Source: a virus. Taken from it: a DNA stretch of 64,000 nucleotides. Positions 1-64,000 of the stretch are shown here, one piece after another; positions within the stretch are counted from its first letter, which is position 1, and every line of letters starts with the position of its first letter. Made by a program: the position numbers and the translations under genes. The stretch is from positions 1 to 64,000 of IMG/VR virus record IMGVR_UViG_3300035212_002004. The stretch is one strand, 5' to 3'. The notes beneath the pieces were generated by a model. That model saw nothing but the letters and a program-made list of their open reading frames with translations, did no database searches and was not told the origin of the DNA.

Positions 1-57
1 CTCTGTGAACCTGATTAAATCATCTAAATCTTTTAAGGACATTGTTTTGGCTTTCAT
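1..57 (-). CDS. 5' end of an unidentified gene, cut by the window edge
   Basis: An ATG at 57-55 opens a frame that stays open for 19 codons to the left edge, beginning MKAKTMSLKDLDDL. Its ATG overlaps the stop codon of the upstream gene by one base (TAATG), the usual coupling in this genome. Too little is visible to name it. Confidence 0.55.
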   Translation of the reverse strand, partial: MKAKTMSLKDLDDLIRFTE

Positions 58-413
58 TATTTGATTTTAAGGGTTCGTTTTTTTCTTACTTTAGGTCTAT
101 CTTCAGGAAAGTTATTATACCATATCTCATTTATTTCATTTTCCAATTGTTCAATTTCTAACTTGTCTGCTTTAGTGATACGTTGTTTACGTTCTTTACC
201 ATTTAACTCATACTTATCTAATAGAGTTCGTAATTGGTTTTCTTTTTTATCAAAAGTACTCCATTGTGGGTCTTTAATAGTAACACTTAATGGACCATTT
301 GGGTTGATAGTTTTATCCCATTCCCAAGTAAATATTTCACCTGTATGGTCTCTAAATTCTTGAGTATAAACTTTAATAACAACATCATTTTCAGTTGGTC
401 TACCTTTTGCCAT
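57..413 (-). CDS. Hypothetical protein, 118 aa
   Basis: I do not recognise this protein. It is mixed charged, with a Lys/Arg-rich tail (KVRKKRTLKIK) that could bind nucleic acid, and a helical charged stretch at about residues 55-95. It is the first gene behind a good class A promoter (431-462) and overlaps the next gene by one base, so it heads a short operon that leaves the window on the left. Confidence 0.6.
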   Translation of the reverse strand: MAKGRPTENDVVIKVYTQEFRDHTGEIFTWEWDKTINPNGPLSVTIKDPQWSTFDKKENQLRTLLDKYELNGKERKQRITKADKLEIEQLENEINEIWYNNFPEDRPKVRKKRTLKIK

Positions 414-430
414 AACTCTTATTTTATACT

Positions 431-462
431 TAAATATACGAAGGAAAAATTAAATTGCCAAA
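431..462 (-). promoter_or_regulatory. Class A promoter (TTTG-N20-TATATTTA)
   Basis: On the minus strand TTTG is followed after exactly 20 nt by TATATTTA with TTCG just before the box. The spacing fits Bacteroidota -33/-7 promoters. It lies about 18 nt upstream of the ATG at 413. Confidence 0.75.
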
Positions 463-463
463 T

Positions 464-1111
464 TTACTTATTATAAGAAATAAAATCATCATCCCTATCA
501 TCCTCATCTATTAGACCTAATGACCTGAAATGTTCCTCAGCGTAACTATCTAATTCCCATGTCACCTGTTGTGTTTTAGGAACGTCCATATAATCTTCTA
601 TACCTTGTTCTTGTTTCTTAGTAAATACATCTCCTATTGTTAAAAAGTAACAGTTATAGCAAAGAAATTCTAAATTGTCTTGTTTCCAATTACGTTTATT
701 GTAATCTTTAAAATTAATTAGTAATGGTACTCTATAATCTGATACTCGTTGTTCTTTAAATCCACAGCATGTACATTCCTCTGCTAGTATAGCCTCTTGA
801 ATTAGACGACGTTTGAATTTATCAATACTAAATGATTCAGTGTATAATTCCCCTGTTAGTATTTTTTGCAGGTCAGGTTCCTTACCATGATGTTTTAAAA
901 ATTTAGGGATACCTTTTCCTAATTGGTTTTTATGAGTGTCAAATAGGGTGGGTGAATTTATATCATTATCATCTACACGATATGATTTAAAGTATGGTTT
1001 AACATGTTGGTATGAACAGTTGAGGTAACGTGCCGCAGCTCTAATTGATTTTGTAACTTTCATAGCACGGAGTAAATCTTCCTTACTATATATTTTTGCG
1101 GCTCTAGCCAT
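464..1111 (-). CDS. HTH plus zinc-finger (treble-clef/HNH-like) protein, 215 aa
   Basis: The first 50 residues look like a helix-turn-helix (AARYLNCSYQHVKPYF). Around residues 112-152 is CTCCGFK...CYNCYF, a CxxC pair set that could form a treble-clef fold, followed by an acidic tail. HNH-type catalytic residues are not clear: there is no DH pair between the knuckles. It could be a degenerate homing endonuclease or a DNA-binding structural/packaging protein. It is four bases from the next gene, in one operon with 1115-2244. Confidence 0.5.
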   Translation of the reverse strand: MARAAKIYSKEDLLRAMKVTKSIRAAARYLNCSYQHVKPYFKSYRVDDNDINSPTLFDTHKNQLGKGIPKFLKHHGKEPDLQKILTGELYTESFSIDKFKRRLIQEAILAEECTCCGFKEQRVSDYRVPLLINFKDYNKRNWKQDNLEFLCYNCYFLTIGDVFTKKQEQGIEDYMDVPKTQQVTWELDSYAEEHFRSLGLIDEDDRDDDFISYNK

Positions 1112-1114
1112 AAC

Positions 1115-1543
1115 TTATTTCTCGTTTAGAAAATTTGGGTTTATTTTTACTAAGTAACTATAAAGATCCTCAGGTGTGTTTAATATTACTTCAGATTCAG
1201 TTCCGTCTTCATTCATTTGAAATAAACAATTAATTGAACCATCTAAAGCAATTCGTTCATGTAAGTAAAAAGTGATTAAATCATATCCACTCTCACCCCA
1301 CATTAATAGCATTAATTTATCTATAATACTGTAGTAAGTTTCTTCATATTCAAATAAATCTATACCAAATTCTGCTTGTAATCTATTAGATTTAATTAAA
1401 GATTTCTCATATTGTTCTATTAAAGATAAGAACAATGATTTTTTCTTTAATGCCTTATTTTGTCTTTGTTTTTTTAATATAACAGGTGTGTTAAATAATT
1501 TTTCAAAGCCTTCTTCAAGATTGTTTTTTAGTTCTTTGTCCAT
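1115..1543 (-). CDS. Hypothetical protein, 142 aa
   Basis: No family recognised. The N-terminal third is Lys-rich and helical (KKQRQNKALKKK), followed by a mixed region with many aromatics. It overlaps the upstream ORF by 29 nt and is followed closely by the zinc-finger gene, so the four genes from 2244 to 464 are translated as one unit. No membrane segment or signal peptide. Confidence 0.6.
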   Translation of the reverse strand: MDKELKNNLEEGFEKLFNTPVILKKQRQNKALKKKSLFLSLIEQYEKSLIKSNRLQAEFGIDLFEYEETYYSIIDKLMLLMWGESGYDLITFYLHERIALDGSINCLFQMNEDGTESEVILNTPEDLYSYLVKINPNFLNEK

Positions 1544-1844
1544 TTTCTATTTCTTGGATTAATTCATTAATTTGAGAACATTTTAAATAATCTTCAGTCT
1601 TAATAAAATAGTCTAATGAGGATTTTAAAACAGGAATAAAACCAGATTTTGGTATTGTTATATTTACTTCAAGTTGATTTATACTACAAATAGTAAATTC
1701 CTTTTTATTACCTTTAATAGCTATTTTTATCCCCTCAACAACCATTTCAAATAATAAATGTTGTATTTTAGGAGTAAAAAGGGTATCTAATATACCCCTC
1801 AAACTATATTCTAGAAATACTATATTAGGCGATTGCTTCTTCAT
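1515..1844 (-). CDS. Hypothetical protein, 109 aa
   Basis: Unrecognised small soluble protein with a C-terminal charged helix (CSQINELIQEIENGQRTKKQS). It overlaps its upstream neighbour by 20 nt and its downstream neighbour by 29 nt, which supports translation coupling and argues that it is real. Confidence 0.6.
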   Translation of the reverse strand: MKKQSPNIVFLEYSLRGILDTLFTPKIQHLLFEMVVEGIKIAIKGNKKEFTICSINQLEVNITIPKSGFIPVLKSSLDYFIKTEDYLKCSQINELIQEIENGQRTKKQS

Positions 1845-2244
1845 CTTCAGAACCTCTTATTGTTTGTTCTTCACCTCCACCTAGTATTTTATCTCTAATG
1901 AATGTGAACACTGAATCTAATGGTATTTGAAAATTAGCTGCACTTTTATCTGGTGCGTCTGTGTCTCTATCAAATTCTAGACCATATTCATTAAATTTTT
2001 TAGATATAGTTGTAGCAATACTATTTTGTAATGTATCTACTTCTTCAGGTGATAAATTAGTTAATACTTGTCCTGTTTCATTAACAGGAAAAAATTTAAC
2101 TTTAATACCTTTTTTAGTTGGGTTTTTATTTACATCGACCACAACTTTAAAGTTTTCACCTCCATAAGTGGCGTTGTAATTTAATTCACCTTCTTCATTG
2201 AGAAATTCTTCATTTAAAAAGAAATCACGTAATTTATATTCCAT
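1825..2244 (-). CDS. Hypothetical acidic protein, 139 aa
   Basis: Begins MEYKLRDFFLNEEFLNEEGE, with a beta-rich middle (NFKVVVDVNKN) and an acidic C-terminus (EDEEAIA). No family recognised. It is the first gene after a class B octamer at 2259-2266, so it probably starts a transcript covering the four genes down to 464. Confidence 0.6.
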   Translation of the reverse strand: MEYKLRDFFLNEEFLNEEGELNYNATYGGENFKVVVDVNKNPTKKGIKVKFFPVNETGQVLTNLSPEEVDTLQNSIATTISKKFNEYGLEFDRDTDAPDKSAANFQIPLDSVFTFIRDKILGGGEEQTIRGSEDEEAIA

Positions 2245-2258
2245 AATTTTGTTTTAGT

Positions 2259-2266
2259 ATAAATAT
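2259..2266 (-). promoter_or_regulatory. Class B octamer ATATTTAT (candidate phage promoter)
   Basis: The minus strand reads TAATATTTATAC 14 nt before the ATG at 2244. No -33 element is visible. The same octamer sits at a similar distance from many starts in this window. Confidence 0.5.
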
Positions 2267-3033
2267 TAAATATACTTTGAGTTTGTTATAGGATCATATT
2301 TAATGTAATCTCCCCATTTATATTTAAAATACTCACTTGCATAACGTTGCATTTCATCTCTATAATTACTTTTTTCAGGATTGGAGCGAGTGGATAATGA
2401 CTCAAAGTGGTAGAAAGTACAATTGTAAGTTCTCATCATTTTCAATCCTACCATTTGACACTTCATAAAAAATTCCCAATCAGCAGTTAATCCTAAAGGG
2501 TAAGATTCATCCCATCCTCCCAACTTTAAGTAATCTAATTTACTCATCATGAATGGAAGAGTCCCCCCATTAGCTTCTAATAAATTTTTACTTATTGAAG
2601 ATTCAAAATCCCAATATTTTTCTATATTAAAGGTTTTAGGATCTCTTCCTAAATCTTTTTCTATAAATTGTCTAAACATACTATAAGTTGGTTCAATTTG
2701 ATTTGGAGTTAAAACCATACCTTCAGAGTAATTATTTAATAATTTTTCATCCCACTTATCAGGAGCTACATTATCATCATTGATAATTAAAACTAATTTA
2801 TGTTGAGCATTATAAACTCCTAGATTAGTTCCCCGACATAAACCCACATTTTCTTCTAAATTAAGTATTTCAATATGAGACTCCCATCTATCTAATACAG
2901 TTTTATTAATATCATAGAAACCATCCACAACTACAATAAGTTGATTTTTATTTACTTGCCCTTTAATTAAAGATTCTAAACATATATCTAGAGCATCTGG
3001 GCATTTATATGTTGGTATTATAACTGAAATCAT
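2266..3033 (-). CDS. Family 2 glycosyltransferase (GT-A fold), 255 aa
   Basis: Starts with the classic GT2 opening MISVIIPTYKCPDALDICLESL. The nucleotide-sugar site includes VVDGF near residue 37 and a DxD-like INDDNVAPD near 84-92; an acidic acceptor-side motif follows near WDESYPLGLTADWEFF (about 172-187). Such enzymes transfer a sugar from a nucleotide donor, here probably onto a phage or host surface glycan. It is one base from the DUF3431 gene and part of the 2.3-6.9 kb glycan island. Substrate cannot be told from sequence. Confidence 0.9.
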   Translation of the reverse strand: MISVIIPTYKCPDALDICLESLIKGQVNKNQLIVVVDGFYDINKTVLDRWESHIEILNLEENVGLCRGTNLGVYNAQHKLVLIINDDNVAPDKWDEKLLNNYSEGMVLTPNQIEPTYSMFRQFIEKDLGRDPKTFNIEKYWDFESSISKNLLEANGGTLPFMMSKLDYLKLGGWDESYPLGLTADWEFFMKCQMVGLKMMRTYNCTFYHFESLSTRSNPEKSNYRDEMQRYASEYFKYKWGDYIKYDPITNSKYI

Positions 3034-3621
3034 TTAGTTATATTTTGAGTTAAAAATGTATGAAGTATATCTTTCAAAAGCCCATGGAGAAGCATAATCT
3101 GTTTCTAAGATATTTTTTAAGTTCTTATAAAAATCCAATGTTCGTATATGGATTGCATCTTTATGAATAATAAAATGACATGATGGAGTGAAATATAAAT
3201 GAGTGGGGCAACTCTGTTCAAAAGTATTATTCCATAGGTTTTCTATAGGAAGTCCTGGATGGTGTGGAAAACCCTCAATATCCGATGTGAGAACTCCCAT
3301 ATTAGAGAAAAAATAACATCCAGGTTGTTGATATGTGGCTACTACTTCCCAGAGATTTTTATCCCCTAATATTATAGATTCCCAATCATGTACATGAACG
3401 AAAGGATTATCCTGAGAAAATATGGTCCATTTAGCTAATGAATTATAATTCTCTATAATATGGTGAATATAAGTATGAGGTTCCCTTCCTTTATTTTCTA
3501 ATTTAATAAAACCCTGAGATTTGTTGCTTTTATCATATATGATTGAGTTTAAAGATTGAGGAGTTTTAGACACCCAAAATAGATCTTGTTCATAATGAGA
3601 TACTACTAACTGTTTTTCCAT
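3034..3621 (-). CDS. DUF3431 family protein (glycosyltransferase-associated), 195 aa
   Basis: Carries the DUF3431 signature: an early YEQDLFWV segment, IIYDKSN, then NKGREPHTYIHHIIENY and TIFSQDNPFVHV, matching the family pattern of NxGREsxTYLhyIi followed by vFlQg. The family is often found next to glycosyltransferases and is thought to be a GT-A-like fold of unknown substrate. It is packed between the GT2 gene and UDP-galactopyranose mutase, with gaps of 1-4 nt, so a role in glycan assembly is likely. Confidence 0.7.
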   Translation of the reverse strand: MEKQLVVSHYEQDLFWVSKTPQSLNSIIYDKSNKSQGFIKLENKGREPHTYIHHIIENYNSLAKWTIFSQDNPFVHVHDWESIILGDKNLWEVVATYQQPGCYFFSNMGVLTSDIEGFPHHPGLPIENLWNNTFEQSCPTHLYFTPSCHFIIHKDAIHIRTLDFYKNLKNILETDYASPWAFERYTSYIFNSKYN

Positions 3622-3624
3622 TTT

Positions 3625-4725
3625 TTAATTTAATATTTTTTGTGTTAATTCTAATGCTATAAAAATAGTTTCATCCATGTTTAAATATTTATAACTTCCC
3701 ATTCTTCCCCCAAATATCACATTAGATTCTTTATTAATTAATTTCTCATATTTATCATAAATTTCTTGATTCTTTTTATCATTAACCGGATAATAGGGTT
3801 CTTTACCTATACTCCAATCATCAGGATATTCTTTAGTTATAATAGTATGGGATTGTTTACCAAATTCAAAGTGCTTATGTTCTATTATACGAGTAAAATC
3901 ATATTCAGGTTCAGGATAACTTACCATGAAAGTTCCTTGATAATCATTAATTTCCAATCTTTCTTCTTTAAATATTAATGAGCGATATTCTAAGGGCCCA
4001 AACTCATAATTAAAATATTGATCAACTGGTCCAGTGTATATTACATTTGTAGTTAATGAATTATAATAATCTTTATCATTAAAATAATCAGTTTTAAGTC
4101 TTACTTCAATATCTTTACTTAAGTTATTAAAGAGTTTATTGTAATTAGGAATACCTTGGTAAGGATGATTATAATAACTATCCTCATGTACTAATCTAAA
4201 TACTTGTCTTTTTAATACTTCAGCAGGTATATCTTTTGGATCTTTTTTCCATTGTTTTCTTAAATACCCATCATAAAATATATTATACAGTTCAGGTCCT
4301 ACTAATTGCATTCCCCATTCATAAGCATTCTGTGGATTAGGATAAAGTTCTTTAAATGGTTGAGTTACCTCTTGTATTTTATCACGTGCTTGTTGTGGGT
4401 TAAGAACTCCATATACCTGGTGAAGGGTTAGGAGATTTATTGGGAAAGAATATAAAGTTTGTTTATATCTGAGTTTGGGTCGACATGAAAAATGATTTAG
4501 AGTTGTATACATGTTTATAAAATCCCAAACTTGCTTATTATCAGTATGGAATATATGAGGACCATATTTATGAACTTTAATCCCATCCACATCTTCAGTA
4601 TAACAATTTCCCCCAATATGGTCTCTTTTATCAATTACAAGGCAACTTTTCCCTGAGTCTTTTAAAATCCTGGCGCAAACTAACCCATATAATCCTGCTC
4701 CTACTATTAAATAATCATATTTCAT
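3625..4725 (-). CDS. glf: UDP-galactopyranose mutase
   Basis: 366 aa, the usual length for Glf. An FAD-binding GAGLYG motif at residues 9-14 is followed by the acidic end of strand two (VIDKRDHIGGNCYTED), and KYGPHIFHTDN (about 52-62) is diagnostic of this family. It interconverts UDP-galactopyranose and UDP-galactofuranose with reduced flavin. Its presence implies galactofuranose in the glycan made by the surrounding enzymes. Same operon as 3034-3621 and 4739-5629. Confidence 0.93.
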   Translation of the reverse strand: MKYDYLIVGAGLYGLVCARILKDSGKSCLVIDKRDHIGGNCYTEDVDGIKVHKYGPHIFHTDNKQVWDFINMYTTLNHFSCRPKLRYKQTLYSFPINLLTLHQVYGVLNPQQARDKIQEVTQPFKELYPNPQNAYEWGMQLVGPELYNIFYDGYLRKQWKKDPKDIPAEVLKRQVFRLVHEDSYYNHPYQGIPNYNKLFNNLSKDIEVRLKTDYFNDKDYYNSLTTNVIYTGPVDQYFNYEFGPLEYRSLIFKEERLEINDYQGTFMVSYPEPEYDFTRIIEHKHFEFGKQSHTIITKEYPDDWSIGKEPYYPVNDKKNQEIYDKYEKLINKESNVIFGGRMGSYKYLNMDETIFIALELTQKILN

Positions 4726-4738
4726 TATTTTTCGGTTT

Positions 4739-5629
4739 TTATCTATAATATTTTAATAAGTATTCATGTAGACATATTTTCCAATCTCTCATATAGTTTC
4801 TGTTTAAATCGTTTAGGGATTTATTAATTAACTTTTCTGAGTAAGGTCTTGGTGCTGAGTATTCTTCTGCAAAAAAACTACTATCGACTTTATTAACGAC
4901 TACCCCTAGGTTTAGAAAGCTATTCATCTCTACTGCAGTCTGGTATCTACTAGCTTCTCCTGAGCTAACCATGTTGTATAGTCCATAGGGAAGATCATCC
5001 TCTAGGTGTTTTAGTATTGAATATGCAAAGTCTTTTGTGTATGTAGGCACTCCTAATTTATCATCTACAACATTAAGCTCTTTTACTCCTGCTTTAATCT
5101 GCTTCATGATCTTATTTACAAACTTCTTATCCTTAGAAGGACCTCCTCCCATCATCCATCCAGCTCTAAAGATCCAATACTTTTCATAGCCTTGATTCTG
5201 CAATAACTGCTCTGTGTAGTATTTACTTTTTCCATAAGCACTTAATGGATAGGGAGTATCCTCTTCTGTATAGAATTCTTTATCGTTACCAAAGATTCCT
5301 GCTGTACTGATAAAGACGTAGGGTATGTTTAAATCCTTTGCTAAATTAAATAAATGTATAGCTGCAATTGTATTAGTTAAATAGCAATCATCTTTTTCTT
5401 GTTCACAGTACTCTAGGTCTACTAACGCAGCAAAGTTTAAAATAACATCCGGCTTATATGCTGCTACAATCTCGGTAGTGTGTTTTAAATTTCTAATATC
5501 GCAGAAAGGCATTCCTCCTTCTACATCTTTATCTGTAAGAAGATATTCTGAGGTGTCTGTTAGGTTTTGTAAAGTAGTTCCTAGCATTCCATTAGCTCCT
5601 GCTATGAATATTTTTTTATAATGTGTCAT
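4739..5629 (-). CDS. rfbD: NAD(P)-dependent sugar reductase, RmlD/RfbD-like
   Basis: 296 aa extended SDR enzyme. The Rossmann motif GANGMLG is at residues 11-17 and the catalytic YGKSK (YxxxK) near residue 130; SVIL-type acidic and hydrophobic strands follow. RmlD reduces dTDP-4-keto-rhamnose to dTDP-rhamnose. No RmlA, B or C is in the window, so the phage may draw on the host pool, or this may act on a different NDP-sugar. Five bases from the next gene. Confidence 0.8.
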   Translation of the reverse strand: MTHYKKIFIAGANGMLGTTLQNLTDTSEYLLTDKDVEGGMPFCDIRNLKHTTEIVAAYKPDVILNFAALVDLEYCEQEKDDCYLTNTIAAIHLFNLAKDLNIPYVFISTAGIFGNDKEFYTEEDTPYPLSAYGKSKYYTEQLLQNQGYEKYWIFRAGWMMGGGPSKDKKFVNKIMKQIKAGVKELNVVDDKLGVPTYTKDFAYSILKHLEDDLPYGLYNMVSSGEASRYQTAVEMNSFLNLGVVVNKVDSSFFAEEYSAPRPYSEKLINKSLNDLNRNYMRDWKICLHEYLLKYYR

Positions 5630-5633
5630 TTAT

Positions 5634-6254
5634 TTACTGTTCTAATAATTCTATTTGAATATCTTCTTCTTTCATTCCCATAAGTAAGTAGTGTCTGTGA
5701 ACTACCTCTTTACTGTCGGGAGAGTCTATGGTAAGTATTTTAAAATCTAATGCAGGATGTGTTCTCTGTATACTTGCTTGTAGTGAACTAACATCCTTAT
5801 TAAATCTAGTTACTACAAAGGTAACCTCATCTCCTTGTTGTGTATACTTTCTAAAACTATCAACTCTCCTATTATACCTCTCTTTTAGTAGTAAGAAGTC
5901 ATCCTTAATGTAATGGTCAATACCTCCTGTCCATCCTTGGCTTACGTATAAGTTTGCATGACCTGGTGATTCGTGGTTGAATATGAAGTTGTACTTTGTG
6001 TTATACACAAGATACTCTCCTTCTACAATACCCCCTATGCTAAAAGGAGCTTGGAGAACTTGCAGGTACTTTTCATCCATGAAGTATTTAAAATCATCTG
6101 CAAGACATTCTTCAACTCCTTTTAAGTTTGTTATCATCTCATCGAAAGGACAAGTTTTATATCCAACTCCTTTTCTCTCTCTCAACCCTACTTGTACTCC
6201 GTAACCGGCTGAATGGTAATTCCATCCTAATGAGATTCCTATTGGTTTATTCAT
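5634..6254 (-). CDS. DUF1796 family protein (putative papain-like peptidase fold)
   Basis: Opens PIGISLGWNYHSAGYGVQ and continues KTCPFDEMITNLKGVEECLADDF, matching the DUF1796 pattern (sLGxxC ... PFDW ... dF). His/Asp residues in FNHESPGHANLY could be the rest of a catalytic site, but the usual first-motif Cys is absent here (LGWNY), so activity is doubtful. These proteins commonly sit in surface polysaccharide loci, which fits the neighbours. Confidence 0.6.
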   Translation of the reverse strand: MNKPIGISLGWNYHSAGYGVQVGLRERKGVGYKTCPFDEMITNLKGVEECLADDFKYFMDEKYLQVLQAPFSIGGIVEGEYLVYNTKYNFIFNHESPGHANLYVSQGWTGGIDHYIKDDFLLLKERYNRRVDSFRKYTQQGDEVTFVVTRFNKDVSSLQASIQRTHPALDFKILTIDSPDSKEVVHRHYLLMGMKEEDIQIELLEQ

Positions 6255-6284
6255 TCTATACTTAGATTTGTTTAGTTAAAATTA

Positions 6285-6896
6285 CTACAGGGTGTCATAA
6301 TAGTTATTTTGTCTTTCCTGTTTGTCAATTGTCTTTGGATGGTATAGGCTACAGTATTCTTCTGCGGGAAGAACTGTTACTGTTTTAAATCCCTCTAGTA
6401 CTTCGTGTACCTTATTCTTCCACTTTATACTAGGATCATTTCTATAAATTCTCCATTGGTAATCTGGGAAGTTTACCCATCCATTGTGGTTTATGTTCCA
6501 TCCCCACTTATATACGTGCTCGTCTGTAAGCCCTACTACGGAGTTAATTCTAGGTACTCTAAAAACATCTACTTCTGGGTTAAGTTCTAGAAGTTCAGGT
6601 AGAATCTCTATGAGAGTTTTATTTGGAAGTTCGTCTGCATCTATTTGAAAGATATAATCTCCTATACAATACGATGTTAGTTTGTTTTTCCAATCAGCAA
6701 AGTGTCCTGTGAAATTATCCTTTATGTTCTCTATCTCATCTACACTATCTATGTAATCGTAAACTTCTATATTACCATTGGTGTCGTATAAGATAACTAT
6801 CTCATCTTCTTCTCGTTTGTTGGAAAGGAGGAAGTTGACTAGTCTTTTCACTTCCTCCAATTCATTACAAACTGTTATTGCATAACTTATTTTCAT
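6285..6896 (-). CDS. Family 2 glycosyltransferase, short form, 203 aa
   Basis: MKISYAITVCNELEEVKRLVNFL is a GT2 start; YIFQIDADELPNK near residue 87 holds the DxD metal site (DAD). The C-terminal WGWNINHNGWVNFPDYQWRIYR resembles the acceptor half of WaaE/COG0463 enzymes. It is shorter than the typical 250-300 aa, but the core motifs are intact. Last gene of the first glycan cluster, ahead of DUF1796. Confidence 0.8.
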   Translation of the reverse strand: MKISYAITVCNELEEVKRLVNFLLSNKREEDEIVILYDTNGNIEVYDYIDSVDEIENIKDNFTGHFADWKNKLTSYCIGDYIFQIDADELPNKTLIEILPELLELNPEVDVFRVPRINSVVGLTDEHVYKWGWNINHNGWVNFPDYQWRIYRNDPSIKWKNKVHEVLEGFKTVTVLPAEEYCSLYHPKTIDKQERQNNYYDTL

Positions 6897-6900
6897 CTTA

Positions 6901-7353
6901 TTAATTAAAAAATCCTATATAATCTAAGGCTTCAATAAAATCGTTTTGTGGATAACTTTTTAAAGTCTTTATATCAGTTTTATGAGTATAAAATTCTTCA
7001 GTTCCAGGTATTTTAAATTTACCTTTCTCATCTTCGTTTACTTCAACAGCTAATATACCACTCCATTGCCAGTTATCTTTATGAGTACCGTTGGCAAATA
7101 CCGTTCCTTTTTCTTGAATATTAATAGTTATTGGATACCAAACACGTTTTTCTGAGTCTATTGATTTAATATCTTTATAAAGTTCAGGTAATGTTTCTTC
7201 ATATGATTCGAAGTCAAATTCTCCTTCAACCATTAAATCATTAGTTTGGAAACCACACCCAAAACAATAATAATTGTTTTTAAGTTCATTTACTGGAGTA
7301 ATATAACATGCATCACTGCCACATCTTGGGCAAATACTTAATTTATCTTTCAT
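6901..7353 (-). CDS. Zinc-ribbon protein of unknown function, 150 aa
   Basis: The start is placed at MKDKLSICPRCGSD; an upstream in-frame Met lies inside the previous endonuclease gene. Two CxxC knuckles (CPRCGS and CFGCGF, about residues 8-32) form a probable zinc ribbon, then a mixed domain with many Trp and acidic residues. Similar zinc-ribbon proteins are common in T4-like phages but I cannot name a function. Confidence 0.65.
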   Translation of the reverse strand: MKDKLSICPRCGSDACYITPVNELKNNYYCFGCGFQTNDLMVEGEFDFESYEETLPELYKDIKSIDSEKRVWYPITINIQEKGTVFANGTHKDNWQWSGILAVEVNEDEKGKFKIPGTEEFYTHKTDIKTLKSYPQNDFIEALDYIGFFN

Positions 7354-7357
7354 TATT

Positions 7358-8035
7358 TTATTTTTTGTTATTTTTATATTTCCAAATATACCCAAAAGCA
7401 GTTTTTTGTTTACCTATACAAACTGAATTTATATCTCCCACTCTCCCAGGTTTATTTAGGTAAGTACAAGCTTCTGTCATACTTGAAAATTCATTTATTT
7501 TATTATTTTTTAAATCGTATTGTTCAACAGGGCGAGAACGTTTTCCTTTATTAGATAAAGATTTTTTATTTTTAACATTTTCGTTATCAGGTTTTCTATT
7601 CTTATTAGGTAAATATAAATTTTTACTTACTAAATAATTTCTAACAGTATTATAAGTTAAATTTAATTCCTTACAAATACTATATATACCTTCACTTTTA
7701 TATAATTCTTCAATAACTCCTTCAGAAATATTTTTTAATTTATAATTATTTCCTAATTTACTATTAGTTATTTTTTGTTTAGAACCCTCACTTAACTTAG
7801 TAGGACCCCCTCCCCCTTTATTTTTATTTTCTAAATTAAACCCTTGGGATTTAAATAAAGCAATATAATACCTTTCTGTGACTTTCCAATCTTCATCCTC
7901 TACTAATTCTAATACTTTAATATTAATACCTTCCCCATAAGTTTTTTTATGTTGACAATACCTAACATTGATATTATTACATTTACCTACATAAAAAGGT
8001 ATATGGTTTTTTTCTAAGAGATATATTATAATCAT
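7358..8035 (-). CDS. GIY-YIG homing endonuclease with NUMOD repeats
   Basis: The first 60 residues hold a GIY-YIG nuclease (IIYLLEKNHIPFYVGKCNN, later Arg in VRYCQH and Glu in TERYYIALF). Residues about 95-130 carry a small HTH-like repeat and the C-terminal part (VEQYDLKNNKINEF...AFGYIWKY) is a NUMOD1-type DNA-binding motif. Free-standing mobile endonuclease inserted between a GT4 gene and the zinc-ribbon gene. A class B octamer lies 15 nt before its ATG. Confidence 0.9.
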   Translation of the reverse strand: MIIIYLLEKNHIPFYVGKCNNINVRYCQHKKTYGEGINIKVLELVEDEDWKVTERYYIALFKSQGFNLENKNKGGGGPTKLSEGSKQKITNSKLGNNYKLKNISEGVIEELYKSEGIYSICKELNLTYNTVRNYLVSKNLYLPNKNRKPDNENVKNKKSLSNKGKRSRPVEQYDLKNNKINEFSSMTEACTYLNKPGRVGDINSVCIGKQKTAFGYIWKYKNNKK

Positions 8036-8050
8036 AATTTATTATTTATG

Positions 8051-8058
8051 ATAAATAT
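8051..8058 (-). promoter_or_regulatory. Class B octamer ATATTTAT before GIY-YIG gene
   Basis: ATATATTTATC on the minus strand, 15 nt upstream of the endonuclease ATG at 8035. No -33 element. Confidence 0.5.
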
Positions 8059-8081
8059 ATTAAAATTCAATCTCTTTCAAA

Positions 8082-9392
8082 TTAGGGTTCAATTTTTTTT
8101 AAAGTTGGAAGAGAAATTTTTTTAAGTTGGGGCAACTTCAATTGAACTTGTTTAGGAAATTCAGGTATTTTAGAAGTTAATATGATATCTAATTTTTCTT
8201 GCATTTTTTCAAATGAAAAATTAGTTTTGCAATGAAAACCTAACCGTTTACCTTTTTCTTGATATTTTTTATAATTCTCAAAATAATCTTTTAATAATCC
8301 ACTTGCAAAACCATAATCAGCTGTAAACCATTGTGATCCTTCAATTAACATATCTTTAACTTGAGCTGAAGGGTGTATTGGGGTTAAATTACCAGGTACT
8401 AAAGAAGTAAATTCATGATTTAAGAAATCAATTTGACCACTCCAGTTAGGAGCAATAATAGGTTTTTTAGTTTGAGTAAATTCTAATAATGGTCTACCAA
8501 AACCTTCACCTTTAGTTAAACTAACCATAGCTTTAATTTTAGTATGATTATACAATTCATTCACTTCACTATCTGAAATTTCACCATGGAATAGATAAAT
8601 GTTAGGTAAATTTTTAGAATTAATAGTATTTTTAATCATATCAATCTTTTTTAAGATTTGGTTACGATCTACTATACTAGCAGGACCTGACATGGTTTTT
8701 AGAATTAATGCTGGTTTATTCTTTTTATTTTTAAATGAATCCAAGAATATTTTTATTAAACCACTAACATCTTTTCTATCTTGACCTAAATCACCTTGAA
8801 GCCAATGACCTACAAATAAGAATGCAAAATCCTCTTCAACTGTATCTAAGGCTTGTTTAATTTCTGAGGTTGGATTTAAGGATGAAGCAAAGTATTTAGT
8901 AATATCAACTCCTTCAAATAACACTTCAATTGGGGCTGTTAATTCTATATTACCAACAACTTGTTTAGTTTTTTCATCTTGTTTCTGAAATTTAGAATCT
9001 TGGAATACTTTTTTAGAATGTTCTGATGATACTAAATTTAAATTCATTTTATTCATACCTTCAATCCATTGTGGGGCACAAAGTGTAGTTTCAATTCCAG
9101 CTGTTATTCCAATATTAAATTTTCCTACAGGTTGAAATTCATTTGGAACTGTAATTTGAGCCCAAATATCAGGTTGTTGAGTCAATTGACCTTGTAATAT
9201 ATGGGATTTTAGGAAACCCCATTCTTCTCTATGGTCATCTATAAAATTCCATGGAGTGCCACCCCATCTTTGTGGTATTATTTTAACGTCGTATTTATCT
9301 AAATTAATCAACGCTTTAACTAAATCTCTACTACGAGAACCATATCCACTGTAAGTGTCAATTGGACAGCTTATTACAAATGTATTTTTCAT
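8082..9392 (-). CDS. GT4-type glycosyltransferase, 436 aa
   Basis: Two Rossmann-like halves of a GT-B enzyme. The N-terminal half opens CPIDTYSGYGSRSRDLVKAL, with a glycine-rich acceptor loop. The C-terminal half has FLFVGHW (about 192), LKTMSG and SLTKGEGFGRPLLEF (about 290-305), where E-x7-E binds the nucleotide sugar as in GT4 enzymes. It is a paralogue in layout of the 9905-11332 gene; together they suggest sequential sugar addition. Confidence 0.85.
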   Translation of the reverse strand: MKNTFVISCPIDTYSGYGSRSRDLVKALINLDKYDVKIIPQRWGGTPWNFIDDHREEWGFLKSHILQGQLTQQPDIWAQITVPNEFQPVGKFNIGITAGIETTLCAPQWIEGMNKMNLNLVSSEHSKKVFQDSKFQKQDEKTKQVVGNIELTAPIEVLFEGVDITKYFASSLNPTSEIKQALDTVEEDFAFLFVGHWLQGDLGQDRKDVSGLIKIFLDSFKNKKNKPALILKTMSGPASIVDRNQILKKIDMIKNTINSKNLPNIYLFHGEISDSEVNELYNHTKIKAMVSLTKGEGFGRPLLEFTQTKKPIIAPNWSGQIDFLNHEFTSLVPGNLTPIHPSAQVKDMLIEGSQWFTADYGFASGLLKDYFENYKKYQEKGKRLGFHCKTNFSFEKMQEKLDIILTSKIPEFPKQVQLKLPQLKKISLPTLKKIEP

Positions 9393-9397
9393 ATTTT

Positions 9398-9895
9398 TTA
9401 TTTTCTCATTAATGCTATCCCTTCAGGATTGCTTTTATCTACCATATACTTATCTTTATCCTTTATTTGAGAAATAAAATAATCATAAATTCTAGTTTTT
9501 TGCCCTTGGGCCTTCTCCTTATTCTGGATTTTACGATAATCGTCTGCTCCTTTTATTTTTAGCCCTTTAGGTTCATATTTATCTAAAAATTGAGAAGTTG
9601 CACTAGCCACTGTAGATAATAATTTTGTATAATCTTTTAAGGTATAATTAACATCTAAATCTTTAAAACTAGTGTTATTGACCATAAAATCTATTTCATA
9701 CAAACCATTACCTTCGTTGTAAAAAATGATTTTAATTTCATTATCTTGGGGATCTTGAAATGGAGTTATAACAACGTCCTTGTAGTTATTTAAACCAAAA
9801 TTAAAATTATTTTTAAAAGGCTCACTATCAAAAATCTCATCTAACATCTCAAATAATAATATTCTATCTCTATAGGTTTTAAAACTTTGTCCCAT
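9398..9895 (-). CDS. Hypothetical protein between two glycosyltransferases, 165 aa
   Basis: No family recognised. Beta-rich core (KIIFYNEGNGLYEIDFMVNN) followed by charged helices. The spacing of 5 nt to the downstream GT4 gene and 9 nt to the upstream one places it in the same transcript. It could be a virion or an assembly protein rather than a glycan enzyme. Confidence 0.6.
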   Translation of the reverse strand: MGQSFKTYRDRILLFEMLDEIFDSEPFKNNFNFGLNNYKDVVITPFQDPQDNEIKIIFYNEGNGLYEIDFMVNNTSFKDLDVNYTLKDYTKLLSTVASATSQFLDKYEPKGLKIKGADDYRKIQNKEKAQGQKTRIYDYFISQIKDKDKYMVDKSNPEGIALMRK

Positions 9896-9904
9896 TTTAT
9901 CTTA

Positions 9905-11332
9905 TTAATACGTTAATGTATGAACTATTTCTAATGGAGCCAAATCTTTTACCTTAATGAATTCAAAAGTCTTTCTAGGTTTAAATGATGATAAGGTGTT
10001 ATCAATATCTCTGATGACATTATTACACATTGTTCTAGCTGACATACCTGATTCCTCAGATGTTGCCCATTCTCTACCTTTTAATCCTTTAGCATTTCTA
10101 TCTTCAGGTGTTAATTCATAAACTTGTTGGATAGCTTTAGCTAAATCTCTAAAATCTAATCTATCATCCCAAATATAAGGTGTAGTAGGTGAACCAACTA
10201 ATGACATATTAGAAGGGAATACAGGTACTGCCCATTCTCCATGTTTTTTATAAGTTCCAAAGTGGTTTGATGGGAAGTCTTTAGTAAATTCAATCCATCT
10301 CCCCTCTTCATCTTCAAAACGCATCTGATCTTGCATACCACCTGTTACATTAGCAATAATCATAGTTCCTGCCATCATAGCTTCAGTTAAAGCTAATCCC
10401 CACCCTTCGTTTGAAGAAGGTAAAACTGTTACATCTGCAACATTATATAAGTTATTCAATTCAGCTGTATCAATTCTTTGATCTGAAAAGAATATATTTG
10501 AGTTTTTACCAAATAATAATTCTCTTACAGCATATAAATCGGTACCATTATCATCTACGGGTTGAGTGTGAAGTACTAAAGCAATTTTATCAGCTTTTTC
10601 TTTAGGTAAACCATCTACAAATAACTTATGAGCAGCCATTAAATCACTAACAGATTTACGTCTAATATTTCTTGAATTAAAAAATACTGTAAAATCAAAT
10701 TCTTTATCTCCAAATAATTTTTTCTTAGTAGCTTCTAGTAAGGATTTATCTTCTACTGGATAGAATTGTTTTTCATTAATACCATGTGGTACATAAGTAA
10801 TAATTTTATCTTTAGCTAAGTCTCCTAGTACTAATTCATTAATATTTTTGGTTTGTTTTGAAATAGCTAATAAGGTATCACATGACTCATAAAAATGTTT
10901 GTTATATAATGGAGCTGGTAGATCATCCCAAATATTAAGATAAACCATTGGGATTTTTTTTCTTATTTCGTTTTCCATTGCAAATAACCAATCCCAATAT
11001 CTTGGATCAGTAAAAAAGAATATAGCATCTGGTTTTTCATTATTAATCAATGCTCTAATGAGTTCAGGGTTACCATAACCATTATTTGGGTATAATATAA
11101 CTTTTGAATCTGTATTACCAGTTTCTTGGTTAGTAGCTTGAGATAAATCAAGTCTTTGACCAGCTTCAGGATGATTAATAGCGGCTCCTAATGAAACCCA
11201 ATTGTAGTGATGAGCACTTCCTAAGACTATTTCTCTAGCCATTGTTGCAATACCCGAGTGCATTCTAAGATCATCACAAAGAAAAAGTATAGTTTTTCTC
11301 TGTTCTGGTGGTAAATAACCTTCTTTTGACAT
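9905..11332 (-). CDS. GT4-type glycosyltransferase, 475 aa
   Basis: GT-B enzyme: an N-terminal FLCDDLRMHSGIATMAREIV segment with acceptor glycine/alanine loop, FFFTDPRYWDW near 100, and in the C-terminal half VFFNSRNIRRKSV (phosphate-binding Arg/Lys) and LPSSNEGWGLALTEAMMAG (about 305-325), the E-x7-E donor motif. Likely soluble. With the 8082 gene and the GT2 enzymes it forms a phage glycosylation island of at least four transferases. Confidence 0.88.
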   Translation of the reverse strand: MSKEGYLPPEQRKTILFLCDDLRMHSGIATMAREIVLGSAHHYNWVSLGAAINHPEAGQRLDLSQATNQETGNTDSKVILYPNNGYGNPELIRALINNEKPDAIFFFTDPRYWDWLFAMENEIRKKIPMVYLNIWDDLPAPLYNKHFYESCDTLLAISKQTKNINELVLGDLAKDKIITYVPHGINEKQFYPVEDKSLLEATKKKLFGDKEFDFTVFFNSRNIRRKSVSDLMAAHKLFVDGLPKEKADKIALVLHTQPVDDNGTDLYAVRELLFGKNSNIFFSDQRIDTAELNNLYNVADVTVLPSSNEGWGLALTEAMMAGTMIIANVTGGMQDQMRFEDEEGRWIEFTKDFPSNHFGTYKKHGEWAVPVFPSNMSLVGSPTTPYIWDDRLDFRDLAKAIQQVYELTPEDRNAKGLKGREWATSEESGMSARTMCNNVIRDIDNTLSSFKPRKTFEFIKVKDLAPLEIVHTLTY

Positions 11333-11363
11333 AAATTTTATTTTATAACGATTGTTTTTTATT

Positions 11364-11552
11364 TTATTTGTTTAAATCTAGATCCATATGATTATGGATG
11401 GCTTTTCTAAATTCTTCATCTGTAAGGTATAGATGCATACCTCTTTCTGCTAATTTTTGAAGTGAAAATTTGGTTTTAACACATTCGATTTTAAATGCTT
11501 CGAAGATATCTTTATCTACTTTAACACTTGTTAGTTGTTGATTTTGTGACAT
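11364..11552 (-). CDS. Small ribbon-helix-helix-like protein, 62 aa
   Basis: TSVKVDKDIFEAFKIECVKTKFSLQKLAERGMHLYL fits the strand-helix-helix pattern of RHH/CopG DNA-binding proteins. It may be a small regulator. It stands between the glycan island and the nuclease gene and has its own class B octamer 31 nt upstream of the ATG. Confidence 0.6.
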   Translation of the reverse strand: MSQNQQLTSVKVDKDIFEAFKIECVKTKFSLQKLAERGMHLYLTDEEFRKAIHNHMDLDLNK

Positions 11553-11582
11553 AATTTGTTTTATTAATTTATATTGTTATAT

Positions 11583-11590
11583 ATAAATAT
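11583..11590 (-). promoter_or_regulatory. Class B octamer ATATTTAT
   Basis: GATATTTATATA on the minus strand in the 38 nt gap upstream of the RHH-like gene at 11364-11552. Confidence 0.4.
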
Positions 11591-12574
11591 CTAAGTAGGT
11601 TGGAAGAATGCAAACATTGTCTTAGGTTTTTCATTCTGGTCACATAAATCAGAGTTATCCTTGTAAGGGCAGAAATGACAGTTGTGCTTATTAGGACGTT
11701 TTTCAAAATCAGTTGGTTTATACCCACCATCACTATTAAAGGCTTCTAATAAGAAATTATCTAATAATTGCCCAGCTTTGTTCAACTTAACTTTACCTGA
11801 TGCTGGGATGAATTCTTGGATACGTTTTTGAGGGTAATCTCCTTCTTCGAATATTTTTCTACGAGTAATAAAGAATTCTATTTCAATGTTATCAACTGGA
11901 AAGTTATATTGTTCAGCAAATAATTTTTTGTATAAGATTAATTGGGTTTGTTTTACCTCGTCTTTTTTATCTTTATCACCCCAACCTCTTGTAGATGTTT
12001 TGATATCAAAAATTTTAACTGTGTTTGTATCTTCATGATACAAAACTAAATCCAGGTATCCAATAAATCTTACATTTGGGATTGACTTGTGGGGTTGTAG
12101 GTTTAAAGGTATCTCTACACCAACTAAATGCCATCCCCTTTTGGAAAAATATTTAGCTTTTTTAGCCTTAATGTATTTGATAATGTTAACTCCATCATCA
12201 TAAAATTCAGCTAGTTCAGCAGTGTCACTAAAATGGATGTTTTTATTCTTTTTGTAGGCATTTTGATATTCAACTCTCAGCGATTCTTTAAGTAAAGAAT
12301 TTAAATCTAATCTATCAGCCGCTGCTACACTTACATTGTAAAATACAGTTAGATACTGCTGAATAGTTGTATGTAGTGCAGTACCAAATACAGCATGTAT
12401 ACTAGGTGTATAGATTTTATGACCGTCTCTATACCTTAAACCCCATTGGTGAGGGCAATTAGAAAACATGCTAAGTTGTGAGTAAGATATTGATTTTTGG
12501 AACCCATATTGTACTTCGGGAATCACTATGGATTTTATATCTTTAAGTATTTTAGGGGTTACTTTCTTTTTCAT
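11591..12574 (-). CDS. PD-(D/E)XK nuclease, Cas4/RecB-like
   Basis: 327 aa. SYSQLSMFSNCPHQWGLRY (about 30-48) is the RecB-family opening with the first Cys of an Fe-S type cluster. HAVFGTALHTTIQQYL carries the conserved His, FIGYLDLVLYH and KIFDIKTSTRGW give the D...D-x-K catalytic set, and the C-terminal CHFCPYKDNSDLC supplies further cysteines. Such nucleases process DNA ends in recombination or replication. It is next to replication genes and separated from the DUF1599-like gene by 3 nt. Confidence 0.85.
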   Translation of the reverse strand: MKKKVTPKILKDIKSIVIPEVQYGFQKSISYSQLSMFSNCPHQWGLRYRDGHKIYTPSIHAVFGTALHTTIQQYLTVFYNVSVAAADRLDLNSLLKESLRVEYQNAYKKNKNIHFSDTAELAEFYDDGVNIIKYIKAKKAKYFSKRGWHLVGVEIPLNLQPHKSIPNVRFIGYLDLVLYHEDTNTVKIFDIKTSTRGWGDKDKKDEVKQTQLILYKKLFAEQYNFPVDNIEIEFFITRRKIFEEGDYPQKRIQEFIPASGKVKLNKAGQLLDNFLLEAFNSDGGYKPTDFEKRPNKHNCHFCPYKDNSDLCDQNEKPKTMFAFFQPT

Positions 12575-12577
12575 TAC

Positions 12578-13069
12578 CTACTTTTTCCATTTACCTTTAC
12601 TAACTATTTGAGCTATAATTCCATAATTAGTTAAATCAATCCATGAATCCATGGTTGGTTCATTATCTAGTGGGTTTTTGTTACCCAATAATACTAGATT
12701 TTTTAATCTGTTCATCTTATCATTCATTCTGATCCAAATTGAAGTAAGTGAAAATTTAACTTCATCTTTGGTTTCTAAATTAGAACCCATTGAAATATTT
12801 CCCATTCCATATGATAACATTTTTTGAGCAAATAACTCATATTGTGCTACTATTATTTCTTGGAACTCATTAGCAATAATAGGATATTCTTTTTCTAATC
12901 TATTAACTATTTCTGATTTGTAAGGATAAGGTTTATCATCTAAATCTATAGTATAGTTAGGTTTTACGTCTATATTTTTTGTCATTTCTTCATTTGCTTT
13001 TTTAAAGACATTTATAGCTTGTTCTTCTTGTTGTTTTCTATCAAAGAAGGCATTTACTGAATCGCTCAT
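12578..13069 (-). CDS. DUF1599-like nucleotide-modification-associated protein, 163 aa
   Basis: The segment AQKMLSYGMGNI ... SIWIRMNDKMNRLKNLVLL ... DSWIDLTNYGIIAQI matches the DUF1599/Nmad pattern (YG, K-x-x-R-x-x-x-L, E/DS-x-x-D-x-x-NY). This family is predicted to bind or process nucleotides in phages with altered bases, which suits the 7-deazaguanine genes elsewhere in the window. Assignment is from pattern memory only. It overlaps gp62 by 4 nt. Confidence 0.6.
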   Translation of the reverse strand: MSDSVNAFFDRKQQEEQAINVFKKANEEMTKNIDVKPNYTIDLDDKPYPYKSEIVNRLEKEYPIIANEFQEIIVAQYELFAQKMLSYGMGNISMGSNLETKDEVKFSLTSIWIRMNDKMNRLKNLVLLGNKNPLDNEPTMDSWIDLTNYGIIAQIVSKGKWKK

Positions 13070-13485
13070 TTTAATAACTTTTTAATTTCTTTATCAGTTG
13101 TTCCTGTTTGTAATAATATCTCTATAACATCTTGTTTAGTAATAATACTACAGTAATCTATAACTTCTCTAGTACTAATTTGGAAATAAGAAGCTAGTAA
13201 ACCTAGTACTTCATTATTGTAAATAGCTTTAGTGGGTTTAATATACTTTGAAAACGATTTTTGTTTGGGTAAAACTTGGCAATAAAATTGATATAACTTT
13301 TCTTTTGGTATAGAGAATTCTTGTATTTCAGCAACTATTTCAATATGGTTAGGATTCATTGATATGATCTTATTAACCATAAAGTTACTAAAAATATCAT
13401 GCTCCTCGTTCGAAAACGAGGACCATGGTAATTTGTCGTATTGCATTTGCTTTACCCAATCAAAAACTGATTTAATTTGAGTCAT
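13066..13485 (-). CDS. 62: Clamp loader small subunit, T4 gp62-like
   Basis: 139 aa, close to the short gp62 of cyanophages. FMVNKIISMNPNHIEIVAEI followed by YQFYCQVLPKQKSFSKYI resembles the conserved gp62 core (VNRxxS ... KKRFSKW). It would bind the gp44 ATPase to load the gp45 clamp. Position supports this: one small gene separates it from gp44, as in T4-type replication clusters. Confidence 0.75.
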   Translation of the reverse strand: MTQIKSVFDWVKQMQYDKLPWSSFSNEEHDIFSNFMVNKIISMNPNHIEIVAEIQEFSIPKEKLYQFYCQVLPKQKSFSKYIKPTKAIYNNEVLGLLASYFQISTREVIDYCSIITKQDVIEILLQTGTTDKEIKKLLK

Positions 13486-13714
13486 CTTCGATTATGAATT
13501 TTAATTCTTCAGGTAATCCTTCTTTTAGAATTTCTCCTGTCTCAGGATCATAAAATACTTGAATTGGTAAAACATTATCATCAGCTGTACCTGTTACAAA
13601 TTTAGATACTTTTCTTAGTAAATATCCTTGATGCCAAATTTTACCTCCAGCTGCTGTTAAAATTGGAGTTGTTTTTTTAATGTCTAAACTTAATTGTGGT
13701 TGTTGATCTGTCAT
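13472..13714 (-). CDS. Hypothetical protein in clamp-loader operon, 80 aa
   Basis: Small protein MTDQQPQLSLDIKKTTPILT... with a beta-rich body and an acidic tail. It overlaps the gp62 start by 14 nt and follows gp44 by 6 nt. RegA lies at a comparable place in T4, but the sequence does not look like RegA. Function unknown. Confidence 0.6.
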   Translation of the reverse strand: MTDQQPQLSLDIKKTTPILTAAGGKIWHQGYLLRKVSKFVTGTADDNVLPIQVFYDPETGEILKEGLPEELKFIIEDDSN

Positions 13715-13720
13715 TTTTAT

Positions 13721-14632
13721 TTATTTTGTTGTTAATAATTTTGAGATGCAAGCCATCATAGTCACCTCTTTATCAGGAGCCATAAGACTTTTATATTGGT
13801 AATCTGCTATTATAAGTGTAGCTACTGCTGAATTACTATATTCATCTGATCTTTCAAATAATACTCTATAAAGCTCATTATAATCTCTAATATTTGAATC
13901 AGCAACTATTTGTCTTATAGTATTAAAATCTCCAATTTTATGAAGTGAAAGTAATTCTATAATCTTATTAGATATTTGGTTAAGATTTGTAACTTCTCTA
14001 CTTTGCTGTAATTCACCATCTTTAATTGAGGATTGTAATAAATTTAAAGTTTTTCTAATATCAGGGTAAGTTTGTTTAACAATATTTACCACATCTATAT
14101 TAATAAAATATATATTCTCTTCATTTAATATATTAATACATTTAACAGCCACATCCTTCATAGATGGAGGAGTTAATTCAAATATTACAGTTCGAGATTG
14201 AATAGGATCTATAACACGTTCAATGTAATTACAAGTAAAAATAAAACGTGTATTTAAACTAAATGTTTCAATCACATTACGAAGTGCGGCTTGAGCGTTG
14301 ATAGTCAAGAAATCAGCCTCATCCATTACAACTACTTTTTGTGGTTTAAAACTAGCAGCAGAAGCAAATGATTTTACCTTATCTCTAATAGTATCAATAC
14401 CATTTTCATCAGAACAGTTAATATATAATGAATCACAATTGATATTGTTCACTATTAATTTAGCTGCAGTTGTTTTACCTACTCCTGCACCACCACAAAG
14501 TAGTAAGTGAGGGATATCATTAGAATCAATCCATTGTTGTAAAGACGATTTAAAATCATCATTACCAATGTATCCTTCTAGAGTATCAGGTCTGTATTTT
14601 TCTGTATAAAGAGTATGTTTTTTATTTATCAT
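13721..14632 (-). CDS. 44: Clamp loader AAA+ ATPase, T4 gp44-like
   Basis: 303 aa AAA+ protein. Walker A GGAGVGKTTAAKL near residue 47, Walker B VVMDEADFL near 99, sensor 1 FIFTCNYIERVID and SRC-like QSRT at about 140-152. These place it with RFC-small-subunit clamp loaders. It works with gp62 to open and load gp45 during DNA synthesis. A class A-like box (CATATATTTAAG) just after the groEL hairpin may add transcription here. Confidence 0.93.
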   Translation of the reverse strand: MINKKHTLYTEKYRPDTLEGYIGNDDFKSSLQQWIDSNDIPHLLLCGGAGVGKTTAAKLIVNNINCDSLYINCSDENGIDTIRDKVKSFASAASFKPQKVVVMDEADFLTINAQAALRNVIETFSLNTRFIFTCNYIERVIDPIQSRTVIFELTPPSMKDVAVKCINILNEENIYFINIDVVNIVKQTYPDIRKTLNLLQSSIKDGELQQSREVTNLNQISNKIIELLSLHKIGDFNTIRQIVADSNIRDYNELYRVLFERSDEYSNSAVATLIIADYQYKSLMAPDKEVTMMACISKLLTTK

Positions 14633-14645
14633 AACTTAAATATAT

Positions 14646-14665
14646 GGAGGAGCTTTCGCTCCTCC
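14646..14665 (-). terminator. Strong GAAA-loop hairpin between groEL and gp44
   Basis: GGAGGAGC-GAAA-GCTCCTCC, 8 bp with a GNRA tetraloop, directly after the groEL stop. No U-run follows (ATATATTTAAG instead), so it may be a processing or mRNA-stabilising hairpin rather than a terminator. Confidence 0.55.
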
Positions 14666-14672
14666 TAATTTA

Positions 14673-16310
14673 TTACATCATTCCTTGTTGAGGATTTTGT
14701 TCTTCTTTATCTTCTTTTTTCTCATAAATTACAGATTCTGTTGTTAAAATAGTACCTGCAACTGATGCTGCGTTTTCTAAAGCAATACGAGTTACTTTTT
14801 TAGGATCAATAATACCAGCTTCTTTAAAATCAATAGTTGATAAATTTTTATAATTAAGACCCGCCCAATTATTTTCTTTTTCTGAATCGGTTAATTTTGA
14901 ACCTAAGTATTGTACTTCTACAATATCGTGGCCTGCGTTAGTTAATATCTTTTGGAATGGAGCTGCTACTGCTCTATAAACAATTTTCTTACCTAAAATA
15001 AAATCATTTGAACCTTCAAATGTGATTGATTTTCTAGCATATAATAAAGCTGTTCCACCACCTACTACAATACCTTCTTCTAAAGCAGCTTTTGTAGCAA
15101 ATAAAGCATCTTCTACTCTATCTTTTTTCTCTCTAATTTCTAATTCACTGTTACCACCTACATTAATAATAGCTACCCCTCCAATTAGTTTACCTAAACG
15201 CTCTTGTAATTTCTCTTTTTCAAATGGTGAACCCGCATTATCAATTTGAGTTTTAATCTCTGCCGCTCTAGCTGTAATAATAGCTTCTTCACCTTTACCA
15301 TCTACAATAGTAGTTTTATCTTTACCAATTGTAGCAGTACGAGCAGTACCCATACATTGTTTTAAAGTAGCAACATCAATTTTATCTAATTTATGACCTT
15401 TATCTTTAGATAATACTTGACCACCTGTAATAATAGCTAAATCTTCTAAAGCCATTGTTCTGCGATCTCCAAAATCTGGTGCTTTAACTGCAACTACATT
15501 TACAACTCCTCTCATTTTGTTAACTATTGTCACAGCTAATGCTTCTCCATCAATATCTTCTGCAACTATTAATAAGGATTTAGTTTCTGAGTTAGCTATT
15601 GTTAAAGCGTTTACTAATTCATTTACATTACCAATTCTACCATTATAAATTAAGATATAAGGATTGTCTAATATAGCGGTCATTGTATTATTATCTGTAA
15701 CAAAATAAGGTGATTTATAACCTCTATCAAATTGCATACCTTCAACAATCTCTAATGAAGTTTCACCTGTTTTAGATTCTTCAATAGCTACAACTCCATC
15801 TCTACCTACTTTTTCTAAAGCAGTAGCGATTAAGTTACCAATTTCTTCATCATTGTTACCTGAGATAGTAGCAACTTCTTTAATTTGTTGGTTATCTGAA
15901 ATATCTTCTGTTAGATTATTAAGAGATGTTTTTAATTCTTCAACTGCGGCATCAATACCTTTTTTAATTTCTACTGCGTTTTGTCCGGCATTAACATGTT
16001 TAAGACCTTCTTCTAGGATAGCATATGTTAATAAAGTACTTGTAGTTGTACCATCACCTACTTCATTAGCAGATTTAATTGATACTTTTTGCACTAATTC
16101 AGCTCCTGTAGATTCAATTGGATCTTCTAATTCTCTAAAAGCTTTAGCTACTGATACTCCATCTTTAGTCACTGTTAATTGACCATAATCTCCTTTAATT
16201 AATACTGTTCTACCTGCAGGTCCTAGAGTAGAAGAGACACTATCATTAAGTTTTTTTACCCCTGATAGTAATTTAGTTTTTAATTCTGTTCCGAATGATG
16301 TTTCTGTCAT
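14673..16310 (-). CDS. groEL: Chaperonin GroEL (Hsp60)
   Basis: 545 aa, full length. ATP-site motifs LGPAGRTVLI (about 30) and VGDGTTTSTLL (about 85), the EEGIVVGGGTALLYA segment (about 402), and the C-terminal NPQQGMM, a short form of the bacterial GGM tail, are all present. It forms the double-ring folding chamber with GroES. The groES gene lies 3 nt upstream, so the phage carries a complete folding machine, presumably for its own capsid or polymerase proteins. Confidence 0.98.
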   Translation of the reverse strand: MTETSFGTELKTKLLSGVKKLNDSVSSTLGPAGRTVLIKGDYGQLTVTKDGVSVAKAFRELEDPIESTGAELVQKVSIKSANEVGDGTTTSTLLTYAILEEGLKHVNAGQNAVEIKKGIDAAVEELKTSLNNLTEDISDNQQIKEVATISGNNDEEIGNLIATALEKVGRDGVVAIEESKTGETSLEIVEGMQFDRGYKSPYFVTDNNTMTAILDNPYILIYNGRIGNVNELVNALTIANSETKSLLIVAEDIDGEALAVTIVNKMRGVVNVVAVKAPDFGDRRTMALEDLAIITGGQVLSKDKGHKLDKIDVATLKQCMGTARTATIGKDKTTIVDGKGEEAIITARAAEIKTQIDNAGSPFEKEKLQERLGKLIGGVAIINVGGNSELEIREKKDRVEDALFATKAALEEGIVVGGGTALLYARKSITFEGSNDFILGKKIVYRAVAAPFQKILTNAGHDIVEVQYLGSKLTDSEKENNWAGLNYKNLSTIDFKEAGIIDPKKVTRIALENAASVAGTILTTESVIYEKKEDKEEQNPQQGMM

Positions 16311-16312
16311 AA

Positions 16313-16606
16313 TTAATCTTCAATAATTGATAAAATGTTTTCTTGTGAAGTAATAAAATATTCTTCATTGTCTAATTTATGTTTTTGTACTCCCATTGGT
16401 GGTAATACAACTTTCATACCTACTTTTAAATCTGTTGGTATAAATTCACCTCTATGGTAATTATAAACATCAGATACTGCTGTAATAATAGCGGTAAGTG
16501 TTTTTTCATTACCTACATCTGGTATAATAATATTACCCACCATCATTTCTGATTCTTCTAAGGGTTTTAAAATAATTTGGCCCATTCGGGGTGTTAATTT
16601 ACTCAT
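16313..16606 (-). CDS. groES: Co-chaperonin GroES
   Basis: 97 aa. MSKLTPRMGQIILKPLEESE, then the mobile loop and VGMKVVLPPMGVQKHKLDNEEYFITSQENIL are typical Cpn10 features; the loop (MVGNIIIPDVGNEK) keeps the III hydrophobic triplet that docks on GroEL. The canonical GGI/V is replaced by VGNIII. It precedes groEL in one transcript and overlaps the upstream ORF by 8 nt. Confidence 0.93.
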   Translation of the reverse strand: MSKLTPRMGQIILKPLEESEMMVGNIIIPDVGNEKTLTAIITAVSDVYNYHRGEFIPTDLKVGMKVVLPPMGVQKHKLDNEEYFITSQENILSIIED

Positions 16607-16901
16607 AAGAAATTAAATTTTTTAAATTGGTTAAAGTTGTTTCTAATTCTGTAATATACTCTTTAATAGTGTATACAGGTTTTTTTTCTATAATTTGGTT
16701 TTTAACTACTTTTTTTAATGCGTAATTTAAATTAGTAAAATAACCTACTATTTTTTCTTTTTTAGTTATAGGATCAGTAAAGATTAGATTATAAGATTCT
16801 TCATCAAAGATTATTTTATAATCTCCTAAAACAGGATCTTCAATAAGTGATGTTTTTTTAATAGAACCTGCTTGACGACCTTTAAAATTTGGATTTGCCA
16901 T
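16599..16901 (-). CDS. Hypothetical protein upstream of groES, 100 aa
   Basis: Basic start (MANPNFKGRQAGSIKKT), beta-rich middle (DYKIIFDEESYNLIFTD) and a Lys-rich helix. No family recognised. It is the first gene behind a class A-like promoter at 16927-16958 and overlaps groES by 8 nt, so this promoter probably also drives groES and groEL. Confidence 0.6.
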   Translation of the reverse strand: MANPNFKGRQAGSIKKTSLIEDPVLGDYKIIFDEESYNLIFTDPITKKEKIVGYFTNLNYALKKVVKNQIIEKKPVYTIKEYITELETTLTNLKNLISYE

Positions 16902-16926
16902 ATTTGTTTATGTTTTTTATATTAAA

Positions 16927-16958
16927 TCAATATACGAAAGGTATTTATGGAAGCCTAC
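16927..16958 (-). promoter_or_regulatory. Class A-like promoter before the groESL operon
   Basis: Box TATATTGA with TTCG before it; at the -33 position GTAG replaces TTTG, so this is a weaker match than most. Confidence 0.5.
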
Positions 16959-16961
16959 CCT

Positions 16962-17684
16962 TTATTCAGAGAAAGCAACAAGATAATATTCTGATTTAAT
17001 TCCATCTTCTTCAAGTTGAATTTTCATTAAACCATCTTTGAAGATATATGCTTTACCCTTAGCATTTTTACTAACTGATACTATTTCTCTTAGATTAGTA
17101 GCACTAAATGGGATAGGTTTTATTTTATTTGTTATAGTACCTGGTTCAAAGAAATTTACTTTGTTTGAATAAGATGATTTTTCCCCTATAATAAAATTAA
17201 TAACGTCTTGACCTTGAAAATCAGTATCAAGACCAATTTCTAGTCTTGGTGGTTTATCAAGTGCATTATGGGCTTTAACTAATTTTTGACAAAATTCAAA
17301 ATTAATATCAAATTCTAAATCATGAGGTGGTAAGTTTGATATAACGCTTGGGTCTTGAATTAGACCTAAATCACTTAAGTTATAAACTAAATCAAATTGG
17401 TTATCGCTGATATTTAAACGTAAGAAATGATTACCTTGTTTAACAAGGTTAAGTTCAATATGCTCGTTGGTTATACCAAGTAGTTTAAGCAATTGTCCTG
17501 TATTGTAAATACCGATTTCACAGTCTTCTAATTCGATTGGTGCTGATATTTCACCAATACAATCTTTATTATCAGTGGCAAACTTAATGTGTACTTGTTT
17601 ATCTTGTACTTTAAGTTTTACTTGTGAAGTTAGTCCATTTAGATAGAAACTATCTATTGTTTGTACAAATAATTTTTTGTCCAT
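16962..17684 (-). CDS. 45: Sliding clamp, T4 gp45-like
   Basis: 240 aa, the size of gp45 (228 aa in T4). LYLN-type strands alternate through the sequence (KLFVQTIDSFYLNGLTSQVKLKVQD, NHFLRLNISDNQFDLVYNLSDLG) as in two-domain trimeric clamps. It lies between the polymerase C-terminal fragment (3 nt gap) and the clamp loader, the T4 order. It tethers the polymerase and, in T4, activates late transcription. Confidence 0.8.
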   Translation of the reverse strand: MDKKLFVQTIDSFYLNGLTSQVKLKVQDKQVHIKFATDNKDCIGEISAPIELEDCEIGIYNTGQLLKLLGITNEHIELNLVKQGNHFLRLNISDNQFDLVYNLSDLGLIQDPSVISNLPPHDLEFDINFEFCQKLVKAHNALDKPPRLEIGLDTDFQGQDVINFIIGEKSSYSNKVNFFEPGTITNKIKPIPFSATNLREIVSVSKNAKGKAYIFKDGLMKIQLEEDGIKSEYYLVAFSE

Positions 17685-17686
17685 GT

Positions 17687-18622
17687 TTATGAGAATGTGA
17701 AAAATTTATATATTAAGGGATTTGCTGGGGGTAATGACCATTCAAGATCATCATAAAATCCTTGTAGTTTATTTTGTAATATAGTTTGAAAACTCTTATC
17801 TCTATCAATATACTCATTAATAAAGTCTCTAATCTTATCAGGCATGTCAAATTCCATAAAAGCAATTGCTTCCATTTTATACGGATTATCTTTTAAATAA
17901 ACCCATTTTATTTTATCACCTTGTACAATTTGACTGTAGTCCTTATCTAAACTCCAAAATCTTAATAAGTCATTATAACAAGTGGCAGCTTTAACATTAG
18001 CACCTGCTCCTTTTTTAAGAATAGATAATATCTTGCCGGGTTTTGGGATAGATTCAACATAATCATTTAATACTTTAACTGATGTTGGATTTCCAATTAA
18101 ACAAAAATTTATATTAGGTGAAGTTGCTTCTGTTCTAAAATCTGATATTTGTTTATCTATAATAGACTGAGGTGTACCTTTAATTATTAGTTCTAATAGA
18201 TTTTGATAAAATATCCCGAAATATTTAGGGAAATTAGCTTTTTTAAATTCTAATCCTTTAATATCAAGTTCTTCTACAGCTCTACCTTCTTTCTTAGTAA
18301 TCCATTGAGCATATCTTCTTGTTGCTCTAAAATAAGCAGAACGAATAACAGCTTCGGTTTTCATTTCTAATCTGTGAGTTGAAACATTAAATGCCTCTTT
18401 AGCCAGCACATCATAGTGTTCAGTTATGATGTCTTGGTACTTAAGAGCTACTTTCTCTAATATATCATCTTTTTCTTGATCAGTTTTAGTTTCAAAATCA
18501 GGATAAAGATGTAATAGAAGAGGTTCAGCATTGAAATAATTAGAGTCTGTATCCACATAAGCACAAAAGTTGAAATCATCTTCATCACAAATCCACCATG
18601 GAGTATCTTCTAAATGTTTCAT
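17687..18622 (-). CDS. 43B: Family B DNA polymerase, C-terminal fragment (gp43B-like)
   Basis: 311 aa from the ATG at 18622; a longer frame starts at 18685 but overlaps the upstream ORF. The key motif is CAYVDTDSNYFN near residue 20, i.e. polymerase motif C (YxDTDS), with two metal-binding aspartates. Thumb-domain-like helices follow and the C-terminus is short and hydrophobic (PLIYKFFTFS), possibly the clamp-binding tail. The N-terminal exonuclease and motifs A/B are in the separate ORF 18887-20617. Together 576+311 aa equals a full T4 gp43. It needs to assemble with the other fragment to work. Confidence 0.88.
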   Translation of the reverse strand: MKHLEDTPWWICDEDDFNFCAYVDTDSNYFNAEPLLLHLYPDFETKTDQEKDDILEKVALKYQDIITEHYDVLAKEAFNVSTHRLEMKTEAVIRSAYFRATRRYAQWITKKEGRAVEELDIKGLEFKKANFPKYFGIFYQNLLELIIKGTPQSIIDKQISDFRTEATSPNINFCLIGNPTSVKVLNDYVESIPKPGKILSILKKGAGANVKAATCYNDLLRFWSLDKDYSQIVQGDKIKWVYLKDNPYKMEAIAFMEFDMPDKIRDFINEYIDRDKSFQTILQNKLQGFYDDLEWSLPPANPLIYKFFTFS

Positions 18623-18623
18623 A

Positions 18624-18887
18624 TTAAAATGTTCTTTCTCCTGGTACTGGTGGTAAATTAATGGGTCTGTTACCTCTTGAATCAATGTCTGTTCTTTCTT
18701 TAAGAATTATTTCAAAAGAGTTTCCATTAACTTTACATTTACCTCCTTGTTGTAACATTTTCTTAAAGAACTTTTCTTGTGAAGCATCCCAATTTTCAGA
18801 TAGTTCAATAACTAATTGTTTTTCAGCTTTAACTCCATTTAAGTTAATAGTAACCCCGTTTCTAATTGATTGTCCTTTTAATGCCAT
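18624..18887 (-). CDS. Small ORF between the two polymerase fragments, 87 aa
   Basis: MALKGQSIRNGVTINLNGVKAEKQLVIEL... has no similarity I recognise. It is not an obvious endonuclease: no HNH or GIY-YIG motif and no Cys. It starts one base inside the stop of the N-terminal fragment and ends 1 nt before the ATG of the C-terminal one. It could be a phage replication protein or the remnant of the element that split the gene. Confidence 0.65.
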   Translation of the reverse strand: MALKGQSIRNGVTINLNGVKAEKQLVIELSENWDASQEKFFKKMLQQGGKCKVNGNSFEIILKERTDIDSRGNRPINLPPVPGERTF

Positions 18888-20617
18888 TATATATCTAGTG
18901 TTATTTCGTTTCTAATTACTTTGTTCATGTGTCTATTAGCACATAATGCTGATTCTTGAATAATTCGTTGACCACTTAATGTAATGGCTTCTGATAGAAT
19001 TACATTACCATATCTAAATTTAGGTAAAGCTGTTGCTCCATATAAACTATTTAGTAAGATCTTCATAGTATATTGCATTAAATGATATTTTTCACCACCT
19101 ATAATATCACCAGCTTTATAAGCTTTCTTCATTAAGTTTTTATATAAAACTCTTTCATCAAACCATTTTGCTAATATAGTAGATAATACAGATGGATTAT
19201 CAGTTTGAAATATAACACCATTTGCTGAGATGGCCAAATTATATTGTAAGAGAAGTTTAACTAATTTTGAACTTGTCCAATCAATTTTATTGAATTTGTT
19301 TTGATTAGTAAACCATTCCATATTTCGGGGTTGATCATCAGTATCAGCTTGTAAATCATTTAGACCTAATCTATTGTTTCTATCATTAAAATCTAAAATT
19401 CTACCTACTAATGTTTCCTTACCAATGTTTAGAGACATAATAATTGAAGGGTATAGTGAAGTTAAATCCTCATCAAACATATAGCGATATAAACCTGCTT
19501 TAGGGCAGAACAAATAACCACCAGCATAATTCTTTTTAGAAACAAGATTTCTATCTCTTGAAGGTGGAACTATACCTTCTGATAAAAGGTAAGCTGAAAT
19601 CGCACCATCGTGAATTTTAGAGGATTGGTAAACATCATCATAATGAATTTTACCTTTATGTGCTAGGTTTTTAGTTAGACCAATATAATTGAATTTAGAA
19701 TCTAATGCTTTAAGAATTTCAACATCACGAAAGTTATATTCGATGAATTTTTCTTTATCAGTATTAAATAACCTATCTAAACTACCATTATACTCAATTT
19801 TACCTAATTTACAATATTTTTCACCTAAAGCATCTAATTTATAAGAGGGTTCATCAGACATTGAATATTTTTTATGTAAACGGATATAATCTAAAGAATA
19901 CATACCTTCAATTCTAATTGGTTGATCAGGATTGTATATAGTGTTTCCGTCTGAACCCTGAAATGATGGTTCTTTAACAGAACCTATTGGGGAGAATGAA
20001 TTAGCTTTACGTTCACCTAACTGATTGTAAATTCTCCAGTATAGGTAAGGTATATCGAAATAGTCACTATTATAACCAATTAAGATATCAGGTTGTACTT
20101 TGTTTAGATAATTTAACCATTTAGTTAGTAATTCTCTTTCGTTAGGAACAGAGATAATTTGTTTATTACCTATGGTTGTAGATTCAATTTTACCTTCTTT
20201 ATCTAAGATTAAGATATACCACTTATCTTCTTGTTTGTACCACCAAGCAATTGAAGTGACAGGTTTAGGTGCTCTTTTAATATAATCAGGTGTAAGAGCA
20301 CCCCCCATCTCAATCTCAATATCGAAAAATATTTCTTTGTGTGAAGTTGAAGGTTCATCATTAATACCGTATTTATCAATTAAGAATTTTTGATGAATAG
20401 GCATATCATGGTAATGAATAAATGGGTTATCACGTTCCCAATATGTAACCTTTTTTAGAGGTTCACCCTTTAAACTAACATGAGTTGAATCTTTTTCATA
20501 GCATTTTTCATAAGCATAATTTTGGAATTCATACTGTTCTACTCCATCATCTGTCCATAAAGTAATGTTATGGCGGTTTTTTCCTAAAGATGTGGTAACT
20601 ATGTTTTTATAACTCAT
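18887..20617 (-). CDS. 43A: Family B DNA polymerase, N-terminal fragment (gp43A-like)
   Basis: 576 aa. 3'-5' exonuclease motifs: Exo I EIFFDIEIEMG (about 96), Exo II ILIGYNSDYFDIPY (about 178), Exo III YNFRDVEILKAL (about 294). Polymerase motif A EDLTSLYPSIIMSLN (about 388) and motif B KILLNSLYGATALPKF (about 518). The frame ends at EITLDI, before motif C, at the palm position equivalent to NEYLNKV in T4 gp43. Split gp43 genes are known in some T4-like phages with a homing gene between the halves. Confidence 0.93.
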   Translation of the reverse strand: MSYKNIVTTSLGKNRHNITLWTDDGVEQYEFQNYAYEKCYEKDSTHVSLKGEPLKKVTYWERDNPFIHYHDMPIHQKFLIDKYGINDEPSTSHKEIFFDIEIEMGGALTPDYIKRAPKPVTSIAWWYKQEDKWYILILDKEGKIESTTIGNKQIISVPNERELLTKWLNYLNKVQPDILIGYNSDYFDIPYLYWRIYNQLGERKANSFSPIGSVKEPSFQGSDGNTIYNPDQPIRIEGMYSLDYIRLHKKYSMSDEPSYKLDALGEKYCKLGKIEYNGSLDRLFNTDKEKFIEYNFRDVEILKALDSKFNYIGLTKNLAHKGKIHYDDVYQSSKIHDGAISAYLLSEGIVPPSRDRNLVSKKNYAGGYLFCPKAGLYRYMFDEDLTSLYPSIIMSLNIGKETLVGRILDFNDRNNRLGLNDLQADTDDQPRNMEWFTNQNKFNKIDWTSSKLVKLLLQYNLAISANGVIFQTDNPSVLSTILAKWFDERVLYKNLMKKAYKAGDIIGGEKYHLMQYTMKILLNSLYGATALPKFRYGNVILSEAITLSGQRIIQESALCANRHMNKVIRNEITLDI

Positions 20618-20637
20618 TTATAACCTTTTTTATTTTA

Positions 20638-20949
20638 TTAAATACTAGTCTTTGGTTTTTTAGGATAATATTTCCTTTTTTTACTAGGTTTGGTAGGTTC
20701 TACTATTGTCTCTAAAGTTATTGTTGTTGACTCTGGTGTTGTTTTAGCAATTTCTACTACTTTTTCTAAAACCTCTGGTGTTATTTGTTGAGAGGTTGTT
20801 TTTGTTCTGTTGTCGGTCTCTTGTTGTATGTCTTGCACAGTTTTGTATAGATCCGACATAGGTAATTGACCTTTCTGTACTTGGTATGATACCGTTAGAG
20901 CTACCGCTACGATAGCTGCTATTAAAATAATTGATAATAAAATTGACAT
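20638..20949 (-). CDS. Single-pass membrane protein, 103 aa
   Basis: One N-terminal membrane segment (LLSIILIAAIVAVALTVSY, residues 3-21) then a Thr-rich helical stretch and a very basic tail (KPSKKRKYYPKKPKT). Probably inner membrane with the basic end in the cytoplasm. No family recognised. Located just upstream of the polymerase genes. Confidence 0.6.
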   Translation of the reverse strand: MSILLSIILIAAIVAVALTVSYQVQKGQLPMSDLYKTVQDIQQETDNRTKTTSQQITPEVLEKVVEIAKTTPESTTITLETIVEPTKPSKKRKYYPKKPKTSI

Positions 20950-20958
20950 ATAATTGAT

Positions 20959-21441
20959 TTAATTGTTAAAAAATTGTTTTAAATTTGGTCTGAAATAATT
21001 GATGTTTTTCATTACTTTTCTATCTCTACTTCTATAAACGATATAGTAGTTGCCAACTTTTTCATAATGACATTCTTCACCCTGTTCGCTCGATCTTTTA
21101 ATGACAGTTGCTTTAGCATCTTCTTCTGTTTTGCAAGCTTTCGACATATTTGAAGCTTGTACTTCTTGATATGCCGGCCATATCTTATCCTTAAGGCCAT
21201 GTAACATAGCACCGTTCCCAAGGGAAACATAAGTAATATCGCACAAAGCATCCAGAATCTCAACGATGTCTCCTCTTTCGCAAGCCTCTCTATATTCTTC
21301 AAGTTCTTCAAGGATGAAATTGTAGACAAACATCCATTCGTCTTTGGGGGGGATTGTTGGTTCATAATTGTTTGGTTTGCCCATTGTGGCATTAAATTCT
21401 TCTACCTCATCAATGAAAGGCACATTTGGTTTTGTAATCAT
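20959..21441 (-). CDS. MazG-like nucleotide pyrophosphohydrolase
   Basis: 160 aa all-alpha NTP-PPase pattern: FILEELEEYREACERGD (E-x-x-E metal site, about 47) followed by EILDALCDITYVSLG (D-x-x-D, about 66), as in MazG/PRA-PH proteins. Such phage enzymes trim non-canonical or excess (d)NTPs or lower ppGpp. The C-terminal part (HYEKVGNYYIVYRSRDRKV) is also typical of phage members. Part of the nucleotide gene run 20.9-27.4 kb. Confidence 0.85.
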   Translation of the reverse strand: MITKPNVPFIDEVEEFNATMGKPNNYEPTIPPKDEWMFVYNFILEELEEYREACERGDIVEILDALCDITYVSLGNGAMLHGLKDKIWPAYQEVQASNMSKACKTEEDAKATVIKRSSEQGEECHYEKVGNYYIVYRSRDRKVMKNINYFRPNLKQFFNN

Positions 21442-21450
21442 AACTTGTTT

Positions 21451-21831
21451 TTAAATTGTTTTTTTAACTGCTCCTATTAATATGTAATAGGGCCAGTCCG
21501 AATATAATAAATGTTCTTCAGTCATCAAAATTTTATCGCCAGGAATAAATGAAAATGATGTTCTTTGTTTAGTAGCATTTATTTGATGTATTACTTCATA
21601 TACACCCAACTCAGCTGCTGGGTAATCCGATGGATTATATAGGGGAGGGGAATTTGATTCATAAGGCATAACCCCATTTACCCATTCTTGTCTATCTCCA
21701 CAACCACAATCTTCTATACCTAAAGCTTCAGTTATTACTTCTACAGCTTTGGCTATACCAGTAGCATGAGTGAATTTAGCAATTGTATCTCCTAAACCTC
21801 TTGAAGGTTGAGTTGGATCAAAGTTTTCCAT
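21451..21831 (-). CDS. Conserved phage-type hypothetical protein, 126 aa
   Basis: Contains GDTIAKFTHATGIAKAVEVI and then CGCGDRQEWVN, a Cys-Gly cluster with an amphipathic helix that I associate with conserved phage proteins of unknown role. The C-terminal half is beta-rich (SFSFIPGDKILM). Lies 1 nt after the phosphoribosyltransferase gene. Confidence 0.6.
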   Translation of the reverse strand: MENFDPTQPSRGLGDTIAKFTHATGIAKAVEVITEALGIEDCGCGDRQEWVNGVMPYESNSPPLYNPSDYPAAELGVYEVIHQINATKQRTSFSFIPGDKILMTEEHLLYSDWPYYILIGAVKKTI

Positions 21832-21832
21832 T

Positions 21833-22231
21833 TTATTTTTTTAAGTAATCTTGTATAACTTCAGAATCTCTTCTTTCCCAAGGATAAATGACCCATTCAT
21901 TACCTTCATGTATGATGGCATAAATATCAGGTTTATAACAAGAAGTGTGGGGTTTGTAATGTAATACTGCTGTGTAACCTCCTATACAATTTTTTAATGT
22001 TACTCCCGAGTCACAAATGTCATCTACTACTAAAGTATTAGGCAACATCACGTCAGACCACGGTAAACCTAATCTATGTGATACCATCACGGCAGGTATA
22101 AGCCCGCCGCGTTTTAGCCCAAATACTGAATCAATATTGGGTTGTTTTGTAATGATTTTTTTGCATAGGGTATCAATTAAATCACTAGTATCATCCCAAC
22201 TTAAATAAATTTTGTTTCCTACTTTTAACAT
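21833..22231 (-). CDS. Phosphoribosyltransferase (type I PRTase)
   Basis: 132 aa. The PRPP-binding loop TLVVDDICDSGVTLKN (about 66-81) is unmistakable, and DSVFGLKRGGLIPAVMVSHRL holds the PPi loop. Size and layout resemble xanthine/guanine phosphoribosyltransferases. It could salvage a purine, or act on a deazapurine base given its position next to folE; the latter is a guess. Overlaps folE by one base. Confidence 0.88.
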   Translation of the reverse strand: MLKVGNKIYLSWDDTSDLIDTLCKKIITKQPNIDSVFGLKRGGLIPAVMVSHRLGLPWSDVMLPNTLVVDDICDSGVTLKNCIGGYTAVLHYKPHTSCYKPDIYAIIHEGNEWVIYPWERRDSEVIQDYLKK

Positions 22232-22926
22232 TATACTGGGTGATTGCCGTTATTAATTTTAATTGAATCGAAGAATTCTTCACGAGCTAAATTTCCATTT
22301 TCCATAAATACACCATTTGCTTTAGTTGTTATCATAGATGCTCCGTTATGTCTAACTCCTCTACATGAAACACAATTGTGAGTACCTACTACAGTTACGA
22401 TTACACCTCTATTGTTTTCACAAATTTTATCTACTGCATTGTGAATAGCGGATGTTAGTTGTTCTTGTATTGCTCCTCTTCTACCAAACAATTCAACAAT
22501 TCTGTTTAGTTTAGATAAACCAATTACTCTACCATTTTCACCTACTACATAACCTATATGAACTACTCCTCCAATTGTTTGGTGGTGATGTGAACACATT
22601 GAAGTTAATGGAATATTTCTTTCGATTACAATACCATCGTAACCATCAGAAGGGAATGAAGTGATTTCAGACATTGGAGTGTATCTACCTTTCCATAAGT
22701 CATTAACGTAGGCTTTAGCTACACGTCTTGGTGTATCAGCACTGTTTGGATCATTTTTCCAATCGCAACCTAATGCATCTAAAAATTGACCATAGGCTTC
22801 AGCAGCATCATCAATCATAGATGATTTTTCTTTTTCAGTAAGTGGGAAACCTGGTGCAATACCGTTTGCATAACCTACAGGAACGATTTCTAAATCGTTA
22901 TGGATTTTTTTTCTGTTTTCTGTCAT
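22231..22926 (-). CDS. folE: GTP cyclohydrolase I
   Basis: 231 aa. Zinc ligands are present in ITSMCSHHHQTIGG (about 114) and HNCVSCRGV (about 185). It converts GTP to dihydroneopterin triphosphate, the first step of both folate and 7-deazaguanine synthesis. With QueD, QueE and QueC in this window it makes the preQ0 route. Overlaps the small upstream ORF by 29 nt. Confidence 0.95.
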   Translation of the reverse strand: MTENRKKIHNDLEIVPVGYANGIAPGFPLTEKEKSSMIDDAAEAYGQFLDALGCDWKNDPNSADTPRRVAKAYVNDLWKGRYTPMSEITSFPSDGYDGIVIERNIPLTSMCSHHHQTIGGVVHIGYVVGENGRVIGLSKLNRIVELFGRRGAIQEQLTSAIHNAVDKICENNRGVIVTVVGTHNCVSCRGVRHNGASMITTKANGVFMENGNLAREEFFDSIKINNGNHPV

Positions 22927-23104
22927 AAGAATAAATTGTTTTTTTATCTTTACTTGTAAATTTATATCCGTCTAATGTAATAAAGTCTAATTCAAGATCC
23001 AAATCTTCTACATAATATTGTACTTTAAAACTGCCAATTCTTTCATTGCAGTATAACCACCATAAGGTGTTAAGTATTTCAAAATGGTTTGGTTGCACTT
23101 TCAT
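22898..23104 (-). CDS. Hypothetical protein, 68 aa
   Basis: MKVQPNHFEILNTLWWLYCNERIG... small protein with a charged C-terminus. No family recognised. Start overlaps the queE stop by one base and its end overlaps folE, so it is translated between the two pathway genes. Confidence 0.5.
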   Translation of the reverse strand: MKVQPNHFEILNTLWWLYCNERIGSFKVQYYVEDLDLELDFITLDGYKFTSKDKKTIYSYDRKQKKNP

Positions 23105-23940
23105 TACACAAATCTATTTTTACCAAACATCATTATATGTAATCTAGGAGCAAATCTCCAACCTCTTTTTAATGCTTGTTCTGCAATCCACCCTGTTCTA
23201 CTATTAAGAGTATTTACATCTACTCCTTCTGGCATTAGGCATATATCTGAAGGTTCCCAACCGGTTAATTGGTTTAATATTTGTTCTATTTCTATAATAT
23301 CTTGATCTGTAGCTATAACAAACTTTAATTGAAAGTCAGTTAAATACTTTTTACTTCCATCAATATAAGATTGAATTACGGGAATATTAATTCTCAACTT
23401 TTCATGTTTAGTAGCCCATTTTTCACTATACTCAATTCCGGTTTCTACAAGATTAGCTTGATGAGGAGTTGAAGTTGATAATTTAGGTGACATTGAAACT
23501 AAATCTGTATGTTGAGATATTTTATCACTAAATATAGTTGCATTTGTTTCAATTGTTGTATGATAACCTAATGTTTGTAATTTTTCTAATAGTTCTTCTA
23601 ATGCCTCGGTTTGCATTGTAGGTTCTCCTCCTGAAATAACTATATGTTTAATTCTTTGTGATAATGTATTCTCTACAACTACTTGAATAATATCATCAAT
23701 AGTCATAGGATTTTTTTCGGGTTTATGGGAAGAATATGGTGTATCACAAGGTGATCCTTTTCCGTCTAATCCAATCCATGCACATCTTAAATTACATGCA
23801 GATGTTCTAATGAATAGACAGGCAGTTCCTGTTAATTTTCCTTCTCCTTGAAAGGTACCTGAGTATTTGAATCCGGTTGAATCTTCTATAAGATTTTCTT
23901 TTATGGGAAAAATTCCCCCATTTACTAAATTTAGTTTCAT
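23104..23940 (-). CDS. queE: 7-carboxy-7-deazaguanine synthase, radical SAM
   Basis: 278 aa. SGTFQGEGKLTGTACLFIRTSACNLRC holds the first two cluster cysteines; the third is in SPCDTPYS. The usual QueE text is C-x3-C-x2-C-DT; here 11 residues separate the second and third Cys, an insertion in the cluster loop. ISGGEPTMQ (about 99) is the SAM-binding GGEP motif. It converts carboxy-tetrahydropterin to 7-carboxy-7-deazaguanine. Operon with folE. Confidence 0.9.
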   Translation of the reverse strand: MKLNLVNGGIFPIKENLIEDSTGFKYSGTFQGEGKLTGTACLFIRTSACNLRCAWIGLDGKGSPCDTPYSSHKPEKNPMTIDDIIQVVVENTLSQRIKHIVISGGEPTMQTEALEELLEKLQTLGYHTTIETNATIFSDKISQHTDLVSMSPKLSTSTPHQANLVETGIEYSEKWATKHEKLRINIPVIQSYIDGSKKYLTDFQLKFVIATDQDIIEIEQILNQLTGWEPSDICLMPEGVDVNTLNSRTGWIAEQALKRGWRFAPRLHIMMFGKNRFV

Positions 23941-23957
23941 GTAAAACTTTTTAATTA

Positions 23958-24338
23958 TTAAATTTTTAATTTTAAATATTCCTTAAAGGTGTTAACAATT
24001 TTGTTCCTTTCCAAATAGTGAAATTCCATATGACAGTTTCTGCAAATCATTACACATTTTCTAATTTCATCTTTAATAAGTTTTATACCATAAGCATTAA
24101 ATTGAAGATTAGTTACATCTTTATACTTAGTACTTGGATCTAAATGATGAAATTCTAGTAAATATGGTTTATGAGATAACTCACACTTAACACATTTACA
24201 CATTTTTTTATATCGTTGAATGAATTCTTTATTTCTTTTTTCAAATTCTTTTTTCTTTGATTTATTTGTAGCTTTATATTTATTTTCATAATACCAAGCT
24301 CTATACTCAGCAGTACCACTTTTAGGTTTTGTTTCCAT
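23958..24338 (-). CDS. HNH homing endonuclease, 126 aa
   Basis: Lys-rich helical N-terminus, then CKCVKCELSHKPYLLEFHHLDPSTKYKD and CRNCHMEFHY: two CxxC knuckles around an HH-x-DP centre. It is a paralogue of the ORF at 51806-52237 (same KKxCxCxKC, FHHLDP and CRNCHxxFHY blocks). Inserted between queE and a small gene next to queD, i.e. in the pathway operon; class B octamer 13 nt before its ATG. Confidence 0.88.
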   Translation of the reverse strand: METKPKSGTAEYRAWYYENKYKATNKSKKKEFEKRNKEFIQRYKKMCKCVKCELSHKPYLLEFHHLDPSTKYKDVTNLQFNAYGIKLIKDEIRKCVMICRNCHMEFHYLERNKIVNTFKEYLKLKI

Positions 24339-24351
24339 ATATTATTTTACT

Positions 24352-24359
24352 ATAAATAT
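24352..24359 (-). promoter_or_regulatory. Class B octamer ATATTTAT before HNH gene
   Basis: CAATATTTATAG on the minus strand, 13 nt upstream of the ATG at 24338. Confidence 0.5.
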
Positions 24360-24388
24360 TGGAGGGCTTCATTAAAATGGTATTCTTT

Positions 24389-24625
24389 TCATTTGCTTAT
24401 TTTTTTATTTATTTCATCTCTAGCAAATAGAGATATAAACTCAGGTGTTGTTCTTCCTTCCGGTACTAGTATTTCTGTTAGAGGAGCTGCTATTGAAGTG
24501 TCCCCTGGATGTATTATTAAAATTTCTTCATCCATGTCAAAAGTTGTTAGAAACTGTATTACCTGTCTTATGGTTAGTGGTTTTCTTTCATCTTGGTTAA
24601 GTAGTAGTTTCATATTACTCTCCAT
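24389..24625 (-). CDS. Hypothetical protein, 78 aa
   Basis: Small acidic/mixed protein with MDEEILIIHPGDTSIAAPLTEILVP. No family recognised. It overlaps the end of queD by 11 nt, and an internal Met at codon 5 is an alternative start. Confidence 0.55.
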   Translation of the reverse strand: MESNMKLLLNQDERKPLTIRQVIQFLTTFDMDEEILIIHPGDTSIAAPLTEILVPEGRTTPEFISLFARDEINKKISK

Positions 24626-25076
24626 ATATTGCTGTGTTTTTATTATGTTCCATAAACTCTACACTCACTACTCTAACTCTATTATTTGTTTCTTCGAGTA
24701 CAAATGTATTTACTTTCTCGTAAATGTATTTTGCAAATTGTTCTGCTCCTGTAGCTGGGATTATTCTTAGTTGGATAAGTCCTTTATTCTGCATTTCTCT
24801 GAAGAGTTCAAGAGATGGATCATCCATAGCTATGATTGTGGTATGATCAAACATATAGTCCATCCATGCTTTTGGATTCATTCCTCCAATAGTGTTCTTA
24901 GCTCTTTTCATTCCTCCAAAGTCCCATACCCAGTTTCTTTCGTCTAGGTCTCCTTCGAAGATAATCTTGAAAGAAATACCATACCCATGCAGGAACCTAC
25001 AATGTGTTTCATCTGCTCTCCATTGACGAAATACTGTTGAGTATCCATCAAATACTTTTGTTGATTGAAATTTCAT
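24615..25076 (-). CDS. queD: QueD-like 6-carboxy-tetrahydropterin synthase
   Basis: 153 aa. ETHCRFLHGYGISFKIIFEGDLDERNWVWDFGGMK aligns with the QueD core CGRLHGHSF...GWIIDF, keeping the catalytic Cys, and DHTTII matches DHxxLN. Two usual zinc ligands look changed: HGH reads HGY, and the N-terminal AAH site reads DGYS. So the fold is clear but metal binding is uncertain. It would turn dihydroneopterin triphosphate into carboxy-tetrahydropterin. Confidence 0.8.
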   Translation of the reverse strand: MKFQSTKVFDGYSTVFRQWRADETHCRFLHGYGISFKIIFEGDLDERNWVWDFGGMKRAKNTIGGMNPKAWMDYMFDHTTIIAMDDPSLELFREMQNKGLIQLRIIPATGAEQFAKYIYEKVNTFVLEETNNRVRVVSVEFMEHNKNTAIYGE

Positions 25077-25077
25077 A

Positions 25078-25176
25078 TTAAAATATTAAGTTGTAAATTA
25101 TTGTCCATAATACTATTGTAACTGCTCCTATACTAGTCCATAAAAGAGGTTTAACATAATCTGTTTTTCGTTTCAT
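25078..25176 (-). CDS. Membrane microprotein, 32 aa
   Basis: Hand-found frame: basic start MKRKTDYVKPLL then one hydrophobic span (WTSIGAVTIVLWTIIYNLIF). The stop lies one base before the queD ATG (TAATATG), the same coupling used by real genes here, and a class A promoter is 18 nt upstream. Function unknown. Confidence 0.6.
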   Translation of the reverse strand: MKRKTDYVKPLLWTSIGAVTIVLWTIIYNLIF

Positions 25177-25193
25177 TGTTATATGTTTTTATT

Positions 25194-25225
25194 TTAATAT
25201 ACGGACTTTATTTTGTTATTCCAAA
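25194..25225 (-). promoter_or_regulatory. Class A promoter for the queD operon
   Basis: TTTG, 20 nt, TATATTAA on the minus strand. It would transcribe the 32-aa microprotein, queD and the genes downstream. Confidence 0.7.
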
Positions 25226-25419
25226 CTTTTCTTAACAAATTCATCTCTATTTACAATTACATTAATTATACTTGGTAATTCACCTTGTGGACATCCTGCT
25301 GGTATTCTCTCCATTAGCTGTTTGTATGTATCATCGCCAACTATTCCATCAATAGTGTATTCTGTTTTAGTTCCATTTTCATATATTGCAATTGAATATG
25401 TCTCTAGCTTACTTTCCAT
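25216..25419 (-). CDS. Hypothetical protein, 67 aa
   Basis: MESKLETYSIAIYENGTKTEY... mixed protein with a probable beta hairpin then helices. No family recognised. It overlaps the upstream ORF by 11 nt; the class A promoter of queD lies in its 3' end. Confidence 0.55.
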   Translation of the reverse strand: MESKLETYSIAIYENGTKTEYTIDGIVGDDTYKQLMERIPAGCPQGELPSIINVIVNRDEFVKKSLE

Positions 25420-25639
25420 CTCCTAAATGTTTTTTTATTTGTTCGTCCCATTCTTCATTTATTTTATCTAAAGCATCTGCAATACCTCTTAGGGCATATG
25501 AACTCCAGTACCCTGATGTTTCTGTTGTGTAGTATCCGTAGTATCCATCATCCTGCATGATAAACTTTCCTATTACCTTTGTATTGAAATAGACTAAGTG
25601 AACTCCGTTTGTAACGTAAGATAGGTGTATCATTTCCAT
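25409..25639 (-). CDS. Hypothetical protein, 76 aa
   Basis: Start chosen at MEMIHLSYV, which overlaps the stop of the membrane gene by a few bases, rather than the longer frame running into it. Tyr-rich beta strands (DDGYYGYYTTETSGYWSSY) then a charged helix. Resembles small phage proteins with a DUF-type fold; not identified. Confidence 0.55.
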   Translation of the reverse strand: MEMIHLSYVTNGVHLVYFNTKVIGKFIMQDDGYYGYYTTETSGYWSSYALRGIADALDKINEEWDEQIKKHLGDGK

Positions 25640-25968
25640 ATTAATTGAATTAACATTATACAAACTGCTAGTGCTAAACAAACTAGAGTTTTTGCTGTGA
25701 GAGGTTCTCTAAACCACATCCAAGACATTGCCATGAACACTACTGCTCCTATGGCAAATCCTAGTAACCTAGAAGGCCATAGATTTCCATCAAAATGTGC
25801 TACCATATATTTTACTGATTGTAAATATAAAAGCGATAAAGGAAATCCTAAAATAGCCATATACATTGGATTATCTTTTGCCCATTGGAATTTGAACTGT
25901 CCCTGTAGTTGTAAGAATGTTAGTACTTGTGCTAAAATTCCGTAAAGTAATCCTAGTATGAAATTCAT
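25630..25968 (-). CDS. Integral membrane protein, 112 aa
   Basis: Start chosen at MNFILGLLYGILAQVL, just after the upstream endonuclease. Four hydrophobic spans (about 2-20, 36-56, 67-87, 91-110) in the style of small DMT/QueT-like or SMR-like membrane proteins. No named family. Its position in the deazaguanine gene run invites a transporter role, but nothing in the sequence proves it. Confidence 0.6.
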   Translation of the reverse strand: MNFILGLLYGILAQVLTFLQLQGQFKFQWAKDNPMYMAILGFPLSLLYLQSVKYMVAHFDGNLWPSRLLGFAIGAVVFMAMSWMWFREPLTAKTLVCLALAVCIMLIQLIWK

Positions 25969-25969
25969 A

Positions 25970-26635
25970 TTAATTGTTTTTGTATTTCCAAATAAACCCA
26001 CCTACACTCTTTCTTTTACCTCTTCTACAAGAACATATATCACTTGAATCTATTTTTAATTTAGTTCCAGCTTGTTTAGCAGATTCCCATTCTTTTATAA
26101 AATTTCCTTGTAGGTCATACTGACATGCTGGGATGCTTTTGGCTTTAGCTAGGTTTTCTCTATGTTTTGGTGTTTTTATAAGTCCTGTTATACTGTCTTT
26201 TAAATTCTTTCTGTGAGAATCAGTCATAGGAGGTTTTTTTACCCCTTTCTTAGATACTCCCATTTTTAATCTAGTTTCTAGTGATTTTGGGATTTGTTTC
26301 ATCATATCAGCATGTTCCTGCCTTATTCTCTCGTACTGTCTATTTCCTATCTTATAATTCCTATTAGCTGTTTTTTGATTTGACATTGCCCATAGTGCAA
26401 ATTTTAATTTAGGTTCAACTAAGTAAATTCGACATAATAGTTGGTGACAAACAAAATGTTCTCTCGCTGTTAGTAGAATAATATTAGGATGTATTCTCCA
26501 TTGATGTGTTTTTCCTTCTCCACCAACACATTTTGGTATTATATGATGCCTCTCATAATATACACCTTTACCATATAACCTACCTTCTTTTCTTGCTCGA
26601 TCAATTATTTGATCATAAATTCTTTGATAATCCAT
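25970..26635 (-). CDS. HNH homing endonuclease with NUMOD C-terminus, 221 aa
   Basis: YYERHHIIPKCVGGEGK is the HNH centre (HH-x-IP), followed by NIILLTAREHFVCHQLL, the matching His/Asn helix. Residues 110-165 are basic linker; the C-terminal ACQYDLQGNFIKEW...SVGGFIWKYKN is a NUMOD1-type motif, shared with the GIY-YIG genes of this window. Inserted between thyX and a membrane gene, and preceded by a structured leader (26636-26738). Confidence 0.9.
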   Translation of the reverse strand: MDYQRIYDQIIDRARKEGRLYGKGVYYERHHIIPKCVGGEGKTHQWRIHPNIILLTAREHFVCHQLLCRIYLVEPKLKFALWAMSNQKTANRNYKIGNRQYERIRQEHADMMKQIPKSLETRLKMGVSKKGVKKPPMTDSHRKNLKDSITGLIKTPKHRENLAKAKSIPACQYDLQGNFIKEWESAKQAGTKLKIDSSDICSCRRGKRKSVGGFIWKYKNN

Positions 26636-26738
26636 AAAAGATAAAAGCTACGGCTTTCGAGGTGGACGTCTCTACTTGCCTGTAGCTTTTAGTTAGTATT
26701 TTCTATATACGTAGCGTCCACTCTACACATATAAATAT
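26636..26738 (-). ncRNA. Pseudoknotted leader RNA of HNH gene (copy 1)
   Basis: Read on the minus strand: class B octamer (26731-26738), then GTGGACG (26715-26721), then stem AAAAGCTAC/GTAGCTTTT (26682-26690 with 26643-26651) with an inner GGC/GCC, whose loop holds CGTCCAC (26662-26668), complementary to the first strand: a 7-bp pseudoknot. The loop carries GGCAAGTAGA and CCTCGAAAGCC, identical in copy 2. The stem ends 7 nt before the endonuclease ATG. Confidence 0.75.
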
Positions 26739-26745
26739 CAACTTT

Positions 26746-27396
26746 TTATGAAAAACTAAAAGCTTCTATTGTATATTTGAAAGGATTTCCTTCAATATTT
26801 TTTACTAAATCAAGCATTTGCTGTGCTAATTCTCTAACTTCTTTTTGACTATGCTCGGAGTTTCTTAATCCTTGAAAGTGAGCGAAGCTTCTGAAGTTAA
26901 AAGAAATGTCCATTGTAATTTGAGAGTTCATAGTTTTAAAAAATCTAGCTGATTCCTTTGCTCTCTTTCTTCCTAATACTGGTGTTAATTCTTCTAAGCA
27001 TTGATGATAGTAGTGATTACCTTGATTAGTAAAATTCTGTAATCTCTCTGCCCAGGTAGTAGTACAGTCGCTTACTTCCACCTCAAACCAATCTTCAGGT
27101 AAGTAGGATTTGTCTTCTTTTAATTCTTTATATCTAGCACTCTCACCATTAATAGAAACTCCAATACGATGTTTAAGTAAATGAATGTGAGTCGCTTGAT
27201 CTACATTTACTAAAAAATGTAATTGACTTTTTTCAAAAGGAGTATGATGTCCCTCAGATGCTAACATTTTTAGCAACTTAGGAATCCTTTGTATCTTTTC
27301 CTCAGTTAACTCTCTTGAAGTTGATGTCCATGCACTGCTTGCATGTACTGTATCGTTTCCATAATATCCTAATAATTCTACTGTATTTTTATTCAT
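26746..27396 (-). CDS. thyX: Flavin-dependent thymidylate synthase ThyX
   Basis: 216 aa from the Met in MNKNTVELLGYYG; an upstream extension lies inside the lipoprotein gene. KHRIGVSINGESARY near residue 93 is the ThyX signature (RHRxxSxNxxSxRY with Lys for the first Arg). Makes dTMP from dUMP using FAD and methylene-tetrahydrofolate. Its last codons overlap the conserved block shared by HEG leaders. Confidence 0.95.
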   Translation of the reverse strand: MNKNTVELLGYYGNDTVHASSAWTSTSRELTEEKIQRIPKLLKMLASEGHHTPFEKSQLHFLVNVDQATHIHLLKHRIGVSINGESARYKELKEDKSYLPEDWFEVEVSDCTTTWAERLQNFTNQGNHYYHQCLEELTPVLGRKRAKESARFFKTMNSQITMDISFNFRSFAHFQGLRNSEHSQKEVRELAQQMLDLVKNIEGNPFKYTIEAFSFS

Positions 27397-27679
27397 CTGA
27401 TGTATTAATTGATGTTTGTACTTCTCCATAAAATCCCTCCTCTGAGTACCATGCAGTTGCATACTCTCCTCCTTCTCTCCAATATGCTTTGTAGCTATTA
27501 TCCATTGAATCAAATTGACATATAACTACTTTTACTGAATCAGGCTTTGCATACATAACTGTACCGTAAGGATACTTTTCTTCATACACTGTTGCTGGTT
27601 GTTCCTGAAGTTGTTCTTCCTGCTTATTGTTACAGCTAATTGCTACAATTGCTAGTAATATTATTAGTATCTTATTCAT
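27389..27679 (-). CDS. Small lipoprotein, 96 aa
   Basis: Signal peptide MNKILIILLAIVAISC with a lipobox (AISC, Cys 16) followed by an Asn/Lys/Glu-rich linker, then a Tyr/Trp-rich globular part. Predicted to be lipid-anchored in the envelope, where it may act in superinfection exclusion as other phage lipoproteins do (inference). Overlaps thyX by 8 nt. Confidence 0.7.
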   Translation of the reverse strand: MNKILIILLAIVAISCNNKQEEQLQEQPATVYEEKYPYGTVMYAKPDSVKVVICQFDSMDNSYKAYWREGGEYATAWYSEEGFYGEVQTSINTSDE

Positions 27680-27866
27680 CTAAATACTTATTGAAGGTTT
27701 CTTTGGCTTTTTCTAAATTTTCCTTATCCTCTTCCATTATAGTTAGAATAATAAAGTTTGCTTCTTCTTCAGTACATTTATGATCTATTATTTTAATATA
27801 AGTGTAAAGATCAACTCCTAATTCATGTGCGATGGCATCATCCATCATATCAAATAATCCTCCCAT
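27672..27866 (-). CDS. Hypothetical acidic protein, 64 aa
   Basis: MGGLFDMMDDAIAHELGVDLY... acidic and helical. No family recognised. Overlaps both neighbours by 1-8 nt, so part of the small-gene operon led from 29274. Confidence 0.55.
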   Translation of the reverse strand: MGGLFDMMDDAIAHELGVDLYTYIKIIDHKCTEEEANFIILTIMEEDKENLEKAKETFNKYLDE

Positions 27867-28090
27867 TAGTTTTTATTTTTTATATCTTGTTTTAAGCTCC
27901 ATAATAAATTTTCAAACTTATCATTAATATGTGTAGTTTGGTAATAAGGCATTCCTTCCTCTCTTAATCTCTTAATATACAGTCTTACTACTTTTTTGAC
28001 ATTGATACGATGTCTTAATGTCTCGCATGAATTAATTATTTTCTCAATCCAAATTTCAATATCTACTGGTGTGTTGCTTTCTGCTGCCAT
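27866..28090 (-). CDS. Hypothetical protein, 74 aa
   Basis: Helical small protein (IEIWIEKIINSCETLRHRINVKKVVRLYIKRL). No family recognised. Start and stop each overlap a neighbour by one base. Confidence 0.55.
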   Translation of the reverse strand: MAAESNTPVDIEIWIEKIINSCETLRHRINVKKVVRLYIKRLREEGMPYYQTTHINDKFENLLWSLKQDIKNKN

Positions 28091-28326
28091 TATAGACTAT
28101 TAAATTGTAAATATTTTGAAGCCTCTACCATCTCTAGGAATTTTTTAATAGCAGATGATTCTGATATTTTTCTTCCTGAGGGTGTTGTATGTTCTACTCT
28201 AGATTGTTCTTGAGATGCTCCCCAGTAACTAAAGTATTTTTTTGTTTTAGTATCTTGTACTAGTACTACTTTACTGTCTCCTACATTAGCTTGTGCTAAA
28301 AATCTGCAATCGTTATATTTTTTCAT
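28090..28326 (-). CDS. Hypothetical protein, 78 aa
   Basis: KVVLVQDTKTKKYFSYWGASQEQSR suggests a beta sheet with a Trp-containing loop, followed by a helix. No family recognised. Tightly packed in the operon. Confidence 0.55.
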   Translation of the reverse strand: MKKYNDCRFLAQANVGDSKVVLVQDTKTKKYFSYWGASQEQSRVEHTTPSGRKISESSAIKKFLEMVEASKYLQFNSL

Positions 28327-28330
28327 TGTT

Positions 28331-28564
28331 TTATTTTTTATAATTTCTGTCTATTAAATTGTACCAAGTTAAAATTCCTACTAAGTGATACATTGACAAA
28401 GAGTCTGTGTACATTGAACCTTCTTCACCTTCTTCTACAAATTGAACTTCGTACTGGTCTCCTGTAACTATTACGGTACATTCTGAGTTGCTGTAACTAT
28501 CTCCTCCAATTCCTTTAAATCCATTCTTAAGTAGGAAGGATGCTATGTGAGAGTTTGGTTCCAT
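28331..28564 (-). CDS. Hypothetical protein, 77 aa
   Basis: Mixed alpha/beta small protein (ECTVIVTGDQYEVQFVEEGEEGSMY). No family recognised. Its ATG overlaps the stop of the upstream gene. Confidence 0.55.
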   Translation of the reverse strand: MEPNSHIASFLLKNGFKGIGGDSYSNSECTVIVTGDQYEVQFVEEGEEGSMYTDSLSMYHLVGILTWYNLIDRNYKK

Positions 28565-28911
28565 TATAAATTATTTAATACTGTGTCGAGCATGTTTGTT
28601 TCATTTACAAATAACTTGTTCTCAAGAATTTGTCTGTTGTCTTCTAAGTGTGCATGAATATTATTTACAATAACTTCATATGCTTTTGGATGTAAAGACT
28701 TTGAGAAAGAGAATTTAGAATTTGTAAGCTGAATGCCACTATCTCTTAAAAGAATGTAGTAATGTTTTTGCTCATTGATAAGAAAGTACTTATCTGTGAG
28801 TGGAGTCATCTTTAGAGATGTCTTAGGATGTTGTAATAGTTTGGCAACTATTTCAATGAATTGTTGCTCTTGTGGTGTGGGTGTGTACTTGAAAAACTTT
28901 TTGAATATCAT
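28564..28911 (-). CDS. Hypothetical protein, 115 aa
   Basis: Soluble mixed protein beginning MIFKKFFKYTPTPQEQQFIEI. No family recognised. AAAGGTT lies directly before its ATG, the start context seen at many early-region genes here. Confidence 0.55.
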   Translation of the reverse strand: MIFKKFFKYTPTPQEQQFIEIVAKLLQHPKTSLKMTPLTDKYFLINEQKHYYILLRDSGIQLTNSKFSFSKSLHPKAYEVIVNNIHAHLEDNRQILENKLFVNETNMLDTVLNNL

Positions 28912-28916
28912 AACCT

Positions 28917-29255
28917 TTATTTTTTATTTAACCAATTATTAAACTGCCCTGCATATTCAGATCCTTTAAGAACAATCCAAATTACTACTCCTAGTATAAG
29001 TCCAATTACTATTATTACCCATGTCACTGGTGCTAAATAAGCCCACCAATGATGTCCAATAACTTTAACATCATCATCATACTTTAGATCTTCCCAATTT
29101 AGGACTATCATAAAAAATGCTGGAATGCTTATTAAAAATATAGTACCGAGTGCTACGTCCTCTCCCATACAGCATAAAATTATAAATGCTAATAGAGCTA
29201 ATCCGTTCCAAAAGAAGACACTATTTGGTGTGTCTTTAAAAAATTGTTTTATCAT
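28917..29255 (-). CDS. Membrane protein with three hydrophobic spans, 112 aa
   Basis: Hydrophobic spans at about residues 13-29, 33-50 and 72-97 (VTWVIIVIGLILGVVIWIVL). No named family. First gene behind the class A promoter at 29274-29305; leads the operon that runs down to the lipoprotein and thyX. Confidence 0.6.
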   Translation of the reverse strand: MIKQFFKDTPNSVFFWNGLALLAFIILCCMGEDVALGTIFLISIPAFFMIVLNWEDLKYDDDVKVIGHHWWAYLAPVTWVIIVIGLILGVVIWIVLKGSEYAGQFNNWLNKK

Positions 29256-29273
29256 AACCTTTTTATTTATAGT

Positions 29274-29305
29274 ATAATATACGAAAAAAGACTTGAGTAA
29301 ACAAG
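29274..29305 (-). promoter_or_regulatory. Class A promoter overlapping a terminator
   Basis: CTTG, 20 nt, TATATTAT. The CTTG is the 5' arm loop edge of the upstream terminator hairpin, so the hairpin supplies the -33 element. Confidence 0.7.
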
Positions 29306-29309
29306 CCTT
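29288..29309 (-). terminator. Intrinsic terminator after the 29317 phosphoesterase gene
   Basis: AAGGCTTG-TTTACT-CAAGTCTT (8 bp with one G-U) followed by TTTT. Almost identical to the hairpin at 41376-41397. Confidence 0.75.
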
Positions 29310-29316
29310 TTATCAT

Positions 29317-30036
29317 TTATTTTACAAATTCTATTGTATTTTTTTCTTTATCCCAATCAAATGTCATTGGCTTTTGAGTGTATTCGTAACTCTCATCCAG
29401 TACTGAAGCATTGAAGAAGTGTGTACCATCTTTAAACACATAGCCGTATCCTGAATGTATGTGACCACAGATATGAATTTTAGGTCTTAGTCTTTCAATT
29501 CTTTGTGCTAGCAACTCACATCCTAAAGCATCCCAAGGACGACCTACTACTGTATCTAAAGTTCCAAATGCTGGACCATGAGTAATAAGAATGTCTGTGT
29601 TGTCAGGAATTGCTTCCCACTTACCTGCTAATTGTATTCCATTTTTAGGAAGATTAAATGCCCAAGAATAAAATTCTGGTTGCCAAGGTGAACCGTAAAT
29701 ACGAATATTGTCTTCTGTATGATCCCCATTTGGACCATCAAAGTACATTGTTACTTGCTCGTCTTCTAGATAATCAATCATTGGGTAATCCTTCAAGTAT
29801 CCTTTTACTACTTCAGGCTCAAGTTCAAACAATCGATCATGATTACCTGCAATGAAGAATTTATCATTGTATCCTTTTATGTTTGAGAACCAAGTACAGA
29901 AATCATGGATATCATTTTTATTGTACCCTGAGTTCATTATGTCTCCTGCATGAATAAGAATATCTCCTCCAGGTAAATCTGTTAAGGGAATTAATCCATG
30001 TCTTGTATGCGTATCGCTCAAAATTGTCAGTCTCAT
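29317..30036 (-). CDS. Calcineurin-like metallophosphoesterase, 239 aa
   Basis: Metal-site motifs in order: LSDTHTRHG (DxH, residue 7), ILIHAGDIMN (GDxx, about 30), FFIAGNHDRLF (GNHD, about 62), ILITHGP (about 150) and ICGHIHSGYG (GHxH, about 193). This subgroup includes phage phosphodiesterases and phosphatases acting on nucleotides or nucleic-acid ends. It heads a run that also contains HAD and cREC genes, so a role in RNA 2',3'-phosphate removal is possible (inference). Confidence 0.92.
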   Translation of the reverse strand: MRLTILSDTHTRHGLIPLTDLPGGDILIHAGDIMNSGYNKNDIHDFCTWFSNIKGYNDKFFIAGNHDRLFELEPEVVKGYLKDYPMIDYLEDEQVTMYFDGPNGDHTEDNIRIYGSPWQPEFYSWAFNLPKNGIQLAGKWEAIPDNTDILITHGPAFGTLDTVVGRPWDALGCELLAQRIERLRPKIHICGHIHSGYGYVFKDGTHFFNASVLDESYEYTQKPMTFDWDKEKNTIEFVK

Positions 30037-30037
30037 T

Positions 30038-30883
30038 TTATTCTATTTTTAATCTCTTTTTTACTAATCTCTTTAATGCTTTTTGTTTTACAACATTGCT
30101 TCCTGGTTTAGAAACAAATTCCCAAAACTCCTCTATCGATAATACTTTTGCATTTACTATGACGTAGTACTGTGCTGTTTCAAATGTTGAGAAGTATTTT
30201 CTTTCACTATACTGTCCACATCCATCAGATGCATTAGGTGCTAAACTAATCTTAAGATTTGTATCTACAAAATAGTATGAGTATCCTTTCTTAATACCAA
30301 CTCCATCTTCTGTTGTAAAAAGTACTTTGTTTTTTTCAATATACTCTTCGGCTGCTGCTCTTGTTTCGAAGTATACATTTCGATCAGAATAAAATTTTAC
30401 TTCGGGATATGCTATAGTGTAGTGGAAGTATAGATTTTCTTTATTTACATACCATATTGTATCTCCTGCAAAAATATCTTTCCCATCGTGTGTTAAAAAG
30501 ATTGGATTTTCTACTTTAATAGCATGGGTCATATGTGAACTACCTGAATCATATCTAAACCATATTCCTTGTTTAACTAAGGCTTTACTATCATTTACAA
30601 CAATCTCAGTAATAGTTTTTATAGAACCATATTCATACACTTTTACTTTATCACCTACTGTAAATACTTCTCCATCTGAGAGACGTTTTACTGAGAGTAT
30701 TTGTGGTGGTACTATTCTTGATATCAGTATTTCATAATCTTTCTCAATTACTTCTTCCCAGTATTCAGGATAAGTTTCATAATAGATAGTTCCTTTCCAA
30801 AGATCAATTTTATTTTCACTACTAGCAATAATGCCTAAGGGTAAACTTCCTGGATATTCTTTTATAAGTCTATATTTTTTCAT
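30038..30883 (-). CDS. Hypothetical protein, 281 aa
   Basis: Beta-rich protein with several repeated short strands (e.g. SVKRLSDGEVFTVGDKVKVYEYGS, which looks like an SH3/KOW-like segment near residue 65). C-terminal basic helix. I recognise no family. One base from the phosphoesterase gene; first gene behind the promoter at 30902. Confidence 0.6.
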   Translation of the reverse strand: MKKYRLIKEYPGSLPLGIIASSENKIDLWKGTIYYETYPEYWEEVIEKDYEILISRIVPPQILSVKRLSDGEVFTVGDKVKVYEYGSIKTITEIVVNDSKALVKQGIWFRYDSGSSHMTHAIKVENPIFLTHDGKDIFAGDTIWYVNKENLYFHYTIAYPEVKFYSDRNVYFETRAAAEEYIEKNKVLFTTEDGVGIKKGYSYYFVDTNLKISLAPNASDGCGQYSERKYFSTFETAQYYVIVNAKVLSIEEFWEFVSKPGSNVVKQKALKRLVKKRLKIE

Positions 30884-30901
30884 TTTATCTTTTTATATAA
30901 C

Positions 30902-30933
30902 TAAATATACGAAATTTATTTTAAAAATCCTAA
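30902..30933 (-). promoter_or_regulatory. Class A promoter (weaker -33)
   Basis: Box TATATTTA with TTTCG before it; TTAG replaces TTTG at the -33 position. Confidence 0.55.
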
Positions 30934-31494
30934 TATTTTTTCTTTTATTCCTGATTGTTTTATTCCTTCTGACATTCTAGGAGTTTCAACAAAATTGGTC
31001 AATCCCCACTTGCTACTACCATCAGACATGTTAGGGTAGATTCCCATTTTTAAATCATCTACTGCTACCCAGTGAGTAATTTCAGGATGATCTGTTAGAA
31101 ATTGATTTATTTCTAATGCTCTTTGTTGTTCGTACATTGAACTTCTATGCCAAACAAAATCATCAACCCTATCACAACCAATATATCTTTTGGTACAAGC
31201 TATTGGAGATTTTACTATACCTTGTTCTAAATAGTATCCTTGCAATTCTTCTAGAGTAGCATGTAGTTTCCAATCTGAGGATACTACTATTTCGGCACCA
31301 GTTTCTTCTAGAATACAATTTAATACCTTAATTGCTTTTTTATCAAAGTCATCAAACCTATAGTAAACAGGAGCATTAGTATCGCTTAATTCTTCTGGGT
31401 TGAGTTTTTTATACTCTTTCCATTTTTTGGTTCTTCCACCCCAGTTGTTATCTAAGCAAATTACTCCATCATTATCCAAGAATATTACTTTCAT
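30916..31494 (-). CDS. HAD-like phosphatase domain, 192 aa
   Basis: Start set at MKVIFLDNDGVICLD, which is HAD motif I in the form DxDGV. Motif II VVSSDWK follows near residue 77, and VAVDDLKMG near 155 is the acidic motif IV. This resembles the short HAD family grouped with RNA-repair systems by Burroughs and Aravind; that placement is from memory. It overlaps the cREC gene by 4 nt, so the two are translated together. Confidence 0.75.
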   Translation of the reverse strand: MKVIFLDNDGVICLDNNWGGRTKKWKEYKKLNPEELSDTNAPVYYRFDDFDKKAIKVLNCILEETGAEIVVSSDWKLHATLEELQGYYLEQGIVKSPIACTKRYIGCDRVDDFVWHRSSMYEQQRALEINQFLTDHPEITHWVAVDDLKMGIYPNMSDGSSKWGLTNFVETPRMSEGIKQSGIKEKILGFLK

Positions 31495-31898
31495 ACTGTA
31501 TGTTCTATTTGTACTCTTACACAATTCTGAGGTAATCTGTGGATATGTCTGTAGTTGTTTATGTACCCCATCATGTTGCCACTACCGACTGCATTTGCAG
31601 AATGTACTACAACATCAACAACACAAGCTCCATCCAACCATTGATTGACCAACCATTTTGTGCAATCCATTCCAGTCTTCTCTGTAATATTATCATAGTT
31701 TAAAGTATAGTTGTAATATACATTTTTATGCCATTCAGCCATTGCTGTATCTCCTAAATCGTGATCTAGAGAGATTACATCTATGTTTTCCAATCCAATG
31801 TAAGTGACTGTATCAACAAATTGTTCGTAGTTTCTTACTACGGTCCAAGATGGATCAACAGGTGTTCTTACATCGTCTAAGTATATTTTCTTTTTCAT
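31491..31898 (-). CDS. Cyclic-phosphate-processing receiver-like protein (cREC)
   Basis: 135 aa from MKKKIYLDDVRTPVDPSW. YLDDVRTP at the first strand and VISLDHDLGDTAMAEW (about 47-62) are the hallmarks of the receiver-like family predicted to process 2',3'-cyclic phosphates on RNA ends; TGMDCTKWLV and VVVHSANAVG complete the fold. Overlaps the HAD phosphatase gene by 4 nt. Suggested role: preparing cut RNA ends before kinase and ligase steps. Confidence 0.75.
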   Translation of the reverse strand: MKKKIYLDDVRTPVDPSWTVVRNYEQFVDTVTYIGLENIDVISLDHDLGDTAMAEWHKNVYYNYTLNYDNITEKTGMDCTKWLVNQWLDGACVVDVVVHSANAVGSGNMMGYINNYRHIHRLPQNCVRVQIEHTV

Positions 31899-31899
31899 C

Positions 31900-32154
31900 T
31901 TATTTCTTTTTAAATTGTTCAAACCATTTAGCAATACTATGAGGTGTTCCTGAAGATGAATTTATATCTCGTGAAGAAAATTCCATAAGTAACTTAAACA
32001 CTTCTTCCTCACTATAACTTTTTTCTTGTTGCCATTTAGCACCTTCAATCCATTTTTCTCTGAAAACTTCTCCTATATCATCATATATTTCACTTTCATA
32101 TCCATCATTTGGGTATATTTTATTTGATGCTTCTTCAAGTGTTTCTTGTTTCAT
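31900..32154 (-). CDS. Small protein with repeated C-terminal module, 84 aa
   Basis: Almost entirely composed of the module KQETLEEA...W-IEGAKWQQEKSYSEEEV...KWFEQFKKK that also ends the 313-aa protein at 32243-33184. The DNA is nearly identical there (last ~30 nt identical), so this is a recent local duplication. A related end is seen at 38677-38988. Function unknown. Confidence 0.6.
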   Translation of the reverse strand: MKQETLEEASNKIYPNDGYESEIYDDIGEVFREKWIEGAKWQQEKSYSEEEVFKLLMEFSSRDINSSSGTPHSIAKWFEQFKKK

Positions 32155-32155
32155 C

Positions 32156-32239
32156 TTATTTCTTTTTAAATTTATTTTCCACTAATAAGGTTATTATAAC
32201 ACAAATTATAAACCAAAAAACCATAAACTTAATATCCAT
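32156..32239 (-). CDS. Membrane microprotein, 27 aa
   Basis: Hand-found: MDIKFMVFWFIICVIITLLVENKFKKK, one membrane span plus a basic tail. Start lies after AAATAAGAT and the stop 1 nt before the next ATG, copying the gene junctions on either side. Reality rests on this packing and composition. Confidence 0.5.
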   Translation of the reverse strand: MDIKFMVFWFIICVIITLLVENKFKKK

Positions 32240-32242
32240 ATC

Positions 32243-33184
32243 TTATTTCTTTTTAAATTGTTCAAACCATTTATTATCTTCAAATGCATTAGACGAAATT
32301 CCAAACCAATTTAATCTTAGTTTTAATATTTCCTTAACTTCTTCCTCACTATAACTTCTTTCTTGTTGCCATTTAGCACCCGCAATAAATCCATTTTTTG
32401 TAGTTACTAATAAAGGTTGTTTAGCATAATTTAAAGCAACTTCTTCAAGTGTTTCTTGTTTAGCATTTGCAATAAATCTTTCCACTATTTTATCTTGTTT
32501 AGGTAATGAGTCGTAAGCCATTTTAGCATTCATTTGCATAATTTTTGTTATCATACATTCTTGTTTAGGTTCTTCTTCTATTCCTTTACAAGTTTTTGTT
32601 AAATAACCAAGACATTCATCTGTACAAGTGCAAGTTTCTTCTGTTGGTTTAAAATCTTCCACAGTTCCTCCATTTTTAAAATGTTGAACAAAATGTTCTT
32701 TACCTTTAATAGATTTTTCTAGTCCTTCTTTTATTTTTGAATAATCTTTTGGAATGATTATTTTGTATTCCCAACCTTTTTTTATATCAAAAAAATTCTT
32801 AGGTTCGTAGATAGTATCAACCTCTTCACAACTTGGATTCTTAACAAACCATTCTAAAAATTCATCATCAATAGATTGTACACCATCTTTGATTAAGTCT
32901 TGGTCTGTTGTTAGGATTATTTTTTTAAACCATCTATTTACATAGGTATTAGATTCCCCAATCCATTTAGTTATTTTATTAAAATTAGTATCGTAATACC
33001 ATTCATTTTCTTCTCCTTCTTTAATTTCTTCATCAGAAGTTATGTAGATGTGTTGGTTTTGAGTTCCACTGCCAAAATTCTCTGTAAACTCTGGATTATT
33101 AGAAGTAATACCTAATTTGTTATTTGATTTAATTAAGTAAATTCTACTTGGTTTGTCTGTTGGCAATACGTGTAAGTTTTTCAT
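32243..33184 (-). CDS. Hypothetical protein, 313 aa
   Basis: N-terminal part (residues 1-180) mixed alpha/beta; a Cys-rich patch TCTCTDECLGYLTKTC near 185-200 might bind metal; the last 70 residues are the duplicated module shared with 31900-32154. No family recognised. First gene behind the class A promoter at 33214-33245. Confidence 0.6.
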   Translation of the reverse strand: MKNLHVLPTDKPSRIYLIKSNNKLGITSNNPEFTENFGSGTQNQHIYITSDEEIKEGEENEWYYDTNFNKITKWIGESNTYVNRWFKKIILTTDQDLIKDGVQSIDDEFLEWFVKNPSCEEVDTIYEPKNFFDIKKGWEYKIIIPKDYSKIKEGLEKSIKGKEHFVQHFKNGGTVEDFKPTEETCTCTDECLGYLTKTCKGIEEEPKQECMITKIMQMNAKMAYDSLPKQDKIVERFIANAKQETLEEVALNYAKQPLLVTTKNGFIAGAKWQQERSYSEEEVKEILKLRLNWFGISSNAFEDNKWFEQFKKK

Positions 33185-33213
33185 AACCTTTTATGTTTTT
33201 AAATTTCTATACC

Positions 33214-33245
33214 TAAATATACGAATAATATTTCAATATACCAAA
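33214..33245 (-). promoter_or_regulatory. Class A promoter (TTTG-N20-TATATTTA)
   Basis: Perfect TTTG, 20 nt, TATATTTA. Drives the operon starting at 33184 that contains cREC and the HAD gene. Confidence 0.75.
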
Positions 33246-33265
33246 CTTTTTTTAATTTATTTCTA

Positions 33266-33883
33266 CTAGTCCCACCAACCCTCGATATTCTGTTCCATTA
33301 TTTTAAACAACAGCTTCCTTGCCCTATCGTGATTCAAATGACCTATATTCATAGCAATTATTCTTTTTATATCAGATTCATCCCTACCGTCTAGTGTAAA
33401 CACTCCTTCTCCTTTCATTATTTTTTTATATACTAAAGGGTACTTTTTAAAGTACTCATCATACTTTTCCCATACCTCTTCTGAGTTGTACTGAGAAGAT
33501 CCTGGTCTGTCTTCACAATCTGTAAACCATACTCTGTCTTTGCAGTAGTCCATGTACTCCATTGCATAATCTTCTTCCTGTACTTTCTTAATTAAAGAGA
33601 TACAAAGTCTCATTCTTTTAGCATCAAGCTGTGCTCGGGTATGTCTGTCTTTACTACCAATGTAATTGGCTTGTGCTTCCAATTTATGTTGTAGTATTTC
33701 AAAGATGTAATGACCGTCCCAATCTCTATCCTTCCAGATAATTGGAAACCAGTACCAAATATTTATTACTCCTTGTTTAAAGTACTTGTGATAGTACTTT
33801 CCGTCATGTGCCCACCAAAGGTATATTCTTCTGAATAAGTTTGGTTTAGGTCTGTTGTTTAAGTCTTCGAAAAAATCTTGCAT
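33266..33883 (-). CDS. Hypothetical protein, 205 aa
   Basis: Trp/Tyr/His-rich (FRRIYLWWAHDGKYYHKYF, IWYWFPIIWKDRDWDGHY), with charged helices later. Similar aromatic proteins occur in T4-like phages without a known role. Not membrane-spanning by appearance. Followed after 2 nt by nothing related; precedes a one-span membrane gene. Confidence 0.55.
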   Translation of the reverse strand: MQDFFEDLNNRPKPNLFRRIYLWWAHDGKYYHKYFKQGVINIWYWFPIIWKDRDWDGHYIFEILQHKLEAQANYIGSKDRHTRAQLDAKRMRLCISLIKKVQEEDYAMEYMDYCKDRVWFTDCEDRPGSSQYNSEEVWEKYDEYFKKYPLVYKKIMKGEGVFTLDGRDESDIKRIIAMNIGHLNHDRARKLLFKIMEQNIEGWWD

Positions 33884-33885
33884 AA

Positions 33886-34068
33886 TTATTGTATAAAGTT
33901 TTTTAATAATATTACCATAATTACAATTTCTATTAAATTAAGAATAAATATCCCTACTCCTACTTCACTATCCATTGTTTTTCTAAATGCCCAATTTAAC
34001 AAGTGCGTTAAAACTGTGTGTAATACAAATATTAGTATTACGATTGATAAAATTGATACTGTTACCAT
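33886..34068 (-). CDS. Membrane protein, 60 aa
   Basis: Two hydrophobic spans, residues 3-20 (VSILSIVILIFVLHTVLTHLL) and 38-57 (GVGIFILNLIEIVIMVILL). No family. Sits directly downstream of the glucosaminidase gene and could be a lysis or holin-like accessory, but this is only position. Confidence 0.55.
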   Translation of the reverse strand: MVTVSILSIVILIFVLHTVLTHLLNWAFRKTMDSEVGVGIFILNLIEIVIMVILLKNFIQ

Positions 34069-34070
34069 AG

Positions 34071-34634
34071 TTAATTGAATTTATTTTTTAATTGTCTTTT
34101 GCTAATGATTGCTTTTAATCTCTGAACGTATGTCGGATCCTCAGCATAATTTTGTTTTAAGTACTCAAAGTATTCTCCTTCAGTTCTAAGATCGTGAAGG
34201 TAGGTTGAATAAAATAAAGCATAGTCAATAACTGATTCTTGCCATGTTTCATAAAATGCATGACCTCTACTTGTTCCTTTTGCTAAATTGGATCTTAGCT
34301 TAGCTTCCTTCATTCCAAATAGATTATTATTCTCTAAAAAGATACCTGACTTGTAGTGTCCTGTCTCTTGGTATGATTGAGCTAAAATAATGTAAGGGAA
34401 TTTAAAATTTAACTGTTTAATTTTCTCAATTAGCTTTGGTTCTGAGAATCCATTATGCTCTCTAATGACGATTAGTTTTTCTTCTTGAGAAAGATTTTCT
34501 ACCTTATTTGCAGGATTGGAAGTAAATCCAAATACTAATAATAATCCTACTGCTGCTCCTAAACCTATTAATGATTTATTACTAAGTTTTACTGTTTCGA
34601 AGTCTAATGTGTGTTGATTGAATTTATAATACAT
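34071..34634 (-). CDS. GH73-type N-acetylglucosaminidase with membrane anchor
   Basis: 187 aa. One span near residues 24-43 (LIGLGAAVGLLLVFGF) then the FlgJ/Bax-like catalytic part: FPYIILAQSYQETGHYKS (catalytic Glu in QETG, about 92), NNLFGMKEA and SVIDYALFYSTYL. It cleaves peptidoglycan glycan strands. It is transcribed from an early-type promoter and is separate from the lysis cassette at 55-57 kb, so it may modify the host wall during infection rather than lyse it. Confidence 0.85.
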   Translation of the reverse strand: MYYKFNQHTLDFETVKLSNKSLIGLGAAVGLLLVFGFTSNPANKVENLSQEEKLIVIREHNGFSEPKLIEKIKQLNFKFPYIILAQSYQETGHYKSGIFLENNNLFGMKEAKLRSNLAKGTSRGHAFYETWQESVIDYALFYSTYLHDLRTEGEYFEYLKQNYAEDPTYVQRLKAIISKRQLKNKFN

Positions 34635-34659
34635 AACCTTTTTTTAAATTTGTAATACC

Positions 34660-34691
34660 TAAATATACGAACTTTATTCTAATTCTCCAAC
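34660..34691 (-). promoter_or_regulatory. Class A promoter for the glucosaminidase gene
   Basis: GTTG, 20 nt, TATATTTA. It lies inside the 3' end of the small gene 34679-34849. Confidence 0.72.
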
Positions 34692-34849
34692 TTTTTAACG
34701 CGAGAAGTTTTTAAACAATACAGCATATCATCTCCTATGTGTTCGTACTCTAAACCGTTGATTTCTACTGTTTTTCCGTGTTTCTTAGACGCTCTAATAT
34801 TTTTTAGTATTGGAGATATGTCTTCACAATATGTTCTTTTTCCTCTCAT
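34679..34849 (-). CDS. Small hypothetical protein, 56 aa
   Basis: Hand-found: begins MRGKRTYCEDISPILKN and ends SRVKKLEN. Basic, soluble, with codon use like its neighbours and a 5-nt gap to the gene upstream. No other frame explains this stretch. Function unknown. Confidence 0.6.
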   Translation of the reverse strand: MRGKRTYCEDISPILKNIRASKKHGKTVEINGLEYEHIGDDMLYCLKTSRVKKLEN

Positions 34850-34854
34850 AACAG

Positions 34855-35091
34855 TTATTTTATATTTGATTCTGGGTAGGCATTTAGGATTGAATTGCAG
34901 TCAACATATTCGTCACAATATTCAGAACCTGTATTGCCAGAATATTCATATTTAATTTTTGCTTTTTCACTTGCTTCTTTTAAAGCTGCTTCTACATGAA
35001 GTTTTGCAAATTCAATCAAAGCTTTATGGTGATTGTCTGGACCATATGTATGTTTAAATTTCATAAAGAATTTTTCTGCTGTTGGTATCAT
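34855..35091 (-). CDS. Hypothetical protein, 78 aa
   Basis: MIPTAEKFFMKFKHTYGPDNHHKALIEFAKLHVEAALKEASEKAK: helical, with a pattern common in phage proteins of unknown function. First gene behind the class A promoter at 35120; AAAGGTT lies directly before the ATG. Confidence 0.6.
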   Translation of the reverse strand: MIPTAEKFFMKFKHTYGPDNHHKALIEFAKLHVEAALKEASEKAKIKYEYSGNTGSEYCDEYVDCNSILNAYPESNIK

Positions 35092-35119
35092 AACCTTTGT
35101 TTTATTTGTTTTTAATACT

Positions 35120-35151
35120 TAAATATACGAAAAAAAGCCTGCTGAAGCAAG
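35120..35151 (-). promoter_or_regulatory. Class A promoter overlapping a terminator
   Basis: CTTG, 20 nt, TATATTTA; the CTTG belongs to the hairpin that ends the HNH gene transcript. Confidence 0.7.
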
Positions 35152-35152
35152 C
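35137..35152 (-). terminator. Intrinsic terminator after the 35169 HNH gene
   Basis: GCTTGC-TTCA-GCAGGC followed by TTTTTTT on the minus strand. Confidence 0.7.
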
Positions 35153-35168
35153 CTTTTATCAATTATTT

Positions 35169-35861
35169 TTAAATTATTTTGTCTCTTTTTTTAATATTAT
35201 CTAGATGCCACATAGGTCTTAAATTAGAATAATGATTTAATTTTTTAACTTCTTCTAAGGTATTAGCTGAACTAATAGGGGTAAAGTGATCTATAGACCA
35301 ATCTGTTTCTACTTTATTACCATAGTTACTCCAATTCATTCCTTCAGTAAATTGATTTTCTAAATGTTGTTTGAAATCTTCCCAACTGTCTAATCCTATT
35401 ATATTTAAAGTAGGAAGGTCTTTAGTAGAATTAATTTCTCTAATCCTCATAGAGATAGAAGCTCTCATATTTTGAGATAATTTAAATACAGGATCATTTT
35501 GTTTACGAACTTTCATATACTCATTATCTCTTTGTTTAATATGAGGTTGAGCATTATAAAGCTTACGTTTATCTTTATTTTCAATATTATATTGAGTCTG
35601 TTTTAACTTTCTATAATCTTGATCTTTTAAATAAGCAACCTTATTCCTTTCAGAATATGTTTCTTTATTATTAAAATAACGTTGTTGTTGTTTTTCTTTT
35701 ATTAAACTTTGATTTTTTGTTTGAAAGGTTTCAACTTGGAATTTCCAACAAATTTTACAAACAGGCATTACACCATATTTGCATCCTTCTTTCTTATAAA
35801 ATTCTAGGGTAGATTTTTCCTGCTCGCATTGGGAGCATTTCTTTTGAATATGTATCGTCAT
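35169..35861 (-). CDS. HNH homing endonuclease with N-terminal zinc ribbon, 230 aa
   Basis: KKCSQCEQEKSTLEFY...VCKICWKF gives two CxxC knuckles at residues 8-42. The nuclease end is TDWSIDHFTPISSANTLEEVKKLNHYSNLRPMWHLDNIKKRDK: DH, then N, then DN-x-x-K, as in HNH. Paralogue of 46027-46725 and 58853-59524. Inserted between the RNA ligase gene and a small gene. Confidence 0.9.
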   Translation of the reverse strand: MTIHIQKKCSQCEQEKSTLEFYKKEGCKYGVMPVCKICWKFQVETFQTKNQSLIKEKQQQRYFNNKETYSERNKVAYLKDQDYRKLKQTQYNIENKDKRKLYNAQPHIKQRDNEYMKVRKQNDPVFKLSQNMRASISMRIREINSTKDLPTLNIIGLDSWEDFKQHLENQFTEGMNWSNYGNKVETDWSIDHFTPISSANTLEEVKKLNHYSNLRPMWHLDNIKKRDKII

Positions 35862-35880
35862 AATAAATTATTTGGCGATA

Positions 35881-35888
35881 ATAAATAT
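35881..35888 (-). promoter_or_regulatory. Class B octamer ATATTTAT before HNH gene
   Basis: TAATATTTATTATC, 19 nt before the ATG at 35861 and just after the RNA-ligase terminator hairpin. Confidence 0.5.
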
Positions 35889-35903
35889 TATAAAAGCATA
35901 GAA

Positions 35904-35923
35904 GGGCGCAATAAGTTGCGCCC
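35904..35923 (-). terminator. Hairpin after the RNA ligase gene
   Basis: GGGCGCAA-CTTA-TTGCGCCC, 8 bp, then TTCTATGCTTTT. GC-rich against the local background; the U-run is broken. Confidence 0.65.
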
Positions 35924-35931
35924 ATTTATGA

Positions 35932-37080
35932 CTAATGACTATCCCCTATGTCGTGTTTCTCACCATAAATAAGATAATCGCTATTGATTACCTTTGCTAC
36001 TTTTTTTCTATCACCTGAACTGTGTTTGATTACAATTCCTTCATGTGGTACTTTTGTTCCTTCAATGAAGTTGTTAAATACAAACTTATCCTGTACTTCT
36101 TGATTCCAAAGTCCAAAATAAAGTACTTCAATATAAGGTAAGTCTAGTGAATGAAATGCACCGTAAGTACCAGCTGGTGAATTATAGTCACCTTTCATAG
36201 TTGTATCAAATCCTATAAATTTAATATCATCCAATCCATAGTCATAGTTCTTTTGAATACCTGCTCCATAAATTTCTCCATAGATTACTATACCACTTCC
36301 AATGTCTACAATATTAGCTGTATCTTTAACATATTTCCAAAGCTTAGCTTTAATATCATACTTCTCAGCAATTGTTTTCCAAACATCTTCAGAATAAAAT
36401 CCTTGAGAGTCACTTCCTTTCTCACAGTTATGTGAACCGTAAATGTATTCGTAGTTAATCCACTTATCAGCTAATCTAAAGAATTTTTTTACTTTATCCC
36501 AGAATGACAATTTAGTCTTTTTTACAATACCATATCTAGCATTTGTACCATGAATTTTACGAGAAATCTCTACTGTATCTTCTTCTGTAAACATTCCACC
36601 TACGTTTTTAAGGTTAGGGAATTTATAGTAGATATGGAAGTTCTGATTGTCTCTCCATTTAATTTTTCTACCTGAAGCAAGTTGAATTTGTTTAACTGGT
36701 GGTTCGTATTTGGTAATACCTAACAACCCCATACAGTCAGTTCCTTCTTTTATATCCCAGTCACCCATTGTGACTTTACCCTTAAGGTAAGTCATTGGAA
36801 TGATTAAACATTCAGAATAAACTCCTCTTAACTTTACAGTTCTTACTCTGGTACCTTTTCTTAGGTAGTTTGCAACTCCCATCTTTTCAGATAGTTTCTC
36901 AGGAATTACTGCATCAGTAGTTGCAATGACAGTTAAGTCACCTTCTTTGAATTCACCTTTTTTAGTGATTGCATTCCATCCACCTGCAATTACTAATTCG
37001 ATGTTATCAGCTCCTTCGATTGCTCTTACTTCATTTATTTTTGCTACAAAACAGCAGCTGTTGTTATTTTCCATTTTCAA
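35932..37080 (-). CDS. RNA ligase, DRB0094/Rnl5 family
   Basis: 382 aa. N-terminal OB-like region (residues 1-130, CCFVAKINEVRAIEGADNIELV) matches the extra domain of this family, and EISRKIHGTNARYG near residue 175 is nucleotidyltransferase motif I with the adenylated Lys (K-x-H/D-G-T). IVIYGEIYGAGIQKNYDYG (motif IIIa/IV region) and EGIVIKH (motif IV, about 348) followed by KVAKVIN-type motif V complete the site. It joins RNA ends by ATP-dependent adenylation. Near a kinase and cyclic-phosphate enzymes, so likely RNA (tRNA) repair. Confidence 0.9.
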   Translation of the reverse strand: MKMENNNSCCFVAKINEVRAIEGADNIELVIAGGWNAITKKGEFKEGDLTVIATTDAVIPEKLSEKMGVANYLRKGTRVRTVKLRGVYSECLIIPMTYLKGKVTMGDWDIKEGTDCMGLLGITKYEPPVKQIQLASGRKIKWRDNQNFHIYYKFPNLKNVGGMFTEEDTVEISRKIHGTNARYGIVKKTKLSFWDKVKKFFRLADKWINYEYIYGSHNCEKGSDSQGFYSEDVWKTIAEKYDIKAKLWKYVKDTANIVDIGSGIVIYGEIYGAGIQKNYDYGLDDIKFIGFDTTMKGDYNSPAGTYGAFHSLDLPYIEVLYFGLWNQEVQDKFVFNNFIEGTKVPHEGIVIKHSSGDRKKVAKVINSDYLIYGEKHDIGDSH

Positions 37081-37381
37081 ATTCTTCTTTTAGTTTTAAA
37101 TAACTTTCATATTTCCTTTGCTTCATTTCTTCAGCACTTTTATTATTTCTTGCAATTCTTCTATTAAACTCTTCATCGGTCTCCTCAACTATTCTGGTAA
37201 TCTGATTATGCCAGTACCCATGATAGTCAAAATTGTCATCATCAACCCATCCTGAGTAGATTACATCCTCGTCTTCTAATTGTAAATTTTTAATGTCTGA
37301 CCATTTCATTGGAGCATTGTTATATCCATGGAATATTTGTTTTTCTAGTTCAATTTTCTTTGGTGATTTATTATTTTCCAT
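37064..37381 (-). CDS. Hypothetical protein, 105 aa
   Basis: Trp/Asp-rich middle (WSDIKNLQLEDEDVIYSGWVDDDNFDYHGYW) followed by a charged coil. No family recognised. Overlaps the RNA ligase start by 17 nt, so translation is coupled to it. Confidence 0.55.
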   Translation of the reverse strand: MENNKSPKKIELEKQIFHGYNNAPMKWSDIKNLQLEDEDVIYSGWVDDDNFDYHGYWHNQITRIVEETDEEFNRRIARNNKSAEEMKQRKYESYLKLKEEFENGK

Positions 37382-37625
37382 CTTTATGTTCTTGTATTAC
37401 TTTTATTACTATTTCTTTTTTCTCATCATTGAAAACATCTTCGAGTTTAATTTCTTTTTCTGCAAAATACATAAACTCTAGACATTTATAAACACTCATT
37501 CCACTTTTACAACAATCTCTGATATATCCTTCGTATTTAGTAAAATCCTCATCAGTGTACTTGTAATTGTCTTCTGTACGTCTGTCTTTTAGTCTTTGTA
37601 AGTAATCTTCAAATGCTTCTTTCAT
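37371..37625 (-). CDS. Hypothetical protein, 84 aa
   Basis: Charged helical small protein (MKEAFEDYLQRLKDRRTEDNYKYT). No family recognised. Overlaps its downstream neighbour by 11 nt. Confidence 0.55.
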   Translation of the reverse strand: MKEAFEDYLQRLKDRRTEDNYKYTDEDFTKYEGYIRDCCKSGMSVYKCLEFMYFAEKEIKLEDVFNDEKKEIVIKVIQEHKDGK

Positions 37626-37632
37626 AACTTTA

Positions 37633-37938
37633 TTAATATAAATCTTCTGAGTATAGTTCTATTGAATTGTAATTTAGTTTTCCTCCATTTTTGACCCAAA
37701 TCTTAGCACCTTCTTCTCTATCAACAAATCTATTCTTATTTGTTATAAATCCCTGTATATGTTCCCCATGTTCATGTAATCTCTTTCCTGTAAGTGATAC
37801 TATAGAAGAAATACAATGACCATGTCTAAACCCACTGATAACAACTCCTCCAGGTGTGTTGATAGGTCTGTGAGTTGCTCTTTCTGCTTCTATTAGCCAT
37901 ATTGCAGCACATAGTATTTGTTCTTCGTTTTGTTTCAT
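37633..37938 (-). CDS. Hypothetical protein, 101 aa
   Basis: ILCAAIWLIEAERATHRPINTPGGVVISGFRHGHCISSI followed by NRFVDREEGAKIW. It resembles short phage proteins annotated as unknown that carry an RHxxC-type motif; no function can be given. Two bases from the next gene. Confidence 0.6.
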   Translation of the reverse strand: MKQNEEQILCAAIWLIEAERATHRPINTPGGVVISGFRHGHCISSIVSLTGKRLHEHGEHIQGFITNKNRFVDREEGAKIWVKNGGKLNYNSIELYSEDLY

Positions 37939-37940
37939 AA

Positions 37941-38243
37941 CTAAATAGTTTTAGCAAATTTCCAATAATCGATTGACCTGAATTCTTCCTCAGTATCGGC
38001 ATCGGTTTTTATATTATTTGATGTTACATAGGTTCCGTTTGTTACCGCAATTACATTTCTTTTTTTCCAATTTTTTCCATCCATACTAACCATCATTGGT
38101 ATATTAACTAATTCTGGAATTGTTTCTTTTTTAGGTTTACCAATTACCATATTGATAGTACCTTTTGGTATTCCTCCTAAATACTCTTTTGGTACTTTAA
38201 ATGCATTCAACATATACTCCTTAGCTTCTTCAGATGCTATCAT
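37941..38243 (-). CDS. Hypothetical protein, 100 aa
   Basis: MIASEEAKEYMLNAFKVPKEYLGG... ; the segment SMDGKNWKKRNVIAVTNGTYV suggests a beta domain. First gene behind a class A promoter and with AAAGGTT before its ATG; leads the operon that ends with the RNA ligase. Confidence 0.6.
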   Translation of the reverse strand: MIASEEAKEYMLNAFKVPKEYLGGIPKGTINMVIGKPKKETIPELVNIPMMVSMDGKNWKKRNVIAVTNGTYVTSNNIKTDADTEEEFRSIDYWKFAKTI

Positions 38244-38266
38244 AACCTTTGTTTTAAATTTATACC

Positions 38267-38298
38267 TAAATATACGAAATTTATTTCGATTCTACAAG
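38267..38298 (-). promoter_or_regulatory. Class A promoter for the RNA ligase operon
   Basis: CTTG, 20 nt, TATATTTA. Overlaps the last codons of the kinase gene. Confidence 0.72.
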
Positions 38299-38675
38299 CA
38301 AATTTCAAATCTATTTTTCATTTTATCTAAAGTTTCTTGTGGCACACCGTGTTCATTTATTCCGCCATGCCTGTTCTCCACTATTAGTGAAAATACTTTA
38401 TAACCGTATTTTTCAGCTAATTGGTAATAAGGCTCTAATTCTTTTTCCTGAGTAAATGTGTTTGATACTACTACCTTTTCCGTACTATTTACCATCCAAA
38501 CTTTTACTGCATTCTGACACCAAGCATGAGCTTCCTTTAATTTAGTAGGGTCAAATTTATATTCACCCATATCCATAAAATACTTATCAGCCTCCATATG
38601 TGATCCACCTAATGACTTTGCTAATGTTGTTTTACCTGATCCAGGAACTCCACGAAGGAGAAATAACTCTTTCAT
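38292..38675 (-). CDS. P-loop kinase, polynucleotide-kinase-like, 127 aa
   Basis: MKELFLLRGVPGSGKTTLAKSLGG begins at the Walker A, as in the kinase half of T4 Pnkp and AAA_33 proteins. HMEADKYFM supplies the catalytic acidic residue, VVSNTFTQEKELEPYYQLAEKYGYKVFSL the second-strand region. A 5'-OH RNA/DNA kinase role fits the RNA ligase and cyclic-phosphate enzymes around it. Start at 38675 preferred over an upstream Met inside the previous gene. Confidence 0.82.
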   Translation of the reverse strand: MKELFLLRGVPGSGKTTLAKSLGGSHMEADKYFMDMGEYKFDPTKLKEAHAWCQNAVKVWMVNSTEKVVVSNTFTQEKELEPYYQLAEKYGYKVFSLIVENRHGGINEHGVPQETLDKMKNRFEICL

Positions 38676-38676
38676 A

Positions 38677-38988
38677 TTATTTATTTTTAAATTGTTCAAT
38701 TACAGTATTTTCGTGTTCTCTAAATTCAGTAGCTCTATATCTCATCAAAGTAATTGTTTCTTGAATAGCTTTTCTCATATCTTCTTCACTATACATTCTT
38801 TCTTTTTCTTTTACTTCATCTGATTTAAGTTCATCTTCAAAAGCATAATGCATTTCACCTTCTCCATCAACAACCTCAATAATTTTATGTTCTGTGTATA
38901 GAGGATGTTCTCCTTTTTCATAAACTTTACCTGTTAGTGTTACTGCAATAGGTTGCATCATTGCATAGGGTCTGAATTGATATTTCAT
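38677..38988 (-). CDS. Hypothetical protein, 103 aa
   Basis: MKYQFRPYAMMQPIAVTLTGKVY... then a charged C-terminal helix with RMYSEEDMRKAIQ and ending VIEQFKNK, which is related to the end module of 31900 and 32243. No function known. One base between its start region and the phosphoesterase gene. Confidence 0.55.
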   Translation of the reverse strand: MKYQFRPYAMMQPIAVTLTGKVYEKGEHPLYTEHKIIEVVDGEGEMHYAFEDELKSDEVKEKERMYSEEDMRKAIQETITLMRYRATEFREHENTVIEQFKNK

Positions 38989-38989
38989 A

Positions 38990-39640
38990 TTAAATTCTCT
39001 TTTCGTGATGATCCTTTGGTAAGGCTAATTTTTTAATTGGTTGATCTTTCATTATCATAAGGATCTGTCCTAGTGATAAAGGCTCTAAACCATTTCCATC
39101 TACTCCAACATCCATTGCTTTACCCTCTGCTATTCGTAGGTGTGAAGGTAAATGAACGTGACCATGCAAGTGAATTACTCCTTGGTTCATATCATGCCAT
39201 GATGCGATTGGATAGTGCATACAAATGAAAATATGCTTATCTGTTAACGACTTATTAATTGGCTTTACAACTTCCAATCTCAAGTAGTTTTGTACTGAAG
39301 AGAATAGTTTTTGTACCCCTTCCCTATCTCTTTCGATGTGGTGATCGTGATTACCAAGTACCAAGTGAATGTTTTTACAAAGTATTCTACTTCTGAATTC
39401 TTGTATTCTGTCAAATCCTCCAAATGACCAGTCTCCTAAGTGGATTAAGATATCATCCTCACCAACCATGTTGTTGATGTTGTTGACTAAGGCACTGTTC
39501 ATATGATCAAGTGACTTAAATTCTCTTGTCAAGTTTGAAGCACCTACCCACTTAGTGGTTGCACTGCAGATTGAAGAATGGCAATAGTGAGTATCACTTG
39601 TAAAAAATAATCTTTGTCCTTTTTCTAATACAATTTTCAT
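38990..39640 (-). CDS. Metallophosphoesterase, 216 aa
   Basis: Start set at MKIVLEKGQRLFFTSDTHY, after the promoter at 39659. DxH in SDTHYCH (residue 15), GDxx in ILIHLGDWSFGG (about 79), GNHDHH (about 107), CMHYPIASW (about 153) and HGHVHLPS (about 173) are all present. Phosphodiesterase/phosphatase; in the same operon as the kinase, so it may remove or reshape terminal phosphates during RNA repair. Confidence 0.9.
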   Translation of the reverse strand: MKIVLEKGQRLFFTSDTHYCHSSICSATTKWVGASNLTREFKSLDHMNSALVNNINNMVGEDDILIHLGDWSFGGFDRIQEFRSRILCKNIHLVLGNHDHHIERDREGVQKLFSSVQNYLRLEVVKPINKSLTDKHIFICMHYPIASWHDMNQGVIHLHGHVHLPSHLRIAEGKAMDVGVDGNGLEPLSLGQILMIMKDQPIKKLALPKDHHEKRI

Positions 39641-39658
39641 AACTAATTTATTAATAAT

Positions 39659-39690
39659 TAAATATACGAAATATTTTTTATAAATCCAAA
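39659..39690 (-). promoter_or_regulatory. Class A promoter for the phosphoesterase-kinase operon
   Basis: TTTG, 20 nt, TATATTTA; placed within the 3' end of the mobile endonuclease gene, so it was either carried in or the endonuclease extended over it. Confidence 0.72.
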
Positions 39691-40616
39691 TATTTACTAA
39701 TAATTTTTTCAATATTATTCATCTCAGTATAAGGTATTCTAAGTAGTTGAATATTGTTATTATTACAATATTCATTTTTTATACTATCCTTTAACTGTTG
39801 ATATTCAAAATTATAATCTGATCTTCCGTGTAGCCATTTTATAGGTTCGTAGTGTTGCATTCCGTCAAACTCTATTATTAAATTATATTTGGGTAAATAA
39901 AAATCAAATAATAGTTTGTTCTTGTACTTACAATCCTTGTAAGAATGTTGAGGTATGAATTCTATTTTGTTTGATTCTAAGAAAACTCTTATTTTTGTCT
40001 CCCCTTTTGACTCTTTGCAGCTAGGACATCCCTGTTTACTATCCTTGTGAGCATTTGGAATTTGAAAGAAAGATCCATGTTTTTTACATACTATTTCAAC
40101 TTTAGTTGTATTATTTTTATAGATTACTTTTGAGTAATCATATAAACTTCCATGCACTTTTTTTGCTTCTTTTATAAAAATATCAGCTCCTAAATTAGCT
40201 TTTGCAGCATTTCCTTCATATTGACATTTTCTACATCCTCCTTTTCCACTTAAATGTCTATGAAAGGTTGTATTAATTGTAGTATTGTGTATGTTGCATT
40301 TAATAGTAATTGGAAATGTAATTCCTATATAACTTACTATACCTGAGTAATCGTAATTATCTTTATATCTATCTCTGCATTTCTGTAGAAGCTCTTCTAA
40401 TGTATATTTAAGCTCTTTTCTAGTTTCTACATCGCATTTTAAACATCCATGTCCACCGAAATGATCACTAGGTGTTTGCAACCAACTTCCATGTATTGGG
40501 CAAATAATCTTTACTTTTGTTTGACTATTACTATATTGTACATTTGAATAGTCGTATTTACCTTTATGAATCTCAGTAAATCGTTGAATAACTTCTTGTT
40601 GTGTTAATCTTTTCAT
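39678..40616 (-). CDS. Homing endonuclease, Vsr-like (EDxHD type) with zinc repeats, 312 aa
   Basis: Three repeats of the form KYDYSNVQYSNSQTKVKI-CPIHGSW-Q-P-H--G-GC-KC (DUF723-type zinc repeats) at about 13-60, 75-130 and 145-195. The C-terminal nuclease IPQHSYKDCKYKNKLLFDFYLPKYNLIIEFDGMQHYEPI carries the EFDGxQHY motif of the I-Bth0305I/Vsr-like group. Inserted between a small gene and the phosphoesterase gene, with a structured leader (40617-40720). Confidence 0.88.
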   Translation of the reverse strand: MKRLTQQEVIQRFTEIHKGKYDYSNVQYSNSQTKVKIICPIHGSWLQTPSDHFGGHGCLKCDVETRKELKYTLEELLQKCRDRYKDNYDYSGIVSYIGITFPITIKCNIHNTTINTTFHRHLSGKGGCRKCQYEGNAAKANLGADIFIKEAKKVHGSLYDYSKVIYKNNTTKVEIVCKKHGSFFQIPNAHKDSKQGCPSCKESKGETKIRVFLESNKIEFIPQHSYKDCKYKNKLLFDFYLPKYNLIIEFDGMQHYEPIKWLHGRSDYNFEYQQLKDSIKNEYCNNNNIQLLRIPYTEMNNIEKIISKYLDL

Positions 40617-40720
40617 AATAAAAAAAGCTTAGGCTTTCGAGGTCGGACGCTCTACTTGCCATAAGCTTTAAATTGATGTTTTCGATATAAATATAGGTCC
40701 GACGCTATGCTTATAAATAT
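40617..40720 (-). ncRNA. Pseudoknotted leader RNA of Vsr-like endonuclease gene (copy 2)
   Basis: Same order as copy 1: octamer (40713-40720), GTCGGAC (40697-40703), stem AAAGCTTA/TAAGCTTT (40662-40669 with 40624-40631) plus GGC/GCC, loop with GTCCGAC (40642-40648). Both helices differ in sequence from copy 1 but still pair. Loop blocks GGCAAGTAGA and CCTCGAAAGCC are unchanged. The stem ends 7 nt before the ATG. Confidence 0.75.
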
Positions 40721-40749
40721 CAACTTTTTATGAAAAATACGATTTATTT

Positions 40750-41145
40750 TCATTTTATTAATTTTAATGCTTCTTGTAAACCAACTTCTAATGCTTCTTC
40801 GTAAGTTTTATAATTATTATATTCATCATACCAACCGTTAACATTTTGATTTCCATCAATATCTTTTTGTTGAAGGAATCCCCAACTAGTATAATATTGA
40901 ATACTTTTTCCATCTGATGTTAAGTCATGATATGACTCTACATATAAGTTATGCACTTCTCTTAACCATTTTTGAAGAAATGATTGTGTGCAACAATTAG
41001 CATAAACTTTACAGTATATAGATGCTCCTATACATCCTTCATCATCTCCCTCTAACATATAAGGTAAGTGATTTGTTCTAACATCATCAAAACCTTTCTC
41101 TTTAGCTAACTTAGCTGTTTCAAATGTTATTAATTGTTCTTTCAT
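40750..41145 (-). CDS. Hypothetical protein, 131 aa
   Basis: MKEQLITFETAKLAKEKGFDDV ... NNYKTYEEALEVGLQEALKLIK; paralogous in layout to 43475-43870 (both begin with a xxEQALxLKExGFD-type start and end in E-E-A-x-x-x-x-L-K). It looks like a widespread phage/Bacteroidota protein of unknown function. Six bases from 41151. Confidence 0.6.
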   Translation of the reverse strand: MKEQLITFETAKLAKEKGFDDVRTNHLPYMLEGDDEGCIGASIYCKVYANCCTQSFLQKWLREVHNLYVESYHDLTSDGKSIQYYTSWGFLQQKDIDGNQNVNGWYDEYNNYKTYEEALEVGLQEALKLIK

Positions 41146-41150
41146 AACTT

Positions 41151-41336
41151 TTATTTTTTAAATTTCTTTTCTTTTATTTCAACAAATCCTTCTAATGTAA
41201 GATTTTCTCCTATACATTTCCCTTCTGTGTTATAAAAATAAATTGGAATACCTGTGATGTTTGTTTCTATAAATTGTTGACTCTTTACAAGTTCTCCTGT
41301 ATTTGAATTCTTATAAAATTTATTAACTACTTTCAT
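41151..41336 (-). CDS. Hypothetical protein, 61 aa
   Basis: Small basic beta-rich protein (MKVVNKFYKNSNTGELVKSQQF). First gene behind the class A promoter at 41362; AAAGGTT before its ATG. No family recognised. Confidence 0.55.
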   Translation of the reverse strand: MKVVNKFYKNSNTGELVKSQQFIETNITGIPIYFYNTEGKCIGENLTLEGFVEIKEKKFKK

Positions 41337-41361
41337 AACCTTTTTATTTGTTTCTAATACT

Positions 41362-41393
41362 TAAATATACAAAAAAAGACTTGAATAAACAAG
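41362..41393 (-). promoter_or_regulatory. Class A promoter overlapping a terminator
   Basis: CTTG, 20 nt, TATATTTA (TTTG instead of TTCG just before the box). The CTTG is inside the terminator of the upstream ncRNA. Confidence 0.68.
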
Positions 41394-41397
41394 CCTT
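41376..41397 (-). terminator. Intrinsic terminator at the 3' end of the large ncRNA
   Basis: AAGGCTTG-TTTATT-CAAGTCTT then TTTTT on the minus strand. Fixes the direction of the ncRNA upstream. Confidence 0.78.
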
Positions 41398-41403
41398 TTA
41401 TCA

Positions 41404-41961
41404 ATTATTTTTAAAAAAATTTAACACCTCAGTTGCACTCTGGTTTGTAATGGGGCTACTATGGGAAATCCTGAATTCGTCGTGTTCGTCACAGGCGTAC
41501 TAGTCCTTATCTTCCTTTGAACTTAATCGATTACAATTGGCGAGGTTTACCACTATCAACACGCCTATTCTGTTTCATGTGTTGGTTACAGACAACCATC
41601 GAGGTGTTAAATTTCTATATTATTTTGTTGCTGGGATGTAAAGCATATAGACTATGTCAAATACAAAATCAAAGTCAAAAACCTTCCACTACCACAAGGG
41701 CAAGGACAAAAACTAAGTCTCAGTTTCGCTAGCCACTTTTAATCTCATCCCCCTTTTCAGGGTTCGCACGAGTAACATGTCTAGCTGTTGAGTTCTATCT
41801 CAGTTTTGGTTTAAGTTTGTAGGGAAGCGAGTTTATGGATGGCTCGAGGCCACGGTTATCATGATTGATTAATATATATCGCATATAGTTTGTATGATAA
41901 CTCCACTATCCCAGCATAAAGCTTTGGAGGATCGGCTTGTGCCTACCTCCTTAGCACCAAA
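41404..41961 (-). ncRNA. Large structured non-coding RNA, ~560 nt
   Basis: A 560-nt stretch with no acceptable gene, visibly richer in G+C than its flanks. Four long-range helices are exact: a 14-bp pair (41417-41430 with 41601-41614) closing a 198-nt domain, a 9-bp pair (41629-41637 with 41908-41916) closing a second domain, and inside them 6 bp (41557-41562/41579-41584) and 8 bp (41855-41862/41894-41901). A GGAGG/CCTCC hairpin (41926-41950) begins the RNA. It starts just after the stop at 41962 and ends in a terminator. ROOL and GOLLD RNAs of phages are of this type: large, ornate, near tRNA genes. Identity with either is not shown. Confidence 0.7.
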
Positions 41962-42234
41962 TTATTTTTCTCCTTCTTGGAATATTTTCTCCCAAGCTTG
42001 TTGTGATTCGTAAGGTCTTGCTACGTACTCATTTAACGCTTCCATTCCTTCTTTAATTGTTGTAAATGGAATTTCTTTACATCCTACTGAGATAATACAT
42101 CCAATTGATAGGAATCTAATTTTTACTTCATAATTTGTAAGACATTGTTGTCTTGATGGTTTCCACTGTTCTTCTGCTAATGGTCCATTTTCTACTAGTC
42201 TTGTTGGTGCTGCTACTGGTTCTACTTCGTTCAT
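41962..42234 (-). CDS. Hypothetical protein, 90 aa
   Basis: MNEVEPVAAPTRLVENGPLAEEQWKPSRQQ... Pro-rich start then a beta/alpha domain with two Cys. No family recognised. Last gene before the large ncRNA, which may share its transcript. Confidence 0.55.
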   Translation of the reverse strand: MNEVEPVAAPTRLVENGPLAEEQWKPSRQQCLTNYEVKIRFLSIGCIISVGCKEIPFTTIKEGMEALNEYVARPYESQQAWEKIFQEGEK

Positions 42235-42240
42235 AATAAC

Positions 42241-42549
42241 TTAATTTGATTGTTGATAACTTTGTTGATTTTCTACTTCTTCTATGAATGGTTGATTTTC
42301 CAACTCTTCTATAACTATATTAATTGCATCAGGATAATGAGTGTGTCCAGATTGAAAATATATTCCCACCAAACCTAATACCTCATTGTCAATGTAGTGA
42401 CGATTTTTACCTTTACCGTTTACTATCTCGTGATCCATTGACACATCATCCCATTCATCCAATACAATTCTATTACCACCCTTTTCTCTATAGTGGAGCC
42501 TGATCATATTATTATGACTGAAGTTTTTAATAAACTCTCCTAGCTTCAT
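42241..42549 (-). CDS. Hypothetical protein, 102 aa
   Basis: MKLGEFIKNFSHNNMIRLHYREKGGNRIVLDEWDDVSMDHEIVNG..GLVGIYFQSGHYPDAINIVIEE: looks like a small phage protein with beta strands and a central HYREKGG loop. No function. One base from the 303-aa gene. Confidence 0.55.
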   Translation of the reverse strand: MKLGEFIKNFSHNNMIRLHYREKGGNRIVLDEWDDVSMDHEIVNGKGKNRHYIDNEVLGLVGIYFQSGHTHYPDAINIVIEELENQPFIEEVENQQSYQQSN

Positions 42550-42550
42550 A

Positions 42551-43462
42551 CTATTTTAATTGGTTTAAAAACTCATCTACTACTGATTGAAATCTTTCTG
42601 CTACTTCAATTTTTAAATTAACAGCATCTTGAATTCTTGCTTGACGTTTTTCTTCAAACTCATGTTGAGCGTTACGTTCTTCTCCAGCCCATTTATCGTA
42701 AGCTAGTTTATAAGTATTTGCTGCTTCTGCATTCTCAGTATTTACTCTTGCTTGAATAATTCCTCTTTCTTTCTGAATTCTGGCATTCTCAGAAGTAGTA
42801 GCATTTTTAATCTTAGATTTAAAGTAATTTACTTTTTGTTCATATCCTCTGTGCAGAGCTGCTAATTCTTCATGAATTAAAAGCAACTGTGATGGGGTAT
42901 GATGAATTGAGATTTTCATAGGGGTTTTCTTTCCTACTTCAATTTCCATAAACTCTAAAGTTTTAATGGTAGGAAGTTCTGCTCTTAATCTATCCAATTT
43001 ACCTCCTTTATGAATAAATTGCCCAATATGTGAAGCATAAGCCTCTGCTTCTAAGAATTCGTTGTACTCGGCTGTAGTTAAAGTATTCCAACCAAAATCC
43101 TCATCCACTTCACTTGGAATTGTTTCCGATATAAGTTTTGGTCTCTCTGGGGATTCTACTTCGTATTTGAATCGTTCTTGTTTGATTTTATTAATCAACT
43201 CGTCCTTAGCTTTGATGTTCTCCATCAAGAATGCTTGAGTAGCAGATAATCTTGCTTTAGCAGTTAATAATTCAACTACATTTTCTGGAATTGGGTTTCC
43301 TTTAACTTCAGTATAGGTTTCTTCTCCTATCACTAGTTCTTTAGAAACGTTATTGATATCAGCTAATTGTGCTGTAAGATCTTTTGAACGTTGGTTACAC
43401 AAGTTTGAGATTGATTGTGCTTGAGACATTGATAACCCTTTTGATGCTAACGAATTTTTCAT
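42551..43462 (-). CDS. Coiled-coil phage protein, 303 aa
   Basis: Two helical coiled regions: residues 1-110 (MSQAQSISNLCNQRSKDLTAQLADINNV) and 205-300 (KNATTSENARIQKERGIIQARVNTENAEAANTYKLAYDKWAGEE). The middle is globular. Large for this block of small genes; I do not recognise a named family. Could be a structural or host-takeover protein. Confidence 0.6.
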   Translation of the reverse strand: MKNSLASKGLSMSQAQSISNLCNQRSKDLTAQLADINNVSKELVIGEETYTEVKGNPIPENVVELLTAKARLSATQAFLMENIKAKDELINKIKQERFKYEVESPERPKLISETIPSEVDEDFGWNTLTTAEYNEFLEAEAYASHIGQFIHKGGKLDRLRAELPTIKTLEFMEIEVGKKTPMKISIHHTPSQLLLIHEELAALHRGYEQKVNYFKSKIKNATTSENARIQKERGIIQARVNTENAEAANTYKLAYDKWAGEERNAQHEFEEKRQARIQDAVNLKIEVAERFQSVVDEFLNQLK

Positions 43463-43474
43463 AACTATGATTTT

Positions 43475-43870
43475 TTATTTATTTTTAATGATTTCTATTA
43501 ATTTTTTAAGACATTCAAGTTCTGCTTCTTCGTAAGATTTAAAATCTGTTTCTAATTCAGATATTGATTGAGAATGATTTATTATTTGATAATCACAATT
43601 AACATCATTTTCTAATGAATTGTCTAATCCTATTGAATGATATAAACCATACTTCTCTCTAAACCAACTAAATGCTTGTTGGTATAATGGTGCTGAAACT
43701 ACTATACTTGATGAATTGTGATTAAATAGAATTGGTTTAGGATTAATACAATCACTATTCATTATTGCATAATCACCTAACAATGGGTCAAAATATCCAA
43801 AACAAGGTTCATCAAATCCTAATTCTTTTAAAATTAATGCTTGTTCGTAAGGTGCAAATTCTTTTTCCAT
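43475..43870 (-). CDS. Hypothetical protein, 131 aa (paralogue of 40750-41145)
   Basis: MEKEFAPYEQALILKELGFDEPCFGYFDPL... and a C-terminal DFKSYEEAELECLKKLIEI match the start and end of 40750-41145, which points to a phage multi-copy family of unknown role. First gene behind the class A promoter at 43890-43921. Confidence 0.6.
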   Translation of the reverse strand: MEKEFAPYEQALILKELGFDEPCFGYFDPLLGDYAIMNSDCINPKPILFNHNSSSIVVSAPLYQQAFSWFREKYGLYHSIGLDNSLENDVNCDYQIINHSQSISELETDFKSYEEAELECLKKLIEIIKNK

Positions 43871-43889
43871 AACTATTTTTTCTTATACT

Positions 43890-43921
43890 TTAATATACGA
43901 ACTATATTTCTAATATCCAAC
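43890..43921 (-). promoter_or_regulatory. Class A promoter (GTTG-N20-TATATTAA)
   Basis: GTTG, 20 nt, TATATTAA with TTCG before the box. A 38-nt block around it is repeated almost exactly at 46007-46038. Confidence 0.72.
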
Positions 43922-43927
43922 TTTTTT

Positions 43928-44383
43928 TTAATCTATTTTTAAAGTAAGTATAATATAATCTGCCCATCCCATTTCATGTCCTTCTATATAGAAGTCGTCT
44001 TCTGGAAAGTAATGAGATAAGTCTGTATCCCATAACTGATCATATATTCCTTGCTTAAAGGTATCCATATCTGTTGGATAGATTTTAGGTACCATGCATT
44101 CTAATTTTTCTGAGAGGTATTTTTTAGCAAGTTCATCATTTAGAGTTTTGTAAACTTCAAATGCTTCTTTACTATCGTCATTACCACCATTCCATTTGTA
44201 GGTTTTTAGCAATGCTTGTGATATCTGTTCATGTCTTTGTTTATCTTGTTCAGATATCTCTACAATGGTATGTGTTTTTAGAGCATCTGTAGATAGAGTT
44301 GGGAGAAATCTTCTAGTAATATATTCTCCTACGTAAAGTCCTAGCTGGTAGTTTAAGTCTTTTACATCAGGATCTCTTCTCAT
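43928..44383 (-). CDS. Hypothetical protein, 151 aa
   Basis: MRRDPDVKDLNYQLGLYVGEYITRRFLP... helical, acidic; ends GHEMGWADYIILTLKID. No family recognised. Directly downstream of the tRNA cluster, about 30 nt after the last tRNA. Confidence 0.55.
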   Translation of the reverse strand: MRRDPDVKDLNYQLGLYVGEYITRRFLPTLSTDALKTHTIVEISEQDKQRHEQISQALLKTYKWNGGNDDSKEAFEVYKTLNDELAKKYLSEKLECMVPKIYPTDMDTFKQGIYDQLWDTDLSHYFPEDDFYIEGHEMGWADYIILTLKID

Positions 44384-44413
44384 AACTTTTATTTTTTATT
44401 GGATAAAATATTG

Positions 44414-44485
44414 TGGTCTCGGGGAATTACGATATCCCAGCCTCTTTCTTATGAGGAAATTGCTCTACCTTTGAGCTACGAGACC
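44414..44485 (-). tRNA. tRNA with CAT anticodon (Met type)
   Basis: Acceptor GGTCTCG/CGAGACC, anticodon loop CTCATAA. T-loop reads ATCGTAA: A54-T58 in place of T54-A58, but C56 and the D-loop GG are kept. Confidence 0.8.
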
Positions 44486-44492
44486 AATTAGT

Positions 44493-44561
44493 TGCGGATT
44501 CAGGACTCGAACCTGGCCTCTGGGTTATGAGCCCGGAATGCTACCAATTACACCAAACCGC
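44493..44561 (-). tRNA. tRNA with CAT anticodon (second)
   Basis: Anticodon arm GGG-CTCATAA-CCC, T-arm CCAGGTTCGAGTCCTG. One mismatch in the acceptor. Whether it is initiator, elongator Met or a lysidine-type Ile tRNA is open. Confidence 0.75.
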
Positions 44562-44663
44562 GATGTATGCTTTAATGAAAAGAGGTAAGCTACTTCAGTT
44601 ATCTGCGTTTACTGAGTATTTAAAGCCGTCATTGGCAAAGTGGCTACTTACTTATTCATTTTG

Positions 44664-44734
44664 CGGTCTAGAACGGTAACGCTCCGTCTACTCAACAGTG
44701 ACAGTGTTGGATGATACTTCTTCACTACTAGACC
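44664..44734 (-). tRNA. tRNA-Asp (GTC)
   Basis: Acceptor GGTCTAG/CTAGACC, anticodon arm CAACA-CTGTCAC-TGTTG, discriminator G as in Asp tRNAs. T-arm GACGG-AGCGTTA-CCGTT and D-loop AGAAGTA are non-canonical but match those of Lys and Gln tRNAs below. Confidence 0.75.
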
Positions 44735-44741
44735 TTTTTGG

Positions 44742-44813
44742 TGGAGCTACCGAGATTCGAACTCGGAATAATAGAATGCAAATCTATCGTGATGCCAATT
44801 TCACTATAGCCCC
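44742..44813 (-). tRNA. tRNA-Ala (TGC)
   Basis: Acceptor GGGGCTA/TAGCTCC with G-U pairs, anticodon arm ATAGA-TTTGCAT-TCTAT, canonical T-loop TTCGAAT. Confidence 0.88.
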
Positions 44814-44818
44814 TTTTG

Positions 44819-44890
44819 TAGCCCTGCCGGGAGTCGAACCCGACTTTTATGGATGAAAACCATATGTCCTAACCGATAGACGACAGGGCC
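44819..44890 (-). tRNA. tRNA-Glu (TTC)
   Basis: Acceptor GGCCCTG/CAGGGCT, anticodon arm TATGG-TTTTCAT-CCATA, D-loop with GG, T-loop TTCGACT. Confidence 0.9.
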
Positions 44891-44891
44891 G

Positions 44892-44966
44892 TGGAGCAGA
44901 TGCGGAGAATCGAACTCCGATCTTCTGGTTGGAAGCCAAAAGTAATAACCATTATACGACATCTGC
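44892..44966 (-). tRNA. tRNA-Gly (TCC), CCA encoded
   Basis: Acceptor GCAGATG/CATCTGC, anticodon loop CTTCCAA, T-loop TTCGATT. The gene ends TCCA, so CCA follows the discriminator in the DNA; most others here lack it. Confidence 0.9.
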
Positions 44967-44972
44967 ATTTTG

Positions 44973-45046
44973 AGGTTCTTGTCAGGATCGAACTGACTCT
45001 ATTCAGCGTTACAAATGCTGTGCACCACCACTTATGCGTAAGAACC
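44973..45046 (-). tRNA. tRNA-Thr (TGT)
   Basis: Acceptor GGTTCTT/AAGAACC, anticodon region CAGCA-TTTGTAA-CGCTG, T-arm GTCAGTTCGATCCTGAC. Confidence 0.87.
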
Positions 45047-45052
45047 AAGTAA

Positions 45053-45119
45053 ATTACAGCCGGTTTTCGTATCCGTTCTCCTACTGCCAAGCAGGTGCTT
45101 TGCTATAAGCTAGCTGTAA
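45053..45119 (-). tRNA. Degenerate tRNA-like element
   Basis: Acceptor TTACAGC/GCTGTAA and D-stem GCTT/AAGC are good; anticodon arm CCTGC-TTGG CA-GTAGG leaves a 6-nt loop and the T-arm has only 3 pairs. Anticodon not assigned (GGC possible). Confidence 0.5.
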
Positions 45120-45128
45120 CTTTTTTAT

Positions 45129-45194
45129 GTAGGCGACTAGAACTCCAGTCCTTCTGTCCAATTAAGGAACTCATATCCGGTAACCCGGTCCTAC
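45129..45194 (-). tRNA. Degenerate tRNA-like element
   Basis: Ends GTAGG/CCTAC pair, a CCGG-GTTA-CCGG hairpin sits at the D position, and GACT/AGTC at the T position. Anticodon loop 6 nt (TTAATT). Not assignable. Confidence 0.4.
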
Positions 45195-45206
45195 TATATT
45201 CTACTG

Positions 45207-45286
45207 TACCCAAGGGGGGAGTCGAACCCCCAAGCTTACGCCACGGCTTCTAAGACCGCTGTGTCTACCAGTTCCACCACTCGGGC
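45207..45286 (-). tRNA. tRNA-Leu (TAG)
   Basis: Acceptor GCCCGAG/CTTGGGT, anticodon arm GCGGT-CTTAGAA-GCCGT, long variable arm (GGCGTAAGCTT) expected for Leu, T-loop TTCGACT. Confidence 0.92.
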
Positions 45287-45469
45287 ATTTACCGCATGTG
45301 CGGTCACTTATCAATCGGTAGCTCCCTCTTGATGTCCATCTGTGGGTGTAACACATTTGGTAGAGGGTCGAACCTTAAATATCGTATCATGAAGCATTTT
45401 TGATATTGTTGAATATGCTATATCCAACTTTCTTGCTTTTATGATTATAATTTCTTTATCTTTCATACT

Positions 45470-45501
45470 TAAATATACGAACTATATTTTTACTATCCTA
45501 G
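45470..45501 (-). promoter_or_regulatory. Class A promoter for the 44.4-45.3 kb tRNA block
   Basis: Box TATATTTA with TTCG before it; -33 reads CTAG, so weaker. The 182 nt between it and the first tRNA hold no convincing gene. Confidence 0.55.
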
Positions 45502-45524
45502 CTTTTTTTAATTTACTTTTAATC

Positions 45525-45596
45525 TTAATTGCCATCATTTATTTTAATTCCAAAAAATATAAAGACTACAGCCACAATTATAAAACATACTATCAT
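45525..45596 (-). CDS. Possible membrane microprotein, 23 aa
   Basis: MIVCFIIVAVVFIFFGIKINDGN: one hydrophobic span between the tRNA-Cys gene and the class A promoter. No clear start site. Kept at low confidence because similar one-span peptides occur at 25078 and 32156. Confidence 0.35.
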   Translation of the reverse strand: MIVCFIIVAVVFIFFGIKINDGN

Positions 45597-45610
45597 AATT
45601 TATTTTTTTG

Positions 45611-45683
45611 AGGGACTATAAAGAATCGAACTTTACAATCTATTCGTTTGCTGCGAATAAGCTTAACCATCAGCCTTAGTCCC
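45611..45683 (-). tRNA. tRNA-Cys (GCA) with A33
   Basis: Acceptor GGGACTA/TAGTCCC, anticodon arm ATTCG-CAGCAAA-CGAAT, discriminator T as in Cys tRNAs, T-loop TTCGATT. The universal T before the anticodon is A here. Confidence 0.8.
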
Positions 45684-45688
45684 ATTTA

Positions 45689-45756
45689 TCACCTAGCCTG
45701 ACCTTCCAGACAGTACAAGTCAGTATTAATTTCACGTGCTGTTTTGTAGTAGGTGA
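45689..45756 (-). tRNA. Degenerate tRNA-like element
   Basis: Perfect 7-bp acceptor TCACCTA/TAGGTGA; a central CTGAC-TTGTACT-GTCTG arm would give GTA (Tyr). D and T arms are poor. Confidence 0.4.
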
Positions 45757-45762
45757 TTTATT

Positions 45763-45990
45763 TTATTTATTCAGATCTTGTATAATAGGTCCTAAATCTT
45801 TTACAGGTATCTTACAATCCTCTTGACCTTCTCCTTCTGAGTTTCTCCACATATAGTTGTAAACTGCTTTTGTTTTTCTTTCCATCTCAAATGTAAAGTA
45901 TAGGTTTGGAGTTTCTAATTCATATACATTCCAATCATCTCCTCTTCCGTCAGTATATTGATTTACTAATTTAAAATCTGTTATTTTCAT
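45763..45990 (-). CDS. Hypothetical protein, 75 aa
   Basis: MKITDFKLVNQYTDGRGDDWNVYELETPNLYFTFEMERKTKAVYN: beta-rich small protein. No family recognised. Single gene behind a class A promoter, followed by tRNA genes that it may be co-transcribed with. Confidence 0.55.
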   Translation of the reverse strand: MKITDFKLVNQYTDGRGDDWNVYELETPNLYFTFEMERKTKAVYNYMWRNSEGEGQEDCKIPVKDLGPIIQDLNK

Positions 45991-46006
45991 ATTTCTTTCT
46001 TATACT

Positions 46007-46038
46007 TTAATATACGAACTATATTTCTAATATCCAAC
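46007..46038 (-). promoter_or_regulatory. Class A promoter (GTTG-N20-TATATTAA)
   Basis: GTTG, 20 nt, TATATTAA; the -33 lies inside the 3' end of the HNH gene. Near-identical to 43890-43921. Confidence 0.72.
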
Positions 46039-46725
46039 TATTTTGTTAGATTTTTTTAAATTATCTTTTTTCCACAATGGTTGATAATTACTATAATGAT
46101 TTAATCTTACAATATCTTCCTCTGTTTGAGCTGAAGAGATTGGTATTTTATGATCTAATTCCCATTGACCATAATTGTAAATAGTCATACCTTCTTGAAA
46201 TAAGTTCTGAATATGTTCTGTAAATTCTAATAGAGTGCATCCTAGTATTTCTTCAGTTCCTATACTTTTTCTATAAGTACCATTGCAGCTCCTTTTGAAT
46301 GAACCTCCTATTAAACTTCTTGTATTATATATTAATTTATAAATTGGATCTACTTTTTTTCGTTCCCTATGATAATTTACATAATATCCAGGATTCCTTT
46401 CATTCCAACTACTCTTTTTCTCTCTAGGTTTTTTAATAACCTCTTTTTTAGGTCTAGGATGAGTTTTATAGTACTCTCTTTGCCTTAACTTTATCTCCTC
46501 TTTATTTTGTTGGTAATTTAACCTATCTCTTTCTCTTTGCTTATCCCTATTAGCATCTCTATACTCTTCTCCATATTTTTGTAGAGATTCTTTATTATCC
46601 TCTTTCCATCTTGCAGTTTCTATTTTTCTACAAGCTCTGCAGGTATAGTCGTAGTTATTAAATACAGATTTTGATATGTTAATTCCTACTTCTAATTCTA
46701 CTTTACACTTTATACACTCTTTCAT
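46027..46725 (-). CDS. HNH homing endonuclease with N-terminal zinc ribbon, 232 aa
   Basis: CIKCKVELEVGI...YTCRACRKIE gives two CxxC knuckles; the C-terminal WELDHKIPISSAQTEEDIVRLNHYSNYQPLWKKDNLKKSNK is the HNH core. Paralogue of 35169-35861 and 58853-59524. Inserted in the tRNA archipelago. Preceded by a structured leader at 46726-46832. Confidence 0.9.
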   Translation of the reverse strand: MKECIKCKVELEVGINISKSVFNNYDYTCRACRKIETARWKEDNKESLQKYGEEYRDANRDKQRERDRLNYQQNKEEIKLRQREYYKTHPRPKKEVIKKPREKKSSWNERNPGYYVNYHRERKKVDPIYKLIYNTRSLIGGSFKRSCNGTYRKSIGTEEILGCTLLEFTEHIQNLFQEGMTIYNYGQWELDHKIPISSAQTEEDIVRLNHYSNYQPLWKKDNLKKSNKIVGY

Positions 46726-46832
46726 ATTAAAATAAAAGGAGAAATTAAAGAAAACACATGGTACGTGCTAAGCTCTAAAATCTCCTATAATGTTTTTATT
46801 GAACAGTACCATTGTTCATTTAATATAAATAT
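46726..46832 (-). ncRNA. Pseudoknotted leader RNA of HNH gene (copy 3)
   Basis: Same plan with different sequence: octamer (46825-46832), ATGGTAC (46806-46812), stem AGGAGA/TCTCCT (46781-46786 with 46738-46743), loop holding GTACCAT (46758-46764) that pairs with the first strand, 7 bp. No primary-sequence match to copies 1 and 2 in the loop. Confidence 0.65.
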
Positions 46833-46862
46833 CACAAAATATAGGAAACCTTAATATATTTT

Positions 46863-47369
46863 TTAAAAGAATAGGAAAGCTTCCCATTCCTTAGGTACAT
46901 AGTTTAAGGTTTTTAAGAGCATTAGGTAATGAGGTCTTTTTGGTTCTGGAATTTCCTTTCCATATTCCTCAAGAGTTAAATCTGCTTTAGCTCCATTACA
47001 AGATCTACATGCTGTTACTAAATTGTCCCAAGCATTTTCTCCACCTTTTGATTGTGGAATGACATGGTCAAGTGTTAATGACTTTATGTTACTTGATCCG
47101 CAATAAACACATTCATAATTATCCCTTCGATAAACATTTTCTCTCGTTAGAGGAACTTTTTGAATGTTTTGTTTTACATATTTAAAAACCCTAATGATTG
47201 AAGGTTTAAAAATTTCTAGTTTTGGATTTACTAATCCGAATGTTTCTGGATGTTCAGCTATTATTTCTGCATTACCCTTATACGAAATCACGAAAGCTCT
47301 TTCGGTAGAGATGATGCTTCTTGCCATAAAGCTTGAATCAATTACCAGTGTTCTTTGGTACTTACTCAT
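46863..47369 (-). CDS. HNH endonuclease (McrA-like family), 168 aa
   Basis: Start set at MSKYQRTLVIDSSFMARSI. RRDNYECVYCGSSNIKSLTLDHVIPQSKGGENAWDNLVTACRSCNGAKADLTLEE is a full HNH-zinc-finger domain (CxxC...DH...N...CxxC). The N-terminal half is the companion domain seen in free-standing HNH proteins of cyanobacteria and Bacteroidota (RAFVISYKGNAEII, SIIRVFKYV). It lacks a class B octamer, unlike the other endonuclease genes, so it may be a resident nuclease rather than a recent invader. Confidence 0.88.
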   Translation of the reverse strand: MSKYQRTLVIDSSFMARSIISTERAFVISYKGNAEIIAEHPETFGLVNPKLEIFKPSIIRVFKYVKQNIQKVPLTRENVYRRDNYECVYCGSSNIKSLTLDHVIPQSKGGENAWDNLVTACRSCNGAKADLTLEEYGKEIPEPKRPHYLMLLKTLNYVPKEWEAFLFF

Positions 47370-47402
47370 GATTTTAATTTTTAAATGAAACAATTTATTT
47401 TG

Positions 47403-47473
47403 CGCAGGCCGTAAGAATCGAACTTACCCGTAGCAGTTTTGGAGACCGTACCGACACCTTGTCTGTGACCTGC
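47403..47473 (-). tRNA. tRNA-Trp (CCA)
   Basis: Acceptor GCAGGTC/GGCCTGC, discriminator G as in Trp, anticodon loop CTCCAAA, T-loop TTCGATT. Confidence 0.87.
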
Positions 47474-47567
47474 ATTTGTAGAGTATCGCTTACTCTACCA
47501 AAGTTGATCAGACTTCTTTAATAGCTCTTTAAGTTGTTACCATCTGTCTATCCATGCGATTTTTTTG
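47474..47567 (-). other. Inter-tRNA spacer with hairpin
   Basis: Holds GTAGAGTA-AGCGA-TACTCTAC (8 bp) right before tRNA-Trp, after GATCAACTTTG. The spacer at 47719-47785 has the same plan with GTAGG-type pairs and the same AGCGA loop. Confidence 0.5.
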
Positions 47568-47640
47568 TACCCCTAGAAGAATTCGAATCTCCATTTTACA
47601 TCTTAGAAGGATGTTGCATTTCCATTTATGCTATAAGGGC
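47568..47640 (-). tRNA. tRNA-Arg (TCT)
   Basis: Acceptor GCCCTTA/TAGGGGT, anticodon arm ACATC-CTTCTAA-GATGT, T-loop TTCGAAT. A TACAAAAAAATCG tail follows. Confidence 0.9.
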
Positions 47641-47646
47641 ATTTTG

Positions 47647-47718
47647 AGGTCCTACCAGAACTCGAATCTGGATTCTATCGTTCGTAGCGATAAGTTTTTC
47701 CAATTAAACTATAAGACC
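47647..47718 (-). tRNA. tRNA-Arg (ACG)
   Basis: Acceptor GGTCTTA/TAGGACC, anticodon arm TATCG-CTACGAA-CGATA, T-loop TTCGAGT. Confidence 0.9.
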
Positions 47719-47785
47719 AGACTGTAGGATATCGCTTAACCTACGAAGTTGATCACACTTCTTTTCTATACGAACGATTTTTTTG
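47719..47785 (-). other. Inter-tRNA spacer with hairpin
   Basis: GTAGG-TTA-AGCGA-TATCCTAC hairpin before tRNA-Arg(ACG), preceded by GATCAACTTCG; counterpart of 47474-47567. Confidence 0.5.
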
Positions 47786-47858
47786 TATCCCTGACTGGAG
47801 TCGAACCAGCAGCTTACGAGGCTTAAACTCGTTGTGTTTACCATTTCACCACAGGGAT
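47786..47858 (-). tRNA. tRNA-Leu (TAA), short variable arm
   Basis: Acceptor ATCCCTG/CAGGGAT, anticodon arm ACGAG-TTTAAGC-CTCGT, T-loop TTCGACT. The variable region is only about 5 nt, odd for a Leu tRNA. Confidence 0.85.
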
Positions 47859-47953
47859 GTAAAGCCAATCCCGTAGATTGGCAGCTCAACTTTAGGCATT
47901 GAGTTTGCAAGAACTAGTCTCTGGCCAAGTCAATCTCCCTTTGGGAGTTGTCG

Positions 47954-48025
47954 TGTGAAAGGTGGGACTCGAACCCACAATCTCCTGAATCACAATCAGA
48001 CGCTTTACCATTCAGCTACAATCAC
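47954..48025 (-). tRNA. tRNA-His (GTG)
   Basis: Anticodon arm CTGA-TTGTGAT-TCAG, T-arm TGTGGGTTCGAGTCCCAC. Two T-T mismatches in the acceptor GTGATTG/CTTTCAC. Confidence 0.8.
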
Positions 48026-48033
48026 CATGTTAG

Positions 48034-48102
48034 TACCGAGTGTTGGATTCGAACCAACCTAAGGGCGGATATGAGCCATCCTTGATCCCAAGCTCCCTCG
48101 GT
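48034..48102 (-). tRNA. tRNA with CAT anticodon (third)
   Basis: Acceptor ACCGAGG/ACTCGGT, anticodon arm GATGG-CTCATAT-CCGCC with one A-C mismatch, T-loop TTCGAAT. Met or Ile2 type. Confidence 0.72.
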
Positions 48103-48108
48103 AATTAA

Positions 48109-48171
48109 AAGTAACGTAGGACTCGAACCTACTCATGCCAAGTTAATAGCAATTATCCACCATGCATTACT
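48109..48171 (-). tRNA. Short tRNA-like element
   Basis: Acceptor AGTAATG/CGTTACT and T-arm GTAGGTTCGAGTCCTAC are good, but the unit is only 63 nt and the anticodon arm cannot be fixed (loop 6 or 8 nt). Confidence 0.55.
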
Positions 48172-48175
48172 TTTG

Positions 48176-48258
48176 AGGAAAGAATGAGAATCGAACTCAA
48201 TCCAATTACGAACGTCTCGCTTAGCAGGCGGACTCAACACCATGTTGATTTACTTTCC
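48176..48258 (-). tRNA. tRNA-Ser (GCT)
   Basis: 83 nt with a long variable arm. Anticodon loop CTGCTAA, acceptor GGAAAGT/TCTTTCC with one mismatch, T-loop TTCGATT. Confidence 0.88.
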
Positions 48259-48264
48259 ATTTTG

Positions 48265-48336
48265 TACTCCTAGGAAGAATTGAACTTCCATTTCATCCTT
48301 ATCAGAGATGTGTGCTAACCATTCTACTATAGGAGC
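48265..48336 (-). tRNA. tRNA-Ile (GAT)
   Basis: Acceptor GCTCCTA/TAGGAGT, anticodon arm CATCT-CTGATAA-GGATG, T-loop TTCAATT. Confidence 0.9.
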
Positions 48337-48458
48337 AATTTGTAACGTTTAATCTGATAACCTTACGAAGAGTTGTTCCTTATTAATCCAATTGTAATGT
48401 TAGTTGTTGGAGGGAAAGTTACACATCTAAACCCGTCAGGAGATACTAACACCCCTTG
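48337..48458 (-). other. Inter-tRNA spacer, 122 nt
   Basis: Contains GAACAACTCTTCGTAAGG, related to the GATCAACTTCG blocks of the other spacers, and no ORF. No firm feature seen. Confidence 0.35.
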
Positions 48459-48530
48459 CTCCTCCCCTAGGACTCGAACCTAGATAAGATGATTAACAGT
48501 CATCCGTAATAACCTTTATACGAGAGAGGA
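48459..48530 (-). tRNA. tRNA-Asn (GTT)
   Basis: Acceptor TCCTCTC/GGGAGGA, anticodon arm GATGA-CTGTTAA-TCATC, T-loop TTCGAGT, discriminator G. Confidence 0.9.
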
Positions 48531-48536
48531 ATTTTG

Positions 48537-48612
48537 AGCCACATAACAGGAATCGAACCTGTCTGCTGAATCTTGTCAAATACTCTCATCTTGTCGACCT
48601 TTCAGAGGCATA
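48537..48612 (-). tRNA. tRNA-like element with a lone good T-arm
   Basis: T-arm ACAGGTTCGATTCCTGT is canonical, followed by TATGTGGC. No matching 5' acceptor strand found within 100 nt, so this may be a tRNA remnant; a TTTGACAA loop hints at Val. Confidence 0.45.
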
Positions 48613-48652
48613 TTCTATTTAACCCTTTATGATCTTCCACCCTACGTCTAGG

Positions 48653-48706
48653 ACAGTCCATACATAATTGACTAAAAGATCCAGTCGTCACCGTTGACTA
48701 TGGACT
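48653..48706 (-). other. Armless tRNA-like fold
   Basis: AGTCCATA and TATGGACT (8 bp) enclose GTCA-ACGG-TGAC at the D position and GACTG-GATCTTT-TAGTC at the anticodon position, with no T-arm, about 54 nt in all. The loop would read TCT. Confidence 0.35.
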
Positions 48707-48712
48707 TGTTTG

Positions 48713-48785
48713 TGGACCCTGTAGGAATCGAACCTACTCCTCTAGTTCTTCAGACTAGCGTACGCACCAGCTATACCAAAGGTCC
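48713..48785 (-). tRNA. tRNA-Phe (GAA)
   Basis: Acceptor GGACCTT/AGGGTCC, anticodon arm CTAGT-CTGAAGA-ACTAG, T-loop TTCGATT. Confidence 0.9.
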
Positions 48786-48798
48786 AAGGTTAATAAAG

Positions 48799-48869
48799 TG
48801 GGGCCAGTAGGAATCGAACCTACCCAGTGAGCTTTTACAGAGCTGCTCGGCACCTTGCCTGTTGTCCCC
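48799..48869 (-). tRNA. tRNA-Tyr (GTA)
   Basis: Anticodon arm AGCT-CTGTAAA-AGCT, acceptor GGGGACA/TGGCCCC with one mismatch, T-loop TTCGATT. Variable arm short, unlike bacterial Tyr tRNAs. Confidence 0.85.
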
Positions 48870-48915
48870 AATTACACTTTCCAATTAAATCTGTATAAGT
48901 GTGAAACCCTCTTCG

Positions 48916-48986
48916 TACCTCGTAGTGGAATCGAACCACTGCCATTTCCATGTAAAAGAAATACGCTTCCATTACGCCAACGAGGC
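48916..48986 (-). tRNA. tRNA-Val (TAC)
   Basis: Acceptor GCCTCGT/ACGAGGT, anticodon arm TTTCT-TTTACAT-GGAAA, T-loop TTCGATT. Confidence 0.88.
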
Positions 48987-49033
48987 AAATGCACTTCCTG
49001 TTCTCTACGGTATAGTATAGTGCTAACCATTTG

Positions 49034-49104
49034 TACCCCCTGAAGGTAATGCTCCTTCTTCCCGATATTAAAAGTATCGTGCTTCACTTTAAAGCCTAGA
49101 GGGC
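49034..49104 (-). tRNA. tRNA-Lys (TTT), variant elbow
   Basis: Anticodon arm CGATA-CTTTTAA-TATCG. T-arm GAAGG-AGCATTA-CCTTC and D-loop TAAAGTG share the variant seen in Asp and Gln tRNAs. Confidence 0.82.
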
Positions 49105-49166
49105 AAATTTAATTCTATGCGTCGGTGCTTATTAGGCGGTGATCTATGAATTAGTAACAGTCTCTC

Positions 49167-49239
49167 GTCTAATAGTTAGGATTCGAACCTAAGTACTGCT
49201 CAGTCCAAGTGAGCCATGAAACCGTGCTTCGCTACTAGA
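49167..49239 (-). tRNA. tRNA-Pro (TGG)
   Basis: Acceptor TCTAGTA/TATTAGA, anticodon arm GCTCA-CTTGGAC-TGAGC, T-loop TTCGAAT. Confidence 0.87.
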
Positions 49240-49249
49240 AATTTATTTG

Positions 49250-49320
49250 TTGCCCATGAAGGTAACGCTCCTTCTCCGCATGTGTCAAAGACATGTGTAC
49301 TACTTTTATACGAACGGGCA
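49250..49320 (-). tRNA. tRNA-Gln (TTG), variant elbow
   Basis: Acceptor TGCCCGT/ATGGGCA, anticodon arm CATGT-CTTTGAC-ACATG. T-arm GAAGG-AGCGTTA-CCTTC, D-loop AAAAGTA. Confidence 0.82.
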
Positions 49321-49325
49321 CAATG

Positions 49326-49766
49326 CTATTTTAAATTATGTTTTATTTTTAATCTATGGACTCTATTGTAATTATCACCTTTTGGAGATAAACCAGCATC
49401 TCTTAATATGTCAGCTATACTTCCTCCTTTTTTTATAGATTCAATTAATACATCTTCATGCACCCATTTAGTATGGGTTTCTTTTTTATAGTTTTTAGAT
49501 CTAAAAGTTGATGTTTGTGAATGACAATTAGGACACATATATCTTAAATTCCCTCTAGTATTATTATGTTTATCACCATCTATATGGTCTAATTCTAATA
49601 AAAGAGGTTTTTCATTCCATTCTTCTAATATTCCACATTCTACACATTTAGGTTCTCCTAACCATTTATCTTTTTTTAACCAGTCTCTAAAAGCAGGAAC
49701 AAATGTTATTGTCATTTCCCCATTTAATATTTTTTCAATATTATTTTTAATATCAGTACGTTTCAT
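49326..49766 (-). CDS. HNH homing endonuclease, 146 aa
   Basis: Start set at MKRTDIKNNIEKI; the longer frame would run through the tRNA-Ser gene. CVECGILEEWNEKPLLLELDHIDGDKHNNTRGNLRYMCPNCHSQTSTF is an HNH core with zinc knuckles (CxxC, DHIDG, N, CPNCH). The basic C-terminal part resembles a small HTH (GGSIADILRDAGLSPKGDNY). Sits inside the tRNA archipelago with a class B octamer 15 nt upstream. Confidence 0.92.
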   Translation of the reverse strand: MKRTDIKNNIEKILNGEMTITFVPAFRDWLKKDKWLGEPKCVECGILEEWNEKPLLLELDHIDGDKHNNTRGNLRYMCPNCHSQTSTFRSKNYKKETHTKWVHEDVLIESIKKGGSIADILRDAGLSPKGDNYNRVHRLKIKHNLK

Positions 49767-49781
49767 ATAATATATTTGATA

Positions 49782-49789
49782 ATAAATAT
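49782..49789 (-). promoter_or_regulatory. Class B octamer ATATTTAT before HNH gene
   Basis: TAATATTTATTATC, 15 nt before the ATG at 49766. Confidence 0.5.
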
Positions 49790-49825
49790 TACATCGTCTT
49801 AAAGACTTAAACATACTTTTAATAG

Positions 49826-49909
49826 AAGAGAGTGTGGGACTCGAACCCACAACGGTTTAACCCGCTACGACTTTTCAAGAGTCGCTCTTGATCCAGCCAG
49901 ATACTCTCC
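49826..49909 (-). tRNA. tRNA-Ser (TGA)
   Basis: 84 nt with a long variable arm (GTAGCGGGTTAAACCG). Acceptor GGAGAGT/ACTCTCT, anticodon arm CGACT-CTTGAAA-AGTCG, T-loop TTCGAGT. Confidence 0.9.
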
Positions 49910-49957
49910 ATCTTATTCTATCCAATATGTCAATGAACTACTTATTTTTCTTATGCT

Positions 49958-49989
49958 TCAATATACGAACCCTTTTTACGGTATCCAAA
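49958..49989 (-). promoter_or_regulatory. Class A promoter for the 47.4-49.9 kb tRNA block
   Basis: TTTG, 20 nt, TATATTGA, 48 nt upstream of tRNA-Ser. Confidence 0.68.
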
Positions 49990-49996
49990 TCTTTTG

Positions 49997-50032
49997 TAAA
50001 AAAAACTCGAATCTTTTTATTTGATCCGAGTT
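49997..50032 (-). terminator. Intrinsic terminator of the 44-aa gene
   Basis: AACTCGGATC-N9-GATTCGAGTT (10 bp, one G-U) followed by seven T on the minus strand. Confidence 0.82.
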
Positions 50033-50064
50033 TCTTATTAGAATTTATATGTTATATCTCTATA

Positions 50065-50199
50065 TCATACCTCGGTACCACCTTGTTTCGGTTCATTATT
50101 ATATGTAAAGCCAATGACAAAATCATTCCATAACGAACTGGCTGACATTGTCAGTGATCTCGAGGCTTGATGTTGTTGTATGTTTTGAATTTGTATCAT
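50065..50199 (-). CDS. Small single-gene unit, 44 aa
   Basis: Hand-found frame starting MIQIQNIQQHQASRSLTMSAS and ending NNEPKQGGTEV. It has its own class B octamer (50216-50223) and its own strong terminator (49997-50032), i.e. a monocistronic transcript. Polar and Gln-rich; the function is unknown. The arrangement is better evidence than the ORF length. Confidence 0.65.
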   Translation of the reverse strand: MIQIQNIQQHQASRSLTMSASSLWNDFVIGFTYNNEPKQGGTEV

Positions 50200-50215
50200 T
50201 TTGTTTTATGTGATT

Positions 50216-50223
50216 ATAAATAT
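50216..50223 (-). promoter_or_regulatory. Class B octamer ATATTTAT
   Basis: TATATATTTATAATC, 16 nt before the ATG at 50199. Confidence 0.5.
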
Positions 50224-50252
50224 ATATAAGGAATAGAAACCTTGAATTATTT

Positions 50253-50513
50253 TTACCCTTTTAATAATTTTTTCTTATCTTTACTTTTAGCTAACCTACT
50301 ATCTAGGTACTGAATGGTGTCTACATGAAGTCTGTCAGTTCGATCTATTTCTTGATCAATTCTACGATTCACTAATTCATCATTTTTGTAAAGGGTATTA
50401 ATAATCTCTGTTTCATTACCTTTTAAAGCAGTTACTTGCTTTGATACCTTGTTTAGTTTTACTCCTTGGTAAACTAAGGTGATAATTGCTGCACCTAATA
50501 AAAATTCTGTCAT
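50253..50513 (-). CDS. Small protein with N-terminal hydrophobic span and coiled coil, 86 aa
   Basis: MTEFLLGAAIITLVYQGVKLNKVSKQV: a membrane or signal-like start followed by a charged coiled coil (RIDQEIDRTDRLHVDTIQYLDSRLAKSKDKK). No family; looks like a small virion or membrane-associated protein. Last gene before the third tRNA block. Confidence 0.6.
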   Translation of the reverse strand: MTEFLLGAAIITLVYQGVKLNKVSKQVTALKGNETEIINTLYKNDELVNRRIDQEIDRTDRLHVDTIQYLDSRLAKSKDKKKLLKG

Positions 50514-50535
50514 AATAATTTGATTTTAGAATTAG

Positions 50536-50634
50536 AGCTAAGGCCGGACTCGAACCGGATACCGTTTCATTTAAAACGGACTAGACAACCATTTGACTGG
50601 ATTCGGAAACCATTCCTCATTACGCCCACTTAGC
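50536..50634 (-). tRNA. tRNA-Leu-like (CAA?), class II, 99 nt
   Basis: Acceptor GCTAAGT/CCTTAGC, T-arm CCGGTTCGAGTCCGG, arm ATCCA-GTCAAAT-GGTTG would give CAA, and a CCGTTT/AAACGG hairpin fits a long variable arm. Longer than usual and anticodon only tentative. Confidence 0.55.
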
Positions 50635-50639
50635 TTTTT

Positions 50640-50726
50640 GGAATCGGTGAGGGATTCGAACCCTCATCTGGACTTACCGTCCATGTTAACCCTAGCAGGT
50701 ATGCTCCTGTTGACACCAACCGATTC
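50640..50726 (-). tRNA. tRNA-like, class II, 87 nt
   Basis: Acceptor GAATCGG/CCGATTC, variable arm TGGAC-GGTAA-GTCCA, T-arm GAGGGTTCGAATCCCTC. Anticodon arm ambiguous (6-nt loop in ACC-TGCTAG-GGT). Confidence 0.6.
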
Positions 50727-50894
50727 TTTTTTTACCAACCTTGGTCTTTCTTGTAGCCTTCCGAGTTATCAGTTACGGGGCTTGTACAAGATCAGGGTTT
50801 CTGATTAATGATTTGCTTGTACTCTAGATTACTATAAACCCTTTTTCATCCGTTTAGCATCATCATTAATTAACAGCGAGCATTGGTAATTTGT

Positions 50895-50997
50895 AGTCAG
50901 GACAGGAATCGAACCTGTATACCTCGTTTATCTGTTGGAACGAGTACTCCCAATGGTTGCGACCCATACACTGCGTTTCCCATTTTCGCCACCTGAC
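50895..50997 (-). tRNA. tRNA-like, class II, 103 nt
   Basis: Acceptor GTCAGGT/TCCTGAC, T-arm ACAGGTTCGATTCCTGT, and a long CTCGT/ACGAG variable arm. Anticodon arm ATGG-GTCGCAA-CCAT would read CGC; not trusted. Confidence 0.5.
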
Positions 50998-51100
50998 TAT
51001 TTTATAAAACATTCCAGCCACATTGGGAGAGCCGCAGTTCCCACGTTGTTTAAAGACTTTCTTGGCGGACCTATCTACTGGGGTGTGTTTTACTTATACT

Positions 51101-51132
51101 TAAATATACGAACTTTAGTTTAATTATCCAAC
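51101..51132 (-). promoter_or_regulatory. Class A promoter for the 50.5-51.0 kb tRNA block
   Basis: GTTG, 20 nt, TATATTTA; overlaps the end of the 51124 gene. Confidence 0.7.
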
Positions 51133-51411
51133 TTCTTTGGACATTTTTTCTAACATTTCGTAAGTTTTTTCAAAAATATCTGGTTTACATGGATAAAATT
51201 CTCCTTGTACTCCTTTTATGATAAAATCACCTACACTAGCTGTCATATCTCCTTCTAGAGTTTCGATTGTAATTTTTCCTGATGGATTACCTTCTTCAGG
51301 ACTTGTTTTAGTCCTGATTGAGGTTTTCATAAATTCAGCTATTTCTCCTTGATTTGTTCCATCCCATCGAACTGCTTCAATTACAACTGGTTTCTTTCTG
51401 TAGAGAGCCAT
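51124..51411 (-). CDS. PGDYG-type phage protein, 95 aa
   Basis: MALYRKKPVVIEAVRWDGTNQGEI ... ITIETLEGDMTASVGDFIIKGVQGEFYPCKPDIFEKTYEM matches the widespread phage family with the PGDYIIKGV..GEFYPCKPDIFE signature (here VGDFIIKGV). Function unknown, common in tailed phages. One base from the gene upstream. Confidence 0.85.
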   Translation of the reverse strand: MALYRKKPVVIEAVRWDGTNQGEIAEFMKTSIRTKTSPEEGNPSGKITIETLEGDMTASVGDFIIKGVQGEFYPCKPDIFEKTYEMLEKMSKEVG

Positions 51412-51809
51412 TAAAAACTTACTGTTGAAAGTACTTTAATAATAGTAAATTCAGGATCAAAATCTTTGTCTAATTGTTTTGCAACTAATAAATCGATTGA
51501 TGTTCCGTTTTTTTGCTCAACCCATAACTCTTTTACAAATTCTGAAGATGTTACTTCATTTTTGTCGTTTCTTCCTACTGTAAATACAGCTACTTTTACT
51601 TGTTTGCTCATGTTTTTTATTGGTGTTACGGCTGTTGATAAGCCTAAATTATTTGAATAATTAATTGTTGAATTTCCTGATAGGGTTAATCCTGAATTGG
51701 GGTGGGATACTGTAAGTATTGAGTTAGGATTAGTACATCCCATTCCTATTGTTCCTGAGTATCCAACTGTTGTTCCGGTTGTTCCTAGCCAACTTTGTGT
51801 TTCGTTCAT
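51411..51809 (-). CDS. Hypothetical protein, 132 aa
   Basis: Ser/Thr/Gly-rich N-terminal half (TGTTVGYSGTIGMGCTNPNS) and a more regular C-terminal half from MSKQVKVAVFTVGRND. The first half looks like surface-exposed repeats; a start at Met 67 would give a compact 66-aa protein. No family recognised. Confidence 0.5.
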   Translation of the reverse strand: MNETQSWLGTTGTTVGYSGTIGMGCTNPNSILTVSHPNSGLTLSGNSTINYSNNLGLSTAVTPIKNMSKQVKVAVFTVGRNDKNEVTSSEFVKELWVEQKNGTSIDLLVAKQLDKDFDPEFTIIKVLSTVSF

Positions 51810-52237
51810 AATTTTAGATAATCTTTTAAATTAATATTTTGTGTTTTTTCTTGATAATGAAAATCTGTATGGCAATTTCTACAAAGCACTTTACATTTCC
51901 GTATTTCAGTTTTAATAATATTTAAAGTGTAAGTTTTAAAATATGGTAAAGCATGTTCTTTAGTATCAGGATCTATATGGTGAAAATCTAAAACCCAAAA
52001 TCTTTTTTCTCCACATTTTTGGCACCCACAATACTTTTTGTACCTATTCATAAATTCTTGACCTCTATTATAACTCTTTTTACTAGCCTTTATTTGATAC
52101 TTTTTATAAACATCACTATTAGCTTTATTATGTATAGCATTATAAGAATGTTGACATAATTTACATTTACCTCCACCTTTATAAAAATCGGTTAATGGTT
52201 TAGTTTCATTACAAGAAGGGCATTTTTTATTATTCAT
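51806..52237 (-). CDS. HNH homing endonuclease, 143 aa
   Basis: CPSCNETKPLTDFY and CKLCQ knuckles at the start, then CGCQKCGEKRFWVLDFHHIDPDTKEH and CRNCHTDFHY. Paralogue of 23958-24338. It sits between queC and a small gene. Its upstream octamer is in the loop of a nested hairpin (52238-52292). Overlaps its downstream neighbour by 4 nt. Confidence 0.9.
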   Translation of the reverse strand: MNNKKCPSCNETKPLTDFYKGGGKCKLCQHSYNAIHNKANSDVYKKYQIKASKKSYNRGQEFMNRYKKYCGCQKCGEKRFWVLDFHHIDPDTKEHALPYFKTYTLNIIKTEIRKCKVLCRNCHTDFHYQEKTQNINLKDYLKL

Positions 52238-52292
52238 AATTTACATTTTAGGTCCGGTTATAAATATTAAGAAACCGGACCTTTTGTAAATT
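52238..52292 (-). terminator. Nested hairpin between queC and HNH gene
   Basis: AATTTACA/TGTAAATT (8 bp) outside GGTCCGGTT/AACCGGACC (9 bp), loop carrying AATATTTAT (52260-52267). It fills the whole gap, from the queC stop to the endonuclease ATG; could end queC transcription or control entry to the endonuclease gene. Confidence 0.65.
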
Positions 52293-53166
52293 ATTTTATA
52301 TGGTTTTCTAAAACTTGAGCAACATGATCCCTAGCAATTTCCCAACTTACAGGACCTTCTTCAAGGTTCGCATAAGCAACTGGATCTTTTCTTCCTAGTT
52401 TAATAAATGCTTCGATACGTTCTACTGAAGATGCTGATTTATAATCTGAGAACCATTCTCCTGTCCAAACATTAAATTCTTTACCTGGGAATTGTCCTTC
52501 TTTCCAGGGTTTATATCCCTCAATCCAAATTGGCTTATAAGAAGTATTAGTTCTCGAATAAACTTCATCAAAATCTAATCCTAATTCTCTACACAATACC
52601 TCTCCATCTTTTAAGATATCGAATTTATCTCCTTCTAAATAAGGTGTAAAATAACCTACTCTTTCAGCTTCCCAATTTCCTAATCTAAAAGCTGTATCAT
52701 CAGCATCTCTAAACTCTTGTCTACAATCAGGATAAATTGCATGATCACCAGCATGAATACCTAAAGCAATATCACAAGTTTCTCCTGTTCTATTTGCAAC
52801 TGATAAAGCTACTGCTTGAGAAATTGAAGCAAATATTTTGTTTCTATTAGGAACAACTGTTGCTTTCATATTATCTTCTGCATAATGACCTTCAGGTACA
52901 TCTTCACCTCCTGTTACTAAAGCTGAATCTAATAAATCAACTAATCCATCTAGTTTAATTTGACGATAACGTAATTCAGTCTGTGATGATGATTCCTCTC
53001 CAATATAGTTTACTAAGGATTGAGCTCTCTCTAGCTCTACTCTGTGTTTTTGACCGTAATCAAAGCTAATAGCAGTGACTGTGTCATACTCTTTTAGACA
53101 TCTAAGCAATAATGTGCTTGAGTCCATTCCTCCACTTAAGGATACTACAACATGTTTTTTAGACAT
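52291..53166 (-). CDS. queC: QueC-like 7-cyano-7-deazaguanine synthase
   Basis: 291 aa. PP-loop VVSLSGGMDSSTLLLRCL at residue 6; VVPNRNKIFASISQAVALS and HAGDHAIYPDCRQEF (about 138-152) are QueC motifs. It turns 7-carboxy-7-deazaguanine into preQ0 with ATP and ammonia. Odd point: the C-terminal Cys cluster that binds zinc in bacterial QueC (C...CGxCxxC) is missing; the matching place reads RTNTSYKPIW and later text has no Cys. The extra C-terminal 60 residues may replace it. Confidence 0.88.
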   Translation of the reverse strand: MSKKHVVVSLSGGMDSSTLLLRCLKEYDTVTAISFDYGQKHRVELERAQSLVNYIGEESSSQTELRYRQIKLDGLVDLLDSALVTGGEDVPEGHYAEDNMKATVVPNRNKIFASISQAVALSVANRTGETCDIALGIHAGDHAIYPDCRQEFRDADDTAFRLGNWEAERVGYFTPYLEGDKFDILKDGEVLCRELGLDFDEVYSRTNTSYKPIWIEGYKPWKEGQFPGKEFNVWTGEWFSDYKSASSVERIEAFIKLGRKDPVAYANLEEGPVSWEIARDHVAQVLENHIK

Positions 53167-53214
53167 AATTTATAATTTAATTTGTGCCAGGTATTTGAAA
53201 CGTATAGGCAAACG

Positions 53215-53439
53215 TTATTTTTGTTCTCCGTTGTAAATTTTCTTTCCAAAATATTCATCAAGAAATTCTCTACGATAAAGTTTTACTTTACCTGTGTATT
53301 TAGGATTTGACACTTCTTGTTCTTGAATAGTTTCTCTTAATTTAACAGCAACTTCTGCTACTTCTTTTCCTAATTCTGATCCTGCGGCTCTGCCTAGATA
53401 CTCATAAAGAGACATCATGTACAGTTTTTGTGCTTCCAT
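53215..53439 (-). CDS. Hypothetical protein, 74 aa
   Basis: MEAQKLYMMSLYEYLGRAAGSELGKEVAEVAVKLRETIQEQ: helical. It resembles small accessory proteins encoded beside preQ0/DpdA genes only by position. No named family. Confidence 0.55.
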   Translation of the reverse strand: MEAQKLYMMSLYEYLGRAAGSELGKEVAEVAVKLRETIQEQEVSNPKYTGKVKLYRREFLDEYFGKKIYNGEQK

Positions 53440-53443
53440 AACT

Positions 53444-53587
53444 CTATTTTTGTTTTAGTTTTTTTAATCCCCAAGGATGATAAATTATTTCAAAGGTTTC
53501 AGTATCATATTGGGCCATTCTTTGAAATCCATACCCAAATATTCTTAATATGGGGTTTACAAACTGGGCTAACTTATATTTTACCAT
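53444..53587 (-). CDS. Small hypothetical protein, 47 aa
   Basis: Hand-found: starts MVKYKLAQFVNPILRIF and ends LKKLKQK. Its ATG overlaps the last codons of the transglycosylase gene (out of frame), and its stop is 5 nt before the next ATG. Tightly packed; likely coupled to the transglycosylase. Confidence 0.6.
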   Translation of the reverse strand: MVKYKLAQFVNPILRIFGYGFQRMAQYDTETFEIIYHPWGLKKLKQK

Positions 53588-54368
53588 TATTACAAAATTC
53601 TTTAAATTTATTTACATTAAATATAATATCTTCTAATTGAGAAGACAAATCTTTTTCCATAAACTCTTCAATTTTATTTGATGGTTTTTCTAATAAACCT
53701 ATGTCAGTATATCTTTTACCTAAAGCCCCACAAATAATTGGATTTGAAGTATCAACTGAATTAATTAAATTAGGTTGAGCGTCTCTATAGTAAGTAAATT
53801 CTTGAGGTGTTGATGCTCCTAATAAATGAATATAATGATGATCTTTTATTACATTTTGAGATAATAAAAATTGAATTAATAATACTCTACCAACAGATTG
53901 ATTAGCTAGTACATTTTCAGAACCACCTAATTCTTGATATACAACAGAAGAATGGTTAAAAGCAAAATGAGTATAGCCTAAATCAACACATTGTTGATAT
54001 AGAGTATGAATTTCACTTACCGTTTTTCCCTGCAATACAACCATTAATTTAGTTTTAAATGGTAGTTTATATTGGGTCCAATGTTTTGCGTTTTTAGCTG
54101 TAAGATCACGTTCATTCCACTCATCAGGTACAATAAATATATTTGGTTCAATTAGATTTATTTTTTCTAATAAATCTTTAGTAGTATGTGAATATCCTTC
54201 AAATAAAGAGTTATCCATAATAATAAATCTATCTCTTTCTTTTTGATCTAAAAAATACTGTCTATATTCTGGGTACTTATCCATAAAAATAGGGAGACAA
54301 TAATCAAAATCTGACCATTCATTATTGTACTCAAATAAAGAGATTGGAACTTCATGTGAAATTTTCAT
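53574..54368 (-). CDS. dpdA: DpdA-like tRNA-guanine transglycosylase homologue (DNA base exchange)
   Basis: 264 aa TIM-barrel enzyme related to TGT: FIIMDNSLFEGY (about 50, first Asp), NIFIVPDEWNERD (about 77), KLMVVLQGKTVSEIHTLYQQC (about 110) and YIHLLGASTPQEF (about 178) follow the barrel strand order. DpdA swaps guanine for preQ0 in phage DNA. With FolE, QueD, QueE and QueC in the window the full route is present. The family assignment is from motifs, not a search. Confidence 0.8.
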   Translation of the reverse strand: MKISHEVPISLFEYNNEWSDFDYCLPIFMDKYPEYRQYFLDQKERDRFIIMDNSLFEGYSHTTKDLLEKINLIEPNIFIVPDEWNERDLTAKNAKHWTQYKLPFKTKLMVVLQGKTVSEIHTLYQQCVDLGYTHFAFNHSSVVYQELGGSENVLANQSVGRVLLIQFLLSQNVIKDHHYIHLLGASTPQEFTYYRDAQPNLINSVDTSNPIICGALGKRYTDIGLLEKPSNKIEEFMEKDLSSQLEDIIFNVNKFKEFCNNGKI

Positions 54369-54378
54369 AAATTTAATT

Positions 54379-54951
54379 TTAAATGTTTGTTTTTAATTTC
54401 CATATATAATTACCTGAGGATTTTGATATACCCATTACACAGTTATTTATACTTTGGTAGTTTATTTTTAAAGTTTTTGATGCTAATAATTGGGAATCCC
54501 ATTCTTTAATAAAATTTCCAGTTAATCCATATTGAATAACAGGTTTACTATTTTTATCTCCTATAGTTCGTTTACCTAATTCAGTATGTTGGGGTTTTCC
54601 TAATTTAGCTTTAGATATATTATTATTCCATTCTATACTTCGTGTTTGTTTTACCCCACTTCCGGATGTTTTACCCCCACTACTTTTATTAATTAAAATT
54701 CCATCAGATTCTATTCCAATTCTACCAAATTTTTTAATTAATTTTTCTTCTAATTCATAAGCGTAATCAACCTCTAAATTTTGATACCTAATAATAACAA
54801 TAGGATCACCATATTTTTTCACATAATTATAATAATGCTTACTTCTTCCCCATTTGAAAGAATATGCTCTACCTTTCATTCCTACTCCAACATAAAATAA
54901 TTTTTTAGTTAATTGGTTAAAGTGATAATATACATAGTGTTTATTTTCCAT
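54379..54951 (-). CDS. GIY-YIG homing endonuclease, 190 aa
   Basis: HYVYYHFNQLTKKLFYVGVGMKGR is the GIY-YIG start (Y...YVG), with an Arg-containing helix and YELEEKLIKKFG supplying the Glu. C-terminal PVIQYGLTGNFIKEWDSQLLASKTLKINYQSINNC...NYIWKLKT is a NUMOD1-type motif. Inserted exactly before dpdA; the first eight codons of dpdA are repeated upstream of it (see 55004-55027). Class B octamer 14 nt upstream. Confidence 0.92.
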   Translation of the reverse strand: MENKHYVYYHFNQLTKKLFYVGVGMKGRAYSFKWGRSKHYYNYVKKYGDPIVIIRYQNLEVDYAYELEEKLIKKFGRIGIESDGILINKSSGGKTSGSGVKQTRSIEWNNNISKAKLGKPQHTELGKRTIGDKNSKPVIQYGLTGNFIKEWDSQLLASKTLKINYQSINNCVMGISKSSGNYIWKLKTNI

Positions 54952-54965
54952 AATACTTATTTATT

Positions 54966-54973
54966 ATAAATAT
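54966..54973 (-). promoter_or_regulatory. Class B octamer ATATTTAT before GIY-YIG gene
   Basis: TTAATATTTATAATA, 14 nt before the ATG at 54951. Confidence 0.5.
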
Positions 54974-55003
54974 TAATAATGGATAGGGGACTACAAATAT
55001 CTT

Positions 55004-55027
55004 TTACAATTCGTGTGAAATTTTCAT
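55004..55027 (-). pseudogene. Fragment copy of the dpdA start (MKISHEL-stop)
   Basis: TTATGAAAATTTCACA is identical (16 nt) to the start of dpdA at 54355-54370. Here the frame reads M-K-I-S-H-E-L and stops. It lies just upstream of the GIY-YIG gene, so the endonuclease is flanked by two copies of the target's first codons. Confidence 0.75.
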
Positions 55028-55064
55028 AACTTAATGTTTAAATTTTATAGACTAAATATAATAA

Positions 55065-55081
55065 GGCTCCCTATGGGAGCC
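55065..55081 (-). terminator. Intrinsic terminator after the spanin-like pair
   Basis: GGCTCCC-ATA-GGGAGCC followed by TTATTATATT. Ends the lysis transcript. Confidence 0.75.
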
Positions 55082-55085
55082 AAAC

Positions 55086-55487
55086 TTATTTTACAAATAG
55101 AAAGAGTGAAGTTGCAATTCCTATAAATGTTCCTACTCTATAGAGGAATGTCTTTGTTCTAGATTTCCTAAGTTCTTTTTGTAGATCGTCGGTCATATGC
55201 TCATACTGTCCAATTTGTAGTTCGTTCTGACGTATGATGTATTTATTGGTTTCGTCTTTGTATGTTAGGAGTTTTATAATAGTATCTTTTTGTACTTCTC
55301 TTTGTTCTAGTTTAGATACTTTTTGTTGAGTAAGTTTTAGTTCCTGCCTACAACCATCATATCTAATAAGGTCTTGTGCAACTTGTCGAGCAATTTTAGT
55401 TGGGAGTAAGATTTTTGTTGTATCTGCTTGCGAAAAACTGCTCAAGCTCAACATTAGAAAACTTACCAGCATTACTAGCTTTTTCAT
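55086..55487 (-). CDS. Envelope protein, spanin-like partner, 133 aa
   Basis: Signal peptide MKKLVMLVSFLMLSLSSFSQA, a coiled-coil middle (ELKLTQQKVSKLEQREV) and a C-terminal membrane span (RVGTFIGIATSLFLFV). Overlaps the upstream coiled-coil membrane gene by 92 nt in another frame, as Rz/Rz1 spanin genes do. A spanin role is inferred from layout and lysis neighbours. Confidence 0.65.
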   Translation of the reverse strand: MKKLVMLVSFLMLSLSSFSQADTTKILLPTKIARQVAQDLIRYDGCRQELKLTQQKVSKLEQREVQKDTIIKLLTYKDETNKYIIRQNELQIGQYEHMTDDLQKELRKSRTKTFLYRVGTFIGIATSLFLFVK

Positions 55488-55749
55488 TTGTTTGATTTTT
55501 TATAATTGTTATTGTATTATCTATGTGGTAAATTTCTTTTGTAATAGTAATTACCTTTTCTTTTACTGAGTCAATTTTAACATCTATTTGTTTATTGACT
55601 ACCTTAGCTGAATCTATTTTAGTTTGTAGCAGTTCTATTTTAGCTTTGTATCCTTTTACATCTGTCCTAACACTATTTGTATTGAAGATGTTATATCCAA
55701 TTAAGACAATTACTATAAGTAGTAATATATTTTGTTTATTTTGTAACAT
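55396..55749 (-). CDS. Inner-membrane coiled-coil protein (Rz-like), 117 aa
   Basis: Start at MLQNKQNILLLIVIVLIGYNIF: a membrane anchor followed by a periplasmic coiled coil (KAKIELLQTKIDSAKVVNKQIDVKIDSVKEKV). This is the usual inner-membrane spanin layout. Overlaps the holin stop by 14 nt and its partner by 92 nt. Confidence 0.65.
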   Translation of the reverse strand: MLQNKQNILLLIVIVLIGYNIFNTNSVRTDVKGYKAKIELLQTKIDSAKVVNKQIDVKIDSVKEKVITITKEIYHIDNTITIIKNQTNEKASNAGKFSNVELEQFFASRYNKNLTPN

Positions 55750-56161
55750 CTCTTTCACCTTTATGTTTATCAAGCTTATCTAATATCTGTATTACTAATT
55801 CATTCTTAACTGCACCAACCATTGAGGCATTCTTTAAAATAGAAATTAATTGGAATACCAAAAATGGAGCCATAATTGTTTCACTTAACCAAGCTGTTCC
55901 AGTAAATCCTTTTTCTATTGATAAAATAGCTGACAGCATTACAATCCAAAAGCCAAACGTCTTGAGCACACTTAATGCTTTACGAGTTTGAAAGCCTTCT
56001 CTTTTAATTCCTGCCCATATACCAAAAAATCCATCAGCAAATATAACTAGCCCTACTGAGAGGTATTGTTCAATATTATCCGCTGTTAGATGCATGAAAT
56101 ATGTACCTATAAATGCTAATGCTGTTGTCAATGATAATGTAATTAGTAGTGAGGTTTTCAT
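55736..56161 (-). CDS. Phage holin, 141 aa
   Basis: Four hydrophobic spans, with FADGFFGIWAGIKREGFQTRKAL (about 41-63), the loop typical of the holin_4/toxin-secretion holin family. It forms membrane lesions that release the endolysin. Directly between the spanin-like pair and the endolysin. Confidence 0.85.
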   Translation of the reverse strand: MKTSLLITLSLTTALAFIGTYFMHLTADNIEQYLSVGLVIFADGFFGIWAGIKREGFQTRKALSVLKTFGFWIVMLSAILSIEKGFTGTAWLSETIMAPFLVFQLISILKNASMVGAVKNELVIQILDKLDKHKGERDVTK

Positions 56162-56172
56162 CTTATAGCAAC

Positions 56173-56784
56173 TTATTTAACGTATTCGTAGTATTTCTTA
56201 GTTAACTCATTACGGTGAGATAACCCTATCGTTCCTCCATTTATACGTTTTGTTAAAGCTAATATAGTTTTATCACTAATTCCTTGGTCGCAAATGGACC
56301 ACAATTTATTTTTATCGAAGAAAAACATTGCTGATTCAAAAGAGTACGTAGTTGCTACTAAGTCTGGATTGGTCATGATCTCTGGTTTTTTCAAATAATC
56401 TGAGAATGCTTTGTAATTATCTTTCCCTGTTAATTGAAGAGCTCCTCTTCCTCTGAACTTATACCCATCTCCTGATTTCTCATCTCCATTACCCATTCTA
56501 GATCCATATACTCTGTTGGCAATCTTTTCAGGGTTGCGAGCGTATAGTTCGTTTAAGTTGCCTGGAAAGTACTTTGCAAAGATACCTTTTAACCCATCTC
56601 CTGAGTAGTTAAGATTTTCTGCAAATAATTTAAACCCTCCAGTTTCGTGAGCTGTTTGTGCAAAGAAGTGTGCTGCTCTTACTGGAGTTAATTTATAGAA
56701 CTCCATTGCCTTCTTCATAGTACCTGGGCCGAAGTCACCATCTGGGGTTGTGCTTATTTTTGTCTGTAAACTTTTTAAACTCAT
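56173..56784 (-). CDS. GH19 endolysin, 203 aa
   Basis: AAHFFAQTAHETGGFKLFAENLNYS (catalytic Glu in HETGG, about 48) and GDGYKFRGRGALQLTGKDNYKAF (second acidic/Gln part, about 105-128) are signatures of GH19 lysozyme/chitinases. A short N-terminal SLKSLQTKISTTPDGDFGPGTM resembles a peptidoglycan-binding repeat. Cleaves peptidoglycan at lysis. Confidence 0.93.
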   Translation of the reverse strand: MSLKSLQTKISTTPDGDFGPGTMKKAMEFYKLTPVRAAHFFAQTAHETGGFKLFAENLNYSGDGLKGIFAKYFPGNLNELYARNPEKIANRVYGSRMGNGDEKSGDGYKFRGRGALQLTGKDNYKAFSDYLKKPEIMTNPDLVATTYSFESAMFFFDKNKLWSICDQGISDKTILALTKRINGGTIGLSHRNELTKKYYEYVK

Positions 56785-57029
56785 TACTGTTGTTTTGTAT
56801 TATCTTTTTTCTTAGCTGCAAATTTTTCTAATCCTGCAATTCCAAAGGATCCTAATGTTATATACATAAAAGCATCAAAGATAAACTCTGTTACTTTTAT
56901 ATCTCTTCCTAAGCATTTTGTTACTAGGTCAACACCTAGGGTAATTACCATTACTGTAAATGCCAAAAATCCTATAATAGTTTTTTCATTATAGTCGTTA
57001 CTGTCTTTAAAGATGTTTTTAAAAGCCAT
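56784..57029 (-). CDS. Small membrane protein in lysis operon, 81 aa
   Basis: Start at MAFKNIFKDSND preferred; an upstream ATG at 57092 is right after the class B box. Two spans (FLAFTVMVITLGVDL and FDAFMYITLGSFGIAGL) with a basic tail. Could be a second holin or antiholin; no family named. Overlaps the endolysin start by one base. Confidence 0.55.
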   Translation of the reverse strand: MAFKNIFKDSNDYNEKTIIGFLAFTVMVITLGVDLVTKCLGRDIKVTEFIFDAFMYITLGSFGIAGLEKFAAKKKDNTKQQ

Positions 57030-57100
57030 AATATAATTTTTAAAGTTGATTAACTTACAACCAATTTGGCAAAACATACTTTTCATAAACATAATTTATA

Positions 57101-57108
57101 ATAAATAT
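57101..57108 (-). promoter_or_regulatory. Class B octamer for the lysis operon
   Basis: TTAATATTTATTATA right after the nrdA terminator; would drive the lysis genes, which suits a late-type promoter. Confidence 0.55.
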
Positions 57109-57110
57109 TA

Positions 57111-57135
57111 AAAGCCCCAGTATTAATGGGGCTTT
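57111..57135 (-). terminator. Intrinsic terminator after nrdA
   Basis: AAAGCCCC-ATTAATACT-GGGGCTTT, 8 bp, followed by TAATATT. Confidence 0.78.
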
Positions 57136-57159
57136 CTTTTAAAAAAATATAAATTTTAA

Positions 57160-58887
57160 CTATCCTTCACAAGAAGTACAACTATCTGCAGTACGTTGTA
57201 AATTGTCTCCTCTTAATACTGATTCTGTACGAAGGTAATATAAAGTTTTAATACCCAATTTATGTGCTTCTTTATGCACGGCACTGATGAAACGAGGTTG
57301 GTCATTTGGATCGAATGAAAGGTTTAAAGACATTGCTTGATCTACATACTTCTGTCTAATTCCGTTTTGTCTTACTAATTCTAATTGATTAATCTCCTTA
57401 AATGTTAAAAATATTTCCTTTTCTTCAGGAGATAAGATATAATCTGCTAAACCTAATACTGAACCTTTGTCTTTTAGAATTTGATCCCAAATGCTATCAA
57501 TGTTATACCCTTTAGCATCTAATACTTTTTCTAATATTTTATTTTTCTTAATAAAAACACCTTTTGCTGTTTTTAAATTATAAACATTAGCAGGAATTGG
57601 TTCAACTGATGGTGAAACACCACCTGAAATGTGAGCATTTGATACTGTCGGTGCAATAGCTAAATGATGTGAGTGTCTTAATCCTGTTCCTTTACACCAT
57701 TCTGGTTCTCCATAAATTTCTGCTTGTTCACGAGATGCTTTTAATGCTCCTTCTTCAATAAATTGAAACATCATTCTAGTATAAGTATCTGCTGGTATTC
57801 CTGTAAATGGTAGGTTTTTAGATTGTAAAAATGTATGCCATCCTAACACACCTAAACCAATTGCTCTACCTTTTGTAGCAGATCTTACAGTATTTTCAAA
57901 GAATTTGATGTTTTTAGCACGATCAATAAATTCTTGTAATGCTCCTTCCAAAAACCAAGTAGATACTTCAGGTAAAGTCATATCATTTTCGAATTTGTAA
58001 TCTTTCCATTCATCCCACCTTGCAAGATTTAATGAAGATAAACAACAAATAAATGAGTGTAATTCGTCTGTATAAAGTGCAATTTCAGAACAAATGTTCG
58101 TCATTGTTACTTTGAGATTATTATTTTTGTATGCTTGAGGATTAGCGTTATTAACGTTATCTTCATACATAATATAAGGTTCACCTGTTTCTAAACGTGT
58201 TTTTAAAATTTCACCCCATAATTTTAAAGCTCTTGGATCTCTTTCTTCAAGTTTATCCATAAAGGCATCATCAATTGATACACATTGGTGTAAGTTTAAA
58301 CATTGTCTGTTTACATCACCTTTTGGTCTTCTAATTCCTAAGAATTCTTCAATATCTGGGTGATTGATTGATAAGTTTACTGATGCTGCTCCTCTTCTTA
58401 CTGATCCTTGATTAGTTGCTAGGATAGTTGAATCAAACATTTTAGCCCATGGAACAATTCCCTCAGAAGTACCATTATCTTTAATAGTTTTACCTCTACC
58501 TCTAATACGAGATAAACCTATACCTACTCCACCACCTTGTGAAGTTAATCTCATTAATTCTGAATTAGAACCTGCAATTCCTTCAATAGAATCTTCTACA
58601 TCAATTCCAAAACATGAGATAGGCATTCCTCTTTCTGTACCCATATTTGATAGTACAGGAGATGCTAGACATAACCAGTTTTTTGTCAATGCCTCGTAAA
58701 ATATAGGTTGTAAATCTTTACGTTTTAGTCTACGAGCCGATGCTTTACTTACTCTTAAGAAAGCTTTAAACACATCTTCTTCAGGCAAGAGATATCCGTT
58801 TGAAACTATATCTAATCCTATTTGATCAAACCACTCTGGGTAATTCTTGCCCTTAATCCAATGGCTGGTGTCCACTTGTACGCTCAT
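57160..58887 (-). CDS. nrdA: Ribonucleotide reductase large subunit, class I
   Basis: 575 aa, shorter than host NrdA because the N-terminal ATP cone is absent. Active-site features: PISCFG (first redox Cys), TNICSEI (N-x-C-x-E, the radical-site triad), FICCLSSLNL (second redox Cys region) and C-terminal CTSCEG, the thioredoxin-contact pair. Without the cone, allosteric switch-off by dATP should be missing. The homing gene upstream overlaps its start by 35 nt. Confidence 0.96.
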   Translation of the reverse strand: MSVQVDTSHWIKGKNYPEWFDQIGLDIVSNGYLLPEEDVFKAFLRVSKASARRLKRKDLQPIFYEALTKNWLCLASPVLSNMGTERGMPISCFGIDVEDSIEGIAGSNSELMRLTSQGGGVGIGLSRIRGRGKTIKDNGTSEGIVPWAKMFDSTILATNQGSVRRGAASVNLSINHPDIEEFLGIRRPKGDVNRQCLNLHQCVSIDDAFMDKLEERDPRALKLWGEILKTRLETGEPYIMYEDNVNNANPQAYKNNNLKVTMTNICSEIALYTDELHSFICCLSSLNLARWDEWKDYKFENDMTLPEVSTWFLEGALQEFIDRAKNIKFFENTVRSATKGRAIGLGVLGWHTFLQSKNLPFTGIPADTYTRMMFQFIEEGALKASREQAEIYGEPEWCKGTGLRHSHHLAIAPTVSNAHISGGVSPSVEPIPANVYNLKTAKGVFIKKNKILEKVLDAKGYNIDSIWDQILKDKGSVLGLADYILSPEEKEIFLTFKEINQLELVRQNGIRQKYVDQAMSLNLSFDPNDQPRFISAVHKEAHKLGIKTLYYLRTESVLRGDNLQRTADSCTSCEG

Positions 58888-59524
58888 ATTTATTTGATTT
58901 TATTCTGTTTTTATTTTTTGTTAGGGGTTGAAGATTTTTATAGTTCCAACATTCTATTATTTCGTTTTCGTCTTTAAAATTAAAACTTTCTATAGGTCTT
59001 ATATGGTCTACTTCCCAATAATCTCCATAATTTCCCCAATTCATTTTATGATTAAATTTAACTTCAATGTGGGTTTTAAACTCATCTAAAGTACAACCTA
59101 AATACTTAAATACAGATTTACTTTTTAAAGTAATAGTTCTATAAAAATATGTTCTTAAATTTTCTTTTAACCTAAAAATTGGATCTAGTCTTTTTAATCT
59201 TTTATATTCTTTTTGATATTCTCTATGTTTTAATTGATATTCAGGATTATTTTTTTTACTTTTCCAATGACTTCTAGCATATTCCTTATCATATTCTTTG
59301 TAGTTTCCTCTATTCTTTTTGATAAGGGCTTTAAATTTTTCTTTATTATTATTTATCCACTCTTTATTTTTAATACTAATTATATCTTTTTTTTCAATAT
59401 ATCGAATCTCAGATTTAATTTTTATACAAGATTTACATATATTTTGGTAACGTTGTCTTGTATTTTCCCAATAATAATTCTCAATCCCTTTTAATTCTTT
59501 GCATTTAGTACATTCTCTTTCCAT
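58853..59524 (-). CDS. HNH homing endonuclease with N-terminal zinc ribbon, 223 aa
   Basis: CTKCKELKGIENYYW...ICKSC knuckles, a long Lys-rich linker, and YWEVDHIRPIESFNFKDENEIIECWNYKNLQPLTKNKNRIKSNK as the HNH core. Third paralogue of 35169 and 46027. Located between nrdB and nrdA; its last 35 nt overlap the nrdA start, so it supplies the translation start region for nrdA. Confidence 0.92.
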   Translation of the reverse strand: MERECTKCKELKGIENYYWENTRQRYQNICKSCIKIKSEIRYIEKKDIISIKNKEWINNNKEKFKALIKKNRGNYKEYDKEYARSHWKSKKNNPEYQLKHREYQKEYKRLKRLDPIFRLKENLRTYFYRTITLKSKSVFKYLGCTLDEFKTHIEVKFNHKMNWGNYGDYWEVDHIRPIESFNFKDENEIIECWNYKNLQPLTKNKNRIKSNKYERTSGHQPLD

Positions 59525-59538
59525 AATTATGTTTTGAT

Positions 59539-59546
59539 ATAAATAT
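59539..59546 (-). promoter_or_regulatory. Class B octamer ATATTTAT before HNH gene
   Basis: ACATATTTATATC, 14 nt before the ATG at 59524. Confidence 0.5.
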
Positions 59547-59575
59547 GTAAAGGGAAAAAACTATCCATGATTCTT

Positions 59576-60529
59576 TTATAGATCTGACCAGTCTTCTACA
59601 GATTTAGAGTAAGAAGTTACACGTGAAGCAAAGAAATCAGTATGACTAACGCCTGATGTTAAATGACCAAACCATTCCATTTGTTTTAATAGATTTGGAT
59701 CAATATCATTATAAACTGCGTTATAACCTAATTCAATCATTTTTTCGTTAGCTCTTGCTTTGATAAAGTTTTGTAATTGGGCTCTATTTAAACCTTCTAC
59801 TTCACCCATTTCAAAGGCTTTATCAATGAAGTCGAATTCTAATTGTACTGATAGATGACATGCTTCTGTTACTTTAGTTCTTAAATCTTCAGTGTTAAGT
59901 TCAGGCATTTCATCTAACATGGTTCTAAATAACCAACATCCTGCTTTTGAGTGTAGAGATTCATCTCTTACAGACCATTCTACAATTTGTCCTGTACCTT
60001 TCATTAAGTTTCTTAATTGAAAAGACATTAAAATCGCGAATGAAGAAAATAGATTAACACCCTCCGTGAATGCAGAGAATATGGCCAGTGACTGCGCTCT
60101 TTCGTTTAGAGTATCCATAGGAGTGTCTAACAGACGTTCAATTTTATTTACAGCTGCTTCGTCTTCTAAGAATGCTTTAAAATCTTCTAAATCTAAGGCT
60201 TCATTTAATCTAGCATAAGCATGAGCGTGGATTGCTTCAAATGAGCCAAAAGTAGAAGTCATAGCTACGATTTCAGGTTTTGGGAACCATTGTGATACTT
60301 TAGAAGACCAATAATCATTTACATGCACTTCAGTTTGTGCAAAAGATTTTAGGATATTTCCGATTAAGTTTTTTTCTGATTCGGTAAGTTTTTGTTTCCA
60401 ATCGTTTAAATCGGATGCTAAAGGCACTTCATCTGCTAGCCAGTGCGAGCGTTGTTGGTCTAAGTAGAAATCGAATGCTTCTTGATATTCGAATGGTTTG
60501 TAGAAATCTCTTCTATCTATTAATGACAT
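59576..60529 (-). CDS. nrdB: Ribonucleotide reductase small subunit, class I
   Basis: 317 aa. Diiron site and helix motifs: SFAQTEVHVNDYW (Glu/His, about 66-78), FEAIHAHAYARL (Glu/His, about 98), FSSFAILM then EWSVRDESLHSKAGCW (Glu/His, about 182). Generates the tyrosyl radical for NrdA. Operon: class B octamer upstream, HEG and nrdA downstream. Confidence 0.95.
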   Translation of the reverse strand: MSLIDRRDFYKPFEYQEAFDFYLDQQRSHWLADEVPLASDLNDWKQKLTESEKNLIGNILKSFAQTEVHVNDYWSSKVSQWFPKPEIVAMTSTFGSFEAIHAHAYARLNEALDLEDFKAFLEDEAAVNKIERLLDTPMDTLNERAQSLAIFSAFTEGVNLFSSFAILMSFQLRNLMKGTGQIVEWSVRDESLHSKAGCWLFRTMLDEMPELNTEDLRTKVTEACHLSVQLEFDFIDKAFEMGEVEGLNRAQLQNFIKARANEKMIELGYNAVYNDIDPNLLKQMEWFGHLTSGVSHTDFFASRVTSYSKSVEDWSDL

Positions 60530-60555
60530 ATTTTTGTTTTTTTAAAGACGTGGTT

Positions 60556-60563
60556 ATAAATAT
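60556..60563 (-). promoter_or_regulatory. Class B octamer before nrdB
   Basis: AATATTTATAACC, about 27 nt upstream of the nrdB ATG. Confidence 0.45.
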
Positions 60564-61945
60564 TATTGGTTATTTTCTAAGCTAAAATTTTGAAATAAAT
60601 TTTTGAGGTTACCTTTTTCACTATTTGAAATACCTCCAAATGTATTAGGTTGTGATAATTGTTGATTTTTATAATCTTCAGTATCATCATATTCTCCTAA
60701 TACTTCAATATGACCACAAGAAGTATCAATATTAACATTGTAGGTCATACCATCAGGACCATATCTATTCTTTTGAATATGCCATCTTCCGGTACCTTCT
60801 GTTTTATCTTTCTTCAATCTAGATTGAGACATACCAAAATCTACAATAGCTTGTTTCTCATATGAACCAGCTGATTTATCACCTTCTACTATCTCATCTT
60901 TTGCACCTGCTCTATTTACTTGTGAAACAGACCAAATAGGTAAATTTAATTCTTTTGCTAAACCTTTAGTTCCATAATGTAAATCATCAATCTCTTCTTT
61001 TTTCTCTTTACGTCTTGAAGGTGGTTTTAATAAATCTACATAATCAATTAAAATTAGATCTGGTTTAAAACCTAAATCCATGGTTTTTTGAATATGAGAT
61101 TTAATAGTAGTTAATGATGCCCCTTTAGCTGGGTATTCTTTGATTATGATATTATCTTCAAATTCACTTAACATTTCTTTAAGTTTATCCTGGTAATTAT
61201 GAATTTCACTAACATTAATTCCTGTATAGTAAGCATCATATCTTTTACCAACATAATCTTCACCTAATTCTAAAGTGTAATGTATTACTTTATAACCTAA
61301 TTTACCAGCGAATGCTCCTAGAGCAACTAAATCCCATGATTTACCTCCACCAGGTCCACCATAAATTAACCCATAATCACCACCACCTAATCCACCTTGA
61401 AGCAAAGTATTTAATACATCCCAAGGTGTAGGTACAGTTTTTCTACTTGATTCTCTATAACGAGATTCAATATCCTTTACATACTCATGACCTAAATTCT
61501 TGTCAGCACCTGCCTTTAAAGCATTATCAATTAAAATTCGAATATCATCATAATGACCACTTTTTAGTAAATCTACTGAGTCTATTAGTGCATTTTTTAA
61601 TAATTGATTTTTACAAAAATTAGCAAATTCTTCCTCAACATATTCTTGATCATCATATTGAGTAGTGTAGATAAGTTTTAATTGTTCTTTTACTGCTGTT
61701 TGTAATACATCATTATCAATTTTTTTAACTTCAATTTTTAATGTATCAAGTGTAGGGCAACAATGATATTTATCAAAGTATTTTATTGTTTCAGTTAATG
61801 TCCATTTTATACCAGGATGTTCGAAATGAGATTCATCTATGATATCTCTTACATTAAGTAAAAAAGCTTTATTTTTTAATAAAGAACTTATTACTTTGAT
61901 CTGGAATGTAGGACCATAATCTTTTAAACTTTGAAATGCAACCAT
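60563..61945 (-). CDS. 41: Replicative DNA helicase, T4 gp41/DnaB-like
   Basis: 460 aa. N-terminal helical part, then the RecA-type core: YGGPGGGKSWDLVALGAFA (Walker A, about 195), IHYTLELGEDYVGKRYDAY, ILIDYVDLLKPP (Walker B, about 295) and WSVSQVNRAG (sensor Gln/Arg region, about 333). This is the SF4 hexameric helicase that opens the fork. Last codons overlap a class B octamer. Confidence 0.93.
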   Translation of the reverse strand: MVAFQSLKDYGPTFQIKVISSLLKNKAFLLNVRDIIDESHFEHPGIKWTLTETIKYFDKYHCCPTLDTLKIEVKKIDNDVLQTAVKEQLKLIYTTQYDDQEYVEEEFANFCKNQLLKNALIDSVDLLKSGHYDDIRILIDNALKAGADKNLGHEYVKDIESRYRESSRKTVPTPWDVLNTLLQGGLGGGDYGLIYGGPGGGKSWDLVALGAFAGKLGYKVIHYTLELGEDYVGKRYDAYYTGINVSEIHNYQDKLKEMLSEFEDNIIIKEYPAKGASLTTIKSHIQKTMDLGFKPDLILIDYVDLLKPPSRRKEKKEEIDDLHYGTKGLAKELNLPIWSVSQVNRAGAKDEIVEGDKSAGSYEKQAIVDFGMSQSRLKKDKTEGTGRWHIQKNRYGPDGMTYNVNIDTSCGHIEVLGEYDDTEDYKNQQLSQPNTFGGISNSEKGNLKNLFQNFSLENNQ

Positions 61946-61956
61946 TTATATAACTT

Positions 61957-62985
61957 TTATTTTTTATGTTTATATTGATTAAGATATGAAAAATTATTCG
62001 AGAGCCAAAACTCTACATTAGGAGAGATTTGATTCTCTAAATAATCTGATTTATGTAATTGTAAAAAACGAGCATTATTTAGAGTATGAGGTTCAATATT
62101 AATTAATTTGTCTAGAACTACTTTATCATACTCAGGTATATTTAATTCTTCTAAAGTCATTAATTTGAAATTAATTTCTAATTGTTTTCTAAAATTATAA
62201 ATATCCCCATATAAACCATGTTCTTCATGCTTATCATAACTCTTCTGAATGATTTCTTTTAATGTGATTTTTTTATCTCCTGCTATTTCAGGGTATAGTT
62301 TATTTAACTTTTTATCACCTAATCCTTTAATACCAGGAACATTATCCGATTTATCACCCATTAACACTTTGTAATTGATATAATTTTGGGGCCATAATCC
62401 CATTTCATCAAATACCTCTTTTGGACCATAGAATTTTTTCTTAATAGGAGAGTACACTTGAATTTTATCATTACATAATTGAAGGAAATCCTGGTCAGCT
62501 GATACTATAACTGTATTATCAAATTTAGGGGCTAAGTAGCCAATCATATCATCAGCTTCTAATTTATCTAAAGTAATAATAGACATTGGAAGTTGTTGTA
62601 AATAATCTACTAATCTTAACATTTGTTGAGATAAGGAAGCTGATTCGTCAGCTAAATCATCGAATGAATTCCAATTTGTAATACGTTTTAATTTACGATT
62701 AGCTTTATATTCAGGATATAAATTTTTTCTGTTTGTAGTATTTCCTTGCCCATCAAAAACACATATGATTCTTGTAGGTTGTACTAGATTAACTGTATAA
62801 GCTAGAGACCTTAAAAACCCCACCATTCCACCAATATGAACCCCTTGAGTATTTGTACTGTTAATAACAGCAAATGATCTCAAGAACATATTCATACTAT
62901 CTACTAACAAAACCCTACTATTTAAATGTAGGGTTTCACTGTTAGTATCTTCTTTTATATTATCTAAAAGATCTTTATAACTCAT
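61957..62985 (-). CDS. rnh: 5'-3' exonuclease, T4 RNase H type
   Basis: 342 aa. VLLVDSMNMFLRSFAVIN (first metal Asp), ICVFDGQGNTTNRKNLYPEYKANR (about 78-102), LEADDMIGYLAP (about 133), VSADQDFLQLCN and VLMGDKSDNVPGIKGLGDKK (helix-hairpin-helix, about 212) are all FEN/5'-nuclease motifs. It removes RNA primers from Okazaki fragments. Eleven bases from the helicase gene. Confidence 0.93.
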   Translation of the reverse strand: MSYKDLLDNIKEDTNSETLHLNSRVLLVDSMNMFLRSFAVINSTNTQGVHIGGMVGFLRSLAYTVNLVQPTRIICVFDGQGNTTNRKNLYPEYKANRKLKRITNWNSFDDLADESASLSQQMLRLVDYLQQLPMSIITLDKLEADDMIGYLAPKFDNTVIVSADQDFLQLCNDKIQVYSPIKKKFYGPKEVFDEMGLWPQNYINYKVLMGDKSDNVPGIKGLGDKKLNKLYPEIAGDKKITLKEIIQKSYDKHEEHGLYGDIYNFRKQLEINFKLMTLEELNIPEYDKVVLDKLINIEPHTLNNARFLQLHKSDYLENQISPNVEFWLSNNFSYLNQYKHKK

Positions 62986-62986
62986 T

Positions 62987-64000
62987 TTATATTTCTGATG
63001 TATCTATTCCTACGAAATCTGGGTTCTCTTCTTCAACGATATCAAAATCATCGCTTCCTAAGATAACTGACCAATCTTTAGAGTGTTCTTTTTTATACTT
63101 GTTTATCTCATTAGGTGAATTTTTAATAAACCCATGAGCTGTACTAATAATAGTTCCTTTTGCTGTTACTCCAGTCACATGATTTTTATCACAAGATACT
63201 TTAGTTTTAAGAGCAAATTCAATTTCTTTACCATTTTTAGTTGCTTTTACTTTTTGAGTACCAGGACTAGTTACATTACCAAAAGTGATGATAAATGAGG
63301 CATCGAAAAACATACTATCACCTCCTTTATTCCGTAATTTTGGCTGAGCCATCGGCATTAACGCTGGTTCTACCCACACTTTATTTACACAAAGCATTGT
63401 GTTAGTATAGGCTTGTGATTCTTTACGAGACATAATCAATCTTTGATTGATAAAGTTGGCAAATTGTTGAGACATTGCTCCTGCATTCCACATGGGTGAA
63501 TTAGAGTTTTTCTCAATACTCATTCTACATGGAATAGATCCAATTGAATCCCATAAAAACAATAGATCATAAGGTAGATTACCTTTCTTCTGCTCATCTA
63601 ATAGGTCCGCAATAAAAGCAGCTACATCTTCAATACATTGTAAAGATTCTCTATCAGCATAAATAAAGAAACCTTTATAGTCTTTATTACCATCTTCATC
63701 AACTGTTTCACCTAAATCAAATCCCATTGCTGACCAATGCTCCCAACTATGTTTCATCTCAGTGATTATAATAACTGGTAATACTTGTGTCTTTTGAGCT
63801 TCAATAGCGGCTTCAATTAATAAAGTAGTTTTACCTGTATTACTATGTCCTCTTACTAATGTAATATGACCTTTAGGAATACCAGGCATTTCTAACATTT
63901 CAGCTACAGGTTCAGAGAACTTAATCCATGCTTGAGGTTTAAAATTAGAAGTACTTTGTCCTAGATTTTTCCCAGCCTTGAACTTATCAAGTGAAAAAGT
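62987..64000 (-). CDS. uvsX: RecA-like recombinase UvsX, 5' end beyond the window
   Basis: 338 codons visible, open to the right edge; the 34 codons before the first in-window Met of the core (KFKAGKNLGQSTSNFKPQAW) are in frame, so the start lies outside. LVRGHSNTGKTTLLIEAAIEA is the Walker A (GHSNTGKT), LLFLWDSIGSIPCRM the Walker B with following loop L1, and KATKNGKEIEFALKTKVSCDKNH a later UvsX segment. Pairs strands in recombination and repair. Confidence 0.92.
   Translation of the reverse strand, partial: TFSLDKFKAGKNLGQSTSNFKPQAWIKFSEPVAEMLEMPGIPKGHITLVRGHSNTGKTTLLIEAAIEAQKTQVLPVIIITEMKHSWEHWSAMGFDLGETVDEDGNKDYKGFFIYADRESLQCIEDVAAFIADLLDEQKKGNLPYDLLFLWDSIGSIPCRMSIEKNSNSPMWNAGAMSQQFANFINQRLIMSRKESQAYTNTMLCVNKVWVEPALMPMAQPKLRNKGGDSMFFDASFIITFGNVTSPGTQKVKATKNGKEIEFALKTKVSCDKNHVTGVTAKGTIISTAHGFIKNSPNEINKYKKEHSKDWSVILGSDDFDIVEEENPDFVGIDTSEI

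What the first reader, a model, noticed from the sequence alone, without database searches (positions are those of the whole stretch)
29317..39640. RNA-repair-type enzyme set beside a 20-amino-acid tRNA array
Within 10 kb lie an RNA ligase of the DRB0094/Rnl5 type, a P-loop polynucleotide-kinase-like protein, a receiver-like protein of the cyclic-phosphate-processing family, a HAD phosphatase translated with it, and two metallophosphoesterases. Together these can open 2',3'-cyclic phosphates, phosphorylate 5' ends and seal breaks. T4 uses Pnkp and Rnl1 to mend tRNA cut by host anticodon nucleases. Here the set is larger and is placed a few kb from the tRNA genes. Interaction between them is inferred.
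Basis: partly seen in the sequence, partly recalled or inferred. Interest (0 to 1): 0.82.

Follow-up and report, generated by a model that had tools for sequence, protein, structure and literature searches.

The report
Phage toolkit for mending cut RNA
A virus related to Flavobacterium phages carries a clustered set of enzymes that should clean up and rejoin broken RNA, probably so that bacterial toxins that cut tRNA cannot stop infection; the kind of toolkit was predicted before, but this version uses a different joining enzyme and shows which parts really belong together.

Summary
Six enzymes lie at 29317-39640 on the minus strand. Profile searches confirm an Rnl5-architecture RNA ligase, a small T4-Pnkp-like kinase, a cREC protein, a Swiss-army-knife HAD overlapping it (ATGA), and two calcineurin-type phosphoesterases. 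Twenty tRNA genes for 17 amino acids are well supported at 44-50 kb; Lys, Trp and Tyr copies are degenerate candidates.

Comparison with about 300 related virus loci and 40 long records sharpens the interpretation. The core is MPE2 + kinase + ligase: 71 of 79 distinct kinase genes have an RNA ligase within 3 kb. In sister phages, and in seven cultured phages of proteobacteria inspected, the same kinase sits beside another ligase, mostly of T4 Rnl1 type. So the ligase is swapped and its partners kept. The three proteins map onto parts of a fused phage kinase-MPE-ligase family (MPE part weakly). cREC and HAD are looser accessories; MPE1 is probably separate.

The link to the tRNA array is lineage-specific: ligase presence does not track tRNA number, and two records have the whole set with no tRNA gene. 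Best reading: an early-expressed RNA end-healing and sealing cassette against host ribotoxins, probably mainly on tRNA. New variant of a kind already predicted (Iyer et al. 2021, 2022). No activity has been tested.

The parts
35932..37074 (-). RNA ligase, OB + nucleotidyltransferase architecture of the Rnl5 (NgrRnl/DRB0094) type, 380 aa, ATG start; invariant motif I Lys173 (RKIHGTN)
   Evidence: PF09414, PF21189, phrog_968; NgrRnl E 2.8e-48 by family profile
38292..38675 (-). small P-loop polynucleotide-kinase-like protein, 127 aa; P-loop GVPGSGKTT, invariant Asp30
   Evidence: AAA_33, phrog_2071, phrog_505; fold match to T4 Pnkp E 2.4e-6
38990..39640 (-). MPE2, calcineurin-type phosphoesterase (phrog_547), all metal-binding motifs invariant
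   Evidence: PF00149, phrog_547 9e-41; family alignment
31491..31898 (-). cREC, cyclic-phosphate-processing receiver-like protein; Asp8/Asp9, Asp45-His46-Asp47 and Ser100 conserved
   Evidence: PF20274 6e-21, phrog_1479; AF2 pLDDT 97; BFVD cREC matches
30916..31494 (-). HAD_SAK_2 ('Swiss army knife') phosphatase, start codon overlaps cREC stop (ATGA)
   Evidence: PF18143 6e-19; DxD, SS, DD motifs invariant
29317..30036 (-). MPE1, second metallophosphoesterase (phrog_1649; PADLOC PDC-S10); probably not part of the core
39661..39670 (-). promoter-like motif TTCGTATATT, 20 nt before the MPE2 ATG (unit MPE2-hp103-kinase)
38269..38278 (-). promoter-like motif, 25 nt before the ATG of hp100 (unit hp100-hp101-hp84-hp105-ligase)
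33216..33225 (-). promoter-like motif, 31 nt before the ATG of hp313 (unit hp313-hp84b-cREC-HAD)
30904..30913 (-). promoter-like motif, 20 nt before the ATG of hp281 (unit hp281-MPE1)
44413..49909 (-). tRNA array: 18 ARAGORN genes plus Gln and Thr found by Rfam; degenerate Lys, Trp and Tyr candidates

Best explanation
The phage encodes a split, Pnkp-like RNA repair cassette. A host ribonuclease toxin cuts RNA, most likely tRNA, leaving a 2',3'-cyclic phosphate and a 5'-OH. MPE2, helped by the cREC-HAD pair, converts the cyclic end to OH; the small kinase phosphorylates the 5'-OH; the Rnl5-type ligase adenylylates the 5'-phosphate and seals the break. The genes lie in several short units under what looks like the phage's early promoter. 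Shown here by computation: the families, intact catalytic residues in most, the linkage, the replacement of the ligase by a T4 Rnl1-type enzyme with partners kept, and the shared promoter-like motif. Inferred: every enzymatic step, the division of labour between cREC, HAD and MPE2, tRNA as the main substrate, and defence as the reason.
For: Family and fold assignments. Linkage: of 79 distinct kinase genes with 3 kb on both sides, 71 have an RNA ligase within 3 kb: 48 Rnl5-type only, 21 Rnl1-type only, 2 both. In long records after removing 5 near-duplicates, kinase-MPE2 within 5 kb in 22/27 (1.5 expected if placed at random) and ligase-kinase in 16/19 (1.07 expected). Internal control: within 3 kb of the ligase the kinase is kept in 48/65 loci and MPE2 in 32/65, while the endolysin gene is kept in 7 and the HNH gene adjacent to the ligase in 1. 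Order differs between phages. Swap: in L168 the order is cREC, MPE2, kinase, then a ligase matching PF09511 RNA_lig_T4_1 1.2e-19. In seven of seven cultured phages inspected the kinase lies beside, or within two small genes of, an annotated RNA ligase (6 of the 7 ligases match PF09511), with a phrog_547 phosphoesterase within a few genes in the five where one was scanned. Fused family phrog_8238 (737 positions) matches the kinase at 1-108 (1.3e-6), MPE2 at 193-260 (0.005, weak) and the Rnl1-type ligase at 436-679 (1.2e-15). The same promoter-like motif precedes all the units.
Against: No activity tested. The kinase has Phe33 where T4 Pnkp has Arg38 (alignment; the role of Arg38 is from memory), so a 5'-OH RNA substrate is not assured. 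The ligase motif I is KxHG, not KxDG as in NgrRnl. Rnl5 enzymes characterised so far prefer nicks in duplexes (from memory), not open anticodon loops. cREC occurs in phages with no detected ligase. tRNA number does not track the ligase. The random-placement expectation ignores relatedness of the phages, and some records are incomplete.
Confidence: 0.7

Rival explanations
1. cREC, HAD and one or both phosphoesterases act on small molecules (ADP-ribose 1''-2'' cyclic phosphate or cyclic-nucleotide defence signals), and only the kinase-ligase pair touches RNA.
For: cREC is predicted for either substrate (PMC7824862, PMC9503650); cREC is present without a detected ligase in immuto, G004 and G009; MPE1 matches the PADLOC candidate PDC-S10 4e-68.
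Against: Sirtuin found in only 1 of 40 records although cREC is in 35, so the NAD-linked context of other phages is missing; cREC lies within 5 kb of the ligase in 10/19 and of the kinase in 13/25 records.
Confidence: 0.2
2. The kinase, phosphoesterase and ligase heal and seal DNA or DNA-RNA junctions during replication rather than RNA breaks.
For: T4 Pnkp and Rnl5-type ligases accept some DNA ends (established knowledge, from memory); the region is rich in HNH endonucleases, and in L168 a pyrimidine-dimer-glycosylase-like gene sits in the cluster.
Against: The partner ligase in sister and proteobacterial phages is mostly the Rnl1 type (PF09511), a family known for RNA sealing; cREC and HAD_SAK families are tied to RNA ends in the literature.
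Confidence: 0.1
3. The set serves only the neighbouring phage tRNAs (processing or repairing that array).
For: In this lineage the tRNA array directly precedes MPE2-kinase-ligase in many relatives, on the same strand.
Against: Ligase presence independent of tRNA number (p 0.53); G022 and G038 have the whole set and no tRNA gene found; tRNA within 3 kb in 8/65 ligase loci.
Confidence: 0.07
4. Coincidental crowding of accessory genes in an early region, without functional link.
For: Many unrelated small genes share the same promoter-like motif; related phages share gene order by descent.
Against: Non-repair neighbours turn over while kinase, MPE2 and ligase stay together; order is shuffled with membership kept; the ligase is replaced by another family in the same place; the association recurs in phages of proteobacteria.
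Confidence: 0.08

Closest known systems
Phage RNA-repair neighbourhoods predicted by Iyer et al. 2021 (PMC7824862) and 2022 (PMC9503650), notably the Escherichia phage V5 type: T4-like tRNA ligase, cREC, nucleotide kinase, sometimes calcineurin-like phosphoesterase
   Same: Same kinase and phosphoesterase families (phrog_2071, phrog_547) beside an RNA ligase; cREC; stand-alone Swiss-army-knife HAD described as the phosphatase
   Different: Here the ligase is of Rnl5 architecture, not T4-like; no sirtuin, RlaP or RtcB in the window's record; hosts probably Bacteroidota
Bacterial Pnkp of the Pnkp/Hen1 RNA repair system (Clostridium thermocellum)
   Same: Kinase + calcineurin-type phosphatase + ligase; kinase fold match to CthPnkp E 1.1e-5
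   Different: Three separate genes; ligase of another family; no Hen1 seen (not searched for)
T4 Pnkp + Rnl1 tRNA repair
   Same: Kinase of the T4 Pnkp fold; sister phages use a T4 Rnl1-family ligase (PF09511)
   Different: T4's phosphatase is a HAD domain fused to the kinase; here phosphatases are separate proteins
Rnl5 ligases (Naegleria gruberi Rnl; Deinococcus DRB0094)
   Same: N-terminal OB domain and nucleotidyltransferase domain, Lys nucleophile aligned
   Different: Motif I KxHG instead of KxDG; an insertion of about 40 residues
Flavobacterium phage vB_FspM_immuto (MW353176), closest cultured phage found
   Same: MPE2, glucosaminidase, cREC (81% identical) and MPE1 in the same order after a few tRNA genes
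   Different: No ligase, kinase or HAD detected in its 160 kb; four annotated tRNAs

Membership tests
Rnl5-type RNA ligase | N-terminal OB domain plus C-terminal nucleotidyltransferase domain | tested here: met
   PF21189 + PF09414; NgrRnl profile match over both parts, E 2.8e-48
Rnl5-type RNA ligase | Motif I KxDG with Lys nucleophile | tested here: inconclusive
   Lys173 and Gly176 invariant and aligned to NgrRnl, but KxHG in this clade
Rnl5-type RNA ligase | Manganese-dependent nick sealing with 3'-OH RNA | not testable with these tools
   -
T4 Pnkp-type 5'-kinase | Kinase fold and P-loop | tested here: met
   Foldseek T4 Pnkp E 2.4e-6, probability 1.0; Gly12, Gly14, Lys15, Thr17 invariant
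T4 Pnkp-type 5'-kinase | Acceptor-site Asp35 and Arg38 | tested here: inconclusive
   Asp30 aligns with Asp35; Phe33 in place of Arg38
Phage kinase-phosphoesterase-ligase cassette (V5 type) | phrog_2071 kinase and phrog_547 phosphoesterase next to an RNA ligase | tested here: met
   linkage
Phage kinase-phosphoesterase-ligase cassette (V5 type) | Sirtuin in the neighbourhood | tested here: not met
   No SIR2 match in G000; 1 of 40 records
cREC | PF20274 profile, receiver-like fold, conserved Asp residues | tested here: met
   6e-21; BFVD cREC matches E 4e-7; PDB receiver matches only weak, E 0.06-1; Asp8/Asp9/Asp45/Asp47 conserved
cREC | Hydrolysis of 2',3'-cyclic phosphate | not testable with these tools
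   Prediction only in the literature
HAD_SAK_2 phosphatase | PF18143 profile and HAD catalytic motifs | tested here: met
   6e-19; Asp6-x-Asp8, Ser71-Ser72, Asp145-Asp146 invariant
Bacterial Pnkp/Hen1 | Three domains in one polypeptide | tested here: not met
   Separate genes 35932-39640
Bacterial Pnkp/Hen1 | Hen1 2'-O-methyltransferase | not tested
   No dedicated search was made
RtcB-type repair | RtcB ligase | tested here: not met
   No PF01139 match in 40 records

The most novel reading that the evidence does not exclude
A modular phage 'split Pnkp', in which kinase and calcineurin-type phosphoesterase are the fixed core and the ligase is exchanged between families (Rnl5, Rnl1), with a translationally coupled cREC-HAD pair as a new RNA-end healing unit in which a receiver-type fold acts as a cyclic phosphodiesterase.
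Probability: 0.3. Interest if true: 0.75.

Novelty: new variant of a known kind. Interest (0 to 1): 0.52.

Why it matters
Phage-encoded tRNAs and RNA repair are leading ideas for how phages defeat tRNA-cutting immunity, but outside T4 the parts lists are mostly guesses. The comparative data separate core from accessories, show ligase exchange with partners kept, and show that repair genes and tRNA genes are gained independently, so the two strategies can be tested apart. The cREC-HAD pair gives a small, defined object for testing an enzymatic receiver-like domain.

Tried and rejected
Tight coupling of the set to the tRNA array: rejected as a general rule. Sirtuin/NAD-linked repair as in V5-type phages: no sirtuin in this record. 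RtcB or RlaP involvement: none in this record. MPE1 as an RNA-repair core member: weak linkage to the ligase (9/65), different family. Sequence search of cREC and HAD against solved structures gave nothing meaningful. The receiver kinship of cREC in the PDB fold search is weak. The original cREC/Swiss-army-knife paper (Burroughs and Aravind 2016) is not held, so its figures could not be compared. Host identity was not established: the closest cultured relative infects Flavobacterium, and a bacterial bin of uncultured Bacteroidetes holds a 67% identical ligase, probably phage DNA.
Full report
WHAT IS THERE. The window is bases 1-64000 of a 168,099-base virus record. Six enzyme genes lie on the minus strand at 29317-39640. 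Structure supports two. The kinase model (pLDDT 84) matches T4 polynucleotide kinase best (E 2.4e-6, probability 1.0) and the Clostridium thermocellum Pnkp kinase. The cREC model (pLDDT 97) matches other viral cREC proteins (E 4e-7) but solved receiver domains only weakly. The ligase family profile matches Naegleria gruberi RNA ligase over both domains (E 2.8e-48), so the Rnl5-type label is right, with KxHG instead of KxDG in motif I. HAD motifs and the metal-binding motifs of MPE2 are invariant in relatives. The HAD start overlaps the cREC stop as ATGA. The tRNA array begins 4.8 kb away; 20 tRNA genes for 17 amino acids are well supported, and Lys, Trp and Tyr have degenerate candidates.

THE CORE. 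I fetched 80 relatives each of cREC, ligase, kinase and HAD from viral contigs and mapped all families on them. Among 79 distinct kinase genes with at least 3 kb on both sides, 71 have an RNA ligase within 3 kb. In 40 long records, after dropping five near-duplicates, kinase and MPE2 lie within 5 kb in 22 of 27 records that have both (1.5 expected under random placement), and ligase and kinase in 16 of 19 (1.07 expected). That expectation ignores common descent, so an internal control matters more: within 3 kb of the ligase, kinase is kept in 48 of 65 loci and MPE2 in 32, whereas the endolysin gene of the same neighbourhood is kept in 7 and the HNH gene directly beside the ligase in 1. Order changes between phages while membership is kept, for example tRNA-MPE2-kinase-ligase-cREC-HAD-MPE1 in the window, kinase-MPE2-cREC-ligase-HAD in G038, and HAD-ligase-cREC-MPE2-kinase in G037.

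LIGASE EXCHANGE. Several records with kinase, MPE2 and cREC lack the Rnl5-type ligase. There a divergent PF09414 match sits beside the kinase. In L168 this gene is a T4 Rnl1-family ligase (PF09511, 1.2e-19). Of the 79 kinase genes, 48 have only the Rnl5 type nearby, 21 only the Rnl1 type, 2 both. The kinase has relatives in 616 phage records. In seven inspected (Aeromonas phiA047, Pseudomonas Pyxpy02, Escherichia LL12, Acinetobacter Aci05, Cronobacter GAP31, Vibrio Quinn, Erwinia Hena1) it lies beside, or within two small genes of, an annotated RNA ligase; six of the seven ligases match PF09511, Aci05's does not. A phrog_547 phosphoesterase lies within a few genes in the five where one was scanned. 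Finally the fused phage family phrog_8238 (737 positions) matches the kinase at 1-108, MPE2 weakly at 193-260 and the Rnl1-type ligase at 436-679. This is the domain order of bacterial Pnkp (established knowledge).

ACCESSORIES. cREC is within 5 kb of the ligase in 10 of 19 records and of HAD in 9 of 20, but it also occurs where no ligase was found: immuto, G004 and G009. HAD is absent from several records with the whole core. MPE1 is another family and seldom near the ligase (9 of 65), so I would not count it in the set.

THE tRNA QUESTION. Nearness to the tRNA array is real in the window's lineage, but tRNA number does not differ between records with and without the ligase (p 0.53), and G022 and G038 have the whole set with no tRNA gene found. 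Repair genes and tRNA genes therefore look like separate acquisitions. This argues against a function restricted to phage tRNAs and is compatible with repair of host tRNA.

EXPRESSION. TTCGTATATT occurs 14 times exactly in the window, always on the minus strand, and in 11 of the 14 cases an ATG of an open frame follows 18-31 nucleotides later. It heads the units of MPE2-kinase, ligase, cREC-HAD and MPE1 and recurs in the tRNA region. A longer form occurs 29 times in the whole record, all on one strand, 23 of them in 151-166 kb. I read it as the phage's early promoter; this is inference.

MECHANISM AND NOVELTY. Metal-independent ribotoxins leave a 2',3'-cyclic phosphate and a 5'-OH; ATP-dependent ligases need OH and 5'-phosphate. 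MPE2 (with cREC-HAD as a second route), kinase and ligase supply these steps. Iyer et al. (PMC7824862, PMC9503650) already predicted such sets in phages, including cREC, stand-alone HAD and, in V5-type phages, a nucleotide kinase, T4-like ligase and calcineurin-like phosphoesterase. What is new here is the Rnl5-type ligase in the place of Rnl1, the measured core/accessory split, and the independence from tRNA number. None of the enzymatic steps has been tested, and Phe33 in place of T4 Arg38 leaves the kinase's substrate open.

Noticed in passing
window 433-51112 (minus strand), e.g. 39661-39670, 38269-38278: Promoter-like motif TTGG-N15-TTCGTATATTTAAGTAT; 29 exact copies of TTCGTATATTNNARTAT in the 168-kb record, all on one strand, 23 of them at 151.3-166.1 kb.
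   Followed up: partly
window 46866-47393, 49329-49850, 35172-35861, 39681-40616: HNH / endonuclease-VII-like and DUF723-type genes inside and near the tRNA array and the cassette; the one beside the ligase is rarely kept in relatives.
   Followed up: no
window 29317-30036: MPE1 matches the PADLOC candidate defence protein PDC-S10 (4e-68); a phage copy of a defence-candidate phosphoesterase.
   Followed up: no
window 47403-47474, 48177-48258, 48799-48870, 49035-49110, 50641-50726, 50894-50998: Degenerate or unusual tRNA-like genes scoring below standard cut-offs or missed by ARAGORN, among them Trp, Tyr, Lys and possible Ser(GCU) candidates.
   Followed up: partly
window 52294-53166: QueC homologue; immuto carries a queuosine-type 7-deazaguanine set with a DNA transglycosylase, so this phage may modify its DNA.
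   Followed up: no
G022 (record of L161), 42119-42523: The only one of the 40 records with an RlaP nucleotidyltransferase; it carries the full set with no tRNA gene found.
   Followed up: no

What the first reader, a model, noticed from the sequence alone, without database searches (positions are those of the whole stretch)
41404..41961. Large structured phage RNA, candidate ROOL/GOLLD-like or a new class
A 560-nt gene-free stretch with higher G+C than its flanks contains exact long-range helices of 14 and 9 bp closing two adjacent domains, plus inner helices of 6 and 8 bp. It begins right after a stop codon with a strong hairpin and ends in an intrinsic terminator, and a tRNA archipelago starts 2.4 kb away. 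Phage ROOL and GOLLD RNAs share size range, complexity and tRNA association. The sequence was not compared with either, so it could be a new class.
Basis: partly seen in the sequence, partly recalled or inferred. Interest (0 to 1): 0.88.

Follow-up and report, generated by a model that had tools for sequence, protein, structure and literature searches.

The report
New structured phage RNA–protein pair
A family of large bacterial viruses carries a previously undescribed, intricately folded RNA of about 330 bases that is always encoded right behind the same uncharacterised protein gene, in a genome island of tRNA and RNA-repair genes, which suggests that the two work together as a new RNA–protein machine.

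Summary
The stretch is real and structured, but it is read from the minus strand and holds two RNAs. D1 (41626-41959, ~334 nt) occurs in at least 118 distinct sequences (73 clusters at 90% identity) from large phage contigs. Its nine helices show compensatory change at 39 of 42 pairs; 93.9% of cells are paired, against 37-53% when partners are slid. It matches no Rfam family, so it is neither ROOL nor GOLLD. D1 always follows a ~303-aa protein of unknown family: in every intact locus, in searches started from either side, and the two are present or absent together in large phages. Short ORFs are inserted exactly between them in several lineages. The pair sits among tRNAs and RNA ligase, kinase and phosphoesterase genes. 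Two lineages have a Ro60 (TROVE) gene next to it, and a close relative lacking the pair has Ro60 plus Y-RNA-like elements in the same slot. Best reading: a new ribonucleoprotein of the phage RNA-repair island, working like Ro60-Y RNA without being one. D2 (41417-41614, ~200 nt) is a second, independent structured RNA from related tRNA islands. That D1 is a conserved structured RNA is close to certain; the RNP mechanism is inferred.

The parts
41626..41959 (-). D1 RNA, the conserved structured RNA, from closing pairs P0 at the 5' side (41959-41958) to the 3' side (41627-41626); starts 2 nt after the stop codon of the preceding ORF
   Evidence: nhmmer/cmsearch homologues in at least 118 distinct sequences; covariation
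41921..41955 (-). P1, 5' hairpin of D1 (CUAAGGAGGU...AUCCUCCAAAG) with inner 2-bp stem GC/GC closing loop ACAA; the outermost pair is 41955-41921
   Evidence: 10 pairs with compensatory change, 8 in the outer stem and 2 in the inner stem
41901..41916 (-). 5' strand of closing helix P2 (GCUGGGAU) and its extension (GUGGAG) in D1
   Evidence: 14 of 14 pairs with changes on both sides, pairing with 41629-41643
41629..41643 (-). 3' strand of closing helix P2 and its extension in D1
41819..41827 (-). 5' strand of long-range helix P3 of D1 (CUUCCCUAC)
   Evidence: 9-11 bp with 41683-41692 in all 34 sequences tested despite different sequence and 1-nt length changes
41683..41692 (-). 3' strand of P3 (GUAGUGGAAG)
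41789..41802 (-). P4 hairpin of D1 (UGAG-AUAGAA-CUCA), conserved loop
   Evidence: alignments A1/A3; UAGG/CCUA in L042; modest covariation
41728..41785 (-). P5 stem (GCUAGAC.../...GUGGCUAGC) with variable inner hairpin
   Evidence: several of the strongest covarying pairs
41695..41724 (-). First hexanucleotide array (NNUUUG), near-invariant G every 6 nt
41652..41682 (-). Second hexanucleotide array (NNUUUG), G every 6 nt, followed by invariant CUA
41417..41614 (-). D2 RNA, second independent structured RNA, closed by the 14-bp helix 41601-41614 / 41417-41430
   Evidence: homologues in 6 other phage contig groups; closing helix changed on both sides in L084 and L293
41569..41592 (-). Pseudoknot of D2: hairpin loop UCUGU (41588-41592) with ACAGA (41569-41573)
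   Evidence: UCUGU/ACAGA, UCUAU/AUAGA and CCUAU/AUAGG in different homologues
41374..41399 (-). Intrinsic terminator of the minus-strand transcript
   Evidence: the same terminator region follows D1 directly in many homologues
42551..43462 (-). 303-aa protein gene invariably linked to D1; no known family
42241..42549 (-). Small gene (102 aa) inserted between the 303-aa gene and D1
41962..42234 (-). Small gene (90 aa) inserted between the 303-aa gene and D1; its UAA stop abuts D1
   Evidence: homologue precedes D2 in L084
35932..39712 (-). RNA-repair-type genes downstream: RNA ligase (35932-37080), AAA_33 kinase-like (38292-38699), metallophosphoesterase (38990-39712)
44413..49909 (-). tRNA array (18 tRNAs) upstream

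Best explanation
D1 is a new class of conserved structured RNA, made as the 3' end of the transcript that carries the ~303-aa gene. It folds by a closing helix (P2), a long-range helix (P3), two hairpins and a stem (P5) into a compact body that displays two single-stranded NNUUUG hexamer arrays. It most likely forms a ribonucleoprotein with the 303-aa protein, which acts in the tRNA/RNA-repair island of these phages, as a scaffold or substrate gate for RNA processing, repair or decay enzymes during infection. This is the way Ro60-Y RNA complexes work, without D1 being a Y RNA. Shown: structure, conservation, strict linkage to the 303-aa gene, co-presence and co-absence, island context, Ro60 beside the pair or in its slot. 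Inferred: transcription, binding of the protein, and the role in RNA repair or quality control.
For: Covariation: 39 of 42 pairs changed on both sides, 93.9% paired against 37-53% when slid; every pair significant in a phylogeny-aware test lies in the model, none outside. Linkage: starting from the protein, every locus with downstream sequence has D1; starting from the RNA by DNA pattern, every hit has the gene unless the contig ends. Co-occurrence in large contigs: 6 with both, 12 with neither, 0 discordant, including a 173-kb contig with an 89% identical helicase. One copy per genome. The pair is the only fixed unit in an otherwise variable island, even where 1-3 small genes are inserted exactly between gene and RNA. 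RNA ligase, kinase and phosphoesterase lie nearby. A TROVE/Ro60 gene directly follows D1 in 430-kb phages and precedes the 303-aa gene in an independent lineage; in the relative without the pair, Ro60 with Y-RNA-like elements fills the same syntenic slot. Cellular Ro60 and Y RNAs are encoded with the RNA ligase RtcB (PMC7790460), and TROVE is described as an RNA-repair RNP platform in some jumbo phages (PMC7824862).
Against: No transcript or binding data. The 303-aa protein is slightly acidic (pI 5.5-6.6) and has no recognisable RNA-binding fold. D1 also fits a cis-acting 3'-UTR element of the same operon. Ro60 is adjacent in only two lineages, and those loci have weak YrlA-like hits of their own, so D1 is not needed as their Y RNA. 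The island is generally variable, so a shared slot may reflect a hotspot or differential loss.
Confidence: 0.5

Rival explanations
1. D1 is a cis-acting 3'-UTR element that controls stability or expression of the 303-aa gene's mRNA (autoregulation), not a free RNA.
For: D1 begins 2 nt after the stop codon of the preceding ORF and often ends at an intrinsic terminator; linkage to the gene is absolute.
Against: In several lineages 1-3 other genes are inserted between the 303-aa gene and D1, and D1 then abuts their stop codons. Size and complexity exceed typical 3'-UTR regulators (own knowledge).
Confidence: 0.22
2. D1 is a trans-acting RNA independent of the 303-aa protein (RNA-only assembly, sponge or host-directed RNA, in the manner of ROOL/GOLLD or T4 RNAC/RNAD), merely encoded beside it.
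For: Phage RNAs of unknown function in tRNA islands are known and some form RNA-only cages (PMC12286853); T4 has RNAC and RNAD of unknown function (PMC9697503). D2 shows that such RNAs can sit in these islands without the 303-aa gene.
Against: Absolute linkage and co-absence of D1 with one protein are not expected for an RNA acting alone.
Confidence: 0.2
3. D1 is a divergent Y RNA that binds Ro60.
For: Ro60 genes lie 25 nt behind D1 in one phage group, before the pair in another, and in the slot of the pair in a third.
Against: Most D1 phages searched, including this one, have no TROVE gene. No YrlA match to D1 or its surroundings, and no tRNA-like domain found. The Ro60 loci carry their own weak YrlA-like elements.
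Confidence: 0.05
4. The conserved sequence reflects a hidden short protein-coding gene.
For: Hexamer periodicity (2 x 3) and short open runs in the arrays.
Against: 7-9 stops per frame on average, no shared start or frame, 1-nt indels compensated by pairing in P3, covariation across the whole length.
Confidence: 0.02

Closest known systems
GOLLD RNA
   Same: Structured RNA of phages and prophages, often near tRNA islands, function unknown (PMC12286853)
   Different: Over 800 nt for many members; no sequence or structure match. D1 is ~330 nt and tied to a protein gene
ROOL RNA
   Same: Phage-borne, complex, near tRNA islands, function unknown (PMC12286853)
   Different: Larger (own knowledge: ~580 nt), no Rfam match; no protein partner identified for ROOL, whereas D1 has an invariant neighbouring gene
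Ro60 (Rsr)-Y RNA ribonucleoprotein, rsr-yrlBA-rtcBA operons
   Same: Protein gene and noncoding RNA side by side with RNA-repair genes (PMC7790460); in these phages Ro60 sits next to D1 or in its slot
   Different: The 303-aa protein has no TROVE match; D1 has no tRNA-like or YrlA match and is about three times the length of the Rfam YrlA model (114 positions)
T4 RNAC and RNAD
   Same: Noncoding RNAs of unknown function in a large phage (PMC9697503)
   Different: No sequence comparison made here; small RNAs, with no linked protein known to me

Membership tests
GOLLD | Match to the GOLLD covariance model | tested here: not met
   No Rfam match at gathering or at E up to 5; none in homologues. 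That Rfam holds GOLLD and ROOL models is stated in PMC12286853
GOLLD | Length, many members over 800 nt | tested here: not met
   289-388 nt in 118 sequences
ROOL | Match to the ROOL covariance model | tested here: not met
ROOL / GOLLD | Location near phage tRNA islands | tested here: met
ROOL / GOLLD | RNA-only homo-oligomeric cage | not testable with these tools
   needs cryo-EM
Y RNA (YrlA) | Match to Rfam YrlA or presence of a tRNA-like domain | tested here: not met
   No YrlA match at E up to 1 in window 35800-50500 and no tRNA in D1
Y RNA (YrlA) | Encoded with a Ro60/TROVE protein | tested here: inconclusive
   Ro60 adjacent in two lineages, absent from this genome and most others searched
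Y RNA (YrlA) | Binding by Ro60 | not testable with these tools
   needs a binding assay
tmRNA | tRNA-like domain and tag reading frame found by ARAGORN, or Rfam match | tested here: not met
RNase P RNA, group I intron | Match to the Rfam models | tested here: not met
T4 RNAC/RNAD | Sequence or structure homology | not tested
   T4 sequences were not compared directly

The most novel reading that the evidence does not exclude
D1 and the 303-aa protein form a new kind of ribonucleoprotein, unrelated in sequence or predicted fold to Ro60-Y RNA but occupying the same niche in phage RNA-repair islands. The protein, or a partner, would bind along the 11-unit NNUUUG array with a 6-nt repeat.
Probability: 0.35. 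Interest if true: 0.92.

Novelty: categorically new. Interest (0 to 1): 0.8.

Why it matters
New large structured RNA classes with this much covariation are rare, and phage RNAs of this type such as ROOL lack any protein partner to start from. Here an invariant partner gene, a clean absence/presence pattern, and a genomic slot shared with Ro60-Y RNA give direct, testable handles on what such RNAs do for phages that carry their own tRNAs and RNA ligases. The structure model and the linked gene can be used to annotate many uncultivated large phages.

Tried and rejected
ROOL/GOLLD, tmRNA, RNase P, group I intron: no Rfam or ARAGORN match. Plus-strand RNA: rejected by gene and terminator orientation and by linkage. 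One 560-nt RNA: rejected, since D1 and D2 occur separately. Short peptide on either strand: rejected by stops and compensated indels. D2 hits in isolate contigs by the exact 20-mer (L083, L085 and others): not supported by the D2 profile, treated as chance or unrelated. Conserved promoter directly upstream of D1: none seen, because the upstream sequence codes for different proteins in different loci. Synonymous-site conservation at the 3' end of the 303-aa gene: not clearly raised. Internal duplication of the 303-aa protein: in register but not significant. Foldseek of its model: no PDB match, one uncultured phage homologue. A search of whole genomes at RNA level was limited to the phylum of one MAG; a protein-level scan of 84,980 genomes found one contig.

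Full report
What is there. The 560-nt stretch lies among minus-strand genes and is followed on the minus strand by a terminator-like hairpin at 41399-41374. Read on minus it begins 2 nt after the UAA of the 90-aa ORF 41962-42234. Folding the single sequence is not decisive. No Rfam family matches.

Homologues. The neighbouring 303-aa protein (42551-43462) fetched 80 viral loci. The first ~340 nt of the minus-strand sequence (D1) recur in 77 of them, directly downstream of that gene; the other three loci end at the contig end. In total there are 118 distinct full-length sequences in 73 clusters at 90% identity, 289-388 nt long. The RNA is single copy in the window's 168-kb record and in the other large records tested, up to 434 kb.

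Structure. RNAalifold finds compensatory changes at 33 of 39 pairs. For a 42-pair model, 93.9% of cells are paired, 39 pairs have changes on both sides and the covariation score is 0.598, against 0.247 in shuffles (0 of 500) and 0.11-0.18 when partners are slid. A test with substitutions simulated on the tree gave 9 pairs at E<0.05 with 58 sequences and 6 with 118; every one is in the model. This test is my own implementation in the spirit of R-scape. Helices: P0 closing pairs; P1, a 5' hairpin whose outer and inner stems both covary; P2, a long-range closing helix with an extension; P3, a long-range helix of 9-11 bp in all 34 sequences tested, in which a 1-nt length change is absorbed by a bulge, an A-A mismatch or an extra pair; P4, a hairpin with a conserved AUAGAA loop in most members; P5. 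The 3' strand of P3 is flanked by two arrays of NNUUUG with G at every sixth position.

Not coding. All six frames average 7-9 stops, with one sequence having at most one stop in a single frame. The compensated single-base indels in P3 exclude a conserved frame through the region.

Partner gene. The 303-aa family has no match in Pfam, PHROGs, NCBIfam, PADLOC or PDB sequences beyond weak noise. Its AlphaFold model is good (pLDDT 86.7) but resembles no solved structure; the one viral hit is an uncultured-phage homologue. It has no match in 50,697 phage and 72,556 plasmid records and was found in one of 84,980 GTDB genomes, in a contig binned with a MAG whose phylum has ~1-Mb genomes. In 22 diverse loci the gene is the only conserved neighbour of D1. 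In several lineages one to three small genes are inserted exactly between its stop codon and D1, and D1 then abuts the stop codon of the inserted gene. Among large records searched for both, six have both and twelve have neither, including the isolate Flavobacterium phage immuto and a 173-kb contig whose helicase is 89% identical to this phage's. Some negative records are fragments, so the strongest cases are those above 100 kb.

Island and Ro60. Downstream of D1 the window has a metallophosphoesterase, an AAA_33 kinase-like protein and an RNA ligase; upstream is the tRNA array. At least one of these three families lies within 6 kb in 12 of 22 loci (my count). The 173-kb relative without the pair is syntenic on both sides; in the same slot it has a TROVE (Ro60) protein, E 9e-14, preceded by elements with a weak YrlA match. 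In two 430-kb phages the Ro60 gene starts about 25 nt after D1; in another lineage a Ro60 only 39% identical lies just before the 303-aa gene. These loci also have weak YrlA-like hits, while this window has none at E up to 1. In 28 records searched, TROVE occurred only next to D1 or in its slot. Ro60-Y RNA is known to be encoded with RtcB RNA ligase (PMC7790460), and TROVE proteins were noted in some jumbo phages as RNA-repair platforms (PMC7824862). A shared slot can mean functional substitution, or an ancestral block of pair plus Ro60 from which each lineage lost one part; both readings keep the RNA-repair context.

D2. The 3' part (41417-41614) is a separate RNA. Its 14-bp closing helix is replaced by other complementary sequences in L084 and L293, and a loop pseudoknot changes in concert (UCUGU/ACAGA, UCUAU/AUAGA, CCUAU/AUAGG). 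It occurs in six other phage contig groups, mostly within tRNA arrays, and in a 282-kb record with no D1. Its function is unknown; with seven sequences the evidence is good but thinner than for D1.

Judgement. That D1 is a real, conserved, structured, minus-strand RNA element of a new class is near certain (about 0.97). That it forms an RNP with the 303-aa protein acting in RNA repair or quality control is the best-supported mechanism, but inferred (about 0.5). It is filed under no known family. 'Categorically new' refers to the RNA class and its protein family, both unmatched in every library searched; the broader kind, phage RNAs near tRNA islands, is known.

Noticed in passing
41417-41614 (minus): D2, a second structured RNA (~200 nt) with a covarying closing helix and pseudoknot, found mostly in tRNA arrays of six other phage contig groups, no Rfam match.
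   Followed up: partly
L379:12829-14406 and 12200-12720: Close relative of this phage carries a Ro60/TROVE gene with several repeated Y-RNA-like and tRNA-like elements in the slot occupied here by the 303-aa gene and D1.
   Followed up: yes
L041:7333-8913; L145:857-2350: Ro60/TROVE genes directly beside the D1 pair in two independent lineages of phages.
   Followed up: yes
41652-41724 (minus): Two arrays of NNUUUG hexamers with near-invariant G every 6 nt (11 repeats in all) flanking the 3' strand of P3; unexplained.
   Followed up: partly
41962-42549 (minus): Small genes inserted exactly between the 303-aa stop codon and the RNA, differing between lineages; the 90-aa family also precedes D2 in L084.
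   Followed up: partly
41350-41420 (minus): The ~70-nt terminator region after D1/D2 recurs at several places in related phages.
   Followed up: no
L212: The D1 pair also occurs in a contig binned with a MAG from a phylum of ~1-Mb genomes; its D1 lacks most of P5. Either a misbinned phage or a phage of such a host.
   Followed up: partly
14673-16310 (minus): Phage-encoded GroEL-type chaperonin (Cpn60_TCP1).
   Followed up: no
46863-47393, 46027-46725, 35169-35861, 58853-59524: HNH-type endonuclease (46863-47393) and further HNH-like ORFs (by sequence motif only); one lies between the ribonucleotide reductase genes.
   Followed up: no
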